64,000 nt of DNA, from contig JAMLGT010000009.1 of NCBI GenBank assembly GCA_023957755.1, positions 1-64,000 on the forward strand, in the 5' to 3' direction. The notes beneath the pieces were generated by a model, which was not told where the DNA came from, did no database searches, and worked only from the letters and a program-made list of their open reading frames with translations. The number at the start of each line of letters is the position of its first letter. Position 1 is the first letter of the stretch. Source of the stretch: Chitinophagaceae bacterium (GTDB taxonomy: Bacteria > Bacteroidota > Bacteroidia > Chitinophagales > Chitinophagaceae). Positions 1 to 64,000 of this stretch are shown here, in pieces. A program made the position numbers and the translations under genes.

Positions 1-134
1 TTGGGGTAAGAGATAAAGATTTCTTTATGTACAGATTAGCTCGATACTACTCCTAGCACATCAAAATATTAATTAGCCTGATTCAGGTGCCTGAATACAG
101 ACGACTCATTTTATTTATTTTTGGCAAAAAAAGA

Positions 135-1328
135 ATGAGCAGATTTACAGAGTTTAACTTCAGTGGGCATAAAGCATTGGTCAGAGTAGATTTCAATGTG
201 CCGATTAAAGAAGGTAAGATTACAGATGATACGCGCATGAAAGCGGCACTCCCCACAATTCACAAAATTCTGTCAGATGGTGGCAGTGTAATATTGATGT
301 CCCACCTGGGCCGTCCTAAAGGCACGGTGGATGCAAAGTATTCTCTGGAGCAAATAGTGCCTCATCTGAAAGAACTCCTGAAAGGAGTCACTGTATATTT
401 TTCGGCTGATTGTGTGGGTACGCTCGCAGAAGAGAGGGCTGAGTCGCTGAATTCAGGAGAAGTATTGTTGTTGGAAAATCTGCGTTTTCATGCAGAGGAA
501 GAAAAAGGAGATCCCACTTTTGCCGGGCAGTTGAGCAGGCTGGGGGATGTCTATGTGAATGATGCTTTTGGCACTGCGCATCGGGCTCATGCATCCACAG
601 CCATCATTGCATCTGATTTTCCGGTTGGAAAGAAAATGTTCGGGTTGCTGATGGAAGCCGAAGTGTCGAATGCGGAGCGCGTATTGCATGCCGCGGAGAA
701 ACCTTTTACTGCCATTCTGGGTGGAGCTAAAGTGAGTGATAAGATAGAGATAATAGAGAACCTGTTAAATAAAGCAGATAATATCATTGTAGGAGGAGGG
801 ATGACCTACACCTTCTTAAGGAGTCAGGGAAAAAATACGGGTAACAGTCTCTGTGAGGAGGATAAGCTGGATTTGGCTACTGATATACTGAATCGTGCAA
901 AGGAGAAGCATGTAGCTTTCCTGCTTGCACCTGATAGTGTGATCGCAGATTCTTTTAGCAATGATGCAGAAAGGAATATTGTTTCCAATGACGAGATACC
1001 TGAAGGATGGATGGGGCTGGATATCGGGCCGGAAGCCATCCAATTGTTTTCAGATGTAATTGCCGGAAGTAAGACTATTTTATGGAATGGCCCGATGGGC
1101 GTGTTTGAGATGAGTAATTTCCGGGAAGGCACTAAAGCGATTGCTCTGGCCGTAGCATCAGCCACACAGCAGGGGGCTTATAGCCTGGTAGGGGGCGGTG
1201 ACAGTGTAGCGGCTGTAAACCAGTTTGGGCTGGCCGACAAGGTGAGTTATGTTTCTACCGGAGGTGGTGCACTACTTGAATATTTTGAAGGGAAAACCCT
1301 GCCGGGCATTGCAGCAATTCAGGAATAG
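135..1328 (+). CDS. pgk: Phosphoglycerate kinase
   Basis: Glycolytic and gluconeogenic enzyme that transfers phosphate between 1,3-bisphosphoglycerate and ADP in the cytoplasm. The 397-aa product has the usual family length. Visible family motifs are VRVDFNVP near the N terminus, SHLGRPKG in the substrate-binding part, and GPMGVFE and GGGDSVAAV in the nucleotide-binding C-terminal domain. The reading frame is open from 87, but the ATG at 135 (MSRFTEF) matches the normal Pgk N terminus and is preferred. It is followed after about 70 bp by lemA on the same strand. Identity is certain from the motifs; only the start is a choice. Confidence 0.97.
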
Positions 1329-1397
1329 TTAACCTGTTGAAAAAAAGTGAGACCTGAAATTTCAATTACTTTATCTTCACAAAAAAAATAATACGAA

Positions 1398-1988
1398 ATG
1401 AAAAAGAACACACCCTTATTGATAATTCTTGGCCTGGTAGTGATTTTAGGTTTTTGGGGATGCGGAGCATATAACGGACTGGTAACTGCAGATCAGGAAG
1501 TGAAAACAAAGTGGAGTAATGTAGAAACCAACTACCAACGTAGAATGGACTTATACAATAGTGTTATAAAGACTATTGAGGGGTCTGCCAACTTTGAAAA
1601 GAGTACACTCAAAGAAGTGTTGGAGGCAAGATCCAAAGCGACTCAGGTAACTGTCAATACGGATGATCCTGCAAGCCTTGAAAAGTTTCAGAGTGCACAG
1701 GCAGGCTTGTCAGGTGCATTTGGCAGATTGTTGGCGGTAGCAGAAGCGTATCCTGACCTGAAGACCACAACAGCATTCCGTGATTTTCAGACCCAGATTG
1801 AGGGTACCGAGAATAGGATCAATGTTGCGCGGCAGGATTATAACAATTCAGTTAAGCAATATAATCTCAATGTAAAGACTTTCCCCAAGAATATTTTTGC
1901 GGGTATTTTTGGATTCAGGGAGAAAGGATTCTACCAGGCAGACCAGGGTAGTGAAAAGGCACCCGACATCAACTTTGATATTAAGTAA
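1398..1988 (+). CDS. lemA: LemA family membrane protein
   Basis: A 196-aa protein with one N-terminal membrane segment (about residues 6-22) followed by the LemA signature YNGLV near residue 26 and a long helical region, the usual LemA layout. A Cys follows the hydrophobic stretch, but the lipobox is poor. LemA proteins have no settled biochemical role; they commonly occur with TPM-domain proteins, as here. It ends 3 bp before a TPM-domain gene, and a second TPM gene follows, so the three are probably one operon concerned with the cell envelope. That function is inferred from the gene set only. Confidence 0.9.
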   Translation: MKKNTPLLIILGLVVILGFWGCGAYNGLVTADQEVKTKWSNVETNYQRRMDLYNSVIKTIEGSANFEKSTLKEVLEARSKATQVTVNTDDPASLEKFQSAQAGLSGAFGRLLAVAEAYPDLKTTTAFRDFQTQIEGTENRINVARQDYNNSVKQYNLNVKTFPKNIFAGIFGFREKGFYQADQGSEKAPDINFDIK

Positions 1989-1991
1989 ATA

Positions 1992-2447
1992 ATGACTTGG
2001 CTCAGGAAAAGAAAACCACTATTCTCCCCGGCACAGTCTGAGAGAATAGTGGATACTATTCGGGCTGCGGAAAAGCAGACCAGTGGCGAGATACGGCTTT
2101 TCGTGGAGCGTCGTTGCAAGTATGTGGACGCACTCGACCGGGCAAGCAGGGTTTTCTATAACCTTGAGATGGAACAAACCCAACTGAGGAATGGCGTGCT
2201 ATTTTATCTGGCTGTAGAAGATAAACAGTTAGCCGTTTTTGCAGATGAAGGAATTCATAAGGCAGTGGATGCCGATTTCTGGAAAGGAACACTTCACAAA
2301 GTTGTTTCTGAGATTCAGGAGGGCGACATGATTCAGGGGATTTGTGATGGAATAAAAATCATTGGAGAAGCATTGAATACCCATTTCCCATACCAGCCGG
2401 GAGTGGATAAGAATGAGTTGCCCGACGAAATCGTCTTTGGCAATTAG
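1992..2447 (+). CDS. TPM-domain protein, short cytosolic form
   Basis: A 151-aa protein with a TPM (TLP18.3/Psb32/MOLO-1) fold: an opening helix around SERIVDTIRAAEKQTSGEIR, a strand-rich middle with NGVLFYLAVEDKQLAVFADEGIH, and a final helix. No signal peptide or membrane segment is visible. TPM domains have been linked to acid phosphatase activity and photosystem repair in plants; the bacterial role is unsettled. It sits 3 bp after lemA and just before a larger TPM protein, so the set is probably translated together. Confidence 0.85.
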   Translation: MTWLRKRKPLFSPAQSERIVDTIRAAEKQTSGEIRLFVERRCKYVDALDRASRVFYNLEMEQTQLRNGVLFYLAVEDKQLAVFADEGIHKAVDADFWKGTLHKVVSEIQEGDMIQGICDGIKIIGEALNTHFPYQPGVDKNELPDEIVFGN

Positions 2448-2459
2448 ACTATGACAAAC

Positions 2460-3257
2460 ATGAAGCATTATCTTCTACTAATCATAAGTATCTTCTACTG
2501 GCTAGGCTTGTCTGCCCAGAAGATAGAGGCGCGCCCAAATCCTCCTCAGGCTGTTAACGATTTTGCACAGATGCTGGCGCCCTTTCAGAAGGATGCTTTG
2601 GAACAGAAACTGCGAGCCTATAACGACTCCACCTCATCGGCAATTGTGATCATCACAGTCAATAACCTGGATGGGTATGATATTGCAGAGGTAGCGCTAA
2701 AGTATTTGCGCGATTGGGGAGTGGGGACAAAGGAAAAGAATAATGGGGTGGTCATTCTGGTGGCAAAAGAGGAAAGAAAGGCCAGGATAGAAACAGGTTA
2801 TGGAATGGAAGGCGTGTTGCCGGACATACTCGCGAAACGCATTATAGAGGACGAGATGATTCCCAATTTCAGAAATGATGACTATTACCGCGGATTTGAT
2901 CAGGCAGTAGATGCAATCATTAAAGCGGCTGCCGGTGAATATAAGGCTGAGCCTAAGGATGATAGTGGCGGGGGGGGGCTGGCAATTGTATTTCTGATTA
3001 TCTTTTTTATACTAATGATTCTCTTTATCAGAGGAGGTGGACGTGGAGGCGGTGGCCAGTATATGAGCAGACGCGGATCATCAGGCTGGCTGGATGCACT
3101 TCCGTGGATTCTGCTAAACGATTCAATGGGCCGTGGAAGTAGCCGTGGTGGCGGATTTGGTGGTGGTGGCTTCGGTGGTGGCGGGTTTGGTGGTGGCGGT
3201 TTCGGCGGCTTTGGAGGTGGTAGTGGCGGTGGTGGTGGTGCCAGCGGAGGATGGTAA
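2460..3257 (+). CDS. TPM-domain protein with Gly-rich tail (YgcG-like)
   Basis: A 265-aa protein from the ATG at 2460; an in-frame ATG at 2451 is also possible, but 2460 starts directly with a signal peptide ending LSAQ. The order is signal peptide, TPM domain (about residues 30-155, with IETGYGMEGVLPD and a final helix), one membrane segment near residues 170-190, then a tail made almost only of Gly with Ser, Phe and Arg. That arrangement is typical of YgcG-type TPM proteins anchored in the inner membrane. It is the last gene of the lemA-TPM-TPM set. The function is unknown. Confidence 0.88.
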   Translation: MKHYLLLIISIFYWLGLSAQKIEARPNPPQAVNDFAQMLAPFQKDALEQKLRAYNDSTSSAIVIITVNNLDGYDIAEVALKYLRDWGVGTKEKNNGVVILVAKEERKARIETGYGMEGVLPDILAKRIIEDEMIPNFRNDDYYRGFDQAVDAIIKAAAGEYKAEPKDDSGGGGLAIVFLIIFFILMILFIRGGGRGGGGQYMSRRGSSGWLDALPWILLNDSMGRGSSRGGGFGGGGFGGGGFGGGGFGGFGGGSGGGGGASGGW

Positions 3258-3372
3258 ATGTAATACACAGACGTAAATAGGTGGTTTCCTTTTTTTTTCC
3301 TGGTTTAGCCTTATATAATGAAGAATAAGCACCAACTTGTCTTAAATTCGCCAGCAAAAAAATACCAGGACA

Positions 3373-4746
3373 ATGTTCAAAACAATTATTGAACCATTTA
3401 AGATTAAATCGGTAGAGCCGATTTACATGAGTTCAGAAGAAGAGCGAATTGCTTTAATCAGGAAAGCACACTATAATCCATTTCTCTTACATTCCAGAGA
3501 TGTAATTATCGATCTGCTTACAGATAGTGGCACGTCTGCCATGAGCAGCCAGCAGTGGGCTGGTATTATGGTTGGGGATGAGTCGTATGCGGGAGCTTCC
3601 AGCTTTGAGAAGCTGGAGAAAGAAATTCAGGATCTGACCGGGTATCCGTATGTATTGCCTACCCATCAGGGCAGGGCAGCTGAGCGGATATTGTATAGCT
3701 ATCTGGGAGGAAAGGGGAAGATATTTATCAGCAATACTCATTTTGACACTACCCGTGCCAATATTGAATTCAGCGGTGCTGAAGCAATTGATATACCTAC
3801 TCCTAAAGCCAAAGACCACGAGTCTGAATATCATTTCAAAGGGGATATGGATTTAGAGAAACTGGAGTCGCATCTTAAGCATGATGCCCAAAGGATAGGT
3901 GCAGTAATCCAGACGGTGACCAATAATAGCGGAGGAGGCCAGCCGGTGAGTATGGAAAATACCAGACAGGTATCTGCTTTGTGTAAACAATATGGCGTAT
4001 TGTTTGTAATTGACTGTTGCAGGATTGCAGAGAACTCTTATTTTATCAGACATTTTGAAGAGGGATATGAGAATCATTCTTACCGAGATATAGCCAGAGA
4101 GATGTTTTCTCTTGCCGATGGAGGAGTGATGAGCGCTAAAAAAGATGCACTGGTGAACATTGGAGGATTTCTGGCATTGAAAGATCAGAAATTGGCCGAT
4201 GCGTGTACGAATCTGTTGATTATTACAGAAGGATTTGTTACATACGGTGGCCTAGCAGGAAGAGATATGGAAGCTATTGCAATCGGGCTGAGAGAGGTGT
4301 TTGATGATGATTACCTTACTTACAGAATTACCAGTACCAGGTATCTGGGAGAGCATATCCGCAAAGCTGGCATTCCTGTAATTTATCCTATTGGTGGTCA
4401 TGCTGTGTATGTAGATGCAGGGCTGTTATATCCACATATCCCTGCAAATCAGTATCCCGGCCAGGCGCTGGTGTGCGAGCTGTATAAGAAGGGAGGTATC
4501 CGTGCTGTGGAAATTGGTTCAGTGATGTTTGGCAAGTACGACGATAATCATCAATTAATACCTGCCCCTGTAGAACTGGTGCGGCTGGCTATCCCAAGAC
4601 GTGTATATACACAAAGCCATATTGATTATGTGATTGAGGTTTTTGAGCACATTAAAGATAACTTACACAATGTCAAGGGGATGAAGATTGTGAAAGAGCC
4701 TAAATTCCTGAGACATTTTACTGCCCACTTCGAGGAGATAGCCTGA
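3373..4746 (+). CDS. tnaA: Tryptophanase
   Basis: PLP-dependent beta-eliminating lyase that splits L-tryptophan into indole, pyruvate and ammonia. The 457-aa length is typical. The PLP lysine lies in MSAKKDAL (K257). THQGR, NNSGGGQPVS and YGGLAGRDMEA are shared by tryptophanase and tyrosine phenol-lyase. The substrate call comes from two places: the FDTT motif keeps the Asp (D125) of tryptophanase where tyrosine phenol-lyase has Thr, and GIRAVEIGS has Val where tyrosine phenol-lyase has Arg. It stands alone and is followed by a strong terminator. No TnaC-like leader is visible in the short upstream gap. Confidence 0.94.
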   Translation: MFKTIIEPFKIKSVEPIYMSSEEERIALIRKAHYNPFLLHSRDVIIDLLTDSGTSAMSSQQWAGIMVGDESYAGASSFEKLEKEIQDLTGYPYVLPTHQGRAAERILYSYLGGKGKIFISNTHFDTTRANIEFSGAEAIDIPTPKAKDHESEYHFKGDMDLEKLESHLKHDAQRIGAVIQTVTNNSGGGQPVSMENTRQVSALCKQYGVLFVIDCCRIAENSYFIRHFEEGYENHSYRDIAREMFSLADGGVMSAKKDALVNIGGFLALKDQKLADACTNLLIITEGFVTYGGLAGRDMEAIAIGLREVFDDDYLTYRITSTRYLGEHIRKAGIPVIYPIGGHAVYVDAGLLYPHIPANQYPGQALVCELYKKGGIRAVEIGSVMFGKYDDNHQLIPAPVELVRLAIPRRVYTQSHIDYVIEVFEHIKDNLHNVKGMKIVKEPKFLRHFTAHFEEIA

Positions 4747-4786
4747 GGAAATTATAAGGAAGGCAATTAGTGAATGGGTGATAAAT

Positions 4787-4820
4787 AAAAAAGAGGCTGG
4801 TGGTGCAGCCTCTTTTTTTT
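4787..4820. terminator. Bidirectional intrinsic terminator after tnaA
   Basis: A 7-bp GC-rich stem GAGGCTG/CAGCCTC with loop GTGGTG, flanked by six A on the left and eight T on the right, so that it can end transcripts from either strand. It lies 40 bp past the tnaA stop. The minus-strand reading would end a candidate small RNA starting near 5040. Confidence 0.9.
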
Positions 4821-5042
4821 AATAATTTAATCCTGGGTGTTACTGGTTTTTCAGGTTAAATTTTCTTTGGTTTTCATAAGAGATAACACTGTTTTCAAAG
4901 GATTTGGGTCATTGGTTTTCTCTGGGATAGGTTATATTCTGGTTTTTCTTAGGATTTGTTGTTTTGGTTTCTTCGGATCTTGGTATGTTTTTGGATTCTC
5001 AGCGGGTTTTTTGGGTTCCGGTGAATTTATCAACCGAATCTG
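4821..5042 (-). ncRNA. Candidate CA-rich small RNA with ~25-nt degenerate repeats
   Basis: This 450-bp gap between tnaA and the acylphosphatase gene has no convincing ORF. Read on the minus strand it starts just after a perfect -7 box (TATCTTTG, 5054-5047) and runs into the bidirectional terminator at 4820-4787, giving a transcript of about 250 nt. The sequence is rich in A and C, poor in G, and built from about seven degenerate units with the core GARAAACCA. On the plus strand the matching GGTTTTC cores begin near 4845, 4869, 4891, 4914, 4941, 4966 and 4993, a spacing of 22-27 nt. A small hairpin can form at the 5' end. Expression and function are inferred. Confidence 0.4.
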
Positions 5043-5046
5043 AATA

Positions 5047-5078
5047 CAAAGATATAAGACCCTGCCGGGTGTTTCAAG
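5047..5078 (-). promoter_or_regulatory. Minus-strand promoter for the candidate small RNA
   Basis: On the minus strand TATCTTTG (5054-5047) matches the Bacteroidota -7 consensus TAnnTTTG exactly. A CTTG/TTGA -33-like element lies 19-20 nt upstream. No protein gene starts downstream on this strand, which is why a non-coding transcript is proposed. Confidence 0.45.
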
Positions 5079-5205
5079 AGCATTAGTGCTCGATATTTAG
5101 GTTAATAGAAATACCCATATTATCGTAGATTTACGATATAATCTGAACGCCCTTTTACGGTATCACAGGAACTGATTAATACGAAGTGTTACTAAACTAT
5201 TGATA

Positions 5206-5472
5206 ATGAAAACAGTACATCTTATTATCAGAGGTAAAGTGCAAGGAGTGTATTTTAGGGCGAGTGCGCAAAAAGAGGCAGAAAGGCTTGGCTTAACAGG
5301 CTGGGTGCAGAATATAACTGAAGGTGTGGAAGCAGTAGCCTCAGGCAAAGAGGTGGCTGTAAGCCAATTTGTTGCCTGGTGTCATAAGGGGCCTGCACGT
5401 GCATCCGTATTGGATGTTGTACTTGAGGAAGTGCCCTATACTTCTTTCGATCGTTTCTCAATCAGGAGATAA
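5206..5472 (+). CDS. acyP: Acylphosphatase
   Basis: Small enzyme that hydrolyses acyl phosphates. The 88-aa product has the complete acylphosphatase signature: GKVQGVYFRASA holds the phosphate-binding loop and catalytic Arg, and GLTGWVQNITEGVEA holds the catalytic Asn. The frame extends to a TTG at 5200, but the ATG at 5206 gives the normal N terminus MKTVHLII. It is a single-gene unit ahead of a large outer-membrane receptor. Confidence 0.95.
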   Translation: MKTVHLIIRGKVQGVYFRASAQKEAERLGLTGWVQNITEGVEAVASGKEVAVSQFVAWCHKGPARASVLDVVLEEVPYTSFDRFSIRR

Positions 5473-5604
5473 CATGAAACTTTAAGGCCAATAGCCGTTC
5501 TGGGGAAATTGGAATGAATAATAAAGGTTATGAATACTCGTAATATTAACCTGTTGTTCAAATGTTAAAATAGCTCATTCTTAACCGTTTATCCATTGTT
5601 AACA

Positions 5605-5634
5605 TTTGATGCTGTTTTACGGTAATTACTTTTG
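5605..5634 (+). promoter_or_regulatory. Canonical Bacteroidota promoter
   Basis: TTTG (5605-5608), an 18-nt spacer, then TACTTTTG (5627-5634): both elements match the TTTG / TAnnTTTG consensus of the Bacteroidota primary sigma factor. It lies about 30 bp upstream of the outer-membrane receptor start and supports that start and the phylum assignment. Confidence 0.75.
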
Positions 5635-5664
5635 CAAACTCTTAATTTTTTAAAGTACTACTGA

Positions 5665-8229
5665 ATGAGATATTTACTTGCCGGGATACTGATCTTTTCA
5701 TTTCTGAGCCTTCAGGCACAAATTGATAAGGAGCCATTGCCCGATCCGGATAATAGCACTATAAAAGTATCAACCGGTAAGACACTGATTGGGAAAGTGA
5801 TCGAACTGGGTACAAATAAACCGATAGAGGCAGCCTCTGTCCAGCTTTTTGCGGTGAAGGGGCCCGAGGGGGCAAGTAGGGATTCCTTAATCAGTGTGGT
5901 GCTTACCAAGGCAAACGGAGATTTCAGATTTGAACATATTGAGTTTGATTCAGTGAAGGTGGTGGTTTCTTCAGTTGGTTTTTCACCTGCGACTATTGCT
6001 TCAGTATTTGCCTCCGGGAATGACCAGAGTACACAAAGGCAGGATATCGGCAATGTGATTCTGCCCAGAGAGGCACAGCAGTTACAGGCTGTAGTGGTAA
6101 CCGCAGCTACTCCCAGGATGAAGTTGGGTATCGATAAGAAGGTATTTGATGTGGCGCAGAGTCTTACCTCGAAAGGAGGAACTGCCGAGGACGTGCTGAA
6201 GACGATTCCTTCTGTTTCAGTGGATATTGACGGAAATGTGCAGTTGAGAAGTGGTACCCCCATTATTTATGTAGATGGCCGGCCCACGATACTGACACTG
6301 GATCAGATACCATCAGATAATATTGATAAGATAGAATTGATCACCAATCCTTCGGCGAAGTTTGATGCGAGCAGCGGTAGCGGTATCATCAACGTAATTC
6401 TGAAGAAGGATAAGCGCAGAGGGATGAATGGAATAATATCCCTCAGTGGAGGTACTCCCCAACTGTTCAGAGGCAATGCAAACCTGAATTTAAGACAGGG
6501 GAAACTCAACTTTTTTGTGAGTGGAGGCTATAATACCTCCGAGAGCAAATCGAAGGGTACAAGTGACAGGATTAATAAGGTAAATGGGGTAGTCAATAAC
6601 TATTTCAACCAGCAGTCTGTGAATGAGCGTGAGCGTAATTTCAAATCGGTAAGAGGCGGAATGGATTTCTTTATGGATAATCGTAATACGCTTACTTTCT
6701 CACAGGGATATACACAAGGGAACTTTAATAATAATGAAAGCCAGAAACAGCAATACCTTGATATAAATGAGATGCCTGTTAGGCTCGGCGATCGTAATTC
6801 CAAAGGAGGATTCGAGTTTAAAAGGAATAGTACCCAGTTGCTGTACACTCATAAATTTCCGACAGAAAACGAACAGTTGGATGTTAGCATGAATGTCAAT
6901 TATGGAAAGGCCGGTAACGGAACGGTAATTGTCAATAACTATTACCTTGCTGACGGAACTCCGGATGGCGATCCGCAGCGGGTGGAGAATACCGGATCCA
7001 ATAAGAATAATCAGTGGACTATAAAGGCCGATTATACCAAACCTATTGGCGAGAATAAAAAGATTGAAGCCGGAGCCCGGAGCTTTGTAAATAATTATGA
7101 GAGTCATTTCGGATCGTATGCGGTGCATAATGGCAATATGACTAAATTGCCATTGAGTAATGACTATAAGTACCAGCAGCAGGTACATACAGCCTACTTT
7201 ACGTTTACTAACAGGATAGGTGATTTTGGCTACCAATTGGGCTTAAGAGGTGAATATTCGCACTTTAGCGGCACACTACTTGACAGTGCAAGACATTTTG
7301 GATATACTTATCCGGCTAAGCTGAAAGATATATGGGACGCACTTTTTCCGAGTGTATTCCTCTCTCAGAAGATTGGAGAAAATAGCGAGATTCAGGTTAA
7401 CTATAGCAGGAGAGTACGCCGGCCAGACTTCTGGCAATTGAATCCTTTTATTGATATCAATGATCCTCAGAACATTCAGCAGGGTAACCCTGAACTGCAT
7501 CCGCAGTTCAGAAATTCTTATGAGCTCAACTTTAGTAATTCTTACGGGAATAATAATAATCTGCTCCTGACACTGTATTACAGAAATACTCAGGGCGACA
7601 TCACCCGGTATAGTGATACACTCACTGCAGAACAATATGCTAAGCTGAATAATTCTGCCGTAGATCCCAATGCAATTCTCAACACTTTCATTAATGCCAA
7701 TAGTTCAAACAACTATGGAGTTGAATTTACATTGCAGCAGAATGTAGCAGATGGACTAAATGTAACGCCTTCATTCAGCATGGCATACAGGAAAGTAAAT
7801 GCAAAAGTAAACTCACTTGATTTAAGCAATAACGGATTTAACTGGCAGGCTAAATTGCAGGCTAATTATAAGATAAAGCCTGAAAATGAAAAGTCTGTAT
7901 TCAATAATACTTCATTCCAACTGGACGGCCGGTACAGGTCGCCTAGTGTGATTCCACAGGGAAAACGGCTGGAAACCTATACAATTAATCTGGCTGTGAA
8001 GAAGGATCTGTTTAAGGATAATAAAGGTTCCATTACGCTCGGAGTGAATGATCTGCTTAACCAGAATAAGAATGGTACAATTTATGACACCCCATCATTC
8101 TATCAGGAGAGCTATAGCAGGTGGCAAGTGCGGACTATAAGGTTATCCTTTTCCTACAAATTTGGTGATGCAAACTTCCAATTGTTCAAGAGGGGCAATG
8201 GAGATGATGAAGGAGGTGGATTTAACTAA
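5665..8229 (+). CDS. TonB-dependent-receptor-like outer membrane beta-barrel protein
   Basis: An 854-aa outer-membrane protein. A signal peptide ends at LSLQAQ. Next come a CarboxypepD-regulatory-like domain (about residues 38-125, GKVIELGTNKPIEAASVQL), a plug domain (about 150-255, with GTAEDVLKTIPSVSVD and GTPIIYVDGRP), and a long beta-barrel with the outer membrane protein beta-barrel family style (repeated aromatic strands, NYSRRVRRPDFWQLNPF). No separate SusD partner is adjacent, so the substrate cannot be named. Many members of this subfamily lack a clear TonB box and are of unknown transport role. It has its own promoter and the downstream genes face the other way. Confidence 0.88.
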   Translation: MRYLLAGILIFSFLSLQAQIDKEPLPDPDNSTIKVSTGKTLIGKVIELGTNKPIEAASVQLFAVKGPEGASRDSLISVVLTKANGDFRFEHIEFDSVKVVVSSVGFSPATIASVFASGNDQSTQRQDIGNVILPREAQQLQAVVVTAATPRMKLGIDKKVFDVAQSLTSKGGTAEDVLKTIPSVSVDIDGNVQLRSGTPIIYVDGRPTILTLDQIPSDNIDKIELITNPSAKFDASSGSGIINVILKKDKRRGMNGIISLSGGTPQLFRGNANLNLRQGKLNFFVSGGYNTSESKSKGTSDRINKVNGVVNNYFNQQSVNERERNFKSVRGGMDFFMDNRNTLTFSQGYTQGNFNNNESQKQQYLDINEMPVRLGDRNSKGGFEFKRNSTQLLYTHKFPTENEQLDVSMNVNYGKAGNGTVIVNNYYLADGTPDGDPQRVENTGSNKNNQWTIKADYTKPIGENKKIEAGARSFVNNYESHFGSYAVHNGNMTKLPLSNDYKYQQQVHTAYFTFTNRIGDFGYQLGLRGEYSHFSGTLLDSARHFGYTYPAKLKDIWDALFPSVFLSQKIGENSEIQVNYSRRVRRPDFWQLNPFIDINDPQNIQQGNPELHPQFRNSYELNFSNSYGNNNNLLLTLYYRNTQGDITRYSDTLTAEQYAKLNNSAVDPNAILNTFINANSSNNYGVEFTLQQNVADGLNVTPSFSMAYRKVNAKVNSLDLSNNGFNWQAKLQANYKIKPENEKSVFNNTSFQLDGRYRSPSVIPQGKRLETYTINLAVKKDLFKDNKGSITLGVNDLLNQNKNGTIYDTPSFYQESYSRWQVRTIRLSFSYKFGDANFQLFKRGNGDDEGGGFN

Positions 8230-8247
8230 CGGATTGAGCTACCAGGT

Positions 8248-9150
8248 TTATACTATATAGCAGGTGCCTTCTATTGCAGCTTCGCAATTGGCAAACACTT
8301 GTCTTGCCTCATTTTCAAGTGGGGCCAGGTTTTCGTATCTGCTTGAAAAGTGCCCGATTAATAGTTTTCCGACATTAGCCTTTCTGGCGATGTGAGCAGC
8401 ATCTATGGTGGTGGAGTGGTATCGTGCTCTGGCTCTCTCTTCCTCATCTTTCATATAGGTGGCTTCGTGGTAAATCAGGTCGGCCCCCTCGATATGCTTA
8501 CAGATAGGTTCGTAATAAATGGTGTCTGCGCAGTAGGCGTATTTTCTTCCGGGTTTGGGGTCCAGTGTGAGGGTGACGTTAGGAATTACCTTTCCTTCGG
8601 GTGTTACAAAGTCTTTACCTTCCTGAAGGCGCTCATAGAATTCGTATGGAACATTAAAGTGTTTTACGGCTTCAGCATTTAGTTTGCGGTGGTGTGCTTT
8701 TTCTTCAAAGAGGAATCCATAACATTCTATTTTATGATTTACCTTGAAGCATGAAATGGAAAGATGGTCGTCTTCAAACAACAGCCCTTCTTCTTTCAGT
8801 GTGTGAAAGTAGATTCGGTAGGGCAGCAGCGTGTGTGATGCAGGTAACTGCATGAGCATTATGGGCTCCAGGCCTTCCGGAGAATATACGTGAAGGTCGT
8901 GTTCCCTATTATTCAGACCGAATGAAGTCAGCAGGCCGATCAGCCCAAAATAATGGTCGCCGTGCAGATGCGAAATAAAAATATGATCGATGCGGCTTCT
9001 TTTAATCCTGTATTCGCTCATTTGGAGTTGTGTGCCTTCTCCGCAATCTACCAGGAAGGTATGATTTCGGGTTTGCACTATCTGTGCGGTAGGATGCCTT
9101 CCATGTGCAGGAAGCGCACTATTGTTTCCAAGAATGGTTACGGCAATCAA
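8248..9150 (-). CDS. rnz: Ribonuclease Z
   Basis: Zinc-dependent tRNA 3' processing endonuclease of the metallo-beta-lactamase fold. The 300-aa length fits the short bacterial form. The zinc motif HLHGDH is at about residues 61-66, preceded by DCGEGTQLQMSEYRI. Later ligands lie in YCADT and in HFSSRY near the C terminus. It begins 4 bp after the stop of the STAS-domain gene, so the two are cotranscribed on the minus strand. Confidence 0.95.
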   Translation of the reverse strand: MIAVTILGNNSALPAHGRHPTAQIVQTRNHTFLVDCGEGTQLQMSEYRIKRSRIDHIFISHLHGDHYFGLIGLLTSFGLNNREHDLHVYSPEGLEPIMLMQLPASHTLLPYRIYFHTLKEEGLLFEDDHLSISCFKVNHKIECYGFLFEEKAHHRKLNAEAVKHFNVPYEFYERLQEGKDFVTPEGKVIPNVTLTLDPKPGRKYAYCADTIYYEPICKHIEGADLIYHEATYMKDEEERARARYHSTTIDAAHIARKANVGKLLIGHFSSRYENLAPLENEARQVFANCEAAIEGTCYIV

Positions 9151-9154
9151 TTCT

Positions 9155-9541
9155 TTACCCTTTAAGAAGTTCTCTTTCTATTTCGTCCATTTGCACAATG
9201 TCCCAGGCTTCGCTTTCCGTAGGAGTATAGTTCAGCTCATCCAAAAAGTCCTTTTCTTTGAGGAATTGTATCACCTCACCTGAAAAACAACAGAATACCA
9301 TTGAGGCATTTTGCTCATAGAATGTACGCTGAATCCGGGCCATTTCTTCCACAAACGCTGAATCTATACTTTTTGTTTCGCTAAAGTCCAAAATCAGATT
9401 TTTCACCGGTGCCTCAAGGTAAGGCATGACCAATTCTGTTAATGATGCTGCCATATTTTCAGCTAGCTTCGGCTCTTCTAGCTTTATGACATGCATCTTT
9501 TCTTTGGTACTAATTTTGAAATTGAGTTTACTGTGAGCCAT
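9155..9541 (-). CDS. STAS-domain protein
   Basis: A 128-aa protein from the ATG giving MAHSKLNF; the frame is open further upstream to 9595 but that extension is unlike the family. The body resembles an anti-sigma-factor-antagonist STAS fold: an opening beta-strand pair, NLILDFSETKSIDSAFVEEM (the usual D-S switch region, with Ser at IDSAF) and a final helix-rich part. STAS proteins act in partner-switching or as regulatory modules. No anti-sigma kinase or phosphatase is nearby, so the partner is unknown. It is the first gene of a two-gene unit with rnz. Confidence 0.75.
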   Translation of the reverse strand: MAHSKLNFKISTKEKMHVIKLEEPKLAENMAASLTELVMPYLEAPVKNLILDFSETKSIDSAFVEEMARIQRTFYEQNASMVFCCFSGEVIQFLKEKDFLDELNYTPTESEAWDIVQMDEIERELLKG

Positions 9542-9771
9542 GACGGAAGATGAATAGGGGTTCTGCATCAAAGATATATTAAAAAGGAGGAGCATGAAAA
9601 ATCTTGTAGCATCATTTCTGGATTAATTTTTAGGCTTCAGGAAGAAACATCAGATTTTTCTGCTTTTTAACGTTAGATTAGTAACCTTTGATTGTGCTTC
9701 GTATTCATATTATAAAGTGGTGAATTGATTTATTTTATTATTATTGTAAAGCATTTTAAAGACTAATCCCT

Positions 9772-12303
9772 ATGGATAATAATTTTTCAACACAAGTAAA
9801 GGAAATTATTTCCTACAGTCGGGAGGAAGCGCTCAGGCTGGGAAATGATTTTATCGGAACAGAACATCTGGTACTGGGCCTTATAAGGGATGGCGAAAAC
9901 ACAGCATTGAAGATTCTGAAATCTCTGAATGTGGATTTGTATGAACTTCGGAAAGAAATAGAATTAGCAGTAAAGGACAAGACCGGAAAGAACATCAACA
10001 ATATCAATTCTTTGCCATTGACCAAGCAGGCAGAGAAGGTAATTAGAATTACCGTATTGGAAGCCAAGACCAACAAAAGCCCACTTGTGGAAAGTGAGCA
10101 CCTGATGTTGTCAATCCTCAAAAACAAAGAGAATATTGCCACTCAGATACTGAATCAGTTTGATGTGGATTACGATATCTTCCGTACGGAACTTGGCTTT
10201 GTAAAGACAGATACAAAAGCAGAATATCCTGAAGAAGAAAGTGAAGAGTTTGAAGATGAAAAGAAGTATGCAGCCAAGCCTAAACAGGGAACAGGACAGG
10301 GTAAATCCAAAACTCCTGTGCTCGATAACTTTGGAAGAGACATCACTCGCATGGCCGAACAAGGTACCCTTGATCCTATTGTAGGCCGTGAAACAGAAAT
10401 TGAAAGAGTGTCGCAAATCCTCAGCCGCCGCAAAAAGAACAACCCGATTCTGATCGGCGAACCCGGTGTGGGTAAGACAGCAATTGTCGAAGGCCTCGCA
10501 CTGCGCATTGTGCAGCGGAAGGTAAGTCGTGTTCTTTTTGATAAGAGGGTGGTTTCATTGGATCTGGCAGCTCTTGTGGCAGGTACCAAATATCGCGGAC
10601 AGTTCGAAGAGAGGATGAAGGCTATCATGAATGAACTAGAGAAAAACAGAGATGTCATTCTTTTTATAGATGAAATTCATACAATCGTAGGTGCCGGTGG
10701 TGCCAGCGGTTCGCTTGATGCGTCTAATATCTTCAAGCCGGCTTTGTCAAGAGGTGAATTACAATGTATTGGCGCCAGCACGCTTGATGAATACAGAATG
10801 TATATTGAAAAGGATGGTGCACTTGACAGAAGGTTTCAGAAAGTGATGGTAGAGCAGCCTTCGGTAGATGAAACAATTGAGATTCTAAATAATATTAAAG
10901 GTAAGTACGAAGATTTTCACAGTGTGGTGTACGACAATGAAGCGATTGAGGCCTGTGTACGGTTGAGCGACAGATATATGACTGACAGGCTGTTGCCGGA
11001 TAAGGCCATTGATGTGATGGATGAAGTGGGAGCCAGAGTACACCTGAAGAATATCAAGGTGCCACAGGAAGTGTTGGATCTTGAAAAGAAGATTGATGAG
11101 ATAAAGCAGGAAAAGTATCGGGTGGTGAAGAGCCAGCGTTTTGAGGAAGCTGCTTCGCTTCGGGATACCGAAAAGAGGTGGCAGGAAGAGTTGGAGGCTG
11201 CTAAAGCAAAGTGGGAAGAAGAAAGCAAACACAAGAAATATCCGATTAATGAGGAAGCCATTGCAGAGGTAGTTTGCATGATGACAGGGATTCCGGTGAA
11301 GAGAATGGTACAGGCTGAGACTGAAAAGCTCCGCAGAATGGCGGATGACCTCAAAGGTGCGGTAGTAGGTCAGGATGATGCAATCACTAAAGTGGTTAAA
11401 GCTATCCAGCGTAACCGCGTAGGGTTAAAAGATCCTAAAAAGCCGATTGGGTCATTTATCTTCCTGGGGCCAACGGGCGTGGGTAAGACAGAGTTGGCAC
11501 GCGCACTGGCCAGATATCTGTTTGACAGCGACGATGCGCTTATCAGAATAGATATGAGTGAGTATATGGAGAAGTTTACTGTTTCAAGACTTATTGGTGC
11601 GCCTCCCGGATACGTTGGATACGAGGAAGGTGGTCAGCTTACTGAAAAGGTTAGACGTAAACCATATAGTGTCATCCTTCTGGATGAAATAGAGAAAGCA
11701 CACCCTGATATTTACAATATTCTGTTACAGGTGCTGGATGATGGACAGTTGACAGATGGTCTGGGTAGAAAAGTGGACTTCAAGAATACGATGATCATCA
11801 TGACCTCCAATATCGGAGCTCGTCAATTGAAAGATTTTGGAGATGGCGTGGGGTTCACAACGGCCTCCAGAGTGAAGAATGTAGATGAAAATAATAAGGC
11901 GGTTATCGAGAAGGCGCTGAAACGTACATTTAGCCCCGAGTTCCTCAACCGTATCGACGATGTCATCATCTTTAACCAGCTTACAGAGGCAGATATTTTT
12001 GCCATCATTGATATTCTAATGAAGGATGTGACCGCAAGGCTAGATAATCTGGGCCTGAAACTGGAACTTACCGAGGAGGCAAAGAAATTCCTTTCTGAGA
12101 AGGGCTACGACTCGCAGTTTGGCGCAAGGCCATTGCACAGGGCAATTCAGAAATACCTGGAAGATCCGCTGGCTGAGGAAATTTTGAATATGAGTGTAAA
12201 GAATGGTGATGTGCTTAAGGCAGATCTGGACAAGGAAAATTCAAAATTAGTATTTGAGGTAAAGTCAGGTGCTAAGAAAGAGAAGCCTACAAGTGTAAAA
12301 TAA
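9772..12303 (+). CDS. clpC: ATP-dependent Clp protease ATP-binding subunit ClpC
   Basis: HSP100/ClpC unfoldase that feeds substrates to ClpP. The 843-aa protein has two Clp N repeats (about residues 1-145), an acidic linker, AAA domain 1 with Walker A GEPGVGKT and Walker B LFIDEIH, a UVR-like coiled segment (RFEEAASLRDTEKRW), AAA domain 2 with GPTGVGKT and VILLDEIEKAHP, and the ClpB D2-small domain (QFGARPLHRAIQKYLEDPLA). The UVR segment and N domain point to ClpC rather than ClpA or ClpB. It is a single gene closed by a terminator. The 176-bp upstream gap is shared with the divergent STAS-rnz unit; no CtsR site was recognised. Confidence 0.95.
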   Translation: MDNNFSTQVKEIISYSREEALRLGNDFIGTEHLVLGLIRDGENTALKILKSLNVDLYELRKEIELAVKDKTGKNINNINSLPLTKQAEKVIRITVLEAKTNKSPLVESEHLMLSILKNKENIATQILNQFDVDYDIFRTELGFVKTDTKAEYPEEESEEFEDEKKYAAKPKQGTGQGKSKTPVLDNFGRDITRMAEQGTLDPIVGRETEIERVSQILSRRKKNNPILIGEPGVGKTAIVEGLALRIVQRKVSRVLFDKRVVSLDLAALVAGTKYRGQFEERMKAIMNELEKNRDVILFIDEIHTIVGAGGASGSLDASNIFKPALSRGELQCIGASTLDEYRMYIEKDGALDRRFQKVMVEQPSVDETIEILNNIKGKYEDFHSVVYDNEAIEACVRLSDRYMTDRLLPDKAIDVMDEVGARVHLKNIKVPQEVLDLEKKIDEIKQEKYRVVKSQRFEEAASLRDTEKRWQEELEAAKAKWEEESKHKKYPINEEAIAEVVCMMTGIPVKRMVQAETEKLRRMADDLKGAVVGQDDAITKVVKAIQRNRVGLKDPKKPIGSFIFLGPTGVGKTELARALARYLFDSDDALIRIDMSEYMEKFTVSRLIGAPPGYVGYEEGGQLTEKVRRKPYSVILLDEIEKAHPDIYNILLQVLDDGQLTDGLGRKVDFKNTMIIMTSNIGARQLKDFGDGVGFTTASRVKNVDENNKAVIEKALKRTFSPEFLNRIDDVIIFNQLTEADIFAIIDILMKDVTARLDNLGLKLELTEEAKKFLSEKGYDSQFGARPLHRAIQKYLEDPLAEEILNMSVKNGDVLKADLDKENSKLVFEVKSGAKKEKPTSVK

Positions 12304-12322
12304 CTGATTTGTCAACCATGAG

Positions 12323-12350
12323 AAAATCCCGGTCGTTTCCGGGGTTTTTT
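12323..12350 (+). terminator. Intrinsic terminator after clpC
   Basis: Stem AAAATCCCGG / CCGGGGTTTT with loop TCGTTT and a run of six T, 20 bp past the clpC stop. Confidence 0.85.
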
Positions 12351-12409
12351 ATGCCCTGAGGTTCCGGCAGGCAGTTGATTTGTTTTAACTTTACACACAA
12401 AAAAAGAAT

Positions 12410-13306
12410 ATGGCTATATCGAGAGTCGCAGTAGTAGGAGCCGGCACTATGGGTAACGGGATCGCACACGTGTTTGCCCAATATGGATATCCGGTGACAT
12501 TAATAGATGTAAGTGACGACCAACTTTCCAGAGCCTTAGATACTATCGGAAGGAATCTGGATCGTCAAATTAAGAAGGGAGTATTGCAGGAGGCGGATAA
12601 GACAAAGACACTCCAGAATATTGTTACAGGAAACTATATTCCCGGTAATGTGGGTGAGGCTGATTTGATAGTAGAGGCTGCCACAGAAAACGAAGCACTC
12701 AAATTGAAAATTTTTAAAGAGATTGATGCTTCAGCAAAGCAGGGAGCCGTGCTTGCCAGCAACACCTCCTCGATCTCGATTACTAAGATTGCTGCTGTAA
12801 CATGGCGCCCCGGCCGGGTGGTGGGAATGCACTTTATGAATCCGGTTCCGATGATGAAACTTGTGGAGGTAATAAGTGGTTATCATACCGAGAAGGCTGT
12901 AGTAGATGAAGTAGTGGCGCTAAGCAAAGCATTAGATAAGGTGCCTTGTGTGGTGAACGACTACCCGGGCTTCATCGCTAACAGAATATTGATGCCCATG
13001 ATCAATGAAGCTGCTTATGCGCTCCATGAAGGTGTTTCGGGAGTAGCAGAGATAGATACCATTATGAAACTGGGAATGGCGCATCCGATGGGACCATTGC
13101 AACTGGCTGATTTTATAGGCCTCGATGTCTGTTGTTCTATTCTCAATGTGATGTATGAGGGATTTAAGAATCCCAAGTATGCGCCCTGTCCACTATTGGT
13201 AAATATGGTTGCAGCAGGTAATCTGGGCAAGAAATCAGGGAGTGGCTTCTATGATTATTCCGGAGAGGGTAAGGATCTGGTAATTAATAGCGTCTTCTTA
13301 AAGTAA
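12410..13306 (+). CDS. 3-hydroxybutyryl-CoA dehydrogenase
   Basis: NAD-dependent 3-hydroxyacyl-CoA dehydrogenase of 298 aa, the size of the short single-function Hbd/PaaH type. The Rossmann motif GAGTMG is at residues 10-15. GMHFMNPVPMMKLVEV carries the catalytic His, NDYPGFIANRILMPMINEA is the family signature, and DTIMKLGMAHPMGPLQLADFIGLD is in the C-terminal helical domain. It would act in beta-oxidation, butyrate-type or phenylacetate catabolism. No companion thiolase or enoyl-CoA hydratase is adjacent, so the pathway is not fixed by context. Confidence 0.92.
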   Translation: MAISRVAVVGAGTMGNGIAHVFAQYGYPVTLIDVSDDQLSRALDTIGRNLDRQIKKGVLQEADKTKTLQNIVTGNYIPGNVGEADLIVEAATENEALKLKIFKEIDASAKQGAVLASNTSSISITKIAAVTWRPGRVVGMHFMNPVPMMKLVEVISGYHTEKAVVDEVVALSKALDKVPCVVNDYPGFIANRILMPMINEAAYALHEGVSGVAEIDTIMKLGMAHPMGPLQLADFIGLDVCCSILNVMYEGFKNPKYAPCPLLVNMVAAGNLGKKSGSGFYDYSGEGKDLVINSVFLK

Positions 13307-13423
13307 TGCTTTCGTTGTCCTACAGGGAATAGCATGGCTTTAGTCCGTAGAAGTGGCGCGTTATCCACTATTCATAACCCGGGTGTTGCCTTCCAAAGAG
13401 TGACATTTAGTTGAAGCGCACAT

Positions 13424-13759
13424 TCAGGGTTCATGTGTAATGCTTTTAGAGAATACGTTAATAACAATAACTCCTAAAACAATCAGCGATAATCCTATGA
13501 TAGATGGGAGGTCAAGTTTCTGCTTAAAAATAAAGTACGCCGTCAGTGCAATCAATACTGTACCTATACCTGACCATAACGCATAGGCAATCCCAACAGA
13601 CATACTTTTCAGGGTAAGCGATAGAAAATAAAATGCAATCCCATACCCGAGAATGACGATAATTGAGGGAACAAGTTTGCTAAACCCTTCAGAATACTTT
13701 AGAGCAGAAGTGGCAATTACTTCAGATATGATGGCTATCATCAGGAAAATCCATTTCAT
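13424..13759 (-). CDS. Small multidrug resistance (SMR) family efflux pump
   Basis: A 111-aa protein with four membrane helices. The conserved membrane glutamate is E13 ([10 protein letters not shown]), and [15 protein letters not shown] in helix 3 is the EmrE/Qac signature rather than the SugE/Gdx one. Such pumps export quaternary ammonium or guanidinium-type cations by proton exchange as homo- or heterodimers. It stands alone, next to the oppositely placed hbd gene. The exact substrate is not predictable from the sequence. Confidence 0.88.
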
Positions 13760-13837
13760 GGGAATCGTGTTTTTTTTTGATTGGTCTTTAAAATTTTCTG
13801 TAAATCCTGAAACAGGTGTTACCTCTTGATCCGATTC

Positions 13838-14449
13838 TCAGCGGATACTCTTTATAGATTCATGCACTATCACATTATTAATCCGGTGGAGTTGATCTAC
13901 GATTTCGTCAAAAGAAGGTGCCGGTATGCCGGCTTTGATATGGCAGAAGAGTTGCAGTTCCTGTTCGGTTATTTCGCTTTGAGATTGTTTCAATATTTGA
14001 ATCACTTCGTGCAACTCTGCATAAGCACATTCGATGGAAACATTACGCAGAATGTATTTTTCTACGGTAGTAGTACATTGCAATACCAGGGATGCAGCAG
14101 TTTTATAGGAATTGGTCAATCTGGGAATCCCCAGCAATGTGCCGCCGAAATAACGTACTACAATCACAAGCGTATCAGTAAGATTTCGGGAGTCTATCTG
14201 GCCCAGTATGGGCCTGCCTGCAGTGCCTGAAGGTTCCCCATCATCATTTGCTCTGCTGTTAGAACCATCAGTTCCGAGCCGGTAGGCGAAGCAGTGGTGC
14301 GACGCTTTTGGGTGTAAACGCCGGAGGTCGTCAAGCCTTACTTTAAAGGTAGCCGTATTGGTGATGGGATAGGCGTATGCGATAAACTTACTTTCCAGCA
14401 TCTTAAACTCTGCAGTGGCTTCCTGTCCTATGGTCAGATAACTTTTCAT
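13838..14449 (-). CDS. yigZ: YigZ/IMPACT family protein
   Basis: A 203-aa protein with the UPF0029 (IMPACT) N-terminal domain: EFKMLESKFIAYAYP, ASHHCFAYRLG, DDGEPSGTAGRPIL and VVRYFGGTLLGIPRL are all diagnostic. A short C-terminal ferredoxin-like domain (DUF1949 type) follows. The frame extends to 14479, but the ATG at 14449 (MKSYLTI) fits the family. The bacterial function is unsettled; the eukaryotic relative IMPACT is a translation-stress regulator. It stands alone. Confidence 0.9.
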   Translation of the reverse strand: MKSYLTIGQEATAEFKMLESKFIAYAYPITNTATFKVRLDDLRRLHPKASHHCFAYRLGTDGSNSRANDDGEPSGTAGRPILGQIDSRNLTDTLVIVVRYFGGTLLGIPRLTNSYKTAASLVLQCTTTVEKYILRNVSIECAYAELHEVIQILKQSQSEITEQELQLFCHIKAGIPAPSFDEIVDQLHRINNVIVHESIKSIR

Positions 14450-14559
14450 TATTGTGCACCTTCCGTTCTTTCCTGACAAATATACCTTTGTATTTTCTTA
14501 CATTGCGTGTCTGTTAAATAAAGTATTGAACCATTGGTACATTTTATTCTGAATAAGAT

Positions 14560-15843
14560 ATGATGAAATTTGAAAACTCACTGGATTTTGCAAAGAGCCT
14601 TGACAAGGATAATCCATTGTCGTCCTACAGAGACGATTTTTATATTCCAATCCTAAATGATAAAGAGACCATCTATTTTGCGGGGAATGGTATTGGTTTA
14701 CAACCTAAAGGAGTGCAGGATGCCGTGTTGGATGAATTGGAAAACTGGGCAAGTTATGGCGTGATAGGAATGGAAAGCGGTAAGAACCCATGGGTGCATT
14801 ACAGCAAAAAATTTCCTGAAAAACTTGCGCCCATACTGGGAGCAGCACAATCTGAGATAGTGGTGATGGATCAGCTGACAGCTGATCTGCACTTGTTGCT
14901 TACCAGCTTTTATAAACCGGATGGCAGGCGGAAGAAAGTACTCATAGAGTGGAAGGCATTTCCATCTGCAGTGTATGCCGTGCAGTCGCACATGCTGTTG
15001 GCAGGTGTGTCGCTTGAAGAAAATCTGGTGGAGGTAGGTACCAGAGAAGGAGAGCGCTATACAAGAAATGAGGATATATTGTCGGCAATTGAAGCAGCCG
15101 GAGACGAATTGGCACTGGTGCTGATATCCGGTGTAAATTACTATTCAGGGCAGGTGTTTGATATGCAGGCTATTACAGAGGCTGCTCATAAAGCCGGTGC
15201 GCTTTGCGGATTCGATCTGGCGCATGCAGTCGGAAATGTGCCACTGAGGCTCCATGACTGGAATGTGGATTTTGGAGTGTGGTGCTCCTACAAGTATCTG
15301 AATGGTGGGCCTGGAGCTATTGGAGGGCTATTTGTTCATGAGCGGCATTTCAAAGGAAGCCCATTACCCAGACTCGCAGGTTTCTTTGGGGCAGATGAAA
15401 AAGCCGGGTATCAGTTTAAAAAAGATTTCATACCCAAATCGGGTGCAGCGGGGTGGCAGCTAACTGTACCTCCGGTATTGAGCCTGTCCGTTTTAGAAGC
15501 CTCGCTGGAGTTTTTTGAAAGTGCCGGATTCGACAATATTGTTGAAGGAGGAAAGAGGCTTTCCTCCTATCTGTTGTTCATTTTGAATGACATTTTAAAA
15601 AATACGCAGTCCAAACCATTTGAAATTGTCACTCCTACAGGAGAAGGTGATCATGGCTGCCAGATATCGCTCTACCTGGGTGCAGATGGCAAGCATAAAT
15701 TCGACATGCTTCGCAATAACAGAGTGATCATCACCGGATTTCCTGATCATGTGGTGAGAGTGGCGCCTGTGCCTTTATATAATACTTACGAAGAGGTATT
15801 TCTCTTTGGGAAGATATTAGAGCATATCCTGATTGCGCATTAG
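14560..15843 (+). CDS. kynU: Kynureninase
   Basis: PLP enzyme that splits L-kynurenine (or 3-hydroxykynurenine) into anthranilate (or 3-hydroxyanthranilate) and alanine. It is 427 aa, the family length. IYFAGNGIGLQP at the start, GKNPWVHYSKKFP, DLAHAVGNVPL, and the PLP lysine in CSYKYLNGGPG (K245) are typical. Two adjacent ATGs (14560, 14563) are possible starts. No kynurenine monooxygenase or tryptophan dioxygenase gene is in the window, so it may depend on genes elsewhere. Confidence 0.94.
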   Translation: MMKFENSLDFAKSLDKDNPLSSYRDDFYIPILNDKETIYFAGNGIGLQPKGVQDAVLDELENWASYGVIGMESGKNPWVHYSKKFPEKLAPILGAAQSEIVVMDQLTADLHLLLTSFYKPDGRRKKVLIEWKAFPSAVYAVQSHMLLAGVSLEENLVEVGTREGERYTRNEDILSAIEAAGDELALVLISGVNYYSGQVFDMQAITEAAHKAGALCGFDLAHAVGNVPLRLHDWNVDFGVWCSYKYLNGGPGAIGGLFVHERHFKGSPLPRLAGFFGADEKAGYQFKKDFIPKSGAAGWQLTVPPVLSLSVLEASLEFFESAGFDNIVEGGKRLSSYLLFILNDILKNTQSKPFEIVTPTGEGDHGCQISLYLGADGKHKFDMLRNNRVIITGFPDHVVRVAPVPLYNTYEEVFLFGKILEHILIAH

Positions 15844-15869
15844 GGCAGGTAGGGGCCATACTCTATTTT

Positions 15870-16643
15870 TTATCTGCCCACCTTCTTAAACTTTAATGCA
15901 GGCACTTCTTTGTTGAACAAGGTAAGTGTATCACCGGATACCTCATACCTGTCTGCTTCGTTGAAGAATTTTAAGAAAAACTGTTCACCGTCTCCGGGGC
16001 ACGCTTTCAGTGTCATAGGGCCGGCATTAAATATTTTTTCTCCCGGTTTGCGGTTGTATGAAGCGCTGAAGCCGTTGCAGCCGGTAAATCCGTGAAAGGA
16101 AGTCCTTCCCTGATAGAATTGGATAAAGGGCTTCTCTTCGGGATACAGCGCATTGAATATGATCCTTGGGCCTGTAAGGTAATAGAGTTCCCATTTGCCT
16201 GCAAGATCATCAGGCACTACATTGCTTTCTTCAAATTCGGCTACAGCCTGACCATTACTGGTGAGCACCAGTTTATTGTCTATAAACTGATATCCGTTTA
16301 CTTTCTCAAGTGTCTGGAAAAATTTATTTTCCCACTGGTTCACCTCTTCTTCGCAAGCCATTTTAGTGCTTCCCAGCGGGCCCAGCTTCAGATCGTTACC
16401 GGAAGTGGTGAAGTTTCCGAAAAACCTGTTGCATCCACCGATGCCGTTTACCTGCCCTTTTTCGTGAAACTCTATTAAAATATTGTTGGTTGATTTCAGG
16501 TTATATATCTCATCATTAAGAGATACAAGATCCCATTTCTGATAAAGGTTATTTAAAGAGTCTTTCACAGCGATTGTTTTTTTAGAACTTGTGCATGCAC
16601 TTAAAAGAAGTACTGTGCAAAGTCCGTAGAATACCGGTTTCAT
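15870..16643 (-). CDS. Lipoprotein with two META domains
   Basis: A 257-aa lipoprotein with lipobox LLLSAC (lipidated C17). Two META/HslJ-type domains follow: the first at about residues 35-125 with INGIGGCNRFFG-like and LGSTKMACE elements, the second at about 145-255 with FTGCNGFSASY and MTLKACPGDGEQF. HslJ-like META domains are secreted or periplasmic and linked to heat or novobiocin resistance in E. coli, but no biochemical role is known. It stands alone between kynU and mntR. Confidence 0.88.
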   Translation of the reverse strand: MKPVFYGLCTVLLLSACTSSKKTIAVKDSLNNLYQKWDLVSLNDEIYNLKSTNNILIEFHEKGQVNGIGGCNRFFGNFTTSGNDLKLGPLGSTKMACEEEVNQWENKFFQTLEKVNGYQFIDNKLVLTSNGQAVAEFEESNVVPDDLAGKWELYYLTGPRIIFNALYPEEKPFIQFYQGRTSFHGFTGCNGFSASYNRKPGEKIFNAGPMTLKACPGDGEQFFLKFFNEADRYEVSGDTLTLFNKEVPALKFKKVGR

Positions 16644-16729
16644 AATTCATATGTTTTATTAATGCGGTAAAGATGGGAAGAATCCTTCTGAAGTTGCAAT
16701 TCTTTTATTTGTTATGAAATATTTTGCTT

Positions 16730-17398
16730 TTAGGTACCTGAAGCTATTTCAGCAAATAATTCTTCACAAACAGGGCGGCTGAGCAATAATTCTTTCTTGC
16801 CGTGCTTCAGCTTCATACTGCCGTCGTATTCTTCTTTTTCTAAAATATTAAGCACCGTTCCCAAGCCAATATTTTTTCGGTTAAGGAATTTCAAAAAATC
16901 GTCTTCTGAGCGTGCCAAGCCGGTGATTACAACTGATTCGCCGGAATTAAAGTCGCATAATGGGTGGCGGACAGCTTGTTTAATGTTTCCGGCTCTGTCC
17001 GGAATGGGCGAGCCATGTGGATCGTGTTCGGGGAATCCCAGCATTTCATCCATCTTCTTGAAAAATACCGGTGAATTGATATGTTCAATCTGTTCCGCAA
17101 TATCATGCACTTCCTCCCACCCGAATTTCATTACCTCTACCAGGAACATCTCTGTCAGCCGGTGTTTTCTGATGATCAGCCCTGCTTCTTTTTTCCCTTT
17201 TTCTGTGAGATGAATGGGCTTGTATTTTTCGTATTTGACCAGTCTGTCTGCAGCCAGCTTTTGCATCATACTGGTTACAGTGGGCATCTTAAGTCCCAGT
17301 TTTTGTGCAAGCTCGTTGATAGAAACATTTTCTTTGTCGATACTCATCAGGTAGAGTGTTTTCAGATAATTCTCTTTAGTATGTGAATGTAGCGACAT
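16730..17398 (-). CDS. mntR: DtxR/MntR-family metal-dependent repressor
   Basis: A 222-aa iron/manganese-responsive repressor. An N-terminal winged helix (residues about 1-65, INELAQKLGLKMPTVTSMMQKL) is followed by the metal-binding dimerisation domain (HRLTEMFLVEVMKFGWEEVHDIAEQIEHI and FPEHDPHGSPIP) and a C-terminal SH3/FeoA-like domain. It is divergent from the Nramp transporter gene mntH, and the shared gap holds an inverted repeat of DtxR-family type, so it very likely controls both genes in response to Mn or Fe. The preference between the two metals is inferred from the neighbour. Confidence 0.9.
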   Translation of the reverse strand: MSLHSHTKENYLKTLYLMSIDKENVSINELAQKLGLKMPTVTSMMQKLAADRLVKYEKYKPIHLTEKGKKEAGLIIRKHRLTEMFLVEVMKFGWEEVHDIAEQIEHINSPVFFKKMDEMLGFPEHDPHGSPIPDRAGNIKQAVRHPLCDFNSGESVVITGLARSEDDFLKFLNRKNIGLGTVLNILEKEEYDGSMKLKHGKKELLLSRPVCEELFAEIASGT

Positions 17399-17427
17399 GA
17401 AAAAAATGATAATTGGGTGTAAAGTAA

Positions 17428-17467
17428 CAAAAATAAAAACTTAGATGCGTCTAATAATATATATTTG
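17428..17467. promoter_or_regulatory. Divergent mntR/mntH promoters with DtxR-type operator
   Basis: A near-perfect inverted repeat TTAGATGCGTCTAA (17441-17454, 12 of 14 positions symmetric) lies between two exact -7 boxes: TATATTTG on the plus strand (17460-17467) for mntH and TATTTTTG on the minus strand (17435-17428) for mntR. The operator covers the -33 region of both promoters, so a bound repressor would block both. The element resembles DtxR/MntR-family operators (TTAG...CTAA). Confidence 0.7.
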
Positions 17468-17490
17468 CAAATAAAACAATTATCGTGACT

Positions 17491-19359
17491 ATGCAATCTC
17501 ATGCTTCTTTAAGTGAAGTACACCAGTCAGTAGTGATTCAGAAAAAGAAAGGGATCAGGCGGGTACTCGCTTTTCTGGGGCCTGCCTATCTGGTAAGTGT
17601 GGGCTATATGGATCCGGGTAACTGGGCTACCGATATCGCCGGAGGGTCAGAGTTTGGCTATAAGTTAATCTGGGTGTTGCTGATGTCGAACCTGATGGCT
17701 GTTTTACTACAGTCGCTTAGTTCCCGGTTAGGGATTGTGGCGGGGATGGATCTGGCACAGGCTAACAGGTCGGTGTATCCGAAATGGGCAAATATTCCAC
17801 TTTGGTTTCTGGCAGAAGTGGCTATTGCGGCGTGCGATCTTGCTGAAATTATTGGGATGGCGATTGGGCTGAATCTGGTTTTTGATTTTCCACTGGTCTG
17901 GGGTATTTTGATTACTGCATTAGACACTATCCTGTTTTTGTTTTTACTCCATCGCGGTATCAGAGTGATGGAGTCATTTATTATCGCACTGGTGGCTATC
18001 ATAGGGATTTCATTTTTGATTCAGATGGTGATTGTATCACCTGATTATGGAGAAGTCGCTAAGGGTTTTATACCTACAAAACTTCATGGGAGTGCACTAT
18101 ATATTTCTATTGGTATTATTGGGGCTACGGTAATGCCCCATAACCTTTACCTACATTCCTCACTGGTGCAGACGCGCAAATTTGATCAGACGGATACCGG
18201 TATCCGCCGTGCCATAAAGTTCAACTTTCTGGATACGGTGATTGCACTTAACCTTGCCTTTTTGGTGAATGCGGCTATTCTTATTCTTGCTGCTGCGGCC
18301 TTTTACTCGAATGGATATTTTCATATTGCTGAAATACAGGATGCTTCAAAACTACTGGAAGAGTTATTTGGGAAAGCGGCCCCCTTATTTTTCGGGATTG
18401 CATTAATTGCTGCAGGGCAGAGCTCTACAGTTACCGGTACATTGGCAGGGCAGATTGTGATGGAAGGATATCTGCATCTTAGAATTCAGCCGTGGCTGCG
18501 CAGACTGATTACACGAGTGGTAGCTATTGTGCCGGCAGTATTGACTGTGGTTTATTTTGGAGAAAATGCATTGGGCAACCTGCTGATTCTAAGCCAGGTG
18601 ATTCTGAGCCTACAGCTTGCATTTGCAGTAATTCCATTGATTTATTTTAACAGCGACAAAAAGATAATGGGGAAATTTGTGATAGGCCCCTGGGTAAAAT
18701 TGATGTCGTGGATTTGTGCCATCGTGATTGTGTATCTGAACATAAGGCTGGCAGTTCAGGAATTTGAGGGGTGGGTGACGGGAAATGCAGTGCCGCCGAT
18801 AGTGTTGTATGGATTGATATTTCCTGCCGGAATATTTATTTTGTTTTTGTTGGTTTATATTATGATACATCCACTTATTACTCCGGGAAAGAAAACAGTG
18901 CCCGGGATCCCGCACGGCCTTGCAGAGTCTTTTGTGGCTGAAGCTGTGAATCCGTACAGAAATATTGGAGTGGCAGTTGATTTTTCGGGGAAGGATGAGG
19001 CAATTATCCGGAGTGCTATCAGGCAGGGGGGCACTGAGGCACGATATACTCTGATACATGTTGTAGAGAGTGCTGCCGCAAGATATCTGAACAGAAACGC
19101 TTATGACACGGAGACCAAGGTGGATACAGAGAATCTTCAGAAATATGCGGAGTCGCTTAAAGAGGTAGGGTTTATGGTACAGACGAGAATAGGCTTTGGA
19201 AATCCCGCGACCGAACTGGTGAAGATAGTTAAGGACGAGAAGTTTGACCTTATGGTAATGGGCTCACATGGGCATAGAGGCATCAAGGATCTGATATTTG
19301 GATCTGCCTCCGGCAAACTGAGGCACAGGATTGATGTTCCATTGCTGATCGTGAAGTGA
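17491..19359 (+). CDS. mntH: Nramp Mn2+/Fe2+ transporter fused to a universal stress domain
   Basis: Proton-coupled divalent metal importer. An Nramp core of about 450 residues has the helix-1 motif DPGNWATD and the helix-6 motif MPHNLYLHSS, both needed for metal binding. After a short linker, the last ~140 residues form a UspA domain with the ATP-binding pattern G-x2-G-x9-GS (MGSHGHRGIKD...FGSAS). Ordinary MntH proteins end after the membrane core, so this is a fusion. The ATG at 17491 is preferred over an in-frame GTG at 17485. It is divergent from mntR with a shared operator. Confidence 0.92.
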   Translation: MQSHASLSEVHQSVVIQKKKGIRRVLAFLGPAYLVSVGYMDPGNWATDIAGGSEFGYKLIWVLLMSNLMAVLLQSLSSRLGIVAGMDLAQANRSVYPKWANIPLWFLAEVAIAACDLAEIIGMAIGLNLVFDFPLVWGILITALDTILFLFLLHRGIRVMESFIIALVAIIGISFLIQMVIVSPDYGEVAKGFIPTKLHGSALYISIGIIGATVMPHNLYLHSSLVQTRKFDQTDTGIRRAIKFNFLDTVIALNLAFLVNAAILILAAAAFYSNGYFHIAEIQDASKLLEELFGKAAPLFFGIALIAAGQSSTVTGTLAGQIVMEGYLHLRIQPWLRRLITRVVAIVPAVLTVVYFGENALGNLLILSQVILSLQLAFAVIPLIYFNSDKKIMGKFVIGPWVKLMSWICAIVIVYLNIRLAVQEFEGWVTGNAVPPIVLYGLIFPAGIFILFLLVYIMIHPLITPGKKTVPGIPHGLAESFVAEAVNPYRNIGVAVDFSGKDEAIIRSAIRQGGTEARYTLIHVVESAAARYLNRNAYDTETKVDTENLQKYAESLKEVGFMVQTRIGFGNPATELVKIVKDEKFDLMVMGSHGHRGIKDLIFGSASGKLRHRIDVPLLIVK

Positions 19360-19425
19360 TACGATATTTCCGTTTAGAGGAAAGGATAACAGACTTTAGG
19401 ATATGATTAACCCTCTCAAAAGAAA

Positions 19426-19433
19426 TAACTTTG
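19426..19433 (+). promoter_or_regulatory. -7 box upstream of FMN reductase gene
   Basis: TAACTTTG matches TAnnTTTG exactly, 27 bp upstream of the start at 19461. No clear TTTG -33 element accompanies it. Confidence 0.4.
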
Positions 19434-19460
19434 CACAACCAAAGTATATGATGTTTAATT

Positions 19461-20042
19461 ATGGATTTATATAAGCTGAAGGTTATTATAACCAGTACGC
19501 GTGAAAAGAGAGGTGGTATTGCGGTGGCAAACTGGTTTGTAGAAAAAGTAAAGAAATATGAGGGATTTGAGGCGGAAGTACTGGACCTCATGAAGATTAA
19601 CCTGCCGATGGTGCATGAGCCAAACCATCCTAAACTGGGACAGTACATGTATGATCATACTAAGGAGTGGAGCAGAAAAATAGATGAGGCCGATGCATTT
19701 ATTTTTATCATGCCTGAGTACAATTATGGGATGCCCCCTGCCATGCTGAATGCCATTGACTATCTGATGCGCGAATGGATGTATAAACCGGCGGGCCTGG
19801 TGAGCTATGGCGGCATTTCAGGAGGCTTGCGAAGTGCGCAAATGAGTAAGCAGGTACTCACCACAGTAAAGGTGATGCCTATGAGTGAAGGTGTGGCGAT
19901 TCCGTTTTTCACAAAGTATATCAATGAAGATGGAGTTTTTGAGCCGATAGAATCTGTTACAAATTCTTATCAGATACTGATGGACGAACTAATGAGATGG
20001 ACGAAAGGGCTTCATTATATGAGAAATCATTTTTTAGATTAG
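19461..20042 (+). CDS. NADPH-dependent FMN reductase family protein
   Basis: A 193-aa flavodoxin-like oxidoreductase. The N-terminal phosphate-binding loop region ITSTREKRGGIAVANW and the signature MPEYNYGMPPAMLNAIDYL fit the NADPH-dependent FMN reductase family (azoreductase/chromate reductase type). It would reduce quinones, azo compounds or free flavin. The next gene starts 2 bp after its stop, so the pair is an operon. The physiological substrate is unknown. Confidence 0.88.
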   Translation: MDLYKLKVIITSTREKRGGIAVANWFVEKVKKYEGFEAEVLDLMKINLPMVHEPNHPKLGQYMYDHTKEWSRKIDEADAFIFIMPEYNYGMPPAMLNAIDYLMREWMYKPAGLVSYGGISGGLRSAQMSKQVLTTVKVMPMSEGVAIPFFTKYINEDGVFEPIESVTNSYQILMDELMRWTKGLHYMRNHFLD

Positions 20043-20044
20043 AA

Positions 20045-20602
20045 ATGAAATTATTCATTAAAAATATGGTCTGCCCACGATGTGTGATGAGTGTGGAGCA
20101 ATTGCTCACAGTGTCAGGGGTGGAGTATCATTCTGTGAGGCTCGGAGAAGTGGACACCGTGCAGCAACTGGACAAAGCGAAATTGGAAGAGGTAGATCGG
20201 GCGTTACGTAAGATAGGTTTTGAATTATTGGAAGATCCTGCTGCAAAGATGATAGAGAAGGTAAAGAGCCTCCTCATAAAGGTAGTGCAGGGAGGGATAG
20301 ATGATCATTTCAGTATTCAGAAATATCTGAAGGATAATATTTTTAGAGATTACTCTACGATAAGTAAAATATTTTCACAGGTAGAAGGAGTTACCATTGA
20401 GCACTACTTTATTCTTCAGAAGATTGAAAAGGCTAAAGAGCTGCTGGTGTACAATGAAATGGCATTAGGCAGCATCGCTACCTTTCTTGGGTATAGTAGC
20501 AGTCAGCACCTGTCAGCACAATTTAAGCAGATCACGGGCATGACACCAACTCAGTTTAAATCGATGGGGCATGGATTAAGAAAAGCAATCGACAAAGTCT
20601 GA
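20045..20602 (+). CDS. HMA-like domain fused to AraC-type DNA-binding domain
   Basis: A 185-aa protein from the ATG at 20045; the frame is open to 19997 inside the previous gene. Residues 1-70 look like a small heavy-metal-associated ferredoxin fold with a CPRC motif (C10, C13). Residues about 90-180 are an AraC-type helix-turn-helix pair (GSIATFLGYSSSQHLSAQFKQITGMTPTQFK). This compact type is common in Bacteroidota. The CxxC suggests sensing of a thiophilic metal or redox state, but that is inference. It is cotranscribed with an FMN reductase. Confidence 0.8.
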   Translation: MKLFIKNMVCPRCVMSVEQLLTVSGVEYHSVRLGEVDTVQQLDKAKLEEVDRALRKIGFELLEDPAAKMIEKVKSLLIKVVQGGIDDHFSIQKYLKDNIFRDYSTISKIFSQVEGVTIEHYFILQKIEKAKELLVYNEMALGSIATFLGYSSSQHLSAQFKQITGMTPTQFKSMGHGLRKAIDKV

Positions 20603-20715
20603 AAACACCCCAGTTGAGGTTGTGTATATCAAACTTAGGAGAGCCGGCTCTTTGCGAAGAATCTCTATCGACGTGGACGCGGTAGCCTGATGCAAAACTA
20701 TATTGAGTAAGCCTT

Positions 20716-21912
20716 CTAAATCTTTAGTCTGAGTTTTATTTTCTCAAGCAACCCTGTTATCATTACGATGGCAAGTGCAAAGAGGAGCGATTTTATTATG
20801 CCTATACCGCCTGTTCTGAGTGCCTCAGGGAGGCGCAATTTCAGGAGAGAGATAAAAATAGCCAGATGAAAATAAGGTAACAGGTAACAGGTAAGCGTAC
20901 TCGTGCCGGCAGGCCTGATGATTTTGAACCATTTTTCTTTTCCCATTCTGTCCATTAAAAAAATGAGAACCAGAAAGGTCAGGATGCTGATGGCTGTACA
21001 AATCATAGTCCACGAGGGGGTAGCTCTTATTTTTGAAATTCCCCATAAAGGGCGTGTGCTAAAACCAAATGCAAACAATACGACTGCCAGAATCACGAAT
21101 GCTCCGACTAGTAATTGTGGCTTTTGTGCCCATTTGCGATACAATAGTGAAATAAGTACTCCTGCCATGGTAATAGATGCATTGGAAGCATTCCCCAGTC
21201 CCAGCCGCCCGACTGCGTGTCGTATCGGTTCGAGAAAGCCAGGCCATCCTGAAAGTACAGAGGAATTAAAGAAAAGGAAGAAAAGAAAGGCGGCAATTGG
21301 TATGATGATTTTGTCCTGTGCCCATAATAAGATGGTAGCGCAGGAAAAATAGGCCCATCCAATCAATCCGAGAATTCCCCACCAATGCGGTTGCATCCAT
21401 ATTTCTTTGCCATTGCTTTCTCCCTTATATATGATAGCCATTGCCACGAGTAGAAAAATTCCCATTCCCTGGAATGCTTTTTTATTGCGTTTTTCTTTTG
21501 AATAGTCCAGCCATATCAAAAAGAACGCACTCGTAACGATGATGATCCAGATACCTTTTGGCAACAATGCTTTGGGACTGTACATCTCCATATTCATCTG
21601 GAAAAAACCCATGATAATCAGCGCCAGTGAACGCGACACAATATGGGTGAATTGTTCAGTCCTGGACGCACCTTTCATCTGTCGACTGGTTTGCGCAAAG
21701 GGTAGCGAGAGGCCCACCAGAAAGAGAAATGACGGAAAGATGATATCTGAGAAACCCATTGCATCAGCATTTGCCGGGGCATGTTCCAGCCATGCAGGTA
21801 TGCCAATATCAGTCCATAGATCATTTACAAACACCATCAGAAACATGGTAAGTGCTCTGAAGACATCAATGGAGGCTATCCGGCCCTTGAGTGGCGAAGT
21901 GGTGTGGTGCAT
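20716..21912 (-). CDS. DUF5009 / NagX-like membrane acyltransferase-family protein
   Basis: A 398-aa polytopic membrane protein with about ten helices. The N-terminal RIASIDVFRALTMFLMVFVNDLW and FPSFLFLVGLSLPFA are typical of the DUF5009/HGSNAT (heparan-alpha-glucosaminide N-acetyltransferase-like) family, also called NagX in amino-sugar loci. It is the last gene of the minus-strand sialic acid operon, 41 bp after the 2-epimerase gene. A role in handling N-acetylated sugars at the membrane is likely from context, but whether it transports or transacetylates is not known. Confidence 0.8.
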   Translation of the reverse strand: MHHTTSPLKGRIASIDVFRALTMFLMVFVNDLWTDIGIPAWLEHAPANADAMGFSDIIFPSFLFLVGLSLPFAQTSRQMKGASRTEQFTHIVSRSLALIIMGFFQMNMEMYSPKALLPKGIWIIIVTSAFFLIWLDYSKEKRNKKAFQGMGIFLLVAMAIIYKGESNGKEIWMQPHWWGILGLIGWAYFSCATILLWAQDKIIIPIAAFLFFLFFNSSVLSGWPGFLEPIRHAVGRLGLGNASNASITMAGVLISLLYRKWAQKPQLLVGAFVILAVVLFAFGFSTRPLWGISKIRATPSWTMICTAISILTFLVLIFLMDRMGKEKWFKIIRPAGTSTLTCYLLPYFHLAIFISLLKLRLPEALRTGGIGIIKSLLFALAIVMITGLLEKIKLRLKI

Positions 21913-21953
21913 TAGTGGTGGTAATTAAAACTGGTTATTAATTCTTATGTAAT

Positions 21954-23141
21954 TTAATCGAGGTTAAGATGTTCTTTCAGGATTTGTTGGCAATACCATT
22001 CCTGCCGGGGCAGGTGAAACGGGCCTTTGAACAGATTGCCTTTTGCGGCTTGCGCAATGCTGCCATCACGGTGAAGGTAGCCATACCATTCTCCGTTTAC
22101 TTTATCGTGGAAGTGTTTGTAGGAGTAATTGTGGACTAGTTGGTGCCATCCGGCATACTTTTCATTGCCGGTTATATGCCATGCAAGCAGCGTGGCAATG
22201 ATGGTTTCATTATGGGGCCACCAGAATTTCATATCCTGCCAATACTCCTGTACGGGCCTGTGATACACATCACGGAAGTATAAGATGCCGCCGTACTCAT
22301 TATCCCATCCGCGCTCCCACATGTAGTCGAGCATTCGGCAACCAAGATTTATGAGATGAGGATCATTGTTTCTGTATTTGGCTTCATGAAGTATAAACCA
22401 TGCTCCTTCGATAGCGTGCCCGGGATTAAGTGTGCGGCCTTCGATGTGGTCGATAATGCTTCCGTCGGGTGCTACCTGTTCCATCACACAACGGATATCA
22501 TCTTTTACAAAGTCTTTCTCGATATCTGAGATCCATTCTGAGATATATTCGTCGCAACGAGGGTCGCCTATGGTATCTCTGACTTGCTGGGCAGTGTTGA
22601 GCATTATCATGGGTACACCAATTCCTTTTGTTGTGCGGGTGTCAAAGTATTTAGGCTGGAGTTTTTTCTTTCCTGTGGCATAGTCAATACATTTTCCAAA
22701 AATGCTGCGTGCATTTTCAGCGGCCTGCGGATCGCCCGAAGCTTTAGCATAGGCAGCCGCTGCAATTACATAAAATGTTTCTGAAAAGAAGTAACGTCGT
22801 TTACGAATCGGTTTTCCCTCTCTTGTGACATGGAAAAACATCTGCCCGTCGGTATCAAAGCAATGACGGTTTAGAAATTCGTAACCGGACCGAGCGGCAT
22901 CAAGCCATTCCTCTTTCTTTTCAACTGTATTGTAAAGTGTCGCTAAGATCCAGGTGGCGCGGCCTTGTATCCATACTGCTTTATCGTCATCTATCAGTGA
23001 TCCGTCAGCATCACGCATCAGAAGAAAACCGCCATATTCTTTATCGACTGATCTGGGAAACCAGAAAGGGATGGTGTCTTTGAGCAATTGGTCCTTGTAG
23101 TATTGATAGAGTTTTTGTAAATCAGATTGAGAGTATGCCAT
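21954..23141 (-). CDS. N-acylglucosamine 2-epimerase
   Basis: A 395-aa (alpha/alpha)6-barrel epimerase of the AGE family. Active-site regions with conserved histidines are visible in NPGHAIEGAWFILHEA and WWPHNETIIATLLAW, with a further C-terminal block HLPRQEWYCQQIL. Family members interconvert GlcNAc and ManNAc (others act on cellobiose or mannose). Beside a NanA-type lyase the likely job is to turn ManNAc into GlcNAc, the Bacteroides-type route that replaces NanK/NanE. It sits between the MFS transporter and the NagX-like gene in the operon. Confidence 0.88.
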   Translation of the reverse strand: MAYSQSDLQKLYQYYKDQLLKDTIPFWFPRSVDKEYGGFLLMRDADGSLIDDDKAVWIQGRATWILATLYNTVEKKEEWLDAARSGYEFLNRHCFDTDGQMFFHVTREGKPIRKRRYFFSETFYVIAAAAYAKASGDPQAAENARSIFGKCIDYATGKKKLQPKYFDTRTTKGIGVPMIMLNTAQQVRDTIGDPRCDEYISEWISDIEKDFVKDDIRCVMEQVAPDGSIIDHIEGRTLNPGHAIEGAWFILHEAKYRNNDPHLINLGCRMLDYMWERGWDNEYGGILYFRDVYHRPVQEYWQDMKFWWPHNETIIATLLAWHITGNEKYAGWHQLVHNYSYKHFHDKVNGEWYGYLHRDGSIAQAAKGNLFKGPFHLPRQEWYCQQILKEHLNLD

Positions 23142-23177
23142 TTTTTTGATGTTATGTTCCTGATAAATAGGTGTGAG

Positions 23178-24422
23178 TTATTGCATATCCTGCACTTTTG
23201 GTTTTAGGGTTGTGATTTGGATGAGCAGCGCTACTAAGACTATGGCGCCAAGGATTGCGAACCCAAATCCCAGGTTGCCACTGTCTTTGAATTTACCCAA
23301 TACCTGGGTCACTGCGGCGCCTGCAAAAACACCCACCATATTCATAAATCCATAAGCTGTGGCTCTGAGGTGAGAAGGGACAAACTGACACAGTATCGGC
23401 ATATTGTTGGCATCAAACATGCCATAGCCAATTCCAAAAAAGAGAGCTGCGCCAATAACTCCCACAAATCCGTGGGCATAGCCTAAAAGAAGCAGGGCAG
23501 GTATGGTCATGGATAATCCGATGGCGCCTGTGTAAACCCGTCCGCGGATATTCTTCTGCACCCATCGGTCGCTTATGGGGCCTCCGATAAATACCGCACC
23601 GATAAATGATGCAGCCGAAAGTGTGAAAGTAGAGAGTGGGCCTGCCTTAGGCATAGGTATTCCCAGGCTGTCAGCGAAGAGTGTAGGAAGCCAGTTCTTT
23701 GTAGCCCAGCCGGGCAGGCTGGGAGCGGCAAAGTAAAGAAGTATAACCCAAAAGGCAATATTTGAAAATAAGAGCCCTAATCCCTTTAATAATGGAGTGC
23801 CGCTAACTTTTGTTGATATGGCGGCATGAGGTCGCAATGATTTTTCAGGACGCTTATCGTGTAACAAAAAAGTTAGAATGAGCGCGTACACAATGCCTAT
23901 GATGCCAAACCAATGAAAAGTAGTGTGCCAGGTAAATTTATCAGCAACAGTAGCTCCGTATCCTCCCAATGCCTGACCAAGGTATAAACCGGTCATGTGG
24001 ATGCCTATAGCAAGCGAACGGGTTTTTCCGGTATGGTAGTCTGCAATCATGGCTAACCCTGCCGGAATGTACAACGCTTCGCTTACGCCCATAAAACCTC
24101 TCAACCACACAAGCTGATTGAACGTAGTGGCCAACCCCATACCGTAAGTAACAGCCGACCATACAAAGAGGCTTCCTACAATCAGCCATTTACGATTGAC
24201 CCTGTCTGCTATACTGCCTGCGATCGGGCTCATAAAACCGTAGATATACATAAAGATGGCCATAAGAAACCCAAAGCGCTCCGCAGATTCCAGTTCTTTA
24301 ATATCAACCTGCATGGATTTTTGCATGGTACTCAGCATTTGCCTGTCCATATAGTTGAGCAGCGCCACTATGGCGAGTAAGCCAACCACAACCCAGGCGT
24401 AAGAATGGGAATCTTTTTTCAT
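23178..24422 (-). CDS. MFS transporter, probable sialic acid uptake
   Basis: A 414-aa major facilitator protein with 12 predicted helices, an ALLNYMDRQMLSTM opening typical of the anion:cation symporter/sugar-acid branch, and loop motif SIADRVNRKWLI. It starts 3 bp after the NanM-like stop and is followed by the AGE gene, so it most likely imports N-acetylneuraminate, as NanT does in Bacteroides nan loci. The substrate is inferred from context; the branch also includes hexuronate and galactonate carriers. Confidence 0.82.
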   Translation of the reverse strand: MKKDSHSYAWVVVGLLAIVALLNYMDRQMLSTMQKSMQVDIKELESAERFGFLMAIFMYIYGFMSPIAGSIADRVNRKWLIVGSLFVWSAVTYGMGLATTFNQLVWLRGFMGVSEALYIPAGLAMIADYHTGKTRSLAIGIHMTGLYLGQALGGYGATVADKFTWHTTFHWFGIIGIVYALILTFLLHDKRPEKSLRPHAAISTKVSGTPLLKGLGLLFSNIAFWVILLYFAAPSLPGWATKNWLPTLFADSLGIPMPKAGPLSTFTLSAASFIGAVFIGGPISDRWVQKNIRGRVYTGAIGLSMTIPALLLLGYAHGFVGVIGAALFFGIGYGMFDANNMPILCQFVPSHLRATAYGFMNMVGVFAGAAVTQVLGKFKDSGNLGFGFAILGAIVLVALLIQITTLKPKVQDMQ

Positions 24423-24425
24423 TGG

Positions 24426-25565
24426 TTATTTTGGATTTATAGTTGCCATTAGAATGTAAGGCGTCCTGACACCGGCCCGGATTTCGCCCGAAGGAATGAT
24501 GATTGTGTTCCGATAAAGCATGGCAGTGGTAGTTACCGGAGTGAGAAAAGGGATAGTGCCTACAGCCGTCCAGTTTTCCTTTTGCTTATCAAACATAAGG
24601 ATGGCATTACTAAAACCCGGATGCGATTCCTGCAACTGATTTTTTTGTACTGTAAGGACTGCTTTCTTTGAGCTATCAGGCTCACTTTTTATTTTTTGGA
24701 TCCACAATTCGGTCTCGTGAAATGTACTGCCTTTATCTCCTCCCAGGAGAAGAATTCGTTCTTTGTCGAGGCTCACACCCGTTCCTGCCGATAGGGCGTA
24801 TGGGAGAGGTGGTTTTTCATTCCAGCGATTGTCGTTTATATTGTATGCGTACACAGTGCTATAAAGTTTACTGATGCCATCGCTTTGACGGCATCTTCCA
24901 CCAATTAGGTATATTTCCTGATCCAGCACAGCCATCACGAAATTAGTTACCGGCTTTGGTAGCGGTGTAAGTTCCTCCCATTGAGAAGTTTCGTTGCTGA
25001 TATCAAGAGAGAAAAGTCTGCCTGAAACGGAATCACTACTTGTGCCTCCGGCTACGTAAACCTTGTTATTCACGAGGACAGCGTTATGATTTGCGAGTGG
25101 AATAGGCAGGTTCGCCAATTTGGTCGTAACCAAATAGCCTTTTTGTGGCTGGTAGCAAATAAGAAAAACTTCTGATGATAAACTGTCCGCGTTTTCACCT
25201 CCAATGCAGAGAATCCCCTGGTCTGTACTCACTGACGCTCCATAGGCCAACGCAACAGGTAATTGAAAATTATCTTTATAAGTGAGGCTCCCGTTTACAA
25301 ACTGAAATATATAAATCTCCTTCTGATATGCTTTAGTTCCTCCCTGCCAGGGTAGTTTTTCAGGAAAGTTGGCGCCTCCGGCTATAATAAGGAAGTCATC
25401 TGTGATGCCGGCAAACGCACCGGCGACACCAGGTTGAATGATCTTTCCTTTTGCAGGTGGAAGGATTACTGAGTCAGACCACCGGAGTGGAAGGTCGGCA
25501 GACTGCTGACAAGAAATTAACATGATGAGAGGGAGCAGGGACATGAAGTAGTAATTTCTTTTCAT
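24426..25565 (-). CDS. Kelch-repeat cyclically permuted mutarotase (NanM-like), lipoprotein
   Basis: A 379-aa lipoprotein with lipobox LISC (C19). Six kelch-type beta-propeller blades are visible through repeated GG motifs (IIAGGANFPEK, CIGGENADS, YVAGGTSSDS, YLIGGRCRQS, LLLGGDKGS). The permuted blade order and N-terminal GGANFP block match the cyclically permuted mutarotase family related to N-acetylneuraminate epimerase NanM, which speeds the alpha-to-beta conversion of sialic acid outside the cytoplasm. It lies between nanA and the MFS gene. Confidence 0.85.
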   Translation of the reverse strand: MKRNYYFMSLLPLIMLISCQQSADLPLRWSDSVILPPAKGKIIQPGVAGAFAGITDDFLIIAGGANFPEKLPWQGGTKAYQKEIYIFQFVNGSLTYKDNFQLPVALAYGASVSTDQGILCIGGENADSLSSEVFLICYQPQKGYLVTTKLANLPIPLANHNAVLVNNKVYVAGGTSSDSVSGRLFSLDISNETSQWEELTPLPKPVTNFVMAVLDQEIYLIGGRCRQSDGISKLYSTVYAYNINDNRWNEKPPLPYALSAGTGVSLDKERILLLGGDKGSTFHETELWIQKIKSEPDSSKKAVLTVQKNQLQESHPGFSNAILMFDKQKENWTAVGTIPFLTPVTTTAMLYRNTIIIPSGEIRAGVRTPYILMATINPK

Positions 25566-25584
25566 TTGGAAGACCGGTTGGTGC

Positions 25585-26508
25585 TTATTTTTGTGAGCAG
25601 AAGTTTTTGAATCCTAATATCCCGGTATCCGCCCTGAATTTGTCAAAGTCTTCATCACTCATGTTCTTCACAGGTAAACGGAATTTGCCGCAGTCGATTC
25701 CTACTAGTTTCATATATGCTTTTCCTGTGGCGATGCCTCCATATTTTCCCAGCAACGAAATCATATCTATGGATGTCTGCTGAAGCGCCTGTGCTTTTTC
25801 CAGATCATTCCGATCGAATGCTTCTGCCATTTCGCTGTATAACGGTGCTGCATAGTTGTAAGTACTTCCCACGGCACCTTTTGAGCCTAACGATAATGCT
25901 GCCAGCATATTTTCATCTCGTCCCCAAAGCATGTCGTATTTGCCATTTTGAAATCTCAGGCACGAGAGAAAATCCATAAAGTCTTCGTGTGTATATTTTA
26001 TTCCCGCGAAGTTGGGAATAGTGCCATCTACTTCCTGAAGCAAATTGAGCATGGGTATATGGCACCCATTTAGTACAGGAATATGGTAATAATAGAACGG
26101 CATTTCAGGTACCGCATCAGCAATTTCCTTACAACATGATGCCAGCATTTTTGCATTAGCAGGCTTGAAGTAGAAGGGAGCTGTAAAGGATACAGCAAAG
26201 AGTCCGATCTCTTGTGCATATTTCGCCAGCTCGATGCAGTCTGCAATGCATGTACCACCGAGCAACAGCATCACGTCGAAATCAGGATCGTCATTTGTAC
26301 AGTCTGCCCATGCCCTGGCAGTGTCTTTTTTCTCCTGCATTGTCAGCGAAACGCCTTCGCCAGTGGATCCGCAAATGAAGCCTCCGGTTACTCTGTTTGA
26401 TTTGAGAAAACGGTAATACTCCGGAATAAGAGAAAGCTTCAGCGATCCGTCCTCATGCATTGGAGTAAAGGGCGCGGCAATAAGTCCTTTTAAGTGTTTA
26501 CTTTTCAT
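25585..26508 (-). CDS. nanA: N-acetylneuraminate lyase
   Basis: A 307-aa (beta/alpha)8 class I aldolase of the DapA/NanA family that splits N-acetylneuraminate into ManNAc and pyruvate. GSTGEG binds the pyruvate carboxylate, the catalytic Tyr is in FYYYHIPV and the Schiff-base Lys in AGIKYTHED. The neighbours (epimerase, mutarotase, MFS) decide the call for NanA over dihydrodipicolinate synthase. It is the second gene of the operon, 16 bp after the amidohydrolase. Confidence 0.9.
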   Translation of the reverse strand: MKSKHLKGLIAAPFTPMHEDGSLKLSLIPEYYRFLKSNRVTGGFICGSTGEGVSLTMQEKKDTARAWADCTNDDPDFDVMLLLGGTCIADCIELAKYAQEIGLFAVSFTAPFYFKPANAKMLASCCKEIADAVPEMPFYYYHIPVLNGCHIPMLNLLQEVDGTIPNFAGIKYTHEDFMDFLSCLRFQNGKYDMLWGRDENMLAALSLGSKGAVGSTYNYAAPLYSEMAEAFDRNDLEKAQALQQTSIDMISLLGKYGGIATGKAYMKLVGIDCGKFRLPVKNMSDEDFDKFRADTGILGFKNFCSQK

Positions 26509-26524
26509 TTAGTGCTATGTAATT

Positions 26525-28195
26525 TTATTTTTCTTTTCTATAAACTGTCTTACCGTTGATTGTGGTCTGTACTACTTTTACGTCTTTAATCTCATCCGGT
26601 GGAATGGTGATGAGATTCTTGTCAAGAATTACGAAGTCTGCATAAAGCCCGGCTTTTAACATGCCCGTTTTGTTTTCATGAAATCCTGCGTACGCATTGT
26701 TTACTGTATATGCCCTGAGTGCGTCTTCTACTGAAATTTTTTGTTCAGGAAACCAGCCACCGGGATTTTTCCCGTCCAGCGTTTCCCTGGTTACTGCCGC
26801 ATAGATGCCGAGTATGGGGCTTAGTGGCGCTACTGTCCAGTCTGATCCGAATGTCATACGCACCCCGGCTTTCAGAAATGAATTAAAGGCATAAGTTCTT
26901 TCCAGCCTGTCTTTGTCTAATCTCTTATAAGCCCATCGCCCGTCGTCAATGGCGTGGTAGGGTTGCACGGATGCGATTACATTCAAAGCAGCGAACTTTG
27001 CGAAGGCAGAGTCGCTGAGGTGTTGCGCATGCTCTACACGAAAGCGCTGGTCTTTTCTTCCTGCAATACGTTCGGCATCCTGATATACGTTAAGGAGATA
27101 ATCGATTGCCTTGTCGCCTATAGCATGCACCATTACCTGTAACCCGGCTGAGTCGGCACTCAGTATCTGATTCCTCAAAAGTGTGGAATCTGTAACCCAT
27201 ATTCCGTTTGAGTTCCTCTTGTCCAGGTATGGTTTGTAGAATAGTGCAGTAGTAGATCCCAGAGATCCATCCACGAATCCTTTCAGTCCGCCCCATCTCA
27301 ACATATCATCACCCCTGCCATTTTTTTTGATATAGTCTGCCAGTTTATCCCATGTCCTTAATGCCACTACAGAGTAGATTCTCATATTCAACTTGCCATT
27401 CTTCTCTGCTCTTTGGTAGGTTTCCATATCGAGCCATCCGCCATAGCTCCCCATGTCGTGCGCCTCAGTAAGCCCGTTAGCGATGGCATGTGACTGTGCT
27501 CTCTGAAACATCTCGTCAAGTTCTGCTTCCGAAGGATCGGGAATTTTGGCATATACTAAATCCATTGCATCATCTCTGAGGATTCCTGTAAGTTCACCTG
27601 TTCGTGAATTCTTTTCTATTTCACCTCCGGGTGGAACAGGTGTGTTTTTGTCGATCCCTGCCATTTTCAGTGCTACTGAATTGGCAAGCGCCATGTGGCC
27701 GTCGTAACGCGTAACGAAGATGGGGTTATTCGGACTGATACTGTCTATCCATTCTTTAGAAGGCAGCCTTCCTCCCCATACTTCATGATCCCAGTCGCCT
27801 CCCTGTATCCATCGGTTGTCTTTTACTCCGGCCAGATATTCTTTCATTATTCTGATGAAATCATTGGGAGTTTTTGCTTCCCGAAGGTTTACTGATTCCA
27901 ACTGGTATCCTCCACTCAGGAAGTGAGAATGATTATCCATAAAACCGGGTACTACAAGCGCTCCTGAAAGATCCACCACACTGTCATATTTGAGTTCTTT
28001 CATATCATATCCTACATACTCGATTTTACCACCTTTTGTGAGCATAATTGTGGCATTGGGCTGCGCACTATCGCCTGTCCATATATAACCATTCTTGTAA
28101 AGGATAGCAATATTATCAGGATCTTTAGAATGGCAGGATGAAAGAATACCTATAGTAACAATAAGCAACAGGAGATGAAAAGGTTTTATGTGCAT
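26525..28195 (-). CDS. Amidohydrolase (YtcJ/NfdA type), lipoprotein
   Basis: A 556-aa exported metal-dependent hydrolase of the amidohydrolase 3 family. Lipobox LSSC gives lipidated C21; the ATG at 28195 is preferred because it starts the lipoprotein signal, although the frame is open to 28240. Metal-site motifs are GFMDNHSHF, HAIGDKAID, RVEHAQHL and FGSDWTVAPL. It is the first gene of the nan operon. Its substrate is unknown; in this context it could deacylate an amino-sugar or sialyl compound outside the cytoplasm, but many relatives act on unrelated amides. Confidence 0.85.
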   Translation of the reverse strand: MHIKPFHLLLLIVTIGILSSCHSKDPDNIAILYKNGYIWTGDSAQPNATIMLTKGGKIEYVGYDMKELKYDSVVDLSGALVVPGFMDNHSHFLSGGYQLESVNLREAKTPNDFIRIMKEYLAGVKDNRWIQGGDWDHEVWGGRLPSKEWIDSISPNNPIFVTRYDGHMALANSVALKMAGIDKNTPVPPGGEIEKNSRTGELTGILRDDAMDLVYAKIPDPSEAELDEMFQRAQSHAIANGLTEAHDMGSYGGWLDMETYQRAEKNGKLNMRIYSVVALRTWDKLADYIKKNGRGDDMLRWGGLKGFVDGSLGSTTALFYKPYLDKRNSNGIWVTDSTLLRNQILSADSAGLQVMVHAIGDKAIDYLLNVYQDAERIAGRKDQRFRVEHAQHLSDSAFAKFAALNVIASVQPYHAIDDGRWAYKRLDKDRLERTYAFNSFLKAGVRMTFGSDWTVAPLSPILGIYAAVTRETLDGKNPGGWFPEQKISVEDALRAYTVNNAYAGFHENKTGMLKAGLYADFVILDKNLITIPPDEIKDVKVVQTTINGKTVYRKEK

Positions 28196-28392
28196 AGAAT
28201 GATTTTTCTGTTTGGTGACAATTGTAGTGTCTGAGGGCATCTCAATTTAATCAGATTTCTTAAACTCTGAATCAGCAGGTGATAAAAATGTGAGGAAAGT
28301 TGTTTTCGGTTGAAACAGAGAAGAAAAAAAGTTTCGATTAACTTGCAGGCCTTTATAAAAACGAACTAATTAATTTATTGCTGAAATAGAGT

Positions 28393-29406
28393 ATGAAAGT
28401 GGATATTGAAGACAAGGAATCTCTTGCGGTTTATTTGCGTGGAATGTCAAGGATCGGGCAGGATGAGGAGGGCACCCTTCATTTGCTTACGGGGGGTGTA
28501 TCAAACAAGACGATATTGTTTACTCGTAAGGATGGTGTTCAGTGGGTTATCAAGCAGGCTTTATCGAAGCTGAGAGTGCAACAGGATTGGTTTTGCGACG
28601 AAGAAAGAATAGCTATTGAATATAAGGGACTCAAATGGCTTTCCTCGTTTTTGCCTGAAGGTTATGTACCCGAGCCTGTATTCTTTGATGAAGAGAACCA
28701 TGTACTTTGCATGACGGCTGTGCCGCAGCCTCACGAAAATCTGAAGTCACTTATTCTGAAAGGAGAGGCCACAGAAAGTTATTTTGTACAATTGGGTTAT
28801 CTGCTCGGAAGGATTTACAGAGCAGGAAAGGAGGATAAGACAGCAGTTAGCCTATTTGCTGAAAGAAAGTTTTTCGAAGATTTGAGGATTGAACCTTATT
28901 ACCAGTTTACTGCCGGACGGATTCCTGAATCAGCCATATTTTTTTCAAAACTAATTGAAGATACGCTGGCAGTAAGGGAGTCGGTAGTGCATGGAGATTA
29001 TAGCCCGAAAAATGTGCTGATAAGAGATAATCGGGTGGTACTGTTAGATTATGAGGTGATGCATTTTGGAGATCCCTCTTTTGATGTAGGTTTTTTTATG
29101 TGTCAGATGCTGAGTTTTTTGAATCATCTTGACCATACACGCGGGCATCTCGCGCAGTGTGCACAATCGTTTTGGAATAGCTATATCGAATCGAGAGGTG
29201 TGGTGGATGCAGAGGCTGAATACAGGGCAGTAAGGCACACTTTAGGGTGTTTGCTGGCCAGGGTAAAGGGCAGGTCGCCTGTCGATTTTCTGGATGCCAT
29301 GCAGCAGGAACGTCAGATAAAAACTGTAATAGAATTAATTCATGACCCGGTGAAGCAAATGAGCAAATTCATTGAGGCATTTACATCAAAAATAAGTTTA
29401 TACTGA
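28393..29406 (+). CDS. APH/choline-kinase-like phosphotransferase
   Basis: A 337-aa kinase-fold protein. GGVSNKTILF is the nucleotide-binding loop, VVHGDYSPKNVLI carries the catalytic Asp and Asn, and VVLLDYEVMHFGDPSFDVG holds the metal-binding DxD-type region. This fits the aminoglycoside phosphotransferase/methylthioribose-kinase superfamily that phosphorylates small hydroxyl compounds. It ends 5 bp before an enolase-like gene, so the two probably work on the same metabolite. The substrate is unknown; antibiotic resistance is not indicated by context. Confidence 0.8.
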   Translation: MKVDIEDKESLAVYLRGMSRIGQDEEGTLHLLTGGVSNKTILFTRKDGVQWVIKQALSKLRVQQDWFCDEERIAIEYKGLKWLSSFLPEGYVPEPVFFDEENHVLCMTAVPQPHENLKSLILKGEATESYFVQLGYLLGRIYRAGKEDKTAVSLFAERKFFEDLRIEPYYQFTAGRIPESAIFFSKLIEDTLAVRESVVHGDYSPKNVLIRDNRVVLLDYEVMHFGDPSFDVGFFMCQMLSFLNHLDHTRGHLAQCAQSFWNSYIESRGVVDAEAEYRAVRHTLGCLLARVKGRSPVDFLDAMQQERQIKTVIELIHDPVKQMSKFIEAFTSKISLY

Positions 29407-29411
29407 GCTAT

Positions 29412-30683
29412 ATGATTAAGGAATTAAGAGGATTTGAAATTCTGGATAGCAGGGGTCGGCCTACTGTCATGGCGAAATGTATTCTTTCAGATGGCACCGT
29501 GGGGAGTGCTTCGGTACCTTCAGGCGCTTCTACCGGAAAGGCAGAGGCGCTGGAGTTGCGCGATGGGGATGCAACCAGATATCGTGGGTTAGGCTGTCGC
29601 AAGGCAGTAGCAAATATTAATAATGCGATCCGCGGCGCATTGGTTGGAAAAGAGTTCGATACGCAGGAAGCATTTGACAATGCCTTGATTGCGCTGGATG
29701 GTACAGTCGATAAGAGCAGGCTGGGAGCAAATGCAATTCTTGTATGTTCGCTGGCTTATGCCAGAGCCAGCGCGCAGCAGGAAGGGGTGGTGTTGTATAA
29801 ATATTTTGGCAGGATGATAGGGAATGATGACTTTCAGTTGCCCCGTCCTACAATCAATCTCTTCAGTGGTGGGAAGCATGCCGGAGGGCAGATTCCGGTG
29901 CAGGATTTATTGCTGGTGCCGGTTGCGGCAAAGACAATGGATGAGGCATTGGAGCAGGTGCATTCGGTTTATCTGAGTGCATCGGAACTGATCCATGAAA
30001 AGTATGGAATGCGTGCGTTGAAGGCTGATGAAGGTGGGCTAGCCCCTTCATTCAGGAATATAGATGAGATGTTTGAAGATGCGATGAAAGCTATCGAACG
30101 CGCAGGGCTACAACCCGGTAAACAGATGGCGATGGCATTAGACGTGGCTTCAAGCCATTTCTATAAAGAAGGAAAATATGATTTGGGAACAGAGATAAGA
30201 GACAGTCTGGGAATGATAGATCTGATCCGGTCATGGGTAGATGCCTATCCTATATTGAGTGTGGAAGATGGATTGGCAGAAAATGATTGGGAATTCTGGC
30301 CACATTTGAAGCATACACTTCAGGACAAATGCCTGGTATTAGGTGACGATTTGCTGTGTACGCAGGTAGCGCGAATAAACCGGGCTGTAGAGAAGGATGC
30401 GGCAAATGCGTTGCTGTTGAAGGTGAACCAGTGTGGCAGTCTTGCAGAAGCAGCTGCTGCTCTCAGGGCCGCAAGAAATGCAGGATGGCAGGTGACTGTG
30501 AGTGCCCGCAGCGGGGAGACAGAAGACAACTGGCTGGCAGACCTGGCTACTGGGTGGGATGGCAACCAGATTAAGATTGGTTCTATCGCGCAATCTGACC
30601 GGCTTGCAAAGTATAACCGTATGTTAGAATTAGAGCAGGGTGATGAATTAAAGATCAGAGACTGGGTTTATCCAGGCAATTAA
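29412..30683 (+). CDS. Enolase paralogue with altered active site
   Basis: A 423-aa protein aligned with enolase over its whole length. Kept elements: GASTGK loop, LDVASSHFY, SVEDGLAEND, LGDDL (the metal-ligand Asp/Glu set), DEGGLAP (Glu) and KVNQCGSL (catalytic Lys). Altered ones: the catalytic His of ISHRSGETED is Ala here (VSARSGETED, codon GCC), SRGNPT is SRGRPT, and the loop GGEHADNN is GGKHAGGQ with the following Glu changed to Asp. It is translationally close to a kinase gene, whereas a housekeeping eno would not be. It may use a different phosphorylated substrate. Confidence 0.85.
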   Translation: MIKELRGFEILDSRGRPTVMAKCILSDGTVGSASVPSGASTGKAEALELRDGDATRYRGLGCRKAVANINNAIRGALVGKEFDTQEAFDNALIALDGTVDKSRLGANAILVCSLAYARASAQQEGVVLYKYFGRMIGNDDFQLPRPTINLFSGGKHAGGQIPVQDLLLVPVAAKTMDEALEQVHSVYLSASELIHEKYGMRALKADEGGLAPSFRNIDEMFEDAMKAIERAGLQPGKQMAMALDVASSHFYKEGKYDLGTEIRDSLGMIDLIRSWVDAYPILSVEDGLAENDWEFWPHLKHTLQDKCLVLGDDLLCTQVARINRAVEKDAANALLLKVNQCGSLAEAAAALRAARNAGWQVTVSARSGETEDNWLADLATGWDGNQIKIGSIAQSDRLAKYNRMLELEQGDELKIRDWVYPGN

Positions 30684-30704
30684 TGTGCACCAGCTAAGCA
30701 ATGG

Positions 30705-31574
30705 TCAGCCAATTTCCAATTGGTATTTATTCCGGTATCGGAGCGGACTCATTTTCATTCTTGATGAAAAGATTTTATAAAAGTGAGATACATCGCCGAA
30801 GCCGCTTTCGAAGCAGATATCTGTAATCGATTTATCAGTTTCGATAAGTTGCTGAATCGCATAATCTATTCGCAGGTTGATCACCGTTTCCATAAGTGTT
30901 TCTCTGGTGATGTTCTTATAGTATTTGCAAAAGGCATTGGGGGTCATCCCAATTATTTGGGCGGCCTTTTTTAGTGAAATATTTTCCTGAAAGTTCTCAA
31001 TGATGTAGGCATTCACCTTATTGAGCCTTTCACGGTTATGTGCAGATTGGGAATGGACAAAATCGTTTCGGTTTAATAGCGTAAACTGTCTGGTATTGGA
31101 GAGAGATTTTAATATTCTGAGTAGTATCAACAATCTTTTGAATTTGTCTTTCTCAATGAAGATAGATTGTATGTCTTTTTTCATTGCGCCAGCTATCTTT
31201 TCTGAGAATTGAATACCATTGTTGCTCCTCCTGAGCAGATTATTAATAGAATTGAATTCAGGGATCTGGTTGTTCATAAATGGAGCAAACTGCTCAGGAG
31301 TAAACTGGATAACTACAGAACCGGCTTTTATTTTTTCCGTAGCAGCGAGTTTCCAGCAGTGGGGCAGATTTGATCCGATCAGTACCAGATCATTTTCCCT
31401 GAAAGAACTCATGTTATTTCCCACAAATCTTTTGCCTCTTCCCTCGAGTATGTAGGTCAACTCAAACTCAGGATGGAAATGAAAGGGTGCCAGAAACCCC
31501 TTCCTGTCAAATTTCCTTATGAGAAAAGAGGATTCTCTGGACGAAAGGATGATTTCTTCAGTAGCCTTCTGCAT
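30705..31574 (-). CDS. AraC family transcriptional regulator with cupin sensor domain
   Basis: A 289-aa regulator. Residues 20-95 form a cupin-like ligand domain (PFHFHPEFELTYILEGRGKRFVG), and the last ~100 residues are the AraC double helix-turn-helix (ISLKKAAQIIGMTPNAFCKYYKN and ITDICFESGFGDVSHFYKIFSSRMKMSPLRYR). It is divergent from the sugar-oxidation cluster starting at 31765 and so is its likely activator, with a sugar or sugar acid as ligand. It converges with the enolase-like gene. Confidence 0.9.
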   Translation of the reverse strand: MQKATEEIILSSRESSFLIRKFDRKGFLAPFHFHPEFELTYILEGRGKRFVGNNMSSFRENDLVLIGSNLPHCWKLAATEKIKAGSVVIQFTPEQFAPFMNNQIPEFNSINNLLRRSNNGIQFSEKIAGAMKKDIQSIFIEKDKFKRLLILLRILKSLSNTRQFTLLNRNDFVHSQSAHNRERLNKVNAYIIENFQENISLKKAAQIIGMTPNAFCKYYKNITRETLMETVINLRIDYAIQQLIETDKSITDICFESGFGDVSHFYKIFSSRMKMSPLRYRNKYQLEIG

Positions 31575-31588
31575 AATTCTTTTTATAT

Positions 31589-31604
31589 GTTATTACAAAA
31601 TAAC
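31589..31604. promoter_or_regulatory. Inverted repeat between AraC gene and dehydratase gene
   Basis: GTTATT-ACAA-AATAAC is a perfect 6-bp inverted repeat, 15 bp upstream of the AraC gene start and in the 190-bp divergent gap. Its position fits an operator or autoregulatory site; no experimental motif is known to me. A TAACTTTA -7-like box for the plus-strand cluster lies at 31680-31687. Confidence 0.35.
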
Positions 31605-31764
31605 AAAAGTTGTGCATTTGTGGATAATATATGCAAATATTAAGACAATATATTCCCTGCCTGTGAGGGATTTGGGATATAACTTTAACCTGAATAACAG
31701 GCGGAGACGGTGAAGTGTCTGGCCTGAAAAAGGTAATTTTAAGGAGTGATTCTAAATCTATGAT

Positions 31765-33480
31765 ATGTCAGAAAAAAAATTAAGAAGCGCCGATTGGTTT
31801 GGCCGCAAAGGGAAGGATGGATTTATCTATCGGGCCTGGATGAAGAACCAGGGAAATCCCGATTATGAATTCAATGGGAAACCGGTAATTGGTATATGCA
31901 ATACGTGGAGTGAGCTGACACCCTGCAACGGACACCTTCGTGAAATCGCAGAACGCGTGAAGTGGGGCGTGCTTGAGGCGGGAGGGTTTCCTGTAGAGTT
32001 TCCGGTAATGTCTTTAGGCGAAACATTGATGAAGCCTACTGCCATGCTGTATCGCAATCTGGCAAGTATGGATACGGAAGAGTCTATCCGCGCAAACCCG
32101 CTGGATGGTGTGGTGTTGCTTTGCGGGTGCGACAAGACTACTCCTTCTTTAGTGATGGGGGCGTGCAGTGTGAACCTGCCGACGCTGGTGATATCAGGTG
32201 GTGCCATGCTCACGGGAAGGTACAGGGGTAAGAGTATTGCCACGAGTGATGCCTGGAATTATTTTGACGATTGGAAGGAAGGGAGAATTACAGAGCAGGA
32301 GTTGCGAAATATTGAGGGAAGCATGTGTCGAAGCTGTGGTCACTGTGCCTCCATGGGCACTGCCTCCTCTATGGCCAGCATGGTAGAGTCATTGGGATTA
32401 TCGCTTCCCGGAAATGCGGCTATTCCTGCCGCTGATGCCAGACGTAAGACATTTGCCCAGCTTTCAGGAAAAAGAATTGTGGAAATGGTGAGAGAAGATC
32501 TGAAACTATCGGATGTGCTTACACGTGAAGCATTTGAAAATGCAATTATGGTTAATGCCGCTATCGGAGGTTCAACTAACTTTGTGGTGCATTTACTGGC
32601 CATTGCCGGGAGAGTGGGTGTCCCGCTGGCATTGGAAGACTTTGATCGGTTATCCGCGCAGATTCCGCTGATTGTAAATCTGGAGCCATCGGGAAAGTAT
32701 TTTATGGAAGACCTGTTTTATGCGGGTGGCTTACCTGCTGTGATGAAGGAATTGGATAAATTCCTGCACCAGGGTGCGATTACAGTGAATGGTAAGACGG
32801 TTAAAGAGAATTATACATCTGCGGAAAACTTTGACAAAGATGTGATTGCCACCGTATCTAATCCTTTTAATGAAGATTCAGGCCTTGCGGTTTTGCATGG
32901 AAATATTTGTCCGGGTGGCGCCATCATCAAACCCTCCGCTGCGAGCCCTAAACTGATGAGTCATACAGGTAAGGCAGTTGTATTTGAAAATATTGAAGAC
33001 TATAAAGCCAGGATAGATGATGTGAGCCTGGAAGTGGACGAAACGAGCATTCTGGTTTTAAAGAATGTAGGGCCGAAAGGATACCCCGGAATGCCTGAAG
33101 TAGGTAATATGTCGCTTCCCAAAAAGCTGATGGATAAAGGAGTAAAGGATATGGTTCGGATTTCAGACGGTCGAATGAGTGGTACAGCCTTCGGTACAGT
33201 CGTATTGCACGTGTCGCCTGAGGCCGCAGTAGGAGGAAACTTTGCTGTAATCCGCAATGGAGATACAATAACACTGGATGTCCCCAACCGCACATTGATG
33301 CTGAATGTAAATGACGAAGAACTGGAAGCACGAAAGAAAAACTATATACCCACACTCCCGGATATTCCAAGAGGATATACCAATCTGTATATTAATCACG
33401 TATTACAGGCAAATGAAGGTGCGGATTTGGATTTTCTGAGAGGTTGTTCAGGAAGTGAGATTACGAGAGATTCACATTAA
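31765..33480 (+). CDS. IlvD/Edd family sugar-acid dehydratase
   Basis: A 571-aa Fe-S dehydratase of the L-arabonate/D-xylonate clade. Candidate cluster ligands are C45 (GICNTW), C122 (CGCDKTTPS, with the Lys that is carbamylated in relatives) and C194 (CGHCASMGTASS). The C terminus GADLDFLRGCSGSEI is typical of this clade rather than of biosynthetic IlvD. It would dehydrate an aldonic acid to the 2-keto-3-deoxy acid. It is the first gene of a cluster with two SDRs, a lactonase and an FAH hydrolase, which together make a non-phosphorylative pathway. The exact sugar is not fixed. Confidence 0.88.
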   Translation: MSEKKLRSADWFGRKGKDGFIYRAWMKNQGNPDYEFNGKPVIGICNTWSELTPCNGHLREIAERVKWGVLEAGGFPVEFPVMSLGETLMKPTAMLYRNLASMDTEESIRANPLDGVVLLCGCDKTTPSLVMGACSVNLPTLVISGGAMLTGRYRGKSIATSDAWNYFDDWKEGRITEQELRNIEGSMCRSCGHCASMGTASSMASMVESLGLSLPGNAAIPAADARRKTFAQLSGKRIVEMVREDLKLSDVLTREAFENAIMVNAAIGGSTNFVVHLLAIAGRVGVPLALEDFDRLSAQIPLIVNLEPSGKYFMEDLFYAGGLPAVMKELDKFLHQGAITVNGKTVKENYTSAENFDKDVIATVSNPFNEDSGLAVLHGNICPGGAIIKPSAASPKLMSHTGKAVVFENIEDYKARIDDVSLEVDETSILVLKNVGPKGYPGMPEVGNMSLPKKLMDKGVKDMVRISDGRMSGTAFGTVVLHVSPEAAVGGNFAVIRNGDTITLDVPNRTLMLNVNDEELEARKKNYIPTLPDIPRGYTNLYINHVLQANEGADLDFLRGCSGSEITRDSH

Positions 33481-33506
33481 ATCTATAAAGCAGCAAAAGA
33501 GTATTT

Positions 33507-34277
33507 ATGTCGTTTAAAGATAAAGTAGCTATTGTAACAGGCGCCGGATCAGGGATTGGATTTGAGATTTGCAGAAGCCTTGCGGCAGAGGGGGCACGCG
33601 TGATTCTTAATGATATTGATTCTCAGCTTGCAGGCAATGCCGCAACAAAGATTAGTGAGGTTACCGGAGGTAACTGTATGGCATATTCAGGCGATTCGGG
33701 TGATGTGTCGTTTGTGCAACAGATGGTAGCAAAGGTTGTAGAAGATTATGGGAGACTGGATATAGGCATTGCCAATGCGGGAATTACGTTGTATGGTGAT
33801 TTTCTGAGTTATCCTCAGGAGCGTTTTTTCAGATTGTTGCAGGTGAATCTGGGAGGCTCATTTTTTCTGGCTCAGGCAGCGGCTAATCAGATGAAGAATC
33901 AGAGAGAGGGAGGTAAACTGCTGTTCACCTCATCGGTTACCGGCCATCAGGCGCATAAAAATCTGGTAGTATATGGCATGAGCAAGGCAGCGCTTGAGAT
34001 GCTGGCAAAGGGATTGGTGGTGGAATTGTCGGCCTATAAGATTAATGTCAATGCAATCGCGCCGGGGCCTACGCTGACGGAGCGCACGTTGCGTGAAGAT
34101 CCGGACTATGAACAGATATGGTCGAGGTTGACACCTATTGGCAGGCCGGCCACTGTGCAGGATATTGCGGAAGCTGCGTTATTTCTGGTGTCAGATAAGG
34201 CGCGGTATATCACAGGTCAGACATTAGTGGTGGATGGTGGCTGGTCGAGTGTGAGCCCTTCACCGTATGATAAATAA
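33507..34277 (+). CDS. SDR family oxidoreductase, probable aldose 1-dehydrogenase
   Basis: A 256-aa classical short-chain dehydrogenase: TGAGSGIG cofactor loop, NAG at IANAGIT, YGMSK catalytic Tyr/Lys, and the usual C-terminal ITGQTLVVDGGW. The Asp after beta-2 (LNDIDS) favours NAD. Next to a lactonase and an aldonate dehydratase it most likely oxidises the free sugar at C1, giving the lactone. This assignment is by context; the SDR fold alone does not show the substrate. Confidence 0.82.
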   Translation: MSFKDKVAIVTGAGSGIGFEICRSLAAEGARVILNDIDSQLAGNAATKISEVTGGNCMAYSGDSGDVSFVQQMVAKVVEDYGRLDIGIANAGITLYGDFLSYPQERFFRLLQVNLGGSFFLAQAAANQMKNQREGGKLLFTSSVTGHQAHKNLVVYGMSKAALEMLAKGLVVELSAYKINVNAIAPGPTLTERTLREDPDYEQIWSRLTPIGRPATVQDIAEAALFLVSDKARYITGQTLVVDGGWSSVSPSPYDK

Positions 34278-34304
34278 TTTCTCAGATTACAGAGGTCGTT
34301 GGCC

Positions 34305-35201
34305 ATGAAAGAAAATGCAGGAAGTTTTATTCCGGAAAAGGTGGGCAGGCATAGTTGTCTGCTTGGTGAAGGCCCAGTCTGGGACGAGGGACTTCAAACT
34401 ATCTTTTGGATCGACGTACTAAGGGGAGATATCCATGAGTATTCCTTTGTCACAGGCGTAGAGAAAACTATTTCAGTGGGCGAGATGGTGGGTTCAATAG
34501 CTTTCTGTACTGACGGGAATTTTATAGCGGGGCTGGAGAAGGGGATTCATTTTGTGGACAGGGCCTCAGGAGTAAAGCAACATATTGCCTCACCGGAAAG
34601 GCACCTTCCTGATAATCGTTCCAATGATGGGAAGGTAGATCCATCGGGTAGATTTTGGCTGGGTACTATGGATAAGACTGAGGCAGCGCATGCAGGTGCA
34701 CTTTATATGGTGGATAAGAATTTGAAGGTGATGCAAAAAGTTTCTGGAACTACTATTTCTAACGGGATGGCATGGAGCCCTGATAAAAAGCAGTTCTATT
34801 TTATTGACTCCACCACAAGGGGAGTGGACGCCTTCGACTATGAAGATGCTACAGGTGAGATCAGCAACAAACGGCTGGCAGTTTCCTTCTCAGAAGCAGA
34901 TGGATTTCCCGACGGGATGACAATAGATTCTGAGGGGATGCTGTGGGTAGCACAGTGGGACGGGTGGCAGTTGTCGAGATGGAATCCTTTGACAGGAGAA
35001 AAATTATTGTCTGTGAACCTGCCCGTGTCACGACCCACCTGCTGCATTTTCGGAGGTGAAAAATTAAGTGACCTGTTCATCACGACTGCAAGTACAGGGC
35101 TATCTCCGGAAGAGATGAAGCGACAGCCCGAAGCGGGAGCGCTTTTTGTAATTCGTAATACCGGTTTCAGAGGACTTCCGGCCAATAAATTTGAAGTGTA
35201 G
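34305..35201 (+). CDS. SMP-30/gluconolactonase family lactonase
   Basis: A 298-aa six-bladed propeller of the SMP-30/regucalcin family. Metal-ligand regions are LGEGPVWDE near the N terminus, SNDGKVDPSGRFWLGTM in the middle and YFIDSTTRGVDAFDY plus ADGFPDGMTIDSEGMLWVA further on. It would open the aldonolactone made by the neighbouring SDR. A TTG at 34299 is in frame, but the ATG at 34305 is preferred. It overlaps the in-frame extension of the next gene only slightly, so translation is coupled. Confidence 0.87.
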   Translation: MKENAGSFIPEKVGRHSCLLGEGPVWDEGLQTIFWIDVLRGDIHEYSFVTGVEKTISVGEMVGSIAFCTDGNFIAGLEKGIHFVDRASGVKQHIASPERHLPDNRSNDGKVDPSGRFWLGTMDKTEAAHAGALYMVDKNLKVMQKVSGTTISNGMAWSPDKKQFYFIDSTTRGVDAFDYEDATGEISNKRLAVSFSEADGFPDGMTIDSEGMLWVAQWDGWQLSRWNPLTGEKLLSVNLPVSRPTCCIFGGEKLSDLFITTASTGLSPEEMKRQPEAGALFVIRNTGFRGLPANKFEV

Positions 35202-35205
35202 AAAT

Positions 35206-37449
35206 ATGAAAAGACTATTCAGCCTTATTGTTTTGTTTTCTTTTTTTCAGTCAGCCGCACAGCTAAAACCATCTGACAGTATCAGGCTGGAGAATCTGTT
35301 GAAACAGATGACACTGGAAGAAAAGATTGGCCAGATGAATATGTACACCGGAAATATTTTTGGTGATGATCCTGTATTTACTGCTGATTTTAAGTACGAC
35401 GATTTAAAGAACGGCAGGGTAGGAGCCGTGTTGAATGTCAATGGAATTAAGAATACCAGGCTGCTTCAGGAAATGGCGCTGCAGTCGCGCCTGAAGATTC
35501 CATTGCTTTTTGGAAACGATGTGTTGCATGGTTTGCATTTACTCTTCCCGATTCCCCTGGCGGAGGCAGCGAGTTGGGATATTGGCCTGATGGAAAAGAC
35601 AGCCAGAATTGCAGCCATTGAGTCATCAGCTCGGGGCAATAACTGGTTTTTTCAGCCTATGGTGGATATTACCCACGATCCCCGCTGGGGCCGGGTGATG
35701 GAAGGCGCAGGGGAAGATCCTTATTTAGGCTCACTCATTGCTGCCGCCAGAGTAAAAGGATATCAGGGTAATAAACTGGGAGATACAAATTCGGTAATGG
35801 CGACTGCCAAACATTTTGCGGCTTATGGTGCGGCCGTTGGCGGACGGGACTACAACACTGTGGATATGAGCAACCAGGAATTGTGGAATGTATATCTGCC
35901 ACCCTTCAAAGCAGCGGCTGAAGCGGGTGCTTCGTCGTTTATGAATTCCTTTAATACACTTAATGGTGTGCCCACTACTGCCAGCAGCTATCTTCAGCGC
36001 GATATACTCAAAGGAGTGTGGGGATTCAAAGGATTTGTGGTAAGCGATTGGGGTTCGGTAGGGGATATGATTGCACATGGATATGTGAAAGATGCCGCAG
36101 GTGCGGCATTAGCATCAGTTACTGCCGGAGTGGATATGGACATGGAAGATCAGATTTATAAAAAGCAACTACCCCGGTTGGTAGCCGATGGGAAGGTGCC
36201 TGTAGAATTAATTGATGATGCCGTAAGGAGAATCCTCGCCAAGAAATTCGAACTCGGATTGTTTGATGATCCTTTCAAATTCATTAAAGAGGAGCGTTGG
36301 CAGAAGGCTATAAATAATCCGGCGCATATTGCGACAGCGAGAGAGATGGCAGGAAAGAGTATTGTATTGTTGAAGAATGAGGTGCCCAAAGGAAGAACAT
36401 CGCCGGTGCTGCCACTTTCCAAAAATGTGAAGACGATAGCGTTGATAGGCCCACACATCATGTCGGTCAGGGAAAACCTGGGTTTCTGGAGCCCGTGGTG
36501 GCCTGATGATTCAGCGCGAATCATTACACAGTATCAGGGAATAAAAAATAAAGTAAGCAGAGGTACTACATTGCTTTATGCGAAAGGCTGCGAAGTGAGC
36601 GATACCTCCACGGCGGGATTTGCAGAAGCAGTGAGAATTGCCCGGCAGGCTGATGTGGTGATTATGAGTATGGGTGAGCAGTATGATATGAGTGGTGAAT
36701 CCAGGAGCCGGTCTGACATTACATTTCCGGGTGTGCAGGAAGCACTGATAAAAGCTGTTTATGCTACAGGAACTCCCATTGTAATGCTGATAAATGCCGG
36801 AAGGCCATTGGTGTTCGATTGGGCTGCGGATCATGTGCCGGCTATTCTTTATACCTGGTGGTTAGGCACCACGGCAGGGGGTGCCATTGGAGATGTATTG
36901 TTTGGAGATTATAACCCTTCAGGAAAATTGCCAATTACCTTTCCGAGAAGTGTCGGGCAAATCCCCATATTTTACAATCATCTCAGTACCGGCAAGCCTC
37001 CAAAAAATGACAGTGTAGCCTACTACCGTACGGGGTATATTGATCTGATGCAAAATCCGAAATTTGCATTCGGCCACGGATTGAGTTATACAACCTTTGA
37101 ATACAGTAGCCTGAAGATGAGCGACTCAATCATAAAAAGTGGCGAGTCAGTTCGTGTGAGCCTTTCGGTTACCAATACAGGAAAGGTAAGTGGTGAGGAG
37201 ACAGTGCAGTTGTATCTGAGAGACAGGGTAGCTTCCATAGTGCGACCCGTGAAGGAGTTGAAAGATTTTAAGAAGGTTGTACTGAAGCCCGGAGAGGCGC
37301 AGACGGTTATATTTGAAATTACTCCTGATAAACTGGCTTTCTACAATGAGCAGGGGAAACTGATAACCGAGCCGGGCGAGTTTGATATAATGATTGGGTC
37401 TGCCTCGGATGACATACGGCTGAAGGGAAAATTTGAATTGGAAGGGTAA
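35206..37449 (+). CDS. bglX: GH3 family beta-glycosidase (BglX-like)
   Basis: A 747-aa periplasmic glycoside hydrolase. A signal peptide ends near SAAQ. The GH3 N-terminal barrel has KHFAAYGAAVGGRDYN and the catalytic nucleophile D281 in FVVSDWGS; the GH3 C-terminal sandwich has MSGESRSRSDITFPG, and a fibronectin III-like domain closes the protein (SVTNTGKVSGEETVQLYLRD). It releases terminal beta-linked glucose or xylose-type sugars. It sits inside the sugar-oxidation cluster, so it probably supplies the sugar that the cytoplasmic enzymes oxidise. The ATG at 35206 is chosen over the TTG at 35191. Confidence 0.9.
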   Translation: MKRLFSLIVLFSFFQSAAQLKPSDSIRLENLLKQMTLEEKIGQMNMYTGNIFGDDPVFTADFKYDDLKNGRVGAVLNVNGIKNTRLLQEMALQSRLKIPLLFGNDVLHGLHLLFPIPLAEAASWDIGLMEKTARIAAIESSARGNNWFFQPMVDITHDPRWGRVMEGAGEDPYLGSLIAAARVKGYQGNKLGDTNSVMATAKHFAAYGAAVGGRDYNTVDMSNQELWNVYLPPFKAAAEAGASSFMNSFNTLNGVPTTASSYLQRDILKGVWGFKGFVVSDWGSVGDMIAHGYVKDAAGAALASVTAGVDMDMEDQIYKKQLPRLVADGKVPVELIDDAVRRILAKKFELGLFDDPFKFIKEERWQKAINNPAHIATAREMAGKSIVLLKNEVPKGRTSPVLPLSKNVKTIALIGPHIMSVRENLGFWSPWWPDDSARIITQYQGIKNKVSRGTTLLYAKGCEVSDTSTAGFAEAVRIARQADVVIMSMGEQYDMSGESRSRSDITFPGVQEALIKAVYATGTPIVMLINAGRPLVFDWAADHVPAILYTWWLGTTAGGAIGDVLFGDYNPSGKLPITFPRSVGQIPIFYNHLSTGKPPKNDSVAYYRTGYIDLMQNPKFAFGHGLSYTTFEYSSLKMSDSIIKSGESVRVSLSVTNTGKVSGEETVQLYLRDRVASIVRPVKELKDFKKVVLKPGEAQTVIFEITPDKLAFYNEQGKLITEPGEFDIMIGSASDDIRLKGKFELEG

Positions 37450-37518
37450 CGAGGTTTTTTAATGGATGAAATAACCCTCAGGAAAGCAAATTGATAACAA
37501 TAAATAATAAACGAAAAA

Positions 37519-38280
37519 ATGTTTGACTTAAAAGACAAGACAGCTATTGTTACCGGTTCGGGCAGCGGTATCGGAAGGGCTACGGCAATCACACTGGCAG
37601 GGGCAGGTGCGCTGGTTTATGTGGCTGATATTAATGAAGAGCATGCTAATGAAGTGGTAAACCAAATTACAAGCCAGGGAGGCAAAGCTGTTCCGCTGGT
37701 ATGCGATGTGACCAATCAGGAAGACGTAAAGCAGAAATACAACACAATTCGGGAGCTGGATATTCTGATAAATTGTGCAGGTATCTCACAGATAGGCACA
37801 GCCACTTCGACATCAGAAGAGGACTTTGACAAGGTATTTAAAGTAAATGTAAAGGGCGTGTACAATAGTTTACATATAGCCATACCAATAATGCAGAAGA
37901 CCGGTGGGGTGATTATCAATATCTGTTCTGCAGCTAATCGTGTAGGCATACCTGACAGGTTTGCCTATTCCATGACCAAAGGTGCGGTAGATTCTATGAC
38001 ACTCTCGGTTGCAAAGGATTATATTAAAGATGGTATCCGATGCAATTCTATTTCTCCGGCCAGGGTACATACTCCCTTTGTGGATGGCTACCTCAAAAAG
38101 AATTATCCCGGACAGGAAGAGGAGATGTTTAAGAAATTAGAAGCTACTCAGCCCATTGGCCGAATGGCTAAGCCGGAAGAAATCGCCGCACTGATATTAT
38201 ATCTGTCATCGGATGAGGCTTCCTTTATTACAGGTACAGACTATCCGATAGATGGAGGATTCATCAAACTCAATAATTAA
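37519..38280 (+). CDS. SDR family oxidoreductase, probable 2-keto-3-deoxy-aldonate dehydrogenase
   Basis: A 253-aa short-chain dehydrogenase with TGSGSGIG, NCAG, YSMTK and the block NSISPARVHTPFVDGYL, which is seen in DHRS6-like enzymes and in 2-keto-3-deoxy-L-fuconate dehydrogenases. Its direct neighbour is an FAH hydrolase that would cleave the 2,4-diketo acid it forms. That pairing is the diagnostic step of the oxidative aldonate route. The sugar series (fucose, rhamnose or pentose) is not resolved by sequence alone. Confidence 0.83.
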   Translation: MFDLKDKTAIVTGSGSGIGRATAITLAGAGALVYVADINEEHANEVVNQITSQGGKAVPLVCDVTNQEDVKQKYNTIRELDILINCAGISQIGTATSTSEEDFDKVFKVNVKGVYNSLHIAIPIMQKTGGVIINICSAANRVGIPDRFAYSMTKGAVDSMTLSVAKDYIKDGIRCNSISPARVHTPFVDGYLKKNYPGQEEEMFKKLEATQPIGRMAKPEEIAALILYLSSDEASFITGTDYPIDGGFIKLNN

Positions 38281-38294
38281 TAAAAAAGGAAATA

Positions 38295-39158
38295 ATGAAA
38301 CTGATACGGTATAGAGAAAACGGGAAAGTAAAGCCTGGGGTAATATACAACGGAAAGTATTTAAGTGTGGCAGATGTCATTAAAGATTTTGATGAATCGT
38401 TTTTTGGCAATGATGGCTTGGCTGATCTGGAAAACCTGTTGAAGGAAAGAGCCGATAGCCTTCCTGTGCTTTCAGGAGATATTTCACTTGACTCACCGGT
38501 GGCAAGGCCATCTAAATTAGTGTGTATCGGACTTAATTATGTGGATCATGCGCTGGAGACAAATGCTACTCCACCTGCCGAGCCTGTTATTTTTATGAAA
38601 TCGACCACGGCGATCATTGGCCCGAATGATGATGTGGTGATACCTCGTAATTCGCTCAAGACAGATTGGGAGGTAGAGCTTTCCTTAGTCATCGGAAAAA
38701 GGGCAACCTACGTGGATGAGGCGAATGCAATGGATTATGTAGCAGGATATCTGTTACATAATGATTACAGTGAACGCGAATTTCAGGTAGAACGCGGAGG
38801 CCAATGGACAAAAGGGAAGGGGTGTGATACCTTTGCGCCGCTTGGCCCCTGGATGGCTACCAAAGACGAGATAGCAGATGTGGGGAATCTGCGACTGTGG
38901 CTGAAAGTGAATGGTAAGATGATGCAGGATGGTAATACATCTAATCTGATTTTTAAGATTCCATTTTTGATTTCTTATACGAGTCAGTTTATGACCCTGC
39001 TTCCCGGTGATATAATTTCTACAGGCACTCCGGCCGGAGTTGCCTTCGGAATGAAAGATCAGCCCTACCTTCGGCATGGCGATATGGTGGAGTTGGGAAT
39101 AGACGGACTCGGAGAAAGCAGGCAAAGGCTGGTTTCTTATGAGTCAACGCTGAAATAA
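38295..39158 (+). CDS. FAH family hydrolase, probable 2,4-diketo-3-deoxy-aldonate hydrolase
   Basis: A 287-aa fumarylacetoacetase-like protein: an N-terminal YRENGKVKPGVIYNGKYL stretch, then the FAH core with PSKLVCIGLNYVDHA, KTDWEVELSLVIG, HNDYSEREFQ (metal ligands) and STGTPAGVAFG. In non-phosphorylative L-fucose/L-rhamnose pathways this family splits the 2,4-diketo acid to pyruvate plus lactate; pentose versions give glycolate. It follows the KDG-type SDR by 14 bp. Databases often mislabel the family as ureidoglycolate lyase. Confidence 0.83.
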   Translation: MKLIRYRENGKVKPGVIYNGKYLSVADVIKDFDESFFGNDGLADLENLLKERADSLPVLSGDISLDSPVARPSKLVCIGLNYVDHALETNATPPAEPVIFMKSTTAIIGPNDDVVIPRNSLKTDWEVELSLVIGKRATYVDEANAMDYVAGYLLHNDYSEREFQVERGGQWTKGKGCDTFAPLGPWMATKDEIADVGNLRLWLKVNGKMMQDGNTSNLIFKIPFLISYTSQFMTLLPGDIISTGTPAGVAFGMKDQPYLRHGDMVELGIDGLGESRQRLVSYESTLK

Positions 39159-39191
39159 TAAACTATCATCGTCGAACGGTTAGGTGGTTCA

Positions 39192-39213
39192 AAGTCGGGC
39201 TAAAGCCCAACTT
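39192..39213. repeat. GGGCTAAAGCCC-type palindrome inside the sugar cluster
   Basis: AAGT-C-GGGCT-AA-AGCCC-A-ACTT: nine pairs interrupted by one mismatch, loop AA. It lies in the 94-bp gap before the third SDR gene. Small palindromes of this look are scattered between genes in Bacteroidota; here it might also trim or stabilise the operon transcript. Only one copy was seen in the window. Confidence 0.5.
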
Positions 39214-39252
39214 AGCAGTAGGACGGTAATAAAAGGCGATAATGAAGACTAC

Positions 39253-40047
39253 ATGAAGATAGATAATAAGATAGTCTGGATTACCGGTGCTTCCAATGGG
39301 ATAGGGAGACAGTTGGCCATTGATTTTGCCAGGCGCAATTGCCGGTTGATTCTTTCTTCACGTAATCGTAATAAGCTGGAGCAGACAAAACAACAATGTG
39401 CTGATTTTACAAAGGATGTGTACGTGTTACCAATAGACTTAGAGAATACTGATTCTTTGAAAAAACACACTCAGGAAGCCATTGCAGTTTTTGGAAAAAT
39501 AGATATACTCATTAATTGTGGGGGCATCAGTCAGCGGTCATTAATCCTGGATACAGATATTTCGGTCGACCGAAAATTGATGGTAGTGGATTATCTGGGT
39601 ACAGTTGCCCTTTCTAAAGCATTACTTCCTCATTTTATTCAAAACAAATCAGGGTTGTATGTGGTGGTTTCCAGCGTGATGGGTAAATATGGTTCTCCTT
39701 ATCGCTCCGGGTATTGTGGGGCAAAGCATGCACTACATGGATTCTTTGATGTGCTCAGGATGGAGCACGAAAAGGACGGAGTGAAGGTCACTATTATCTG
39801 TCCGGGATTTGTGAATACGGATGTGACCCGGAATGCCCTGACCGGTGATGGTTCTGCGTTGGGGCGGCAGGATGACAAGACAGCAAATGGGCTTCGTGTG
39901 GAGGATTTTTCAGAGCGAATGATCCGTGCTGTCGAACACGAAAAATATGAAGCCTACATTGGAGGTAAGGAAGCGAAAGCAGTATATATCAAACGTCTTT
40001 TCCCGAGGCTCCTTCATCGGATAGTGATGAAGAGCAAGGTCAGATAA
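39253..40047 (+). CDS. SDR family oxidoreductase (DHRS7-like)
   Basis: A 264-aa short-chain dehydrogenase: TGASNGIG, INCGGISQ (Gly in place of the usual Ala), and active-site GYCGAKHAL. The C terminus IGGKEAKAVYIKRLFPRLLHRIVMKS resembles the membrane-associated DHRS7 group rather than the sugar dehydrogenases upstream. The start at 39253 is preferred over an in-frame codon at 39184, because the latter runs through the palindrome. It may be part of the sugar cluster or an independent gene; no substrate can be given. Confidence 0.82.
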   Translation: MKIDNKIVWITGASNGIGRQLAIDFARRNCRLILSSRNRNKLEQTKQQCADFTKDVYVLPIDLENTDSLKKHTQEAIAVFGKIDILINCGGISQRSLILDTDISVDRKLMVVDYLGTVALSKALLPHFIQNKSGLYVVVSSVMGKYGSPYRSGYCGAKHALHGFFDVLRMEHEKDGVKVTIICPGFVNTDVTRNALTGDGSALGRQDDKTANGLRVEDFSERMIRAVEHEKYEAYIGGKEAKAVYIKRLFPRLLHRIVMKSKVR

Positions 40048-40162
40048 TCCAAGTACAGCCTGCACTATCCATTTCAACTTTTTTTTGATAACATTCTCCG
40101 CACACTCCTTTCTATTTCCGTAAAATAATGATGAACGGAGAAAAATTTCTTTTCTCTGAAAT

Positions 40163-40170
40163 TACCTTTG
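40163..40170 (+). promoter_or_regulatory. -7 box upstream of S10 peptidase gene
   Basis: TACCTTTG matches TAnnTTTG exactly, 49 bp upstream of the chosen ATG at 40219, and supports that start over an upstream in-frame ATG at 40168, which would overlap the box. No good -33 element was found. Confidence 0.4.
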
Positions 40171-40218
40171 AAAGGCCACTTGGGTATTTATCTATTTCCA
40201 AATATTAAAAATCAAGCT

Positions 40219-41781
40219 ATGAAAAGTAAAAAATTAGCATTGCTGCTTTCTTTAGTGCTACCGGTGTTATTCCTTACAGCCCAGCCGCCGGCGAGGACTG
40301 CTCCCGGACAGTCTGCTCAACAGGCCGAAGGTAATGCTGCGGTTAAGAAGTCAAATGAAAAATGGAAGTCAGAGAAGTCTGTTACCCACGGCGTGGTTAC
40401 CATCGAGGGAAAAACTATCAATTATCAGGCAGATGCAGGTATCCTTGTGTTGAAGAATGCACAGGGAAGCCCTACTATAGGGATATCCTATGTTGCGTAT
40501 TTCAAGGAAGGTGAAAATGCAGATAAGAGGCCTGTGACATTTATCTATAATGGTGGGCCGGGCAGTTCTACTATGTGGTTGCACATGGGATGCTGGGGGC
40601 CACAAAAAGTCAACATGAAAGACATGGCCAGGTCAAGTGCTCCATACAGCACTGTGAGTAATAATTACAGTTTGTTAGATGCCAGTGATCTGGTTTTTAT
40701 TGATGCACCGGGTACAGGATTTGGTGAAGTAATTACTAAGGAGATGGGAGGCGCAGGCAACAGATCGGACTTTTTCGGGGTGGATGAAGACGGGCAGGCA
40801 TTTGCAAACTTTATTGTTCAGTTTATCACGGATTACAACAGATGGAATTCTCCAAAATATCTTTTTGGTGAAAGCTATGGCACCTTCAGGTCGGCAGTGG
40901 TATCCAATATTTTGGGACAAAGGAATGTCAGCCTTAACGGAGTGATTTTACTTTCGCAGTTGTTTACATATAGTAATATGACGGAGACCCTTTCGGGTAA
41001 TCCGGGAACGGACCTGCCTTATCAATTGATATTGCCTTCGTTTGCTGCTACTGCCTATTATCATAATAAGTTGCCTAAGAAACCGGCCGCACTTAGGCCA
41101 TTCCTGAAAGAAGTAGAAGACTTTGCATTGACTGAATATGCACTGGCACTCAATAAGGGAGCTGATTTGGATCAGGCCTCTTTTAATTCTATTGCGGAAA
41201 AGCTCCATAATTATACAGGCCTTTCTGTGAACTATCTGAAAAAGGCTAACCTGAGAGTAAATGGGCCTCAGTTTGAGCAGGCGCTTCTGGGTGATGAGAA
41301 TAAGGTTACAGGCCGCCTCGATTCGCGATTCTCTGGAGATGCCATCAACCCCCTGAGTGAGAATGCGCAATACGATCCGATGGACTCATATATCGGCGCT
41401 ACATTCACTTCTGCAATCAACTCTTACATGAGAAATACGCTGAAGTTTGGGCAGGACAAGCAGTACAAGACAAGTGGTAATGTGCAGCCGTGGAATTTCA
41501 GGAGAAGGGGATTTATTGGGTTCCCGAATGTGATGGGAGATATGGCAAGGGCTATGGTATTAAATCCTACTATGAAAGTATTACTGACTGGTGGATATTT
41601 TGATTTGGGTACCCCCTATTTTGAAGGAATATTTGAAATGAAACATTTGCCGATGCCAGCGTCTCTGCAGAAGAATATTCAATATGAATATTACGAGTCG
41701 GGCCACATGGTGTACCTGCATCCTGAATCATTAAAGCAATTACATAGTACAGTGGCTAAATTTATCGAAGATACCCATTAA
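40219..41781 (+). CDS. S10 family serine carboxypeptidase-like protein
   Basis: A 520-aa exported alpha/beta hydrolase. A signal peptide ends near FLTAQ. Family S10 motifs are FIYNGGPGSSTMW (oxyanion region), FIDAPGTGFG, the nucleophile S219 in FGESYGTFRS, and the C-terminal catalytic His in YESGHMVYLH. Bacterial S10 proteins are thought to act as periplasmic carboxypeptidases; the natural substrate is not known. It stands alone with its own promoter and a downstream terminator. Confidence 0.9.
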   Translation: MKSKKLALLLSLVLPVLFLTAQPPARTAPGQSAQQAEGNAAVKKSNEKWKSEKSVTHGVVTIEGKTINYQADAGILVLKNAQGSPTIGISYVAYFKEGENADKRPVTFIYNGGPGSSTMWLHMGCWGPQKVNMKDMARSSAPYSTVSNNYSLLDASDLVFIDAPGTGFGEVITKEMGGAGNRSDFFGVDEDGQAFANFIVQFITDYNRWNSPKYLFGESYGTFRSAVVSNILGQRNVSLNGVILLSQLFTYSNMTETLSGNPGTDLPYQLILPSFAATAYYHNKLPKKPAALRPFLKEVEDFALTEYALALNKGADLDQASFNSIAEKLHNYTGLSVNYLKKANLRVNGPQFEQALLGDENKVTGRLDSRFSGDAINPLSENAQYDPMDSYIGATFTSAINSYMRNTLKFGQDKQYKTSGNVQPWNFRRRGFIGFPNVMGDMARAMVLNPTMKVLLTGGYFDLGTPYFEGIFEMKHLPMPASLQKNIQYEYYESGHMVYLHPESLKQLHSTVAKFIEDTH

Positions 41782-41812
41782 GTACATTTTTGGACAGGTG
41801 ATTGTTTAATTT

Positions 41813-41850
41813 AAAGGGCGGATTTTACACTTGTTAAAATTCGCTCTTTT
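41813..41850 (+). terminator. Intrinsic terminator after S10 peptidase gene
   Basis: Long imperfect stem AAAGGGCG-ATTTTA / TTAAAAT-CGCTCTTT with loop CACTTG, ending in a T run, 32 bp past the stop. Confidence 0.7.
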
Positions 41851-41907
41851 GTTTTTCTGAGCCACCCTACAGGCGTAGCTGTGTATTTTATCTGCTAATT
41901 TTGCAGT

Positions 41908-43083
41908 ATGAAAAGGGTAGTTGTAGGCTTATCAGGAGGTGTGGACTCCAGTGTGGCTGCATATCTTTTGAAGGAAAAAGGATATGAGGTGATAGGTATG
42001 TTTATGCGCAACTGGCATAATAATGATGTGACGCTGGAAAGCGAGTGTCCGTGGATTGATGACTCTAACGATGCGCTGTCGGTGGCTGAAAAATTAGGGA
42101 TACCATATTATGTAATTGATTTAAGCAAAGAGTATAAGGAACGGATTGTGGATTATATGTTCGCTGAATATGAAAAAGGCCGAACACCCAATCCTGATGT
42201 ACTGTGTAACAGGGAAATCAAATTTGATGTGTTCCTGAAGGCGGCAATGAAGTTGGGGGCCGACTTTGTAGCTACCGGCCACTATTGCAGGAAAACAACA
42301 GATGAAAATGGAAGACACCACCTGCTGGCAGGAAGGGATCCGGACAAAGACCAGTCTTATTTTCTTTGTCAGTTAAATCAGGAGCAATTGGCGAAGTCTC
42401 TTTTCCCTGTTGGGGATTTGATGAAGTCAGAAGTACGGGAAATTGCGCACAAGGCAGGGCTATCTACGGCTGATAAGAAAGACTCGCAGGGATTATGTTT
42501 TATCGGAAAGGTAGATCTGCCCACATTCCTGCAACAGCAACTGGAACCCAAGGATGGGGATATTATTGAAATAGACTCTGCCCTGGATAAATTACAGGAA
42601 TACCACCGGTTAGAAGCTACACCAGAGAATGTGCAGGAACTTGCAAGGCCTTTTAGCTTTGAACGTTGGGAGGGTATAAAAGTTGGAGCCCATTCAGGTG
42701 CTCATTTCTATACGATCGGCCAGCGAAAAGGAGTGCATATCGGCGGAAGGCCCCATCCCTCGTTTGTATTACAGACTGATACCCTTAATAATATCGTGTA
42801 TTCAGGCCAGTTAGGCAGCCATCCGGGACTCAACCGAAGAGCATTAAAGATTCATGCGGATGAAGTGCATTATGTGAATCCCGACTATGAGTTAAAGGTT
42901 GGAGACACTCAGGCAGCCGAAGTGCGGATTCGGTACCGGCAGCCTTTGCAAAGGGCTACGCTTATCCGGAAAGAAGACGGGCTTTATATTTTGTTTGATG
43001 AATTGCAGCGCGGTATCGCCGAAGGTCAGTTTGCTGCGTGGTATCGGGGAGATGAATTGATTGGCTCAGGCGTGATTTCCTGA
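41908..43083 (+). CDS. mnmA: tRNA-specific 2-thiouridylase MnmA
   Basis: Enzyme that thiolates U34 of Lys, Glu and Gln tRNAs. The 391-aa length is typical. The ATP-pyrophosphatase loop is GLSGGVDSS (residues 7-15). The two catalytic cysteines are in [12 protein letters not shown] and [17 protein letters not shown] and DQSYFL are further family motifs, and a C-terminal beta-barrel ([10 protein letters not shown]) follows. It is a single gene. Confidence 0.97.
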
Positions 43084-43121
43084 AATGTAATCAGAGAAAT
43101 GTATATGCAGGCTCAACGATC

Positions 43122-43239
43122 AGAACCCCGCTGTGGGTATAGACCAGACGGTGTTTTCGAGGACATGACCTGCTTTTACTGAACTTGCGGGACGACATGG
43201 GGTTTCTTGTAAGGAATGCCCGTATCCGGGCACTTTTTT
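43122..43239 (+). ncRNA. Candidate structured RNA ending in an intrinsic terminator
   Basis: This lies in the 328-bp gap between mnmA and the desaturase gene, where no ORF is convincing. AGAACCCC (43122-43129) can pair with GGGGTTTCT (43199-43207), closing an apical hairpin around GGTGTTTTCGAGGACATGACC-like sequence at about 43150-43170. A terminator TGCCCG-TATC-CGGGCA plus six T follows (43217-43239). A closed stem, an internal loop and an apical hairpin recall 6S-like RNAs, but no conserved sequence was recognised and no clear promoter was found. It could also just be the 3' UTR of mnmA. Confidence 0.3.
43217..43239 (+). terminator. Intrinsic terminator downstream of mnmA
   Basis: Stem TGCCCG / CGGGCA with loop TATC, then C and six T. 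It ends transcripts from mnmA or from the candidate RNA before it. The remaining gap up to the desaturase start contains only a TACTTTCG -7-like box at 43291-43298. Confidence 0.85.
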
Positions 43240-43411
43240 CCTATCAGACGAGGTTAACAAAAGAATATATTTTCGTATAATCAATAGTTGTACTTTCGCT
43301 CCGCCTAATTGTTCCTCACATTATAATTTTGAGCTGCACGGTTGACGCTGTTATTATGGAGACTCAAGTGTAATCTGATACAATATTTTTAATGCCAACT
43401 AATGATGTTTA

Positions 43412-44485
43412 ATGCCAAGAGTCACCTATAATAACAAGCAGGCTACGTTCTTCCCTGCTTTAAAAAAAGATATTGATGCCTATTTCAAAGAAAATAATTT
43501 AAAGAAAACCGGAAACTGGAAGCTCTTTTCCAAAACTGTTATTTTTCTGCCGCTGGCGGTGTGCTTGTATTTAATGCTGCTGATGCTGCCCATGCCGGGA
43601 TGGGTGGCTATTTTGGTTTGTGCTGTGTTGGGGCTGGTATTGGCGTTGATTGGATTTAATGTGATGCATGATGCCTGTCATGGCTGCTATTCATCAAGGC
43701 CCTGGGTGAATGAGATGCTGGGATATACACTCAATTTGATTGGAGGAAATAGTTTTATATGGAAGCAGAAGCACAACATTCTGCATCATACCTATACCAA
43801 TGTAGATGGGCTGGATGATGATATAGCGGTGAGTCCTTTTATCAGATTGTGCAGTACACAGCGGTGGGTGCCCATTCACAAAATTCAGCATATCTATGCT
43901 CCGTTTCTTTATTCGCTGAATACGATTTTCTGGATGATGTGGCAGGATTTCCAGAAGTATTTTACCAAAAAAGTATATCGGTCTAAGTTGCCCGTGATGT
44001 CTCGTAAGGAACATGTAATTTTTTGGGTGAGCAAGGTGTTTTATGTGCTTGTGTATATGGTGATTCCTATATTGGTGCTCGGTTGGTTTAAATGGCTGAT
44101 TGGGTTTCTGGTTCTCAATGCGGTTATGGGTTTAGGCACTTCTATAATCTTCCAACTGGCGCATGTAGTGGAGGAGACAGAGTTTTCTTATGTGGGAATT
44201 GATGACACCATTACTATTGAAAACGAGTGGGCTGTGCACCAGGTGAAGACCACGGCAGATTTTTCACCCGGAAGTAGGGTCATTACTTTTCTGGCCGGAG
44301 GGCTTAATTATCAGGTAGAACATCATTTGTTCCCTCGTATCAGTCACATTCATTATCCTTCTATTAGTAAGATTGTAAAGCGTAAGTGCGAGGAATTTGG
44401 TATTCCGTATCATATCAGTCCTACATTCTTCAAGGCAGTACACTCCCATTTCAGGCTGATAAAGCAAATGGGTACCCGGCCATAG
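43412..44485 (+). CDS. Fatty acid desaturase (front-end, linoleoyl-CoA desaturase-like)
   Basis: A 357-aa integral membrane di-iron desaturase. All three histidine boxes are present: HDACH, HNILHH and QVEHH (in NYQVEHHLFPRISHIHYP). The QxxHH third box is typical of front-end (delta-5/6) and sphingolipid-type enzymes. Four membrane helices surround the boxes. No fused cytochrome b5 domain is present at the N terminus. It stands alone. The position of the double bond made is not predictable. Confidence 0.88.
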   Translation: MPRVTYNNKQATFFPALKKDIDAYFKENNLKKTGNWKLFSKTVIFLPLAVCLYLMLLMLPMPGWVAILVCAVLGLVLALIGFNVMHDACHGCYSSRPWVNEMLGYTLNLIGGNSFIWKQKHNILHHTYTNVDGLDDDIAVSPFIRLCSTQRWVPIHKIQHIYAPFLYSLNTIFWMMWQDFQKYFTKKVYRSKLPVMSRKEHVIFWVSKVFYVLVYMVIPILVLGWFKWLIGFLVLNAVMGLGTSIIFQLAHVVEETEFSYVGIDDTITIENEWAVHQVKTTADFSPGSRVITFLAGGLNYQVEHHLFPRISHIHYPSISKIVKRKCEEFGIPYHISPTFFKAVHSHFRLIKQMGTRP

Positions 44486-44546
44486 GGGAGTGATATCATA
44501 GTCTGTTAATATCAGATCTATTAATATCTGTTTAGGGTGGAAGCCT

Positions 44547-44750
44547 TATCTTTGCACCTTAATATTTATCAGGCACTGCCCTTGCACCTTCTGGCAAAGT
44601 ATAGAGTAACATTTTTCTCCTCTTTCAGACAACACTGGCACGTTTGCTTTAAATAGCTGCATAGTATGCCATTGGTAATTAATTAATAATTCGGCGAGAA
44701 GCCGAAAGGTAGAAACGTATATTTCTCAATAAAAATCCGGCAGAGCCGGA
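44547..44750 (+). promoter_or_regulatory. Long structured leader of the cold-shock helicase gene
   Basis: An exact -7 box TATCTTTG (44547-44554) lies 208 bp upstream of rhlE, so the mRNA should have a leader of about 200 nt. Its last part folds into three consecutive hairpins: TTCGGC-GAGAA-GCCGAA (44690-44706), AGAAA-CGTATA-TTTCT (44711-44726) and TCCGGC-AGA-GCCGGA (44736-44750), the last one 11 nt before the start codon. Long leaders with temperature-sensitive folds are known for cold-shock mRNAs in other bacteria; a similar role here is inferred. Confidence 0.45.
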
Positions 44751-44761
44751 GCAAAAGAACA

Positions 44762-45877
44762 ATGAATTTTAATCAGTTAAACATAATCCCCAAAATACTT
44801 GAAGCATTAAAGGATACAGGATACACATCACCTACTGAAATACAACATAAGGCGATTCCCCAAATTTTGGCAGGCAGAGACATATTGGGATGTGCGCAAA
44901 CAGGTACGGGTAAGACAGCAGCCTTTGCGATCCCTATTTTACAAAACTTGCAACAGGTAAGGAGGCGCGGGATGGTAAGGGTGTTAGTATTGACTCCTAC
45001 ACGTGAACTGGCATTACAAATTGAGGAAAACTTTATTGCCTATGCAAAGTACCTTGATACAAAGTCTATTGCCATTTTTGGAGGTGTGTCGCAGGCTCCT
45101 CAGGTAGCAGGATTAAAGAAAGGCGTGGAAGTCCTGATTGCTACTCCGGGACGGTTGTTGGATTTAATGCAACAGGGAATTGTAAATCTGGCACAGATTG
45201 AGGTGTTGGTGCTCGATGAGGCGGATCACATGCTGGATATAGGGTTTATACACGATATAAAGCGCATTCTGCTCAAGGTGCCCGAAAAGAGACAGACACT
45301 TTTCTTTTCAGCAACCATGCCGCAGTCGATTCGCAAATTCGCTAATACGATTTTAAGAAATCCTGTAGAAGTATCGGTAACGCCCGTTTCTTCTACGGCA
45401 AAAACAGTACAGCAATCCGTTTACTTTGTGGAGAAGAAGGAGAAAGCCGGATTACTGGTGCGTCTTTTAAATGAGAAGCCTGTGCAACGTTCTCTGGTAT
45501 TTACCCGCACTAAACATGGTGCTGATAAACTGGTAAGGCAGTTGGGAAAGAGCGGGATCGATGCAGCAGCAATCCATGGAAACAAATCACAAAATACAAG
45601 GCAAAGAGCGCTGGAAGATTTTAAGAGAAACAGGATACGTGTGTTGGTGGCAACAGATATTGCAGCCAGAGGAATAGATATTGATGAGTTACCTTTTGTG
45701 GTCAACTATGAGCTGCCCAATGTGCCTGAAACCTATATACACAGGATTGGACGTACGGGCAGGGCAGGGAAAGAGGGTGTCGCAATTTCGTTTTGTGGAG
45801 TGGAAGAGAGGGATGAATTGAAAGGAATTCAAAAGTTGATTGGATTTCGGATTCCCGTAAATCCGAATGAGAATTGA
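44762..45877 (+). CDS. rhlE: DEAD-box RNA helicase RhlE-like
   Basis: A 371-aa ATP-dependent RNA helicase with the complete set of motifs: Q motif (PTEIQHKAIPQIL), Walker A AQTGTGKT, PTRELA, TPGR, DEAD in VLDEADHML, SAT, and HRIGRTGRAG. The short length without a basic C-terminal tail fits the RhlE group. It is followed by two cold-shock-domain genes on the same strand, so the likely job is to unwind structured RNA, including in the cold. A long leader with three hairpins precedes it. Confidence 0.93.
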   Translation: MNFNQLNIIPKILEALKDTGYTSPTEIQHKAIPQILAGRDILGCAQTGTGKTAAFAIPILQNLQQVRRRGMVRVLVLTPTRELALQIEENFIAYAKYLDTKSIAIFGGVSQAPQVAGLKKGVEVLIATPGRLLDLMQQGIVNLAQIEVLVLDEADHMLDIGFIHDIKRILLKVPEKRQTLFFSATMPQSIRKFANTILRNPVEVSVTPVSSTAKTVQQSVYFVEKKEKAGLLVRLLNEKPVQRSLVFTRTKHGADKLVRQLGKSGIDAAAIHGNKSQNTRQRALEDFKRNRIRVLVATDIAARGIDIDELPFVVNYELPNVPETYIHRIGRTGRAGKEGVAISFCGVEERDELKGIQKLIGFRIPVNPNEN

Positions 45878-45955
45878 TTTAATTCATTTTGAATTTCCGG
45901 AGTAGTCATGAGGTGAAAGATTTTTAAAACACTTAATTAAATCATATAATTACAA

Positions 45956-46390
45956 ATGGGAGATTCCTATAATAAAAAAGCGTTGCAACAAAAGAAAGCA
46001 AAAAAGAAGCAGGATAAAATAGACCGTAGAAAGGAGCGTAAAACGCATAATAATAAAGGAAAGAGCCTCGAGGAGATGACAGTGTATCTGGATGAAAATG
46101 GTAATTTTACAGATGTACCGCCTGAGTTGCAAAAGAGAAAGGAAATAAAATTGGAAGATATTCAACTTGGAGCGGCGCCTGTTGTGGAGGAAACGGAGTT
46201 TACCGGCGTTTTATCCTCCTTTTTTATGGATAAAGGGTTTGGTTTCATTTCAGAAGACAATACAAGAGAATCGGTTTTCGTGCATAGCAACGATATGTCG
46301 GAGCCTTTAAGTGAAGGAGATAAGGTGGTCTATGAGAAGAGAAGGTCACCAAAGGGGTTTCAGGCTGTGAATATTCGGAAAGTCAGATAA
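45956..46390 (+). CDS. Cold-shock-domain protein with basic N-terminal extension
   Basis: A 144-aa protein. Residues 1-35 are very rich in Lys and Arg (KKAKKKQDKIDRRKERK). Residues about 80-144 form a cold-shock domain with RNP1-like KGFGFI and RNP2-like VFVHSND. It probably binds single-stranded RNA, with the basic arm adding affinity. It lies 78 bp after rhlE and 30 bp before a small Csp. Confidence 0.9.
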   Translation: MGDSYNKKALQQKKAKKKQDKIDRRKERKTHNNKGKSLEEMTVYLDENGNFTDVPPELQKRKEIKLEDIQLGAAPVVEETEFTGVLSSFFMDKGFGFISEDNTRESVFVHSNDMSEPLSEGDKVVYEKRRSPKGFQAVNIRKVR

Positions 46391-46420
46391 AAAACTTTAA
46401 TAATAATCAATTCAGAAACA

Positions 46421-46612
46421 ATGCCAACAGGAACAGTAAAATTCTTCAATGAATCCAAAGGTTTTGGATTTATTAAACCGGATGATGGGTCAAAAGATAT
46501 TTTTGTGCACAGTAGTGGACTGAAAACAAATATCCATGAAGGTGATAAAGTAGCTTATGAAGTGGAGGAGGGAAAGAAAGGGCCCAATGCAGTGAATGTC
46601 AGGATGGCCTGA
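46421..46612 (+). CDS. Cold shock protein (CspA family)
   Basis: A 63-aa single cold-shock domain: [21 protein letters not shown] contains RNP1 and DIFVHSSGL contains RNP2. It would be an RNA chaperone that melts secondary structure. It is the third gene of the rhlE-csd-csp unit, closed by a terminator at 46687. Confidence 0.96.
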
Positions 46613-46686
46613 TCACGATTAGCTTTTAAATTTTCTTATAACCGGCTGCAATTTGCAGCGACGGTTTAGGGTGTCTTTAATTGAAA

Positions 46687-46717
46687 GGCTCTTCCTGGCA
46701 ACAGGAAGGGCCTTTTT
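46687..46717 (+). terminator. Intrinsic terminator after cold-shock genes
   Basis: Stem GGCTCTTCCTG / CAGGAAGGGCC with loop GCAA and five T, 75 bp past the csp stop. The 11-bp stem is strong. Confidence 0.9.
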
Positions 46718-46940
46718 AGGATTTTGAAAGGTTGCTATGCCTGCAGTCAGGTATTCATCTTGAAGCCTGAATCGCCTACACTGCAAAACGACTCCGCCAA
46801 GGAGCATTACGGCAAGTTTTCTGACTCGTCCAGGTCCGGTCAACAGGATTGGTTCTTTCAGAATTTCTCGTAGTGTAAAATAAACTTTGGTTGACGGGGT
46901 AACGTCCGGGTGAAAGTACGCTGATACAACATCGCGAATC
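46718..46940. other. Unassigned gap between two terminators
   Basis: About 220 bp between the plus-strand terminator of the cold-shock unit and the minus-strand terminator of the T9SS protein gene. It is more G+C-rich than the surrounding gaps and contains short inverted repeats (for example CTCC-GCCAA-GGAG). A minus-strand frame of 107 codons crosses it but runs through the terminator and resembles no family. I see no tRNA, riboswitch or known RNA in it. Confidence 0.4.
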
Positions 46941-46983
46941 AAAAAATGTCACAGGTATTCTGCTGAGAATATCTGTGACATTT
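46941..46983 (-). terminator. Intrinsic terminator of the T9SS protein gene
   Basis: Read on the minus strand: an 11-bp arm AAATGTCACAG / CTGTGACATTT, extended by a second 5-bp arm TATTC/GAATA after one G-T position, loop of six, ending in six T. It lies about 50 bp past the stop of the gene at 47034. Confidence 0.85.
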
Positions 46984-47033
46984 GGAAGCTTTGCGCGGGG
47001 TGAGGGAGATATATTACCCTGGCTATCTTAGTT

Positions 47034-48611
47034 TCAGTCTTTCAATATTTTGATAACCTGTTGATTGGTGCCATTCTGGTAGCGAATCAAATACACACCT
47101 TTACTCCATCCGGCCATATTAATTTCGATTTGCGTTGCTTTTACTGGCATACGGATTATTTCACGGCCATCTGTGTTGGTGATTATGAGTATTGCGGAGG
47201 GTATTACTGAGTCAGGGAGCATCAGATGTAATCTGTCCATGACCGGATTCGGAAATGCCTGTACACCCAACCCCTTATTTTGGCTGATGTTTACTGTCGC
47301 AATGGTGGAATAGGTGATTGTATTTTTGTTATCCGTCATCTTCAGGCGGTAATAATTTCTTCCACTAAAAGGATGTTCATCTCTGTATGTGTACGCTGAA
47401 GGGATACCTCTGGGGTTTACGGTGGCCCAGTCTGTAAAGTGTATTCCATCACTACTTCTTTGTAACACCATCTTGTCAGTGATTTCCTCGGATCCTGTTT
47501 GCCAGGTAATCAATACCTGGCCGTTATTTGCCACAGCATTGAAATGAAGAAGTTTGATATCTAAAGGCTCACCTTTAAGGAAGGATACATAGTTGGTAAT
47601 GCTCCAATCGTCTAAACTTCTGATAAATAATGTATGCACTCCATCATTCAAAGCAGAAGTATTTGCTACGAATGAAACATTGCTCAAATCCACACCGGGT
47701 GTAACAGGGATAATTGTTCCATTTCCAAATCCGGGATCAGTATCAAAGAAATATTCTGCATAAGTAATATTTCCCGGAGCAGCAGGTGCAGGTGGGTAAC
47801 TAAAATCTGTATTCACCAAAAAGGGAACAACATTACTTAAACTCCATACGTCCTCACTGTTCTTAGTTCTTATCACTAAATAATGTGTTGAATTGCTCAA
47901 CCCGGTTGTGTTTGCCGAAAAATAAATATTGGAAATATTTTGACCGGGTGTTATGGTAATGGAGGTTCCGTTCCCCATTCCGGGGTCGGTATCTATAAAA
48001 TATTCTGCTGCCACAATATCAGTAATGGCTGCAGGTGCTGTTGCATAATCCGGGTTATGATCAACTAAAAAATTATTTATGTTTGTAAGGCTCCACTTAC
48101 CGTCAATGCTTTTTGTACGAAAGCCATAGCGATGAATACCATTGCTTAATCCGGTTGTATTAAGTGTAGCCAATATGTTTGCAATATCAGTACCGGCAGA
48201 TACGCTGATTGCAGTTGCATTTCCCATTCCGGGATCTGTATCAATCCAATATTCGGCTGCTACAATATTGGTAACGGCAGGGGGGGCAGATACATAATTC
48301 GGATTATGATCTATTAAAATTTCACTGATGATGGTATGGCTCCATTTCCCAGTTACACTTTTGGTACGCAAACTATACCGGTGAATACCATTGCTCAGTC
48401 CGTTTGTGTTGATAGAGGCTGATGCATTGGAAATATCTGTTCCTGGACTAACGGTTATGGAGGTAGCGTTTCCAATTCCCGGGTCGGTATCTATCCAATA
48501 TTCTGCTGCTACAATATTTGCCAATGCTGGAGGAGCAGGTGGATAGTTGGGATCCTGCGCTTTGGCACAAATAAAACCAAGCAGTAGTATGATACTGAAA
48601 ATTGCTTTCAT
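47034..48611 (-). CDS. Modular secreted protein with T9SS type A sorting domain
   Basis: A 525-aa protein. Signal peptide to about residue 18; four tandem modules of about 85-90 residues, each with EYWIDTDPG or EYFFDTDPG near the start, GNAT/GNGT, then GLSNGIHR or its variants and W-S-N; then a linker domain (LLHFNAVANNGQVLITWQTGSEEI...) and a Por secretion C-terminal domain (VQAFPNPVMDRL...KGVYLIRYQNG...QQVIKIL). The protein should be exported by the type IX system and attached to the surface or released. The repeat family has no known function. It follows a beta-helix gene by 43 bp in the same operon. Confidence 0.88.
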   Translation of the reverse strand: MKAIFSIILLLGFICAKAQDPNYPPAPPALANIVAAEYWIDTDPGIGNATSITVSPGTDISNASASINTNGLSNGIHRYSLRTKSVTGKWSHTIISEILIDHNPNYVSAPPAVTNIVAAEYWIDTDPGMGNATAISVSAGTDIANILATLNTTGLSNGIHRYGFRTKSIDGKWSLTNINNFLVDHNPDYATAPAAITDIVAAEYFIDTDPGMGNGTSITITPGQNISNIYFSANTTGLSNSTHYLVIRTKNSEDVWSLSNVVPFLVNTDFSYPPAPAAPGNITYAEYFFDTDPGFGNGTIIPVTPGVDLSNVSFVANTSALNDGVHTLFIRSLDDWSITNYVSFLKGEPLDIKLLHFNAVANNGQVLITWQTGSEEITDKMVLQRSSDGIHFTDWATVNPRGIPSAYTYRDEHPFSGRNYYRLKMTDNKNTITYSTIATVNISQNKGLGVQAFPNPVMDRLHLMLPDSVIPSAILIITNTDGREIIRMPVKATQIEINMAGWSKGVYLIRYQNGTNQQVIKILKD

Positions 48612-48654
48612 CTTTTTTATATTTTCTTCCTGATCTTTTTCAGGAATGGATGAA

Positions 48655-49722
48655 TTAGTTATTGTTCCTGGTGCTAAAAGTTACGTTCATAGAATTTGTA
48701 CCCGAAGGAATGCTGGTAGGTGCCGTTAAACTGTAAATTGTTGGTATAGCCGGAATGCCTGAAAGTTTGTAAGGATCGGTAGCGCCGAATGCGCCACAAT
48801 CAGGCGTTACCACTGCACCTACTGTAACGCCGGCAGCAATGGCAGGAGAACCTGCTTTTAAAACCATGCGTGAATCTAAACTGCCGGTAGTGCCACCTAC
48901 ATAGACTGTGGACATATCTACATTTATCAGGTTGTTAACCGCAGATGGTGGCAGCGTTTGGTTTTGCTGAAACAAATTGTTTTTGATATTACAATTAGTG
49001 AAATTTACCGGTGTATTATTGTTTTGAGCAAAAATATTATTAGCTACATAGCAATTGGCAATGGTAGTTACAGTGCCTATACCAGATGATGCAAAGCTAT
49101 TATTGCGAAAAATATTATTAGATCCACTTAGGTTAGCTAGATAGGGGGACGCATAGAAACTTGTAAAAATATTATTCTCACAAGTGAAATCAGTTAATGA
49201 CCCGGAGGAGCAGTTTAGAGTACTTAGTACGAAACATTTACGAATGGTAAGCCCGCTATTACTTGCATTTGGTACATAAAAGCTTTCTGCTATTTCGCAT
49301 TTCTCAAAAGTGATATTATTCCACGCATTATCTCCGTAGATTGTACCGCCGGAAAAAACAATGCCTATAAACTTGCAGCCACTGCTACCTGTAAGCAGAT
49401 TGATGCTGCGTATAACAGAACTATATTTATTATACTGCAATCCCACGTTGGCAGGATAGTTTACATCAGCAGGGTCTAAAAAGTAACCGGTGCCAATAAT
49501 GGTAAGTTGCTTACTGATGCTTGCATCATTATAGCTGGTAGCGCTGCCTTCAATATAAAGTGTATCGCCGTTTACTACCAATGCACTATATACTGCTGCA
49601 TCAAAAGCGGAGAAATCAGCACTGGCGCCAGCATTATTATTTACCCGCCATACTTTAGCGCTGGCATTGAAATATGCAAATTGAAGAAGTGTGATGACCA
49701 GAAGGGAATAGTACTTTTTCAT
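48655..49722 (-). CDS. Secreted right-handed beta-helix protein
   Basis: A 355-aa protein with a signal peptide (cleavage near NASA). The repeated hydrophobic-Asn pattern (NITFEKCEIAES, LTIRKCFVLST, TDFTCENNIFTS, NNIFRNNSFASS, CYVANNIFAQNN, CNIKNNLFQQN) is that of a parallel beta-helix of the pectate-lyase superfamily. No catalytic residues were recognised, and no T9SS domain is present; the C terminus is Thr/Ser-rich and ends abruptly. It is the first gene of a two-gene unit and has an ATCAT-N8-ATGAT element in its promoter. The ligand is unknown. Confidence 0.82.
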   Translation of the reverse strand: MKKYYSLLVITLLQFAYFNASAKVWRVNNNAGASADFSAFDAAVYSALVVNGDTLYIEGSATSYNDASISKQLTIIGTGYFLDPADVNYPANVGLQYNKYSSVIRSINLLTGSSGCKFIGIVFSGGTIYGDNAWNNITFEKCEIAESFYVPNASNSGLTIRKCFVLSTLNCSSGSLTDFTCENNIFTSFYASPYLANLSGSNNIFRNNSFASSGIGTVTTIANCYVANNIFAQNNNTPVNFTNCNIKNNLFQQNQTLPPSAVNNLINVDMSTVYVGGTTGSLDSRMVLKAGSPAIAAGVTVGAVVTPDCGAFGATDPYKLSGIPAIPTIYSLTAPTSIPSGTNSMNVTFSTRNNN

Positions 49723-49753
49723 ATCAGTGGTATTTTATTGTTTAAGTGTGATG

Positions 49754-49801
49754 TAAAAATAGAGGAGAGGGTAGGCGGCAACAATCATTAAAAAAGATGA
49801 T
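49754..49801 (-). promoter_or_regulatory. Shared-element promoter, copy 1 (beta-helix gene)
   Basis: Inverted repeat ATCAT-N8-ATGAT (49784-49801, core of six A), exactly 22 bp, then minus-strand -7 box TATTTTTA (49761-49754). The 22 bp correspond to a -33 box plus an 18-nt spacer; the -33 position reads TGTT, a poor box, so activation by a bound protein is plausible. The rest of the gap up to the plus-strand gene at 50060 contains a run of C and no recognised signal apart from a TATCTTCA -7-like box at about 50033. Confidence 0.6.
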
Positions 49802-50059
49802 TTTTTTGCGGTTAGGCATTAAGCAGAAAGAAAAAGATAGAGATGATTGTGCTATACAGGTGATCCGGTTCCTAAGTTCTGACTGTTCGGCTTTTTTGTG
49901 TCAGGATCCTTAGTAATTCCTATTCCCCCCCCTTTCCATGCCTACAATTGGATTCCTATTAAATAATTCTGCTCCTTAATAAAATATTTTTGAATAGATT
50001 ACGATTAATAGTAATGTAAATTGAGGAGCTAATTATCTTCACTCATTTAAATGGAATTT

Positions 50060-52051
50060 ATGAGAAAAAATATTTGTGCTGTTTTAATCCTTTTGCCTCT
50101 TATTTTGGCAACTCAGGCATCCGGTCAATCCAGACCCGTGAATAGAAAAATACAGCCTGTATCAGGGCAGGTTATTAAGGATACAGTTCCGGATAATACA
50201 AGTTTGATAAATCCAAAATTAAATAAGAAGGTGATTGAAGCAGCGGCCGCATCATATAATCAACCGAATTTATTTTTGATTAAAGAAAAACCTGCCGAAC
50301 CTGAAGTATATCCTCGTGTACCTCCTGTATTTTATTATATAGATGATGAAACAATCTATGAAGCAAGCAAAGTAAAAGACCCGAATTGGCAATACAATTT
50401 TATCTGGACCAATATACCCGCTGCTGCCACACAGGCAAGGTTTGAAATATCATCATTGCCGTTTCCGCCATTAGATGCAAACTTTAAAGGAGCAAAAGAA
50501 ACAAGGATTATTCAAAAATTAAGAACAAGGGTTATTGGAAAAAAACAAGCAGATACGGTACGGTTTAATATCAGCTTTACAGACCCGATATTAAGGTTAA
50601 ACCCCAAATTATTTGATGTAAGTAAAACGAAACAGGAAGGCAATCAGTCAGGCAATGCTATAAAAAGCCAGGAGCGCTCTGTGGTAAAACAGTTAAACAG
50701 AACCGGCAAGGTAAATACAAGCAAGGTATCCAATCAGAATTTCACTTTGAGCGCCAGCCCATTAAAATTACTTTCAGACCAGTCAGGTTATGGGTACTAT
50801 TTTGTACGACTCATTGCATTGGATGCAGCAGGCAATCCTGTGGGGCGAATTGGAAATACCATCAAGATCATTCCGCATTTTTTAGAGCCATTCAAGCAGC
50901 CGGTTCCGAGCAGTGAAGATTCTTTGCAATCGGACTATGAAATTACAGCAATCAATTATGTGCCCATGCACGAACCGGAACAACAGTTTGAAAATTGTGT
51001 AGTAATAACCGGCTATAGCTCGCCGTCATTAATGCAGGCTGCATATCCTGTTGGTTCCACTATGTGTCCTTCGCCTCCTGAAAAACCCTCAGCTTTTGAA
51101 AAAGTATTCAGTACTGTAAGCTCAGCATTAAGTGCAGCTTCTTTAGCTACGAAAATTGTTATGGAAGGATCCGCTAAAGTTTTTAATGATACAAAAAATT
51201 CTGTGAAAGTAATGATTGGAAAATACCTGTGCGACAATACGGGTGTAGATGTAGTAAAGGCAATGGATAACAATGGAGGTGTGGCTACTGCAGCCATAGA
51301 TGCAGGCTGTGTGGCTATTGCTGATACTACATTTGATGTGGCAATGTCATATTACGGTATGCCGCCCACTATTCCCAATTTTGATGAGATGTGCAAACTG
51401 GCAAAAGGCCAGGTGGTGGAACTTATGGTACAGAAAGCTTCAGAATATTCAGGTAAAACCTGCAATGAAACAAATAAGCAATCCATATTGCAGGCGTATG
51501 ATCAAATTGTAAATGAGAGCGTTAAAAAGAATATTCAAAGTGACGGTCTGTCTTTCAAACCCGACCCAAGAGGACAATACCAAATGCCTTATGTGGAAAT
51601 TGAAATTTCTCGTAAACGGCAAACACAAAAAGGAGCTCCTATTATAACAAACCTTTATTTTACTCCCCAGGTGGAAAAACATTTTAAAGATTTGTATGAT
51701 AAAGACAACAGGAAAAACTATTCTGTAGATATTAAAACCGATAAACTTTATCAGCAGGTCATGATGCCCATACCCTATTTGAAAAATGTTGGAGACAAAA
51801 TAAAATTGATAGTAGTGCTCACACCCAAGCGTTCTTATTTTTCATACCGCTGTCCCAATGGCGCCATTGATGGTATTGAAAATTATCAACAACATTGTGA
51901 AGGATTGAATGTAATGCAGGGAGAAATCGGCGATCCAAGATTCAGCCTTGGATATTCCGCTATGGTGGACAATGCAACGATTGCCATAAAACCCGAAGGA
52001 AAGATTGCCTTAGCGCCGGGTGTGCAAACCAGGTTTGTGCATCATCAGTAA
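50060..52051 (+). CDS. Secreted protein of unknown function
   Basis: A 663-aa protein. It starts at the ATG that begins a signal peptide (residues 1-23, ends ASGQ); an in-frame ATG lies 9 bp upstream. After a Pro/Lys-rich N-terminal part there is a beta-rich region containing YNFIWTNIPAAATQARFEIS, a Lys/Gln-rich linker, and a C-terminal half with several scattered Cys (MCPSPPEKP, YLCDNTGVD, GCVAIADT, EMCKLAKG, GKTCNET, YRCPNG, QHCEGL) that could form disulfides. I recognise no family. It is divergent from the beta-helix operon, without the shared promoter element. Confidence 0.72.
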   Translation: MRKNICAVLILLPLILATQASGQSRPVNRKIQPVSGQVIKDTVPDNTSLINPKLNKKVIEAAAASYNQPNLFLIKEKPAEPEVYPRVPPVFYYIDDETIYEASKVKDPNWQYNFIWTNIPAAATQARFEISSLPFPPLDANFKGAKETRIIQKLRTRVIGKKQADTVRFNISFTDPILRLNPKLFDVSKTKQEGNQSGNAIKSQERSVVKQLNRTGKVNTSKVSNQNFTLSASPLKLLSDQSGYGYYFVRLIALDAAGNPVGRIGNTIKIIPHFLEPFKQPVPSSEDSLQSDYEITAINYVPMHEPEQQFENCVVITGYSSPSLMQAAYPVGSTMCPSPPEKPSAFEKVFSTVSSALSAASLATKIVMEGSAKVFNDTKNSVKVMIGKYLCDNTGVDVVKAMDNNGGVATAAIDAGCVAIADTTFDVAMSYYGMPPTIPNFDEMCKLAKGQVVELMVQKASEYSGKTCNETNKQSILQAYDQIVNESVKKNIQSDGLSFKPDPRGQYQMPYVEIEISRKRQTQKGAPIITNLYFTPQVEKHFKDLYDKDNRKNYSVDIKTDKLYQQVMMPIPYLKNVGDKIKLIVVLTPKRSYFSYRCPNGAIDGIENYQQHCEGLNVMQGEIGDPRFSLGYSAMVDNATIAIKPEGKIALAPGVQTRFVHHQ

Positions 52052-52155
52052 TCACCGGGTAGAATATTATTTTTTTGATACTGTGTTGCTAATTAACTTC
52101 ATAGTGAATCTAATTACTTTCGGGTTCTGATAGTAATACTTCAATTTTAGTGTTC

Positions 52156-53370
52156 ATGAAAATTCTGAAATATATATTTGTTATTCTTATTTCAGGAAAT
52201 ACTATTCTCTGCTTTTCCCAGTCTTCCCTAAACAAAGATGAACTCATTGCCGATGCTGAGAAATACAGGACCACTATTTCCACACGACATAAAAATCCTT
52301 TTACGAAAATTTCCAGGGAGCAATTCAATCAAAAAATTGATTCCCTGATTGCTGTAGCTCCCCAATTGAGTAAGGAAAAATTTATTGTAGAGTTATTTAA
52401 AATCAACTCACAAATAGAAGACGAACACACCATTTTATTTCCGGATAATGAAATGGAATTGCCTTTTAAATTTGAATTATTTGATGAGGGGATGACAATA
52501 GTGGCTTCCGACAGTGCAAACCAGTCCTTTTTATTGAACCGGATTGTGTCTATAAATAATATTCCCTGGAGCCGGATAGATTCATTGTATAGAACATTAA
52601 TCAAAAGAGACAATCCCTCATATTTCAAATTTTTTGAAGCTTATTATTTCAACAATGTTGAATTGCTGAAAGGGCTGGATATTGTCAATAATACCAGCGG
52701 TATTCCGTTTCAGTTTATATCTCCCACCGGGGACACTATTAATGTGGCTATTAATGCTATTCGTAAAGTACCAAATGAAACCTGGATTTACGCCAAGCCA
52801 TACAAAAACCTTTTAGCCTACACTAAAAAGAACAACTACTGGTATCAATATGATGAAAATATCAAAGCTCTGTATTTTAATTACCGGCATTGTAGTGAAG
52901 ACGAAAATGAATCATTCAGAAGCTTTAATAAAAAACTGTTTGAAACTATTGAATTAGTTAAACCTGAAAAACTGATTCTGGATTTCAGGTTTAATGGCGG
53001 AGGGAATTCCAGGATTTTGAAACCTTTTATAGAAAAAATTCAAAAAACTTATTTGAATGATAGTGGCCGGTTTTTTATACTCATTGGCAGAAAAGTGATT
53101 TCTTCTGCTTTGATGAATGTCATTGATCTGAAAAAGACAACCCATGCGATTTTTATTGGAGAAGCAACTGGTGGCAATATCAATCATTTCGGAGAATTAA
53201 AATCTTTTGAACTCCCCAATTCAAAAATCAGAGTAACCTACTCAACAAAATTTTGGGAAAACTGGACTGGCCATGATGGTTCTTTTCATCCTGATTTTGA
53301 AACCGGCAATAAATTATCCGACTTTATCAATTCGTATGATAAAGCGCTTGAGACAGCTTTACAAAAATGA
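52156..53370 (+). CDS. S41-family-like serine protease, secreted
   Basis: A 404-aa protein with a signal peptide ending near CFSQ. The C-terminal half shows the S41 (tail-specific protease) core: LILDFRFNGGGNS, FILIGRKVISSALMNVIDL (Ser at the nucleophile position) and FIGEATGGNINHFGE. No PDZ domain is obvious. The N-terminal half is helical and is followed by a strand-rich segment. The start at the ATG 52156 is chosen over a GTG 6 bp upstream. The natural substrate is unknown, and the gene is not clearly in an operon. Confidence 0.75.
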   Translation: MKILKYIFVILISGNTILCFSQSSLNKDELIADAEKYRTTISTRHKNPFTKISREQFNQKIDSLIAVAPQLSKEKFIVELFKINSQIEDEHTILFPDNEMELPFKFELFDEGMTIVASDSANQSFLLNRIVSINNIPWSRIDSLYRTLIKRDNPSYFKFFEAYYFNNVELLKGLDIVNNTSGIPFQFISPTGDTINVAINAIRKVPNETWIYAKPYKNLLAYTKKNNYWYQYDENIKALYFNYRHCSEDENESFRSFNKKLFETIELVKPEKLILDFRFNGGGNSRILKPFIEKIQKTYLNDSGRFFILIGRKVISSALMNVIDLKKTTHAIFIGEATGGNINHFGELKSFELPNSKIRVTYSTKFWENWTGHDGSFHPDFETGNKLSDFINSYDKALETALQK

Positions 53371-53427
53371 TTGCTCCATTTCCCGGTTTAATCAATTGTG
53401 AAGTTGTTAGTTTATTAAACCTTAGAA

Positions 53428-53458
53428 CCTTCGTAGCTAATCCTTTTTGCTACGAAGG
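53428..53458. repeat. Inverted repeat and degenerate copy of the GCCAC repeat family
   Basis: Perfect 10-bp arms CCTTCGTAGC / GCTACGAAGG around an 11-nt T-rich loop. The wider stretch 53413-53510 (ACCTTCGTAG..., AAGACACCAGG, ACACAAAAGAAAAA...TAGTGAGCCTTAGT) is a decayed member of the repeat family found in the tandem array at 60.3 kb. It lies between two convergent genes and may end both transcripts. Confidence 0.55.
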
Positions 53459-53527
53459 CCAAAGACACCAGGCAACACAAAAGAAAAATTAGTGAGCCTT
53501 AGTACCTTGATTATATACTTCAAAAAA

Positions 53528-55690
53528 TCACTTAAAAAGATTTTGGATAGAAGGGCCTGCAGCATTGAATCCTCCATTTACACTGAGCTCTCCTGTGAAT
53601 AAATTCATGCCGGCATTTCCTCCTAAAGGGCCATTCACTTCAGCTCCTACTGTTCCTTTCACTATTAAATCTACCGGGTTCAAGTTGCCATCAAATTTAA
53701 TGGTGGTTTCTACCGATGCACCAATTGAACCTTTGATATTTTTAGTGATTTCAAATTCTTTATCCTTACCGGCTTTGGCTGATATACTATGGCCTGTAGT
53801 CGCCCAGGTTACTGGGTCTATACTACGTTCATACTTAAATGAACCGGCTTTAAAATCGGCATACACCGACCAGCCTTCGCAATTCATTTTTCCGCCTGTA
53901 ACCATCAGGTCAACTTCAAATTCTACTTCGCAATGTTCCCTTTCCCACTCATGTATTTTCCCTTTTTTATTATCTTCTTTTAAATACTCACCACAGGGCT
54001 TTGATAAACCTCCATCCACATAATATGGAAAGAATGAGCGAAAACCATTTAAGTCACGCAAGTATTGAACATAAAAACTATAGTTAACTGCTGTGGGATC
54101 TTGTATAGTTTGCATGCTAATGGTATTCCAGAAAAGATATTCCTGCAAACGTTGATTCAGCAGGTCTTCCATTTTGTGAATATATCCATTATTTATTTCA
54201 GCAGATTTGGATAACCATTTAGCCTGTCGCTCTTGTTTTAATGTACATAGTTCTTTTTCAATTTCAACTACACGGGCATTTTCAGCCGTTTTTCCTTCAC
54301 CAGCATCAATCGTTTTTAATTCTTTTTCTAATTTTTCAATCTTGGTATCATACGATGCTTTTAATGATTGTTTCAAATCATCTTCCGCTTTTTTTCTATT
54401 CACTGCTTCGGTTTTCATGCGGGCAAAATAAGATTTGCTGAATTGCGGGTTGTCAATACTGGCCATCATCAACGCTGCTTTTGGTAACATTGGATTGGTA
54501 AGCGATGATTTCATATCATTTATGGATTGAGTGAAACCAGGTTTACCTGCATTAGCCATTACTTGTTGCATCTGCGCCATTCGCTTATTTATATTTTCCA
54601 TTCCCTTAGCTTCATAATCTTTGTTTATAGTCTGTGCATCCTGTTCCGCTTTCATCACCGTAGCATCTAAGTTTTGAAAAAATGCATTGATATCCGGATA
54701 GGCGGCAACTGCTTCTTCATAAGATGCCGGAATGGCTGGAATAATAAAACGTTTTGTGATGCTGTGGTCTTTGTAAAATTGTTTGAAGTTATTGCGGATG
54801 GTCTCGGACATATCAACGCCGGGTGTAACCTGGTTCAATAAATTAATCATTTCGCTTGTAGCGCATCCATTCGCAATCGCTTTTTGCAGATAACCCCCGC
54901 AGAGTTTATTATTCCCCTGGCTTTTTGCAATGAGCGCCATGGAACGATATGCTTCTCCGTTTGTTGAATCCTTTGTAATAGAATTTTGCAGGAATGATTT
55001 TGCTTTATCTGTATAACCAAGACTAAGATATGCCTGGCCAATATTGTTGAGCAGGGTACCACTTTCGGGTAATGCTTTTTGTGCATATAATAAAAGTGGT
55101 AAGGACTTATTTGCATAACCAGACATCGTTAATAAGGCGCCCAGGTTATTGATAGAAAGATAATCATCGGGTGTAGTGATACAGGCATTGGTCAATAAAT
55201 ACAAGGCTTTATCCAATTCATTATGTGTCCAGAAAACCATTGCATATTGCCCGGTTTGTTTCCCTTGATTTAGTAAACTTTCTACCGCACTTTTATGGCC
55301 TGGTTCCATTTTCTTTGACAACTCAGCAAAAACAGGTTTTAAATAAGCCACTAATTTAGATTTATCCGTAGGTGTCGGTGGTATTGCCAATTTTGAAACA
55401 GCGGTTGGAATTTTATTAGGGTCACCTGTAGGCATCAGGACTAGTCCTGTAGGACCTGCTTGTGTATTATTATTTACCTGGTTGATAGCATTGTTCATTA
55501 TTTTATTTCCTCCGAACGCATTCATCATACTATCGTACATCTTTCTTGCTTCCGGGTTCATATTGGATAGTGTTTCATTTAGTTTTTTTTGCGCAGCCTC
55601 CAGGCTTTCTTTCTGTTCCTTGGTAGGCTTTTGCGCAAAGGCAGAAAATGTAAGCGCATTAAACAGCAATAACAGGTAAAACGATTTCAT
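53528..55690 (-). CDS. Secreted TPR-containing protein
   Basis: A 720-aa protein. Signal peptide ends FSAFAQ. Residues about 150-300 hold TPR units (DDYLSINNLGALLTMSGYANKSLPLLLYAQKAL, SGTLLNNIGQAYLSLGYTDKAKSFLQ, GEAYRSMALIAKSQGNN). A long coiled region follows (KAEDDLKQSLKASYDTKIEKLEKELKTID), and the C terminus is Gly-rich and beta-like. It should be periplasmic or surface located and bind other proteins. Its promoter carries the shared ATCAT-N8-ATGAT element. Confidence 0.78.
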   Translation of the reverse strand: MKSFYLLLLFNALTFSAFAQKPTKEQKESLEAAQKKLNETLSNMNPEARKMYDSMMNAFGGNKIMNNAINQVNNNTQAGPTGLVLMPTGDPNKIPTAVSKLAIPPTPTDKSKLVAYLKPVFAELSKKMEPGHKSAVESLLNQGKQTGQYAMVFWTHNELDKALYLLTNACITTPDDYLSINNLGALLTMSGYANKSLPLLLYAQKALPESGTLLNNIGQAYLSLGYTDKAKSFLQNSITKDSTNGEAYRSMALIAKSQGNNKLCGGYLQKAIANGCATSEMINLLNQVTPGVDMSETIRNNFKQFYKDHSITKRFIIPAIPASYEEAVAAYPDINAFFQNLDATVMKAEQDAQTINKDYEAKGMENINKRMAQMQQVMANAGKPGFTQSINDMKSSLTNPMLPKAALMMASIDNPQFSKSYFARMKTEAVNRKKAEDDLKQSLKASYDTKIEKLEKELKTIDAGEGKTAENARVVEIEKELCTLKQERQAKWLSKSAEINNGYIHKMEDLLNQRLQEYLFWNTISMQTIQDPTAVNYSFYVQYLRDLNGFRSFFPYYVDGGLSKPCGEYLKEDNKKGKIHEWEREHCEVEFEVDLMVTGGKMNCEGWSVYADFKAGSFKYERSIDPVTWATTGHSISAKAGKDKEFEITKNIKGSIGASVETTIKFDGNLNPVDLIVKGTVGAEVNGPLGGNAGMNLFTGELSVNGGFNAAGPSIQNLFK

Positions 55691-55708
55691 CTTTTAATAT
55701 TTATGAGA

Positions 55709-55756
55709 TAAAAGTAATTGGATGGTTAAAAAGAAGGTATCATTAAAAAAGATGAT
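55709..55756 (-). promoter_or_regulatory. Shared-element promoter, copy 2 (TPR protein gene)
   Basis: ATCAT-TAAAAAAG-ATGAT (55739-55756), 22 bp, then minus-strand -7 box TACTTTTA (55716-55709), 19 bp before the start codon at 55690. The -33 position reads ACCT. The inverted repeat sequence is identical to copies 1 and 3. Confidence 0.6.
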
Positions 55757-55765
55757 TTTCTGATG

Positions 55766-55783
55766 GCCACAGATGCACAGATG
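55766..55783 (+). repeat. GCCACAGATGCACAGATG repeat, left copy
   Basis: An 18-bp repeat also found at 56286, 56378 and 60305 (plus) and inverted at 56428. Shorter or decayed copies lie at 56319 and 56450. Two copies flank the GxxExxY gene directly. Placement beside promoters and nuclease-like genes suggests a mobile or recombinogenic element. Confidence 0.7.
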
Positions 55784-55880
55784 CTGGTATTGGTATTTAA
55801 TTTAACTAATAGCGAACGAGTGTATCTTAGGCAAATGTATTTATGACCAATTTTTATCTTAACAATTAAAACATAAACTT

Positions 55881-56258
55881 ATGGAAACATATTTTCCCTT
55901 TAAAGAAGAAACGTATCAGATTCTTGGCATTTGTATGGAGGTGCATAATTACCTTGGAGCAGGGTTTCTGGAAGTTGTTTATAAGGACGCATTGGAAATT
56001 GAATTTAAAAATGCCGGAATTCATTTTGAAAGAGAGAAAGAATATACCGTTAATTATAAAGGGAACATTTTGAAACATAAATTTTTTGCAGACTTTATTG
56101 TGTTTGACAAAATAATTCTTGAGGTAAAAGCTGTAAAAACATTAGCTGATGAGCATATCGCACAAACAATCAACTATCTGAAAGTATCGGATGAAAAAAT
56201 TGCACTTCTTGTAAACTTTAATGAGCCTAAGCTTAATTATAAACGATTGATTTTGTAA
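55881..56258 (+). CDS. GxxExxY family protein (PD-(D/E)XK nuclease-like)
   Basis: A 125-aa protein of the GxxExxY family: the naming motif is GFLEVVY, and KFFADFIVFDKIILEVKAVK supplies the D...ExK pattern of the PD-(D/E)XK fold. Family members are widespread in Bacteroidota and Planctomycetota intergenic regions and have no proven role. The gene is flanked by 18-bp GCCACAGATG repeats about 520 bp apart and followed by an inverted pair of the same repeats. This fits a small mobile or selfish unit, but that is inference. It is transcribed opposite to its neighbours. Confidence 0.85.
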   Translation: METYFPFKEETYQILGICMEVHNYLGAGFLEVVYKDALEIEFKNAGIHFEREKEYTVNYKGNILKHKFFADFIVFDKIILEVKAVKTLADEHIAQTINYLKVSDEKIALLVNFNEPKLNYKRLIL

Positions 56259-56285
56259 GAAATCTCATTTACGTAAATAAGGTTT

Positions 56286-56462
56286 GCCACAGATGCACAG
56301 ATTAGGTGTAAGAAAAATGCCGCAGATGCCCAGATTTAAGATGAAATAACATGCCACTGATAAGTAGAAACAAAAATGCCACAGATGCACAGATGATTTT
56401 TTTGAGAAAATTTTAAACAAATAACATATCTGTGCATCTGTGGCAAAAGTTGCATCTGTGGC
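56286..56462. repeat. Cluster of GCCACAGATG repeats, direct and inverted
   Basis: Copies at 56286-56302 (plus), 56319-56337 (decayed, plus), 56378-56395 (plus), 56428-56444 (inverted) and 56450-56462 (inverted, short). The 56378 and 56428 copies form a hairpin with 17-bp arms and an A/T-rich loop of about 32 nt. The cluster lies just after the GxxExxY gene and ends 14 bp before the next gene's stop, where it may also stop transcription. Confidence 0.75.
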
Positions 56463-56475
56463 AAATAAAGTTTTA

Positions 56476-57690
56476 TCAGTTCACTATCTTTCTCAAACTT
56501 TCAAAATCAAAATGCTCTGTAAAATTTTTAAACAAACGCAGTGACGAAGGCAGCGTAACGTACCGAAATGCAACGGTAATGATTTGCGGAGCTGCCGCTC
56601 CTTTTGGGTTGGCTTGAAAATAATCAGGGTTATACTTATACAAAGGCAAGCTCTTAGCTTCTTTATCATAAAACTTCCAGAAACGGTTATAGTTTGTTTG
56701 TTCATCCAGGTGTGCATTATATCGCTTTTCGTTATCTGATGAAGGATTGACAATTGCCTGCTTAGAGAGCCATTCTTCATTTTGCCCACTTAAAGTTTTT
56801 TGAACAATGGCAATTTTATCTGCTACATCTTTTTCCCACTTGCTATAATATTTTATACTGTTATCATGGTCAGCCTTCAGTTGTGCTATTAGTTTTGTAA
56901 AATAGATTTTTTCTCTGTTATAGTATTCCAGCAGGCTTTCCAGATATTCTTTACGGCTAACCGGTAATAGAACAGGGATATCTTTTTTCTTAATAAACCA
57001 ATACCGGGTGATAAAATTGTTGCGGTTATTAGGCTTAATATCTTTATCTGCCACGTCCTGAAAAAAGTTGTCTCCTGTATTAATAGCAGTAAGCAGTTGT
57101 TGATTAGTGCAGTATATGTAATTAAACAAATCAATCATTTTGGCATTAACATCTGCAGGTTTGTGATTCTGCCAATCAACATATTGTAACCCAAAATCAT
57201 AGCTGCCAAAGCTGCTGCCAAAAGGTCTTGATAAAAAATAATCCAGGGTGGTTAGCAGAAGTTGATTTACATAGATACGTAATACCGTACTATATTCATC
57301 ATTGCGTTTCTTTTTTCCGTTGATACAAAAAAACTCATGTAAGGCAGCCTGAAAATTATATTGACCCAGCTTTGTAATTGCCAGGCAATCGTAGCCATTG
57401 CTGGAATAGGTATTTTCCCAATTGCCACCTGTAAGATTAAAACCGGTATGACTTTGTTGTTCTATCTTCTCAACATTTTCCAATGTTTTTTTGTCCAGTG
57501 CCTTGTCGGCTGCTGTTTTCAGATTTATAAAGTATTCTGCTCTGGCAGCAGGCCAGGGATATTGTGCTGCCGTAAGATATTTACCGGGAGTGGCATCCAG
57601 GTCAGCATTGGTTTTACAGTCTTGTGCTTTTACAGATGCTGAAAGCAATATCAAAAGGGTTATATTCAGAACTTGAAATATTGTTTTCAT
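56476..57690 (-). CDS. Secreted protein of unknown function, paralogue A
   Basis: A 404-aa protein. The start at 57690 is chosen because it opens a signal peptide ending VKAQ; the frame runs back to a TTG at 57741. It shares several blocks with the next gene upstream: IPVLLPVSRKEYLESLLEYY, NEEWLSKQAIV and, at the C terminus, NPDYFQANPK...FRYVTLP...FDFESLRKIV. The centre is helical and Lys/Glu-rich, probably coiled. I recognise no family. The pair probably arose by duplication. A partial shared promoter element (AAAAAAGATGAT half) lies in the 98-bp gap upstream. Confidence 0.75.
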   Translation of the reverse strand: MKTIFQVLNITLLILLSASVKAQDCKTNADLDATPGKYLTAAQYPWPAARAEYFINLKTAADKALDKKTLENVEKIEQQSHTGFNLTGGNWENTYSSNGYDCLAITKLGQYNFQAALHEFFCINGKKKRNDEYSTVLRIYVNQLLLTTLDYFLSRPFGSSFGSYDFGLQYVDWQNHKPADVNAKMIDLFNYIYCTNQQLLTAINTGDNFFQDVADKDIKPNNRNNFITRYWFIKKKDIPVLLPVSRKEYLESLLEYYNREKIYFTKLIAQLKADHDNSIKYYSKWEKDVADKIAIVQKTLSGQNEEWLSKQAIVNPSSDNEKRYNAHLDEQTNYNRFWKFYDKEAKSLPLYKYNPDYFQANPKGAAAPQIITVAFRYVTLPSSLRLFKNFTEHFDFESLRKIVN

Positions 57691-57761
57691 ATAAACTTCT
57701 ATTTGGATTTTAGTATATAACCGCTTTGTATCGTAAATCAAAATAGTTGTACAAACTGGCG

Positions 57762-57779
57762 TAAAATAAAAAAGATGAT
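57762..57779 (-). promoter_or_regulatory. Partial copy of the shared promoter element
   Basis: TAAAAT followed by AAAAAAGATGAT keeps the A core and one half-site of the ATCAT-N8-ATGAT element; the other half is lost. It lies 72 bp before the start codon at 57690, in the gap between the two paralogues. The 22-bp spacing to a -7 box is not clear here, so function is doubtful. Confidence 0.3.
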
Positions 57780-57788
57780 TTTTATTTA

Positions 57789-59090
57789 CTACTGTAACAT
57801 CTTTCTTAACGCTTCCAAATCAAAATTCTTTTCAAAATTCTCAAACAGGCGCTTTGAAAAACCTTTGTCGGCGCTGATTTCATACCGAAACTGCACTTCC
57901 ATAAAAATCGGTTTTGCCGGCTGGTTTAAGCTTTGTTTGAAATATTCCGGGTTCAGCACATACAGCGCAGACCTGTATTCTTCTTCCTGGTCATAAAAGT
58001 TTCCTAACTCTTTTAACCGATCGTATGCATCGTAAGTACTGCCATGGTTTCCCACTATGGCCTGCTTTTGCAGCCATTCTTCTTTTTGGTTGGCCAATAA
58101 CTGTTTTATTTTTTCTTTTTTAGCTTCGTATAATTTTGGATATGCCGCTTTATCAGCCTGTAAAATAGCCATCTGCTTTTTTGCATAATCAGCATTATTT
58201 CCGGCAAGCCCATTCATTTTCCTGTTCCAGTCGTATTCAAAATTTGCTTTTTCAATTTCAAGATAGTCCAGCATATCCTGCAAATACTGTTTGCGACTAA
58301 CAGGTATCAGCAACGGAATGCCGGGTTTGGTAATAAGATAATGCCGGTCTATCCATAAAGAAGACTTAGGGCCATTCTTGCCATACCTATCGCCACTTAT
58401 CCAGTTTTCGGTATATCCATTGCCGCTATTCAGTTTCAAAAAATCGTTGTGAGCGTCTTTATAGTTATTAGAACGGTTGTCTAATAGTATTCTTTCGGAA
58501 ATATACTTTGACACATTGACCGGATTTTTGCCTGAACCTTTAGCTTGTACATAATCACTTGGGATATTATATTGGATGGAGTTGGGATATTTTGAAATAT
58601 TAAAATTCCCTATTCCGATATCCAGTGGTGAAATGTTACCGGCCAGTGTTGGGTTTATTTTCACTCTTAAAACAGTTCTGTATTCATCTACTGTTTCTAC
58701 AACATTCAGTTTGGCAGGACATACATTTTGATACACAGCCAATTGATAACCGTAACCGGTATGATGAAAGCTGCCATTATCGCTGATGTCATTGCTGAAA
58801 CTTACCCTGGCTACGCAACCGGTGAGATTAAAATTTTTGCGACTCGCTTCTTCTAATTTTTCAATGGCAATCAGTTGATTGGTCATGTATGTTTTTTCCT
58901 GCGGAGAAGCTGCTTTTAAGCTAAACGCATATTCTGGATTGGTATGATTGGTGTATATACCAGGAATATTATCAGCTGTGCCATTACAGGGAACATTAGC
59001 CATAAGGTCCTTTTTTTGAGCAAATGTGGTTGTAATGCCTGTCAGCAGGGTAATTACTAAAAAACTGAAAGTGAAAAATTGTTTTTTCAT
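57789..59090 (-). CDS. Secreted protein of unknown function, paralogue B
   Basis: A 433-aa protein with a signal peptide ending TTFAQ. It matches paralogue A along most of its length: IPLLIPVSRKQYLQDMLDYL, QKEEWLQKQAIVGN and NPEYFKQSL...VQFRYEISADKGF...FDLEALRKML. A middle helical part carries KKQMAILQADKAAY. Two Cys near CVARVSF and VCPAK could pair. No known family was recognised. It precedes paralogue A on the minus strand by about 100 bp and follows a lipocalin-like gene, so all three may be one transcript. Confidence 0.75.
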   Translation of the reverse strand: MKKQFFTFSFLVITLLTGITTTFAQKKDLMANVPCNGTADNIPGIYTNHTNPEYAFSLKAASPQEKTYMTNQLIAIEKLEEASRKNFNLTGCVARVSFSNDISDNGSFHHTGYGYQLAVYQNVCPAKLNVVETVDEYRTVLRVKINPTLAGNISPLDIGIGNFNISKYPNSIQYNIPSDYVQAKGSGKNPVNVSKYISERILLDNRSNNYKDAHNDFLKLNSGNGYTENWISGDRYGKNGPKSSLWIDRHYLITKPGIPLLIPVSRKQYLQDMLDYLEIEKANFEYDWNRKMNGLAGNNADYAKKQMAILQADKAAYPKLYEAKKEKIKQLLANQKEEWLQKQAIVGNHGSTYDAYDRLKELGNFYDQEEEYRSALYVLNPEYFKQSLNQPAKPIFMEVQFRYEISADKGFSKRLFENFEKNFDLEALRKMLQ

Positions 59091-59213
59091 TGTATAAATG
59101 TATTTGTGTTATTCTATTAAAAGTTGGTGAATTCCTATATCGTTCCTTTTTATTATTACTTAAATTTTATTCATTAATTTTCTTTTTAGAATAAACGTAG
59201 TCAACAGTAACAG

Positions 59214-60230
59214 TTATTTTACACCAGGAGGAAAGTCTATATACTTAATATCACTTAATACATAGCTGAAATATTTATTTGTATAAGCGCCGTCCCTTTC
59301 TGTAGCTCCGCCGCTATCTAACCGTAGGATTGTTGCTACATCATCGTTATGAATATTGAACTGGTAGGTAGTCTTTTCTAATTTCCAGTTATTTTTTTTA
59401 ACCAGGCTGCCCCACTCTTGAGTATTATTGGTTTTCTTCCACTCCCCGGACATTCCTTTTGTTGGTGTCAATGTAAGTTTGTCGCCATTTACTGTCCATG
59501 TGCCGGTTTCGTTACCGTATAAAATATTGTCTATATGAACCGACCAGGTTTTAAAGCAATAAAAATAAGTGCCATCGCTTTTAAATGTGTATTCCTTTCT
59601 GAAATATCCTCCGCTATATAAAATAAAGTGATTCACAACACCATTGGTTTCTGCAGAATTTATTTTCCAAAGACCCACAATGGAAGTATGGTTTGTATTT
59701 GCATTGGCATTTGTTTCGGTTTCACTATTTGTTTGAGTATTTGCTTCACTTACTGAATTGGCATCTAAATCTATATTATCTATCAAAGATTGATAAATTT
59801 TCATATAGGGCATAGCCGTTGAATTGCACAATACAGCTACGCAAACCCGGTTATTGGAAAATACGGTTAGCATGGAAGCCACATTGGCGCCATTGTATTG
59901 CCATATAGCGGAACCGCTCATTACAGTCCAGCCGTCAGAAGTTTTGGGTGCTGTTTTTTCAGGATCTGAAATAGTTTTTCCCTGTGCTACCAATTCATTC
60001 CAGTCCTTATCAAAATCAGTTTGAATATCACCTTCGCTGTTGCGATGCTGATAAATGGCAATTTGCGCCCAGGATGCACCATCTATCCTGGAGTAAGATA
60101 TGTTGCCATTACCCTGTTGCATCGTCCAGTCCGCAGGAGGAGTGTAGGTAACGATATCAAATGTTTCTTTTTGAGCAAAGAGGTTTGCTGTAAACATCGT
60201 TAATACAATTGCAAGGATGATTGATTTCAT
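59214..60230 (-). CDS. Secreted protein with lipocalin-like C-terminal domain
   Basis: A 338-aa protein. Signal peptide ends NLFAQ. The first domain (about residues 25-155) begins FDIVTYTPPADWTMQQGNGNISY and is a short alpha/beta unit; an Asn/Thr/Glu-rich linker follows. The last ~150 residues look like a lipocalin-type barrel: IVGLWKINSAET, YTFKSDGTYFYCF, GTWTVNGDKLTLTPT and WKLEKTTYQFN. The promoter holds the shared inverted repeat. The role is unknown; proteins of this kind are often exported lipid or ligand binders. Confidence 0.77.
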   Translation of the reverse strand: MKSIILAIVLTMFTANLFAQKETFDIVTYTPPADWTMQQGNGNISYSRIDGASWAQIAIYQHRNSEGDIQTDFDKDWNELVAQGKTISDPEKTAPKTSDGWTVMSGSAIWQYNGANVASMLTVFSNNRVCVAVLCNSTAMPYMKIYQSLIDNIDLDANSVSEANTQTNSETETNANANTNHTSIVGLWKINSAETNGVVNHFILYSGGYFRKEYTFKSDGTYFYCFKTWSVHIDNILYGNETGTWTVNGDKLTLTPTKGMSGEWKKTNNTQEWGSLVKKNNWKLEKTTYQFNIHNDDVATILRLDSGGATERDGAYTNKYFSYVLSDIKYIDFPPGVK

Positions 60231-60247
60231 AATTAAAACTTATGATG

Positions 60248-60295
60248 TAAAAATAACTGCAATGGCTTTGGTGGGGTATCATTAAAAAAGATGAT
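60248..60295 (-). promoter_or_regulatory. Shared-element promoter, copy 3 (lipocalin-like gene)
   Basis: ATCAT-TAAAAAAG-ATGAT (60278-60295), 22 bp, minus-strand -7 box TATTTTTA (60255-60248), 17 bp before the start codon at 60230. The -33 position reads ACCC. The geometry is identical to copies 1 and 2. Confidence 0.6.
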
Positions 60296-60304
60296 TTTAA
60301 ATCT

Positions 60305-60322
60305 GCCACAGATGCACAGATG
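60305..60322 (+). repeat. GCCACAGATGCACAGATG repeat, distal copy
   Basis: An exact copy of the 18-bp repeat that flanks the GxxExxY gene 4 kb away. It lies between promoter copy 3 and the 92-bp tandem array. Confidence 0.7.
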
Positions 60323-60334
60323 ATTTTTGGTTAT

Positions 60335-60968
60335 ACCACAGAGGCTCAAAGTCCCAAAGCCGCACAAAGAAAAAACATAGTGAACCTTCGTGCCTCGGTG
60401 TCTTGGTGGCTACTTCTATTTTACTTGCCACAAAGGCTCAAAGTCCCAAAGCCGCACAAAGAAAAAGCTTAGTGAACCTTCGTGCCTTCGGGTCTTGGTG
60501 GCTACTTCTATTTTACTTGCCACAAAGGCTCAAAGTCCCAAAGCCGCACAAAGAAAAAACTTAGTGAACCTTCGTGCCTTCGGGTCTTGGTGGCTACTTC
60601 TGTTTTTCTTGCCACAGAGGCTCAAAGTCGCAAAGCTGCACAAAGAAAAAACTTAGTGAATCTTCGTGCCTTCGTGTCTTGGTGGCTACTTCTATTTTAC
60701 TTGCCACAGAGGCTCAAAGTCGCAAAGCTGCACAAAGAAAAAACTTAGTGAACCTTCGTGCCTCGGTGTCTAGGTGGCTACTTCTATTTTACTTGCCACA
60801 AAGGCTCAAAGACTCAATTCCGATAGCTATCGGGACACAAATAAAAATCTTAGTGAACCTTTGTGCCTCGGTGTCTTCGTGGCTACTTCTGTTTTTCTTG
60901 CCACAAAGGCGATAAGACAAGAAGTGGCACAAAGGATAACCTTAAGAACCTTAGTGCCTTCGCGGCCC
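60335..60968. repeat. Tandem array of seven GCCAC...GTGGC units (92-bp period)
   Basis: Unit starts fall at 60335, 60427, 60519, 60611, 60703, 60795 and 60900: five 92-bp units, one of 105 bp and a decayed last one. Each begins GCCACAAAGGCTCAAAG and ends CTTCGTGCC...GTGGC, which is close to the reverse complement of the start, so every unit can fold into one long hairpin. The sixth unit is interrupted by CCGATAGCTATCGG. The frames that run through the array are by-products of the repeats, not genes. The array fills most of the 822-bp gap before the kinase gene. Confidence 0.9.
60820..60833. repeat. CCGATAGCTATCGG palindrome
   Basis: A perfect 14-bp palindrome inside the sixth 92-bp unit. A shorter version, TGATAGCTATCA, lies at 62996-63007 just after the kinase gene. 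This small palindrome type is frequent in Bacteroidota intergenic DNA. Confidence 0.6.
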
Positions 60969-60977
60969 ATTAAAAAA

Positions 60978-61025
60978 ATCATTAAAAAGTATGAGTTCAA
61001 CCTGTATGAATTCATCTTTTATTTG
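60978..61025 (+). promoter_or_regulatory. Shared-element promoter, degenerate copy 4 (histidine kinase gene)
   Basis: ATCAT-TAAAAAGT-ATGAG (60978-60995) resembles the ATCAT-N8-ATGAT element with one changed half-site base. Exactly 22 bp further a -7-like box TTTATTTG (61018-61025) precedes the kinase start at 61053 by 27 bp. The same spacing as in the three minus-strand copies suggests autoregulation of the two-component system. Confidence 0.45.
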
Positions 61026-61052
61026 TAATCAAGAAAGAAGTATTTTGGTATA

Positions 61053-62990
61053 ATGAAAAAAATTGCAGTCATCATTATTTTGGGCTTTTTTACGAACTGT
61101 GCTCTTTGCCAGCATTTAAATAAAGACAGTTTGCAAAACCTGTTGCATTCTACAAAAGAGGATACTGCTAAAATCAGGCTGTATTACAAACTGGCAATCG
61201 AGTTGTCAAAAGAAGATTTGCCGGCTGCTGAGAAGTATTGTCAATTGGTCGGGACACTCAGCCGAAAAATAAATTATAAGCAGGGAATTAGAGATTATTA
61301 CTCTCAACTTTCCAATATACTTAGTCTAAAAGGAGAGTTTGATGAGGCGCTAAAAAATGATCTTGAGGCGGTAGATTTTGCCAAGTCCTCCAAAGATTCC
61401 ATTGAATTGGCACGCACTCTTTTTAATGTTGCCATAACCTATCAGAGGATGGAGGACATAGAAAATTCGGTTGCCTATACTGAGCAGGCAAGGGACATCA
61501 TTCTTCGTAATCATAGTCATTTGTATGAAGGAGAAATTTACAATTTGCTGCAAAGGCTTTATTTTTTCATGCATCAGTATAGCAGGGCTGTGCAAAACGG
61601 GAGAATCGCTGTTGCAGCTTTAGAAAAAGCTGATGATAATAACAATTTGCAATATGCCTATAATAATCTGGGGTTGAATTATATTATGATCCCGAAATAT
61701 GACTCAGCTAAATATTTTTTGCGTAAGGCATCTGAAATAGCTGAGTCAAGTGGTGAGACTATGATTCAAATAACAACCAAACTGAACTTTGCCCTTATAT
61801 CGTTGAAGCTACAGCAAACAGACAGTGTGAAAATATATGCTCAAAATGCATTGGCACTCTCCAGGAAATTAGATGCCCCGGAATTTGTAGGACTTGCTCA
61901 ATATGGTCTTGCCTATTATTATTTGCAGAAAAAGGAATATGCTTACGCTCAAAGGTATGCAGACTCTGTAATTGCTATTGCTATGAAGTATAATATGCGG
62001 GATCTGAAACAAAAAATTTATGTGGTTTTATCCGGTCTTAATTATGCTTTACAAGACGTTTCAAAAGGTATTTATTATTTCAATCAATATGAACTCTTGA
62101 GTGACAGTATATTAAATGAGTCCATCGCACGCAATACCATACAAAGCGAAAAAAAGTATGAGACACAGCGAAAAGAAACTCAGATACTACAACAACAAGC
62201 TGCACTAAAACAAAAAGCGTTAGTTAATTATTTTTTGATTGCCGGCATAGCGGCACTCATATTAGTCTCATTGCTTGGGTATCGCAATTACAGAAACCGT
62301 CAACGCCTGCAACAGGCAAAAATTGATGAACTAGAAACTGAAAAACATCTCACAGCAACCGAAGCAGTCCTCAAAGGTGAAGAGCAGGAACGTACCCGCC
62401 TGGCCAAGGACCTGCACGATGGATTGGGTGGTATGCTCAGTGGCATTAAATATTCATTAAGCAATATGAAAGGAAACTTAATTATGACGCCTGATAATGC
62501 ACAGGCATTTGAGCGCAGCATGGATATGCTGGACAGCTCTATTAAAGAAATGCGCCGTGTGGCACATAACATGATGCCTGAAGTGCTGGTGAAGTATGGT
62601 CTGGATGCCGCGTTAAAGGAGTTTTGTGGTGAAATAAATCGAAGTGGGGTTATTCGCGCAAATTATCATTCTTTGGCATTGAATGAAGTAGCAATCGAAC
62701 AAACCACTTCTGTAACTGTTTACCGTATTGTACAGGAACTTGTCAATAATGTGATCAAACATGCCGCCGCCAGTAGTGTTATTGTGCAGGTACAATACTC
62801 GCAATCAGACAAATTATTAACAGTTACAGTGGAAGATGATGGAAAGGGGTTTGACATGGCTTCGCTGAAAGATGCCCACGGAATCGGTTGGAGTAACATT
62901 AAAAGCCGGGTTGACTTTTTGAAAGGTAAGATTGATGTGCAGACAGGTGAAGGAAAGGGAACATCGGTGTTGATAGAGATAGTAGTATAG
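61053..62990 (+). CDS. TPR-sensor histidine kinase (HisKA_3 type)
   Basis: A 645-aa membrane kinase. A signal peptide is followed by a periplasmic TPR array (about residues 30-370, e.g. ARTLFNVAITYQRMEDIENSV, YAYNNLGLNYIMIPKYDSA). A coiled segment, one membrane helix (ALVNYFLIAGIAALILVSLLGY) and a second short coil lead to HisKA_3 with the phosphorylated H455 (RLAKDLHDGLGGML) and an HATPase domain (VYRIVQELVNNVIKHA, VEDDGKGFD, GIGWSNI). It pairs with the NarL-type regulator downstream. The signal sensed is unknown. Confidence 0.93.
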   Translation: MKKIAVIIILGFFTNCALCQHLNKDSLQNLLHSTKEDTAKIRLYYKLAIELSKEDLPAAEKYCQLVGTLSRKINYKQGIRDYYSQLSNILSLKGEFDEALKNDLEAVDFAKSSKDSIELARTLFNVAITYQRMEDIENSVAYTEQARDIILRNHSHLYEGEIYNLLQRLYFFMHQYSRAVQNGRIAVAALEKADDNNNLQYAYNNLGLNYIMIPKYDSAKYFLRKASEIAESSGETMIQITTKLNFALISLKLQQTDSVKIYAQNALALSRKLDAPEFVGLAQYGLAYYYLQKKEYAYAQRYADSVIAIAMKYNMRDLKQKIYVVLSGLNYALQDVSKGIYYFNQYELLSDSILNESIARNTIQSEKKYETQRKETQILQQQAALKQKALVNYFLIAGIAALILVSLLGYRNYRNRQRLQQAKIDELETEKHLTATEAVLKGEEQERTRLAKDLHDGLGGMLSGIKYSLSNMKGNLIMTPDNAQAFERSMDMLDSSIKEMRRVAHNMMPEVLVKYGLDAALKEFCGEINRSGVIRANYHSLALNEVAIEQTTSVTVYRIVQELVNNVIKHAAASSVIVQVQYSQSDKLLTVTVEDDGKGFDMASLKDAHGIGWSNIKSRVDFLKGKIDVQTGEGKGTSVLIEIVV

Positions 62991-63048
62991 TGTCGTGATA
63001 GCTATCAGGATGGTGCCCTGGTGTCTTTGTGGGTCAACATTTTCTCTT

Positions 63049-63138
63049 GCCACTAAGGCGCTAAGACACGAAATGACACAAAGAAGAGCCTGGTGTGCCA
63101 AAAGTTGTCGGTGCTTTATGCACTGGTCTCTTCGTGGC
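63049..63138. repeat. Single GCCAC...GTGGC repeat between kinase and regulator genes
   Basis: GCCACTAAGGCGCTAAGACACGAAATG at the left end (first 17 bases match the unit start pattern) and TCTTCGTGGC at the right end give a diverged copy of the tandem-array unit. It separates the kinase from its regulator by 168 bp in total, so the two-component genes may not be tightly coupled. Confidence 0.6.
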
Positions 63139-63158
63139 TCAAACAAAAAGATTAAATA

Positions 63159-63773
63159 ATGAAAGCAAGCGTATTCATAGTGGATGATCACTACATGGTG
63201 ATTGAAGGTATCCGGTCTTTGCTTCAAAATGAGAAGGGTATAGACTGGATGGGGCATGCAACCAATGCAGCCTCATGCATGGCCTTTTTAAGGCAACAGC
63301 AGCCTGACGTCATCCTTATGGACATCAATCTGCCTGGAAAAAGCGGTATTGATTTATGTAAAGAAGTGATTGCCACATATCCTTCAGTATTCGTACTGGG
63401 CCTTAGTACCTTTAATCAGCAGGCATATATACGCAATATGCTTGACAATGGTGCATCAGGATATGTGTTGAAAAATGCTACCAAAGAAGAGCTCCTCGAA
63501 GCCATTGCTGTCGTTATGTCGGGAAAGACATACCTAAGCGATGAAGTGAGCACTTCTTTAAGTGATACAATGGGAAAAATACCCCCGATTACCAGGCGTG
63601 AGAAGGAAGTTTTGCTTTTAATAACAGAAGGCCTTACAAATATTGAAATTGCGGAAAAGCTGTTTGTGAGTGTTCCTACCGTTAATACACATCGGAAAAG
63701 TCTATTGGAAAAGTTAGAATCTAAGAATACGGCAATCCTAATTGGCAAAGCAATAAAGTTGGGTCTGGTTTAG
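63159..63773 (+). CDS. NarL/LuxR-family response regulator
   Basis: A 204-aa regulator. The receiver domain has VDDHYMV, the phosphorylation site D55 (VILMDINLPG), a conserved T/S at GLSTFNQ and the Lys in YVLKNATKEE. The LuxR helix-turn-helix (ITRREKEVLLLITEGLTNIEIAEKLFVSVPTVNTHRKSLLEKL) is at the C terminus. It is the partner of the HisKA_3 kinase just upstream. NarL-type regulators bind inverted repeats as dimers, which fits the ATCAT-N8-ATGAT element found nearby. No gene is visible in the 230 bp after it to the window end. Confidence 0.93.
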   Translation: MKASVFIVDDHYMVIEGIRSLLQNEKGIDWMGHATNAASCMAFLRQQQPDVILMDINLPGKSGIDLCKEVIATYPSVFVLGLSTFNQQAYIRNMLDNGASGYVLKNATKEELLEAIAVVMSGKTYLSDEVSTSLSDTMGKIPPITRREKEVLLLITEGLTNIEIAEKLFVSVPTVNTHRKSLLEKLESKNTAILIGKAIKLGLV

Positions 63774-64000
63774 GATAATGCCGTGTGGCAGAGAGGCATC
63801 CCGGAATGGCCGTAAGGGTAGGGAGAATTTGTTTAGAGATTGGATTCCGTTTTTGCGATTATTAAAATTCAGTTCAGAATAGTTGGGAAATTTTGATGAG
63901 TCAGAGTGCTTGCACACAATAATTCTTTTCGGACATATTTCAGGTTGTGCGTTTATTGAAAGGGAACATGGACGAAAGGGTATCCTGTTTAGAAAAAACA

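Follow-up and report, generated by a model that had tools for sequence, protein, structure and literature searches.

Among described systems, FimS/FimR of Porphyromonas gingivalis is closest to the one considered here, the comparison being by way of working only. As described in the available portions of the reports (PMC11053733, PMC1974823), a periplasmic TPR-repeat sensor kinase and its regulator activate genes for exported surface proteins, and FimR binds one target promoter directly; the genes are fimbrial, and these portions give neither an operator palindrome nor an operator code. NarL/FixJ-type regulators (DesR, VraR, DevR/DosR, NarL) share a receiver and a GerE domain and, in the portions available of PMC9263151 and PMC4082495, recognize dyad operators with a helix placed in the major groove. 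PorX/PorY-SigP offers a further likeness, secretion-linked two-component control in Bacteroidota (PMC4800418, available portion), but it targets secretion components via an ECF sigma factor.

The locus that we analysed, within a 64,000-nt stretch referred to below as the window, differs from each of these. In contrast to FimS/FimR, one and the same 18-bp dyad, at constant spacing, precedes genes of several unrelated exported-protein families and also marks the kinase's own promoter. Unlike PorX/PorY-SigP, the system here is proposed to act on cargo-like exported proteins, through a NarL-type regulator with an operator of its own. As for NarL/FixJ-type regulators, ATCAT-N8-ATGAT with an A-tract core and Asn/Asp-linked variants was not found in open-licence PMC full text; nor was the 18-mer in either orientation, and the matches listed there include no description of the element or the regulon. 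The palindrome is very probably the docking site of the neighbouring NarL-type regulator, as judged from sequence.

An 18-bp dyad and its promoter geometry

The 18-mer ATCATTAAAAAAGATGAT matches exactly at 49784-49801, 55739-55756 and 60278-60295 (copies 1 to 3, minus strand). Each copy lies 22 bp from a minus-strand -7-like box of the form TAYTTTTA, namely TATTTTTA at 49761-49754, TACTTTTA at 55716-55709 and TATTTTTA at 60255-60248, which bears out the identity and spacing described in the initial annotation. Its fourth, degenerate copy is also present: ATCATTAAAAAGTATGAG at 60978-60995 (plus strand) has three mismatches and stands 22 bp from the kinase promoter's own -7-like box (TTTATTTG, 61018-61025, plus strand), itself 27 bp ahead of the kinase ATG at 61053. 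Relatives have ATCATTAAAAAAGATGA[TG] at the same place. Copy 1, which reads ATCATCTTTTTTAATGAT in the gene-ward direction, belongs to a cassette that recurs in a related locus (L053, at 7790).

With up to three mismatches allowed, the window contains four matches to the 18-mer, compared with a mean of 0.23 and a largest value of 3 in shuffled sequence (four or more in 0 of 100 shuffles). The source genome (3,665,499 bases, 35 contigs) has no exact copies beyond these three; at up to three mismatches it has 30 matches, 26 of them outside the set of four. By eye, and without gene calling, the surroundings of these 26 are mostly coding-like. The arms alone, ATCAT-N8-ATGAT, had been suggested as the search pattern, but are too loose because the AAAAA core is conserved as well: at up to one mismatch they occur nine times in the window against 5.3 expected, a number reached by 8 of 100 shuffles, and they are found at 16 places across the genome. 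We therefore rejected the arms as the defining pattern and used the full 18-mer, which is specific. What is distinctive is this 18-mer with its A-tract core, together with the spacing and the box, rather than the arms.

These counts also argue against the element being a repeat, whether dispersed (the refutation named in the initial annotation) or transposon-like, and against promoters duplicated along with their genes. A local repeat, CCACAGATGCACAGATG, does lie on the outer side of two of the three copies, and a 92-bp tandem repeat occupies about 60336-60914. However, CCACAGATGCACAGATG is missing at 49784, its five genome copies (up to two mismatches) are all in the window, and the element occurs without it in other genomes; moreover, the exact 18-mer occurs only three times in the genome, the stretches separating element from box show no relation to one another, and each of the three genes comes from a different family. 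We rejected the repeat idea, which is barely conceivable given the genome count of the 18-mer and the distribution of CCACAGATGCACAGATG.

The poor -33 box attributed to these promoters is accurate for the copies at 55739 and 60278, where no TTG-like element is present, but not for the copy at 49784, which has one (GATTG). Neither the target boxes nor the kinase box matches the Bacteroidota sigma-A -7 box TAnnTTTG; both promoter classes are one conserved letter off it (targets TAYTTTTA, kinases TTnnTTTG), which would fit activator-dependent promoters. We borrowed the -33 position and the class II geometry from Flavobacterium psychrophilum, whose -7 box is placed at -12 to -5 in the available portion of PMC9723704. 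On this scale the dyad spans -52 to -35, with a predicted centre near -43.5, and ends 22 bp before the box, so that it overlaps or abuts the -33/-35 region at a fixed distance in the manner of a class II activator site.

The two-component system and its candidate targets

The kinase gene (61053-62990, plus strand) encodes an N-terminal TPR region (TPR_12, 3.9e-16), HisKA_3 (5.7e-11) and HATPase_c (4.7e-13) in a single protein, a FimS-like arrangement. By eye, the protein has a hydrophobic N-terminus and a hydrophobic stretch ahead of HisKA_3. The NarL/FixJ-type response regulator (63159-63773, plus strand) has Response_reg (9.5e-25) and GerE (4.1e-16) domains, both above the Pfam cut-off, and its best matches among solved structures are DesR (6.8e-33), VraR (7.2e-31), DevR (4.3e-27) and NarL (4e-24). 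The translation contains the receiver motif VILMD-INLPG, whose aspartate is Asp55 by hand count and presumably the phospho-acceptor, and the recognition helix TVNTHRKSL (Asn176, Ser181).

All candidate target genes in the window lie on the minus strand. At copy 1, the putative exported protein encoded at 48655-49722 has a signal-peptide-like N-terminus by eye and would be the first of an operon; the earlier label "beta-helix" finds no backing in Pfam, which gives no family at cut-off. The likely second gene (47034-48611), separated by a 43-bp gap, encodes a protein with a C-terminal type IX secretion sorting domain (Por_Secre_tail, 5.3e-08). Copy 2 precedes the gene at 53528-55690, for a putative exported protein with a TPR-like stretch (TPR matches below cut-off) from a target family of 10 members. 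Copy 3 precedes the gene at 59214-60230, for a putative exported protein with a lipocalin-like domain (Lipocalin_4, 3.8e-05) from a target family of 12 members; its AlphaFold model, built from a three-row alignment, has a mean pLDDT of 40 and was set aside for that reason. After a 123-bp gap follows a possibly co-transcribed gene for another putative exported protein (57789-59090), with no operator of its own seen; by eye only, this protein resembles an operator-bearing target in another locus (L193_1302). A further putative exported protein is encoded at 56476-57690, the start being an in-frame ATG of our choosing; the DNA at 56500-57624 is 69% identical to positions 13766-12639 of locus L199, where an exact operator at 12510 stands before the homologue. 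Across the family, candidate targets are mostly exported-type proteins (by eye) of no known function, and no fimbrial families were found among the target proteins scanned with Pfam.

Recurrence and covariation across the family

We searched 294 family genomes for a composite of the 18-mer and the box at its spacing, with the reversed version as control. The composite was found in 34 genomes and the reversed control in none, so the element is conserved in relatives. A regulator homologue (E<=1e-72) is present in 72 of the 294, and all 23 genomes with a composite at up to two mismatches fall inside this set (hypergeometric 4e-16), leaving 49 of the 72 without one at this threshold. Another 11 genomes have three-mismatch composites only, five of them without a regulator at E<=1e-72. 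One of the 23 (G197) has an Asp-type regulator, and the gene behind its match is not exported-looking. Sites, the exact 18-mer with its 22-bp spacing among them, lie beside the regulator in relatives, in keeping with the local regulon first proposed, but in some relatives they are not local; in G248, for example, they are on a different contig from the regulator. Within the genus (20 genomes), exact copies occur in the source genome only, and matches with up to one mismatch in 4; by eye, the relatives' matches are not promoter-like. A regulator homologue at E<=1e-40 is present in only 6 of the 20, with 62% as the best foreign identity; because close homologues are so scarce, the genus is poorly suited to footprinting.

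Kinase promoters extend this pattern. Of 88 loci, 67 have a site with a TTTG box upstream of the kinase gene (shuffled sequence gives a mean of 0.75 and at most 3, the reversed pattern 2), including 29 of 33 loci with the Asn-type and 36 of 48 with the Asp-type regulators defined below. A recognized site is missing in the other 21, among them four Asn-type loci (L196, L206, L215 and L223); L215 and L223 are truncated at contig ends, and in L206 the sites are present with the box placed differently.

Spacing is rigid throughout: it is 22 in 19 and 21 in one of 20 composite matches from relatives with the 18-mer beside the same regulator, and 22 in 20 and 21 in 8 of 29 Asn-type kinase promoters. 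The single composite with spacing 21 has four mismatches and lies inside coding sequence. Rigidity of this kind is like that of an activator needing contact with polymerase, and bears on the alternative that the regulator binds but represses, the dyad near -43 blocking RNA polymerase until phosphorylation releases the protein. The element does abut the -33 region; a repressible promoter would nonetheless be expected to keep good -33 and -7 boxes, both of which deviate here, and FimR, the closest studied analogue, is an activator (PMC1974823, available portion). Repression is thus improbable, and we favour activation.

The operator also changes with the regulator. Asn-type regulators pair with ATCATTAAAAAAGATGA[TG] and Asp-type with ATCATGGAAAAAGGGGAG: the nearest operator is ATCATTAAAAAAGATGAT for 28 of 29 Asn-type sites and ATCATGGAAAAAGGGGAG for 34 of 36 Asp-type sites. 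This covariation reflects about one or two changes during evolution, so that Fisher values overstate it: in the tree, 33 Asn-type rows fall into a single clade (support 100/95), with L226 as the one outlier. The exceptions are L226 itself (Asn, with an Asp-like site and the second helix letter unchanged), L056 (a tie) and L249 (an odd site). Where both types occur as paralogues in one genome (G303, G144, G109 and G242), each retains its own operator. The variable helix residue aligns with TV-K-N of DevR/DosR, the residue numbering of which we assume to match the aligned position. In DevR/DosR, Lys182 and Asn183 touch bases (PMC4082495, available portion). The target family of 48655-49722 (N-terminus AKVWRVNNNAGA) has homologues, matched by eye, beside Asp-type kinases with Asp-type operators (L073, L253, L257, L259 and L266).

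This tracking of dyad letters with the helix of the adjacent regulator, even among paralogues in one genome, is difficult to reconcile with an alternative sigma promoter or another regulator's site lying near the two-component system by chance. Although TAYTTTTA departs from TAnnTTTG and alternative sigma motifs are described in Bacteroidota (PMC9723704, available portion), the kinase promoter combines the same dyad with the other box, TTnnTTTG, and an 18-bp dyad with arms conserved on both sides suits a dimer. We consider such a coincidence very improbable, even more so than repression by the neighbouring regulator.

Proposed mechanism and its meaning for the family

The reading that we prefer, and hold to be very likely, is that the TPR-sensor kinase and the NarL-type regulator use the operator, in a class-II-like manner, to activate both the operon that encodes them and exported-protein genes nearby. 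Co-occurrence, the kinase-promoter sites and helix covariation support the original proposal that the HisKA_3/NarL pair acts on itself and on these genes, with activation as the probable sign. The TPR domain would sense a periplasmic signal, upon which the kinase would phosphorylate the regulator, and a phosphorylation-dependent dimer would bind the 18-bp dyad ATCAT-(T)AAAAA(A)(G)-ATGAT. Because 22 bp separate the weak -7 box from the dyad, whose predicted centre near -43.5 is beside or over the missing -33 element, the bound regulator may substitute for the -33 contact and recruit RNA polymerase. Its targets would include the kinase-regulator operon itself, which would then be under positive autoregulation, as well as genes for exported proteins in the vicinity.

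Together with their operators, two target cassettes share 93-95% identity with those of a relative in which clpC is conserved at 73% identity; this suggests portable, operator-tagged cassettes. We tentatively suggest, as an idea somewhat short of an even chance, that such cassettes move horizontally and join a resident, vertically inherited autoregulated system, and that Asp-to-Asn and Asn-to-Ser changes after duplication created an insulated second operator standard with cassettes of its own.

TPR-sensor HisKA_3/NarL pairs are common in environmental Bacteroidota, and few operators of response regulators are known from these organisms; here sequence alone yielded an operator with its geometry, as well as a candidate regulon. 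The family offers a natural experiment in which paralogous regulator pairs and their operators differ jointly, often within one cell. The rules of NarL-type DNA recognition, insulation after duplication and the recruitment of horizontally acquired exported-protein genes are thus now testable, and recurrent exported families of no known function gain a common regulatory context.

The probable operator in the window and across the family

The 18-letter near-palindrome ATCATTAAAAAAGATGAT occurs exactly at 49784, 55739 and 60278, reading gene-ward in all three cases as ATCATCTTTTTTAATGAT, 22 bp and TAYTTTTA; a degenerate copy at 60978, with its core in the opposite orientation, reads ATCATTAAAAAGTATGAG, 22 bp and TTTATTTG. 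This repeat and its spacing are as the initial annotation saw them. The exact copies front the gene pair 48655-49722 and 47034-48611 (the latter with a type IX secretion sorting domain), a TPR-like gene (53528-55690, score below the cut-off) and a lipocalin-like gene (59214-60230), and the degenerate copy precedes the genes for the HisKA_3 kinase (61053-62990) and NarL-type regulator (63159-63773). A genome-wide search, which addressed whether the element is a randomly dispersed repeat, found no exact 18-mer beyond these three. The two arms alone (ATCAT-N8-ATGAT), as a loose pattern, occur at a frequency near chance.

Other repeats were observed in the same region. A half-kept element, TAAAATAAAAAAGATGATTTT, at 57762-57782 is possibly a decayed operator of the downstream gene 56476-57690. 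A 92-bp tandem repeat of the CCACAAAGGCTCAAAG...CTTCGTGTCTTGGTGGCT type lies at about 60336-60914, between the operator of the lipocalin-like gene and the kinase promoter, and a single unit resembling it sits between two operators of L053 (ca. 7820-7900), one of the regulator-bearing loci extracted from relatives. The local repeat CCACAGATGCACAGATG (55765-56395 and 60304-60322) has five genomic copies at up to two mismatches, all inside the window and two of them directly outside operator copies. Direct repeats of 249 bp (47679-48545) are internal to the sorting-domain gene.

A regulator-based search of relatives produced 80 loci. Conservation of the element, which the initial annotation had suggested checking, was evident: the identical 18-mer adjoins a homologous regulator in L053 (three copies), L055, L058 and L061 (two each), and L057. 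L058 also carries a one-letter variant, and two L058 sites have signal-peptide-like starts directly downstream. When the window and 51 loci (L053-L103) were scanned for the composite of operator, spacer and -7-like box, allowing 21 to 23 bp and up to four mismatches, 19 of 20 matches had 22-bp spacing; the sole 21-bp match is poor and lies in coding sequence. At L094 (Chitinophaga sp. E66, 7896), a two-mismatch operator, ATCATGCTTTTTAATGAT, stands 22 bp from TACATTTG beside a regulator of ca. 45% identity, and the motif may therefore reach beyond close regulator homologues.

Across the family, the composite (N22 + TANTTTTA, up to three mismatches) was present in 34 of 294 genomes and 25 of 101 genera, with none in the reversed control. 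A regulator homologue (E ≤ 1e-72) is encoded by 72 of these 294 genomes, including all 23 with a composite at two mismatches or fewer. Among the 11 genomes with only three-mismatch composites, six have the regulator; the sites in the five that do not (G043, G081, G019, G093 and G028) look like chance or decayed sites. The remaining 49 of the 72 regulator-bearing genomes have no composite at up to two mismatches, to a considerable extent because their regulator belongs to the other type. At that threshold the composite was found in none of 386 class genomes beyond the family and in two of nine family genomes from the same draw, the window's own included (reversed control, 1 of 395). Composites number 10 in G059 and seven in G148. 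Operators often adjoin the regulator, although G248, G047 and G069 have some on other contigs.

Letters of the putative operator and the recognition helix

Regulators were classed by a variable recognition-helix residue, which is Asn in the window (TVNTHRKSL). The helix TV-N-THRK-S pairs with the operator ATCATTAAAAAAGATGA[TG], and TV-D-THRK-N with ATCATGGAAAAAGGGGAG. T stands at operator letter 6 in 27 of 29 sites of the Asn type and in 3 of 36 of the Asp type; for A at letter 14 the counts are 27 of 29 and 4 of 36. With each site assigned to its nearest consensus, 28 of the 29 Asn-type sites and 34 of the 36 Asp-type sites matched their own type; L226, L249 and L056 (a tie) did not. In a tree built from 98 regulators, all Asn-type rows except L226 form a single 33-row clade (support 100/95; counting L213, which has Ser at the variable position), and the type thus reflects one or two evolutionary changes rather than 65 separate events. 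L226 (G102:C1:689280-693000), which lies outside that clade, has TVNTHRKN, in which the second Asn is kept, and a mixed site pair, ATCATGTAAAAAGAGGAT and ATCCTGTAAAAAGGGGAG; it is a possible intermediate between the operator types. In the four genomes where both types were measurable (G303, G144, G109 and G242), each paralogue has its own-type operator; UBA1931 provides a fifth pair (L055 and L056), whose Asp-type site is the tie. Further genomes also encode both paralogues, with at most one of the two sites measurable in each. In DevR and VraR the segments aligned with the variable residue read TV-K-N and TV-K-T, and we take this position to correspond to Lys182/Asn183 in DosR numbering. Base contacts by DosR Lys182 and Asn183 are described in PMC4082495.

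Asp-type loci show the same arrangement as the Asn-type ones: an exported-protein gene diverges from the kinase (e.g., L228, L230, L232, L252, L255 and L269), with a dyad such as ATCCTGTTTTTAAGGGAT followed after ca. 22 bp by CATTTTTA, and the gene starts a further 16-41 nt away; in single-dyad loci the reported site may be the kinase's own. Of the 294 family genomes, 33 carry the Asp-type composite (none in the reversed control), and 29 of these are also on the regulator list; the scan is partly circular, as its pattern was derived from some of the same loci. In L073, L253, L257, L259 and L266, Asp-type operators front homologues of 48655-49722 (AKVWRVNNNAGA; recognised by eye).

Kinase promoters and target genes

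A search with a generic pattern (ATC, A-rich core, GA and a TTTG box at 21-23 bp, with arms not set to the window consensus) revealed an operator-like site and box upstream of the kinase in 67 of 88 loci, compared with a mean of 0.75 (maximum 3) in dinucleotide shuffles and 2 in reversed sequences. By regulator type, sites were present in 29 of 33 Asn, 36 of 48 Asp and 2 of 7 Glu loci. The spacing was 22 bp in 20 of the 29 Asn-type and 29 of the 36 Asp-type sites, 21 bp in eight and six, and 23 bp in one of each.

The scanned loci contained 89 sites scoring 4 or less, of which 62 had at most two mismatches and a TA box (61 once identical spacers were removed). Most starts lie 17-20 nt from the box. 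The pattern placed no constraint on the third box letter, and 49 of the 61 sites have C or T there. Spacers tend to open with T (0.61) and then G (0.59), which with the last operator base places TTG at the expected -33 position in many sites. A crude signal-peptide rule was passed by 50 of 60 targets with a reading frame; eight of the 10 failures were exported-looking or mis-started by eye, and L151 and L155 were not. L148, from the same small family as L151, passes the rule without looking exported; thus, some targets are not exported. The operator-fronted small proteins of L148 and L151 (genomes G114 and G253) have a membrane-embedded look without a signal peptide. Recurring target families have 12, 10, 8, 7, 6, 6 and 5 members, nearly all without a Pfam family.

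Cassettes and a proposed mechanism

Two stretches of the window closely match L053: 47330-49806 is 93.5% identical to 5336-7812, and 59206-60302 is 95.3% identical to 1233-2317, whereas identity outside them is 77% for kinase, 74% for regulator and 73% for clpC DNA. Both matches stop 5-7 bp beyond the operator. The first is immediately divergent to the kinase in L053 and 11 kb from it in the window. In the second, operator, box and leader are identical but roughly half of the 22 spacer positions are not; one simple transfer therefore does not account for its history. We propose from these sequences that operator-bearing target genes may be portable cassettes; this stays a proposal, as it comes from a single genome pair and other high-identity pairs are mostly close relatives (G059 and G148).

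The initial annotation's view that the kinase/regulator pair activates its own gene and a set of exported-protein genes is supported by the comparative evidence; the mechanistic detail is our inference. If the -7 box occupies -12 to -5, the placement mapped in F. psychrophilum (PMC9723704), the dyad extends from -52 to -35, with its centre at -43.5. There, a phosphorylated regulator dimer could substitute for the absent -33 contact. The kinase combines TPR, HisKA_3 and HATPase_c domains, and its TPR part would sense a periplasmic ligand, by analogy with FimS as described in PMC11053733. FimR, in the account in PMC1974823, binds a target promoter and acts as an activator, with in vitro binding independent of phosphorylation. 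Most likely, the system behaves as a standard autoregulated two-component activator whose operator code is unusually clear.
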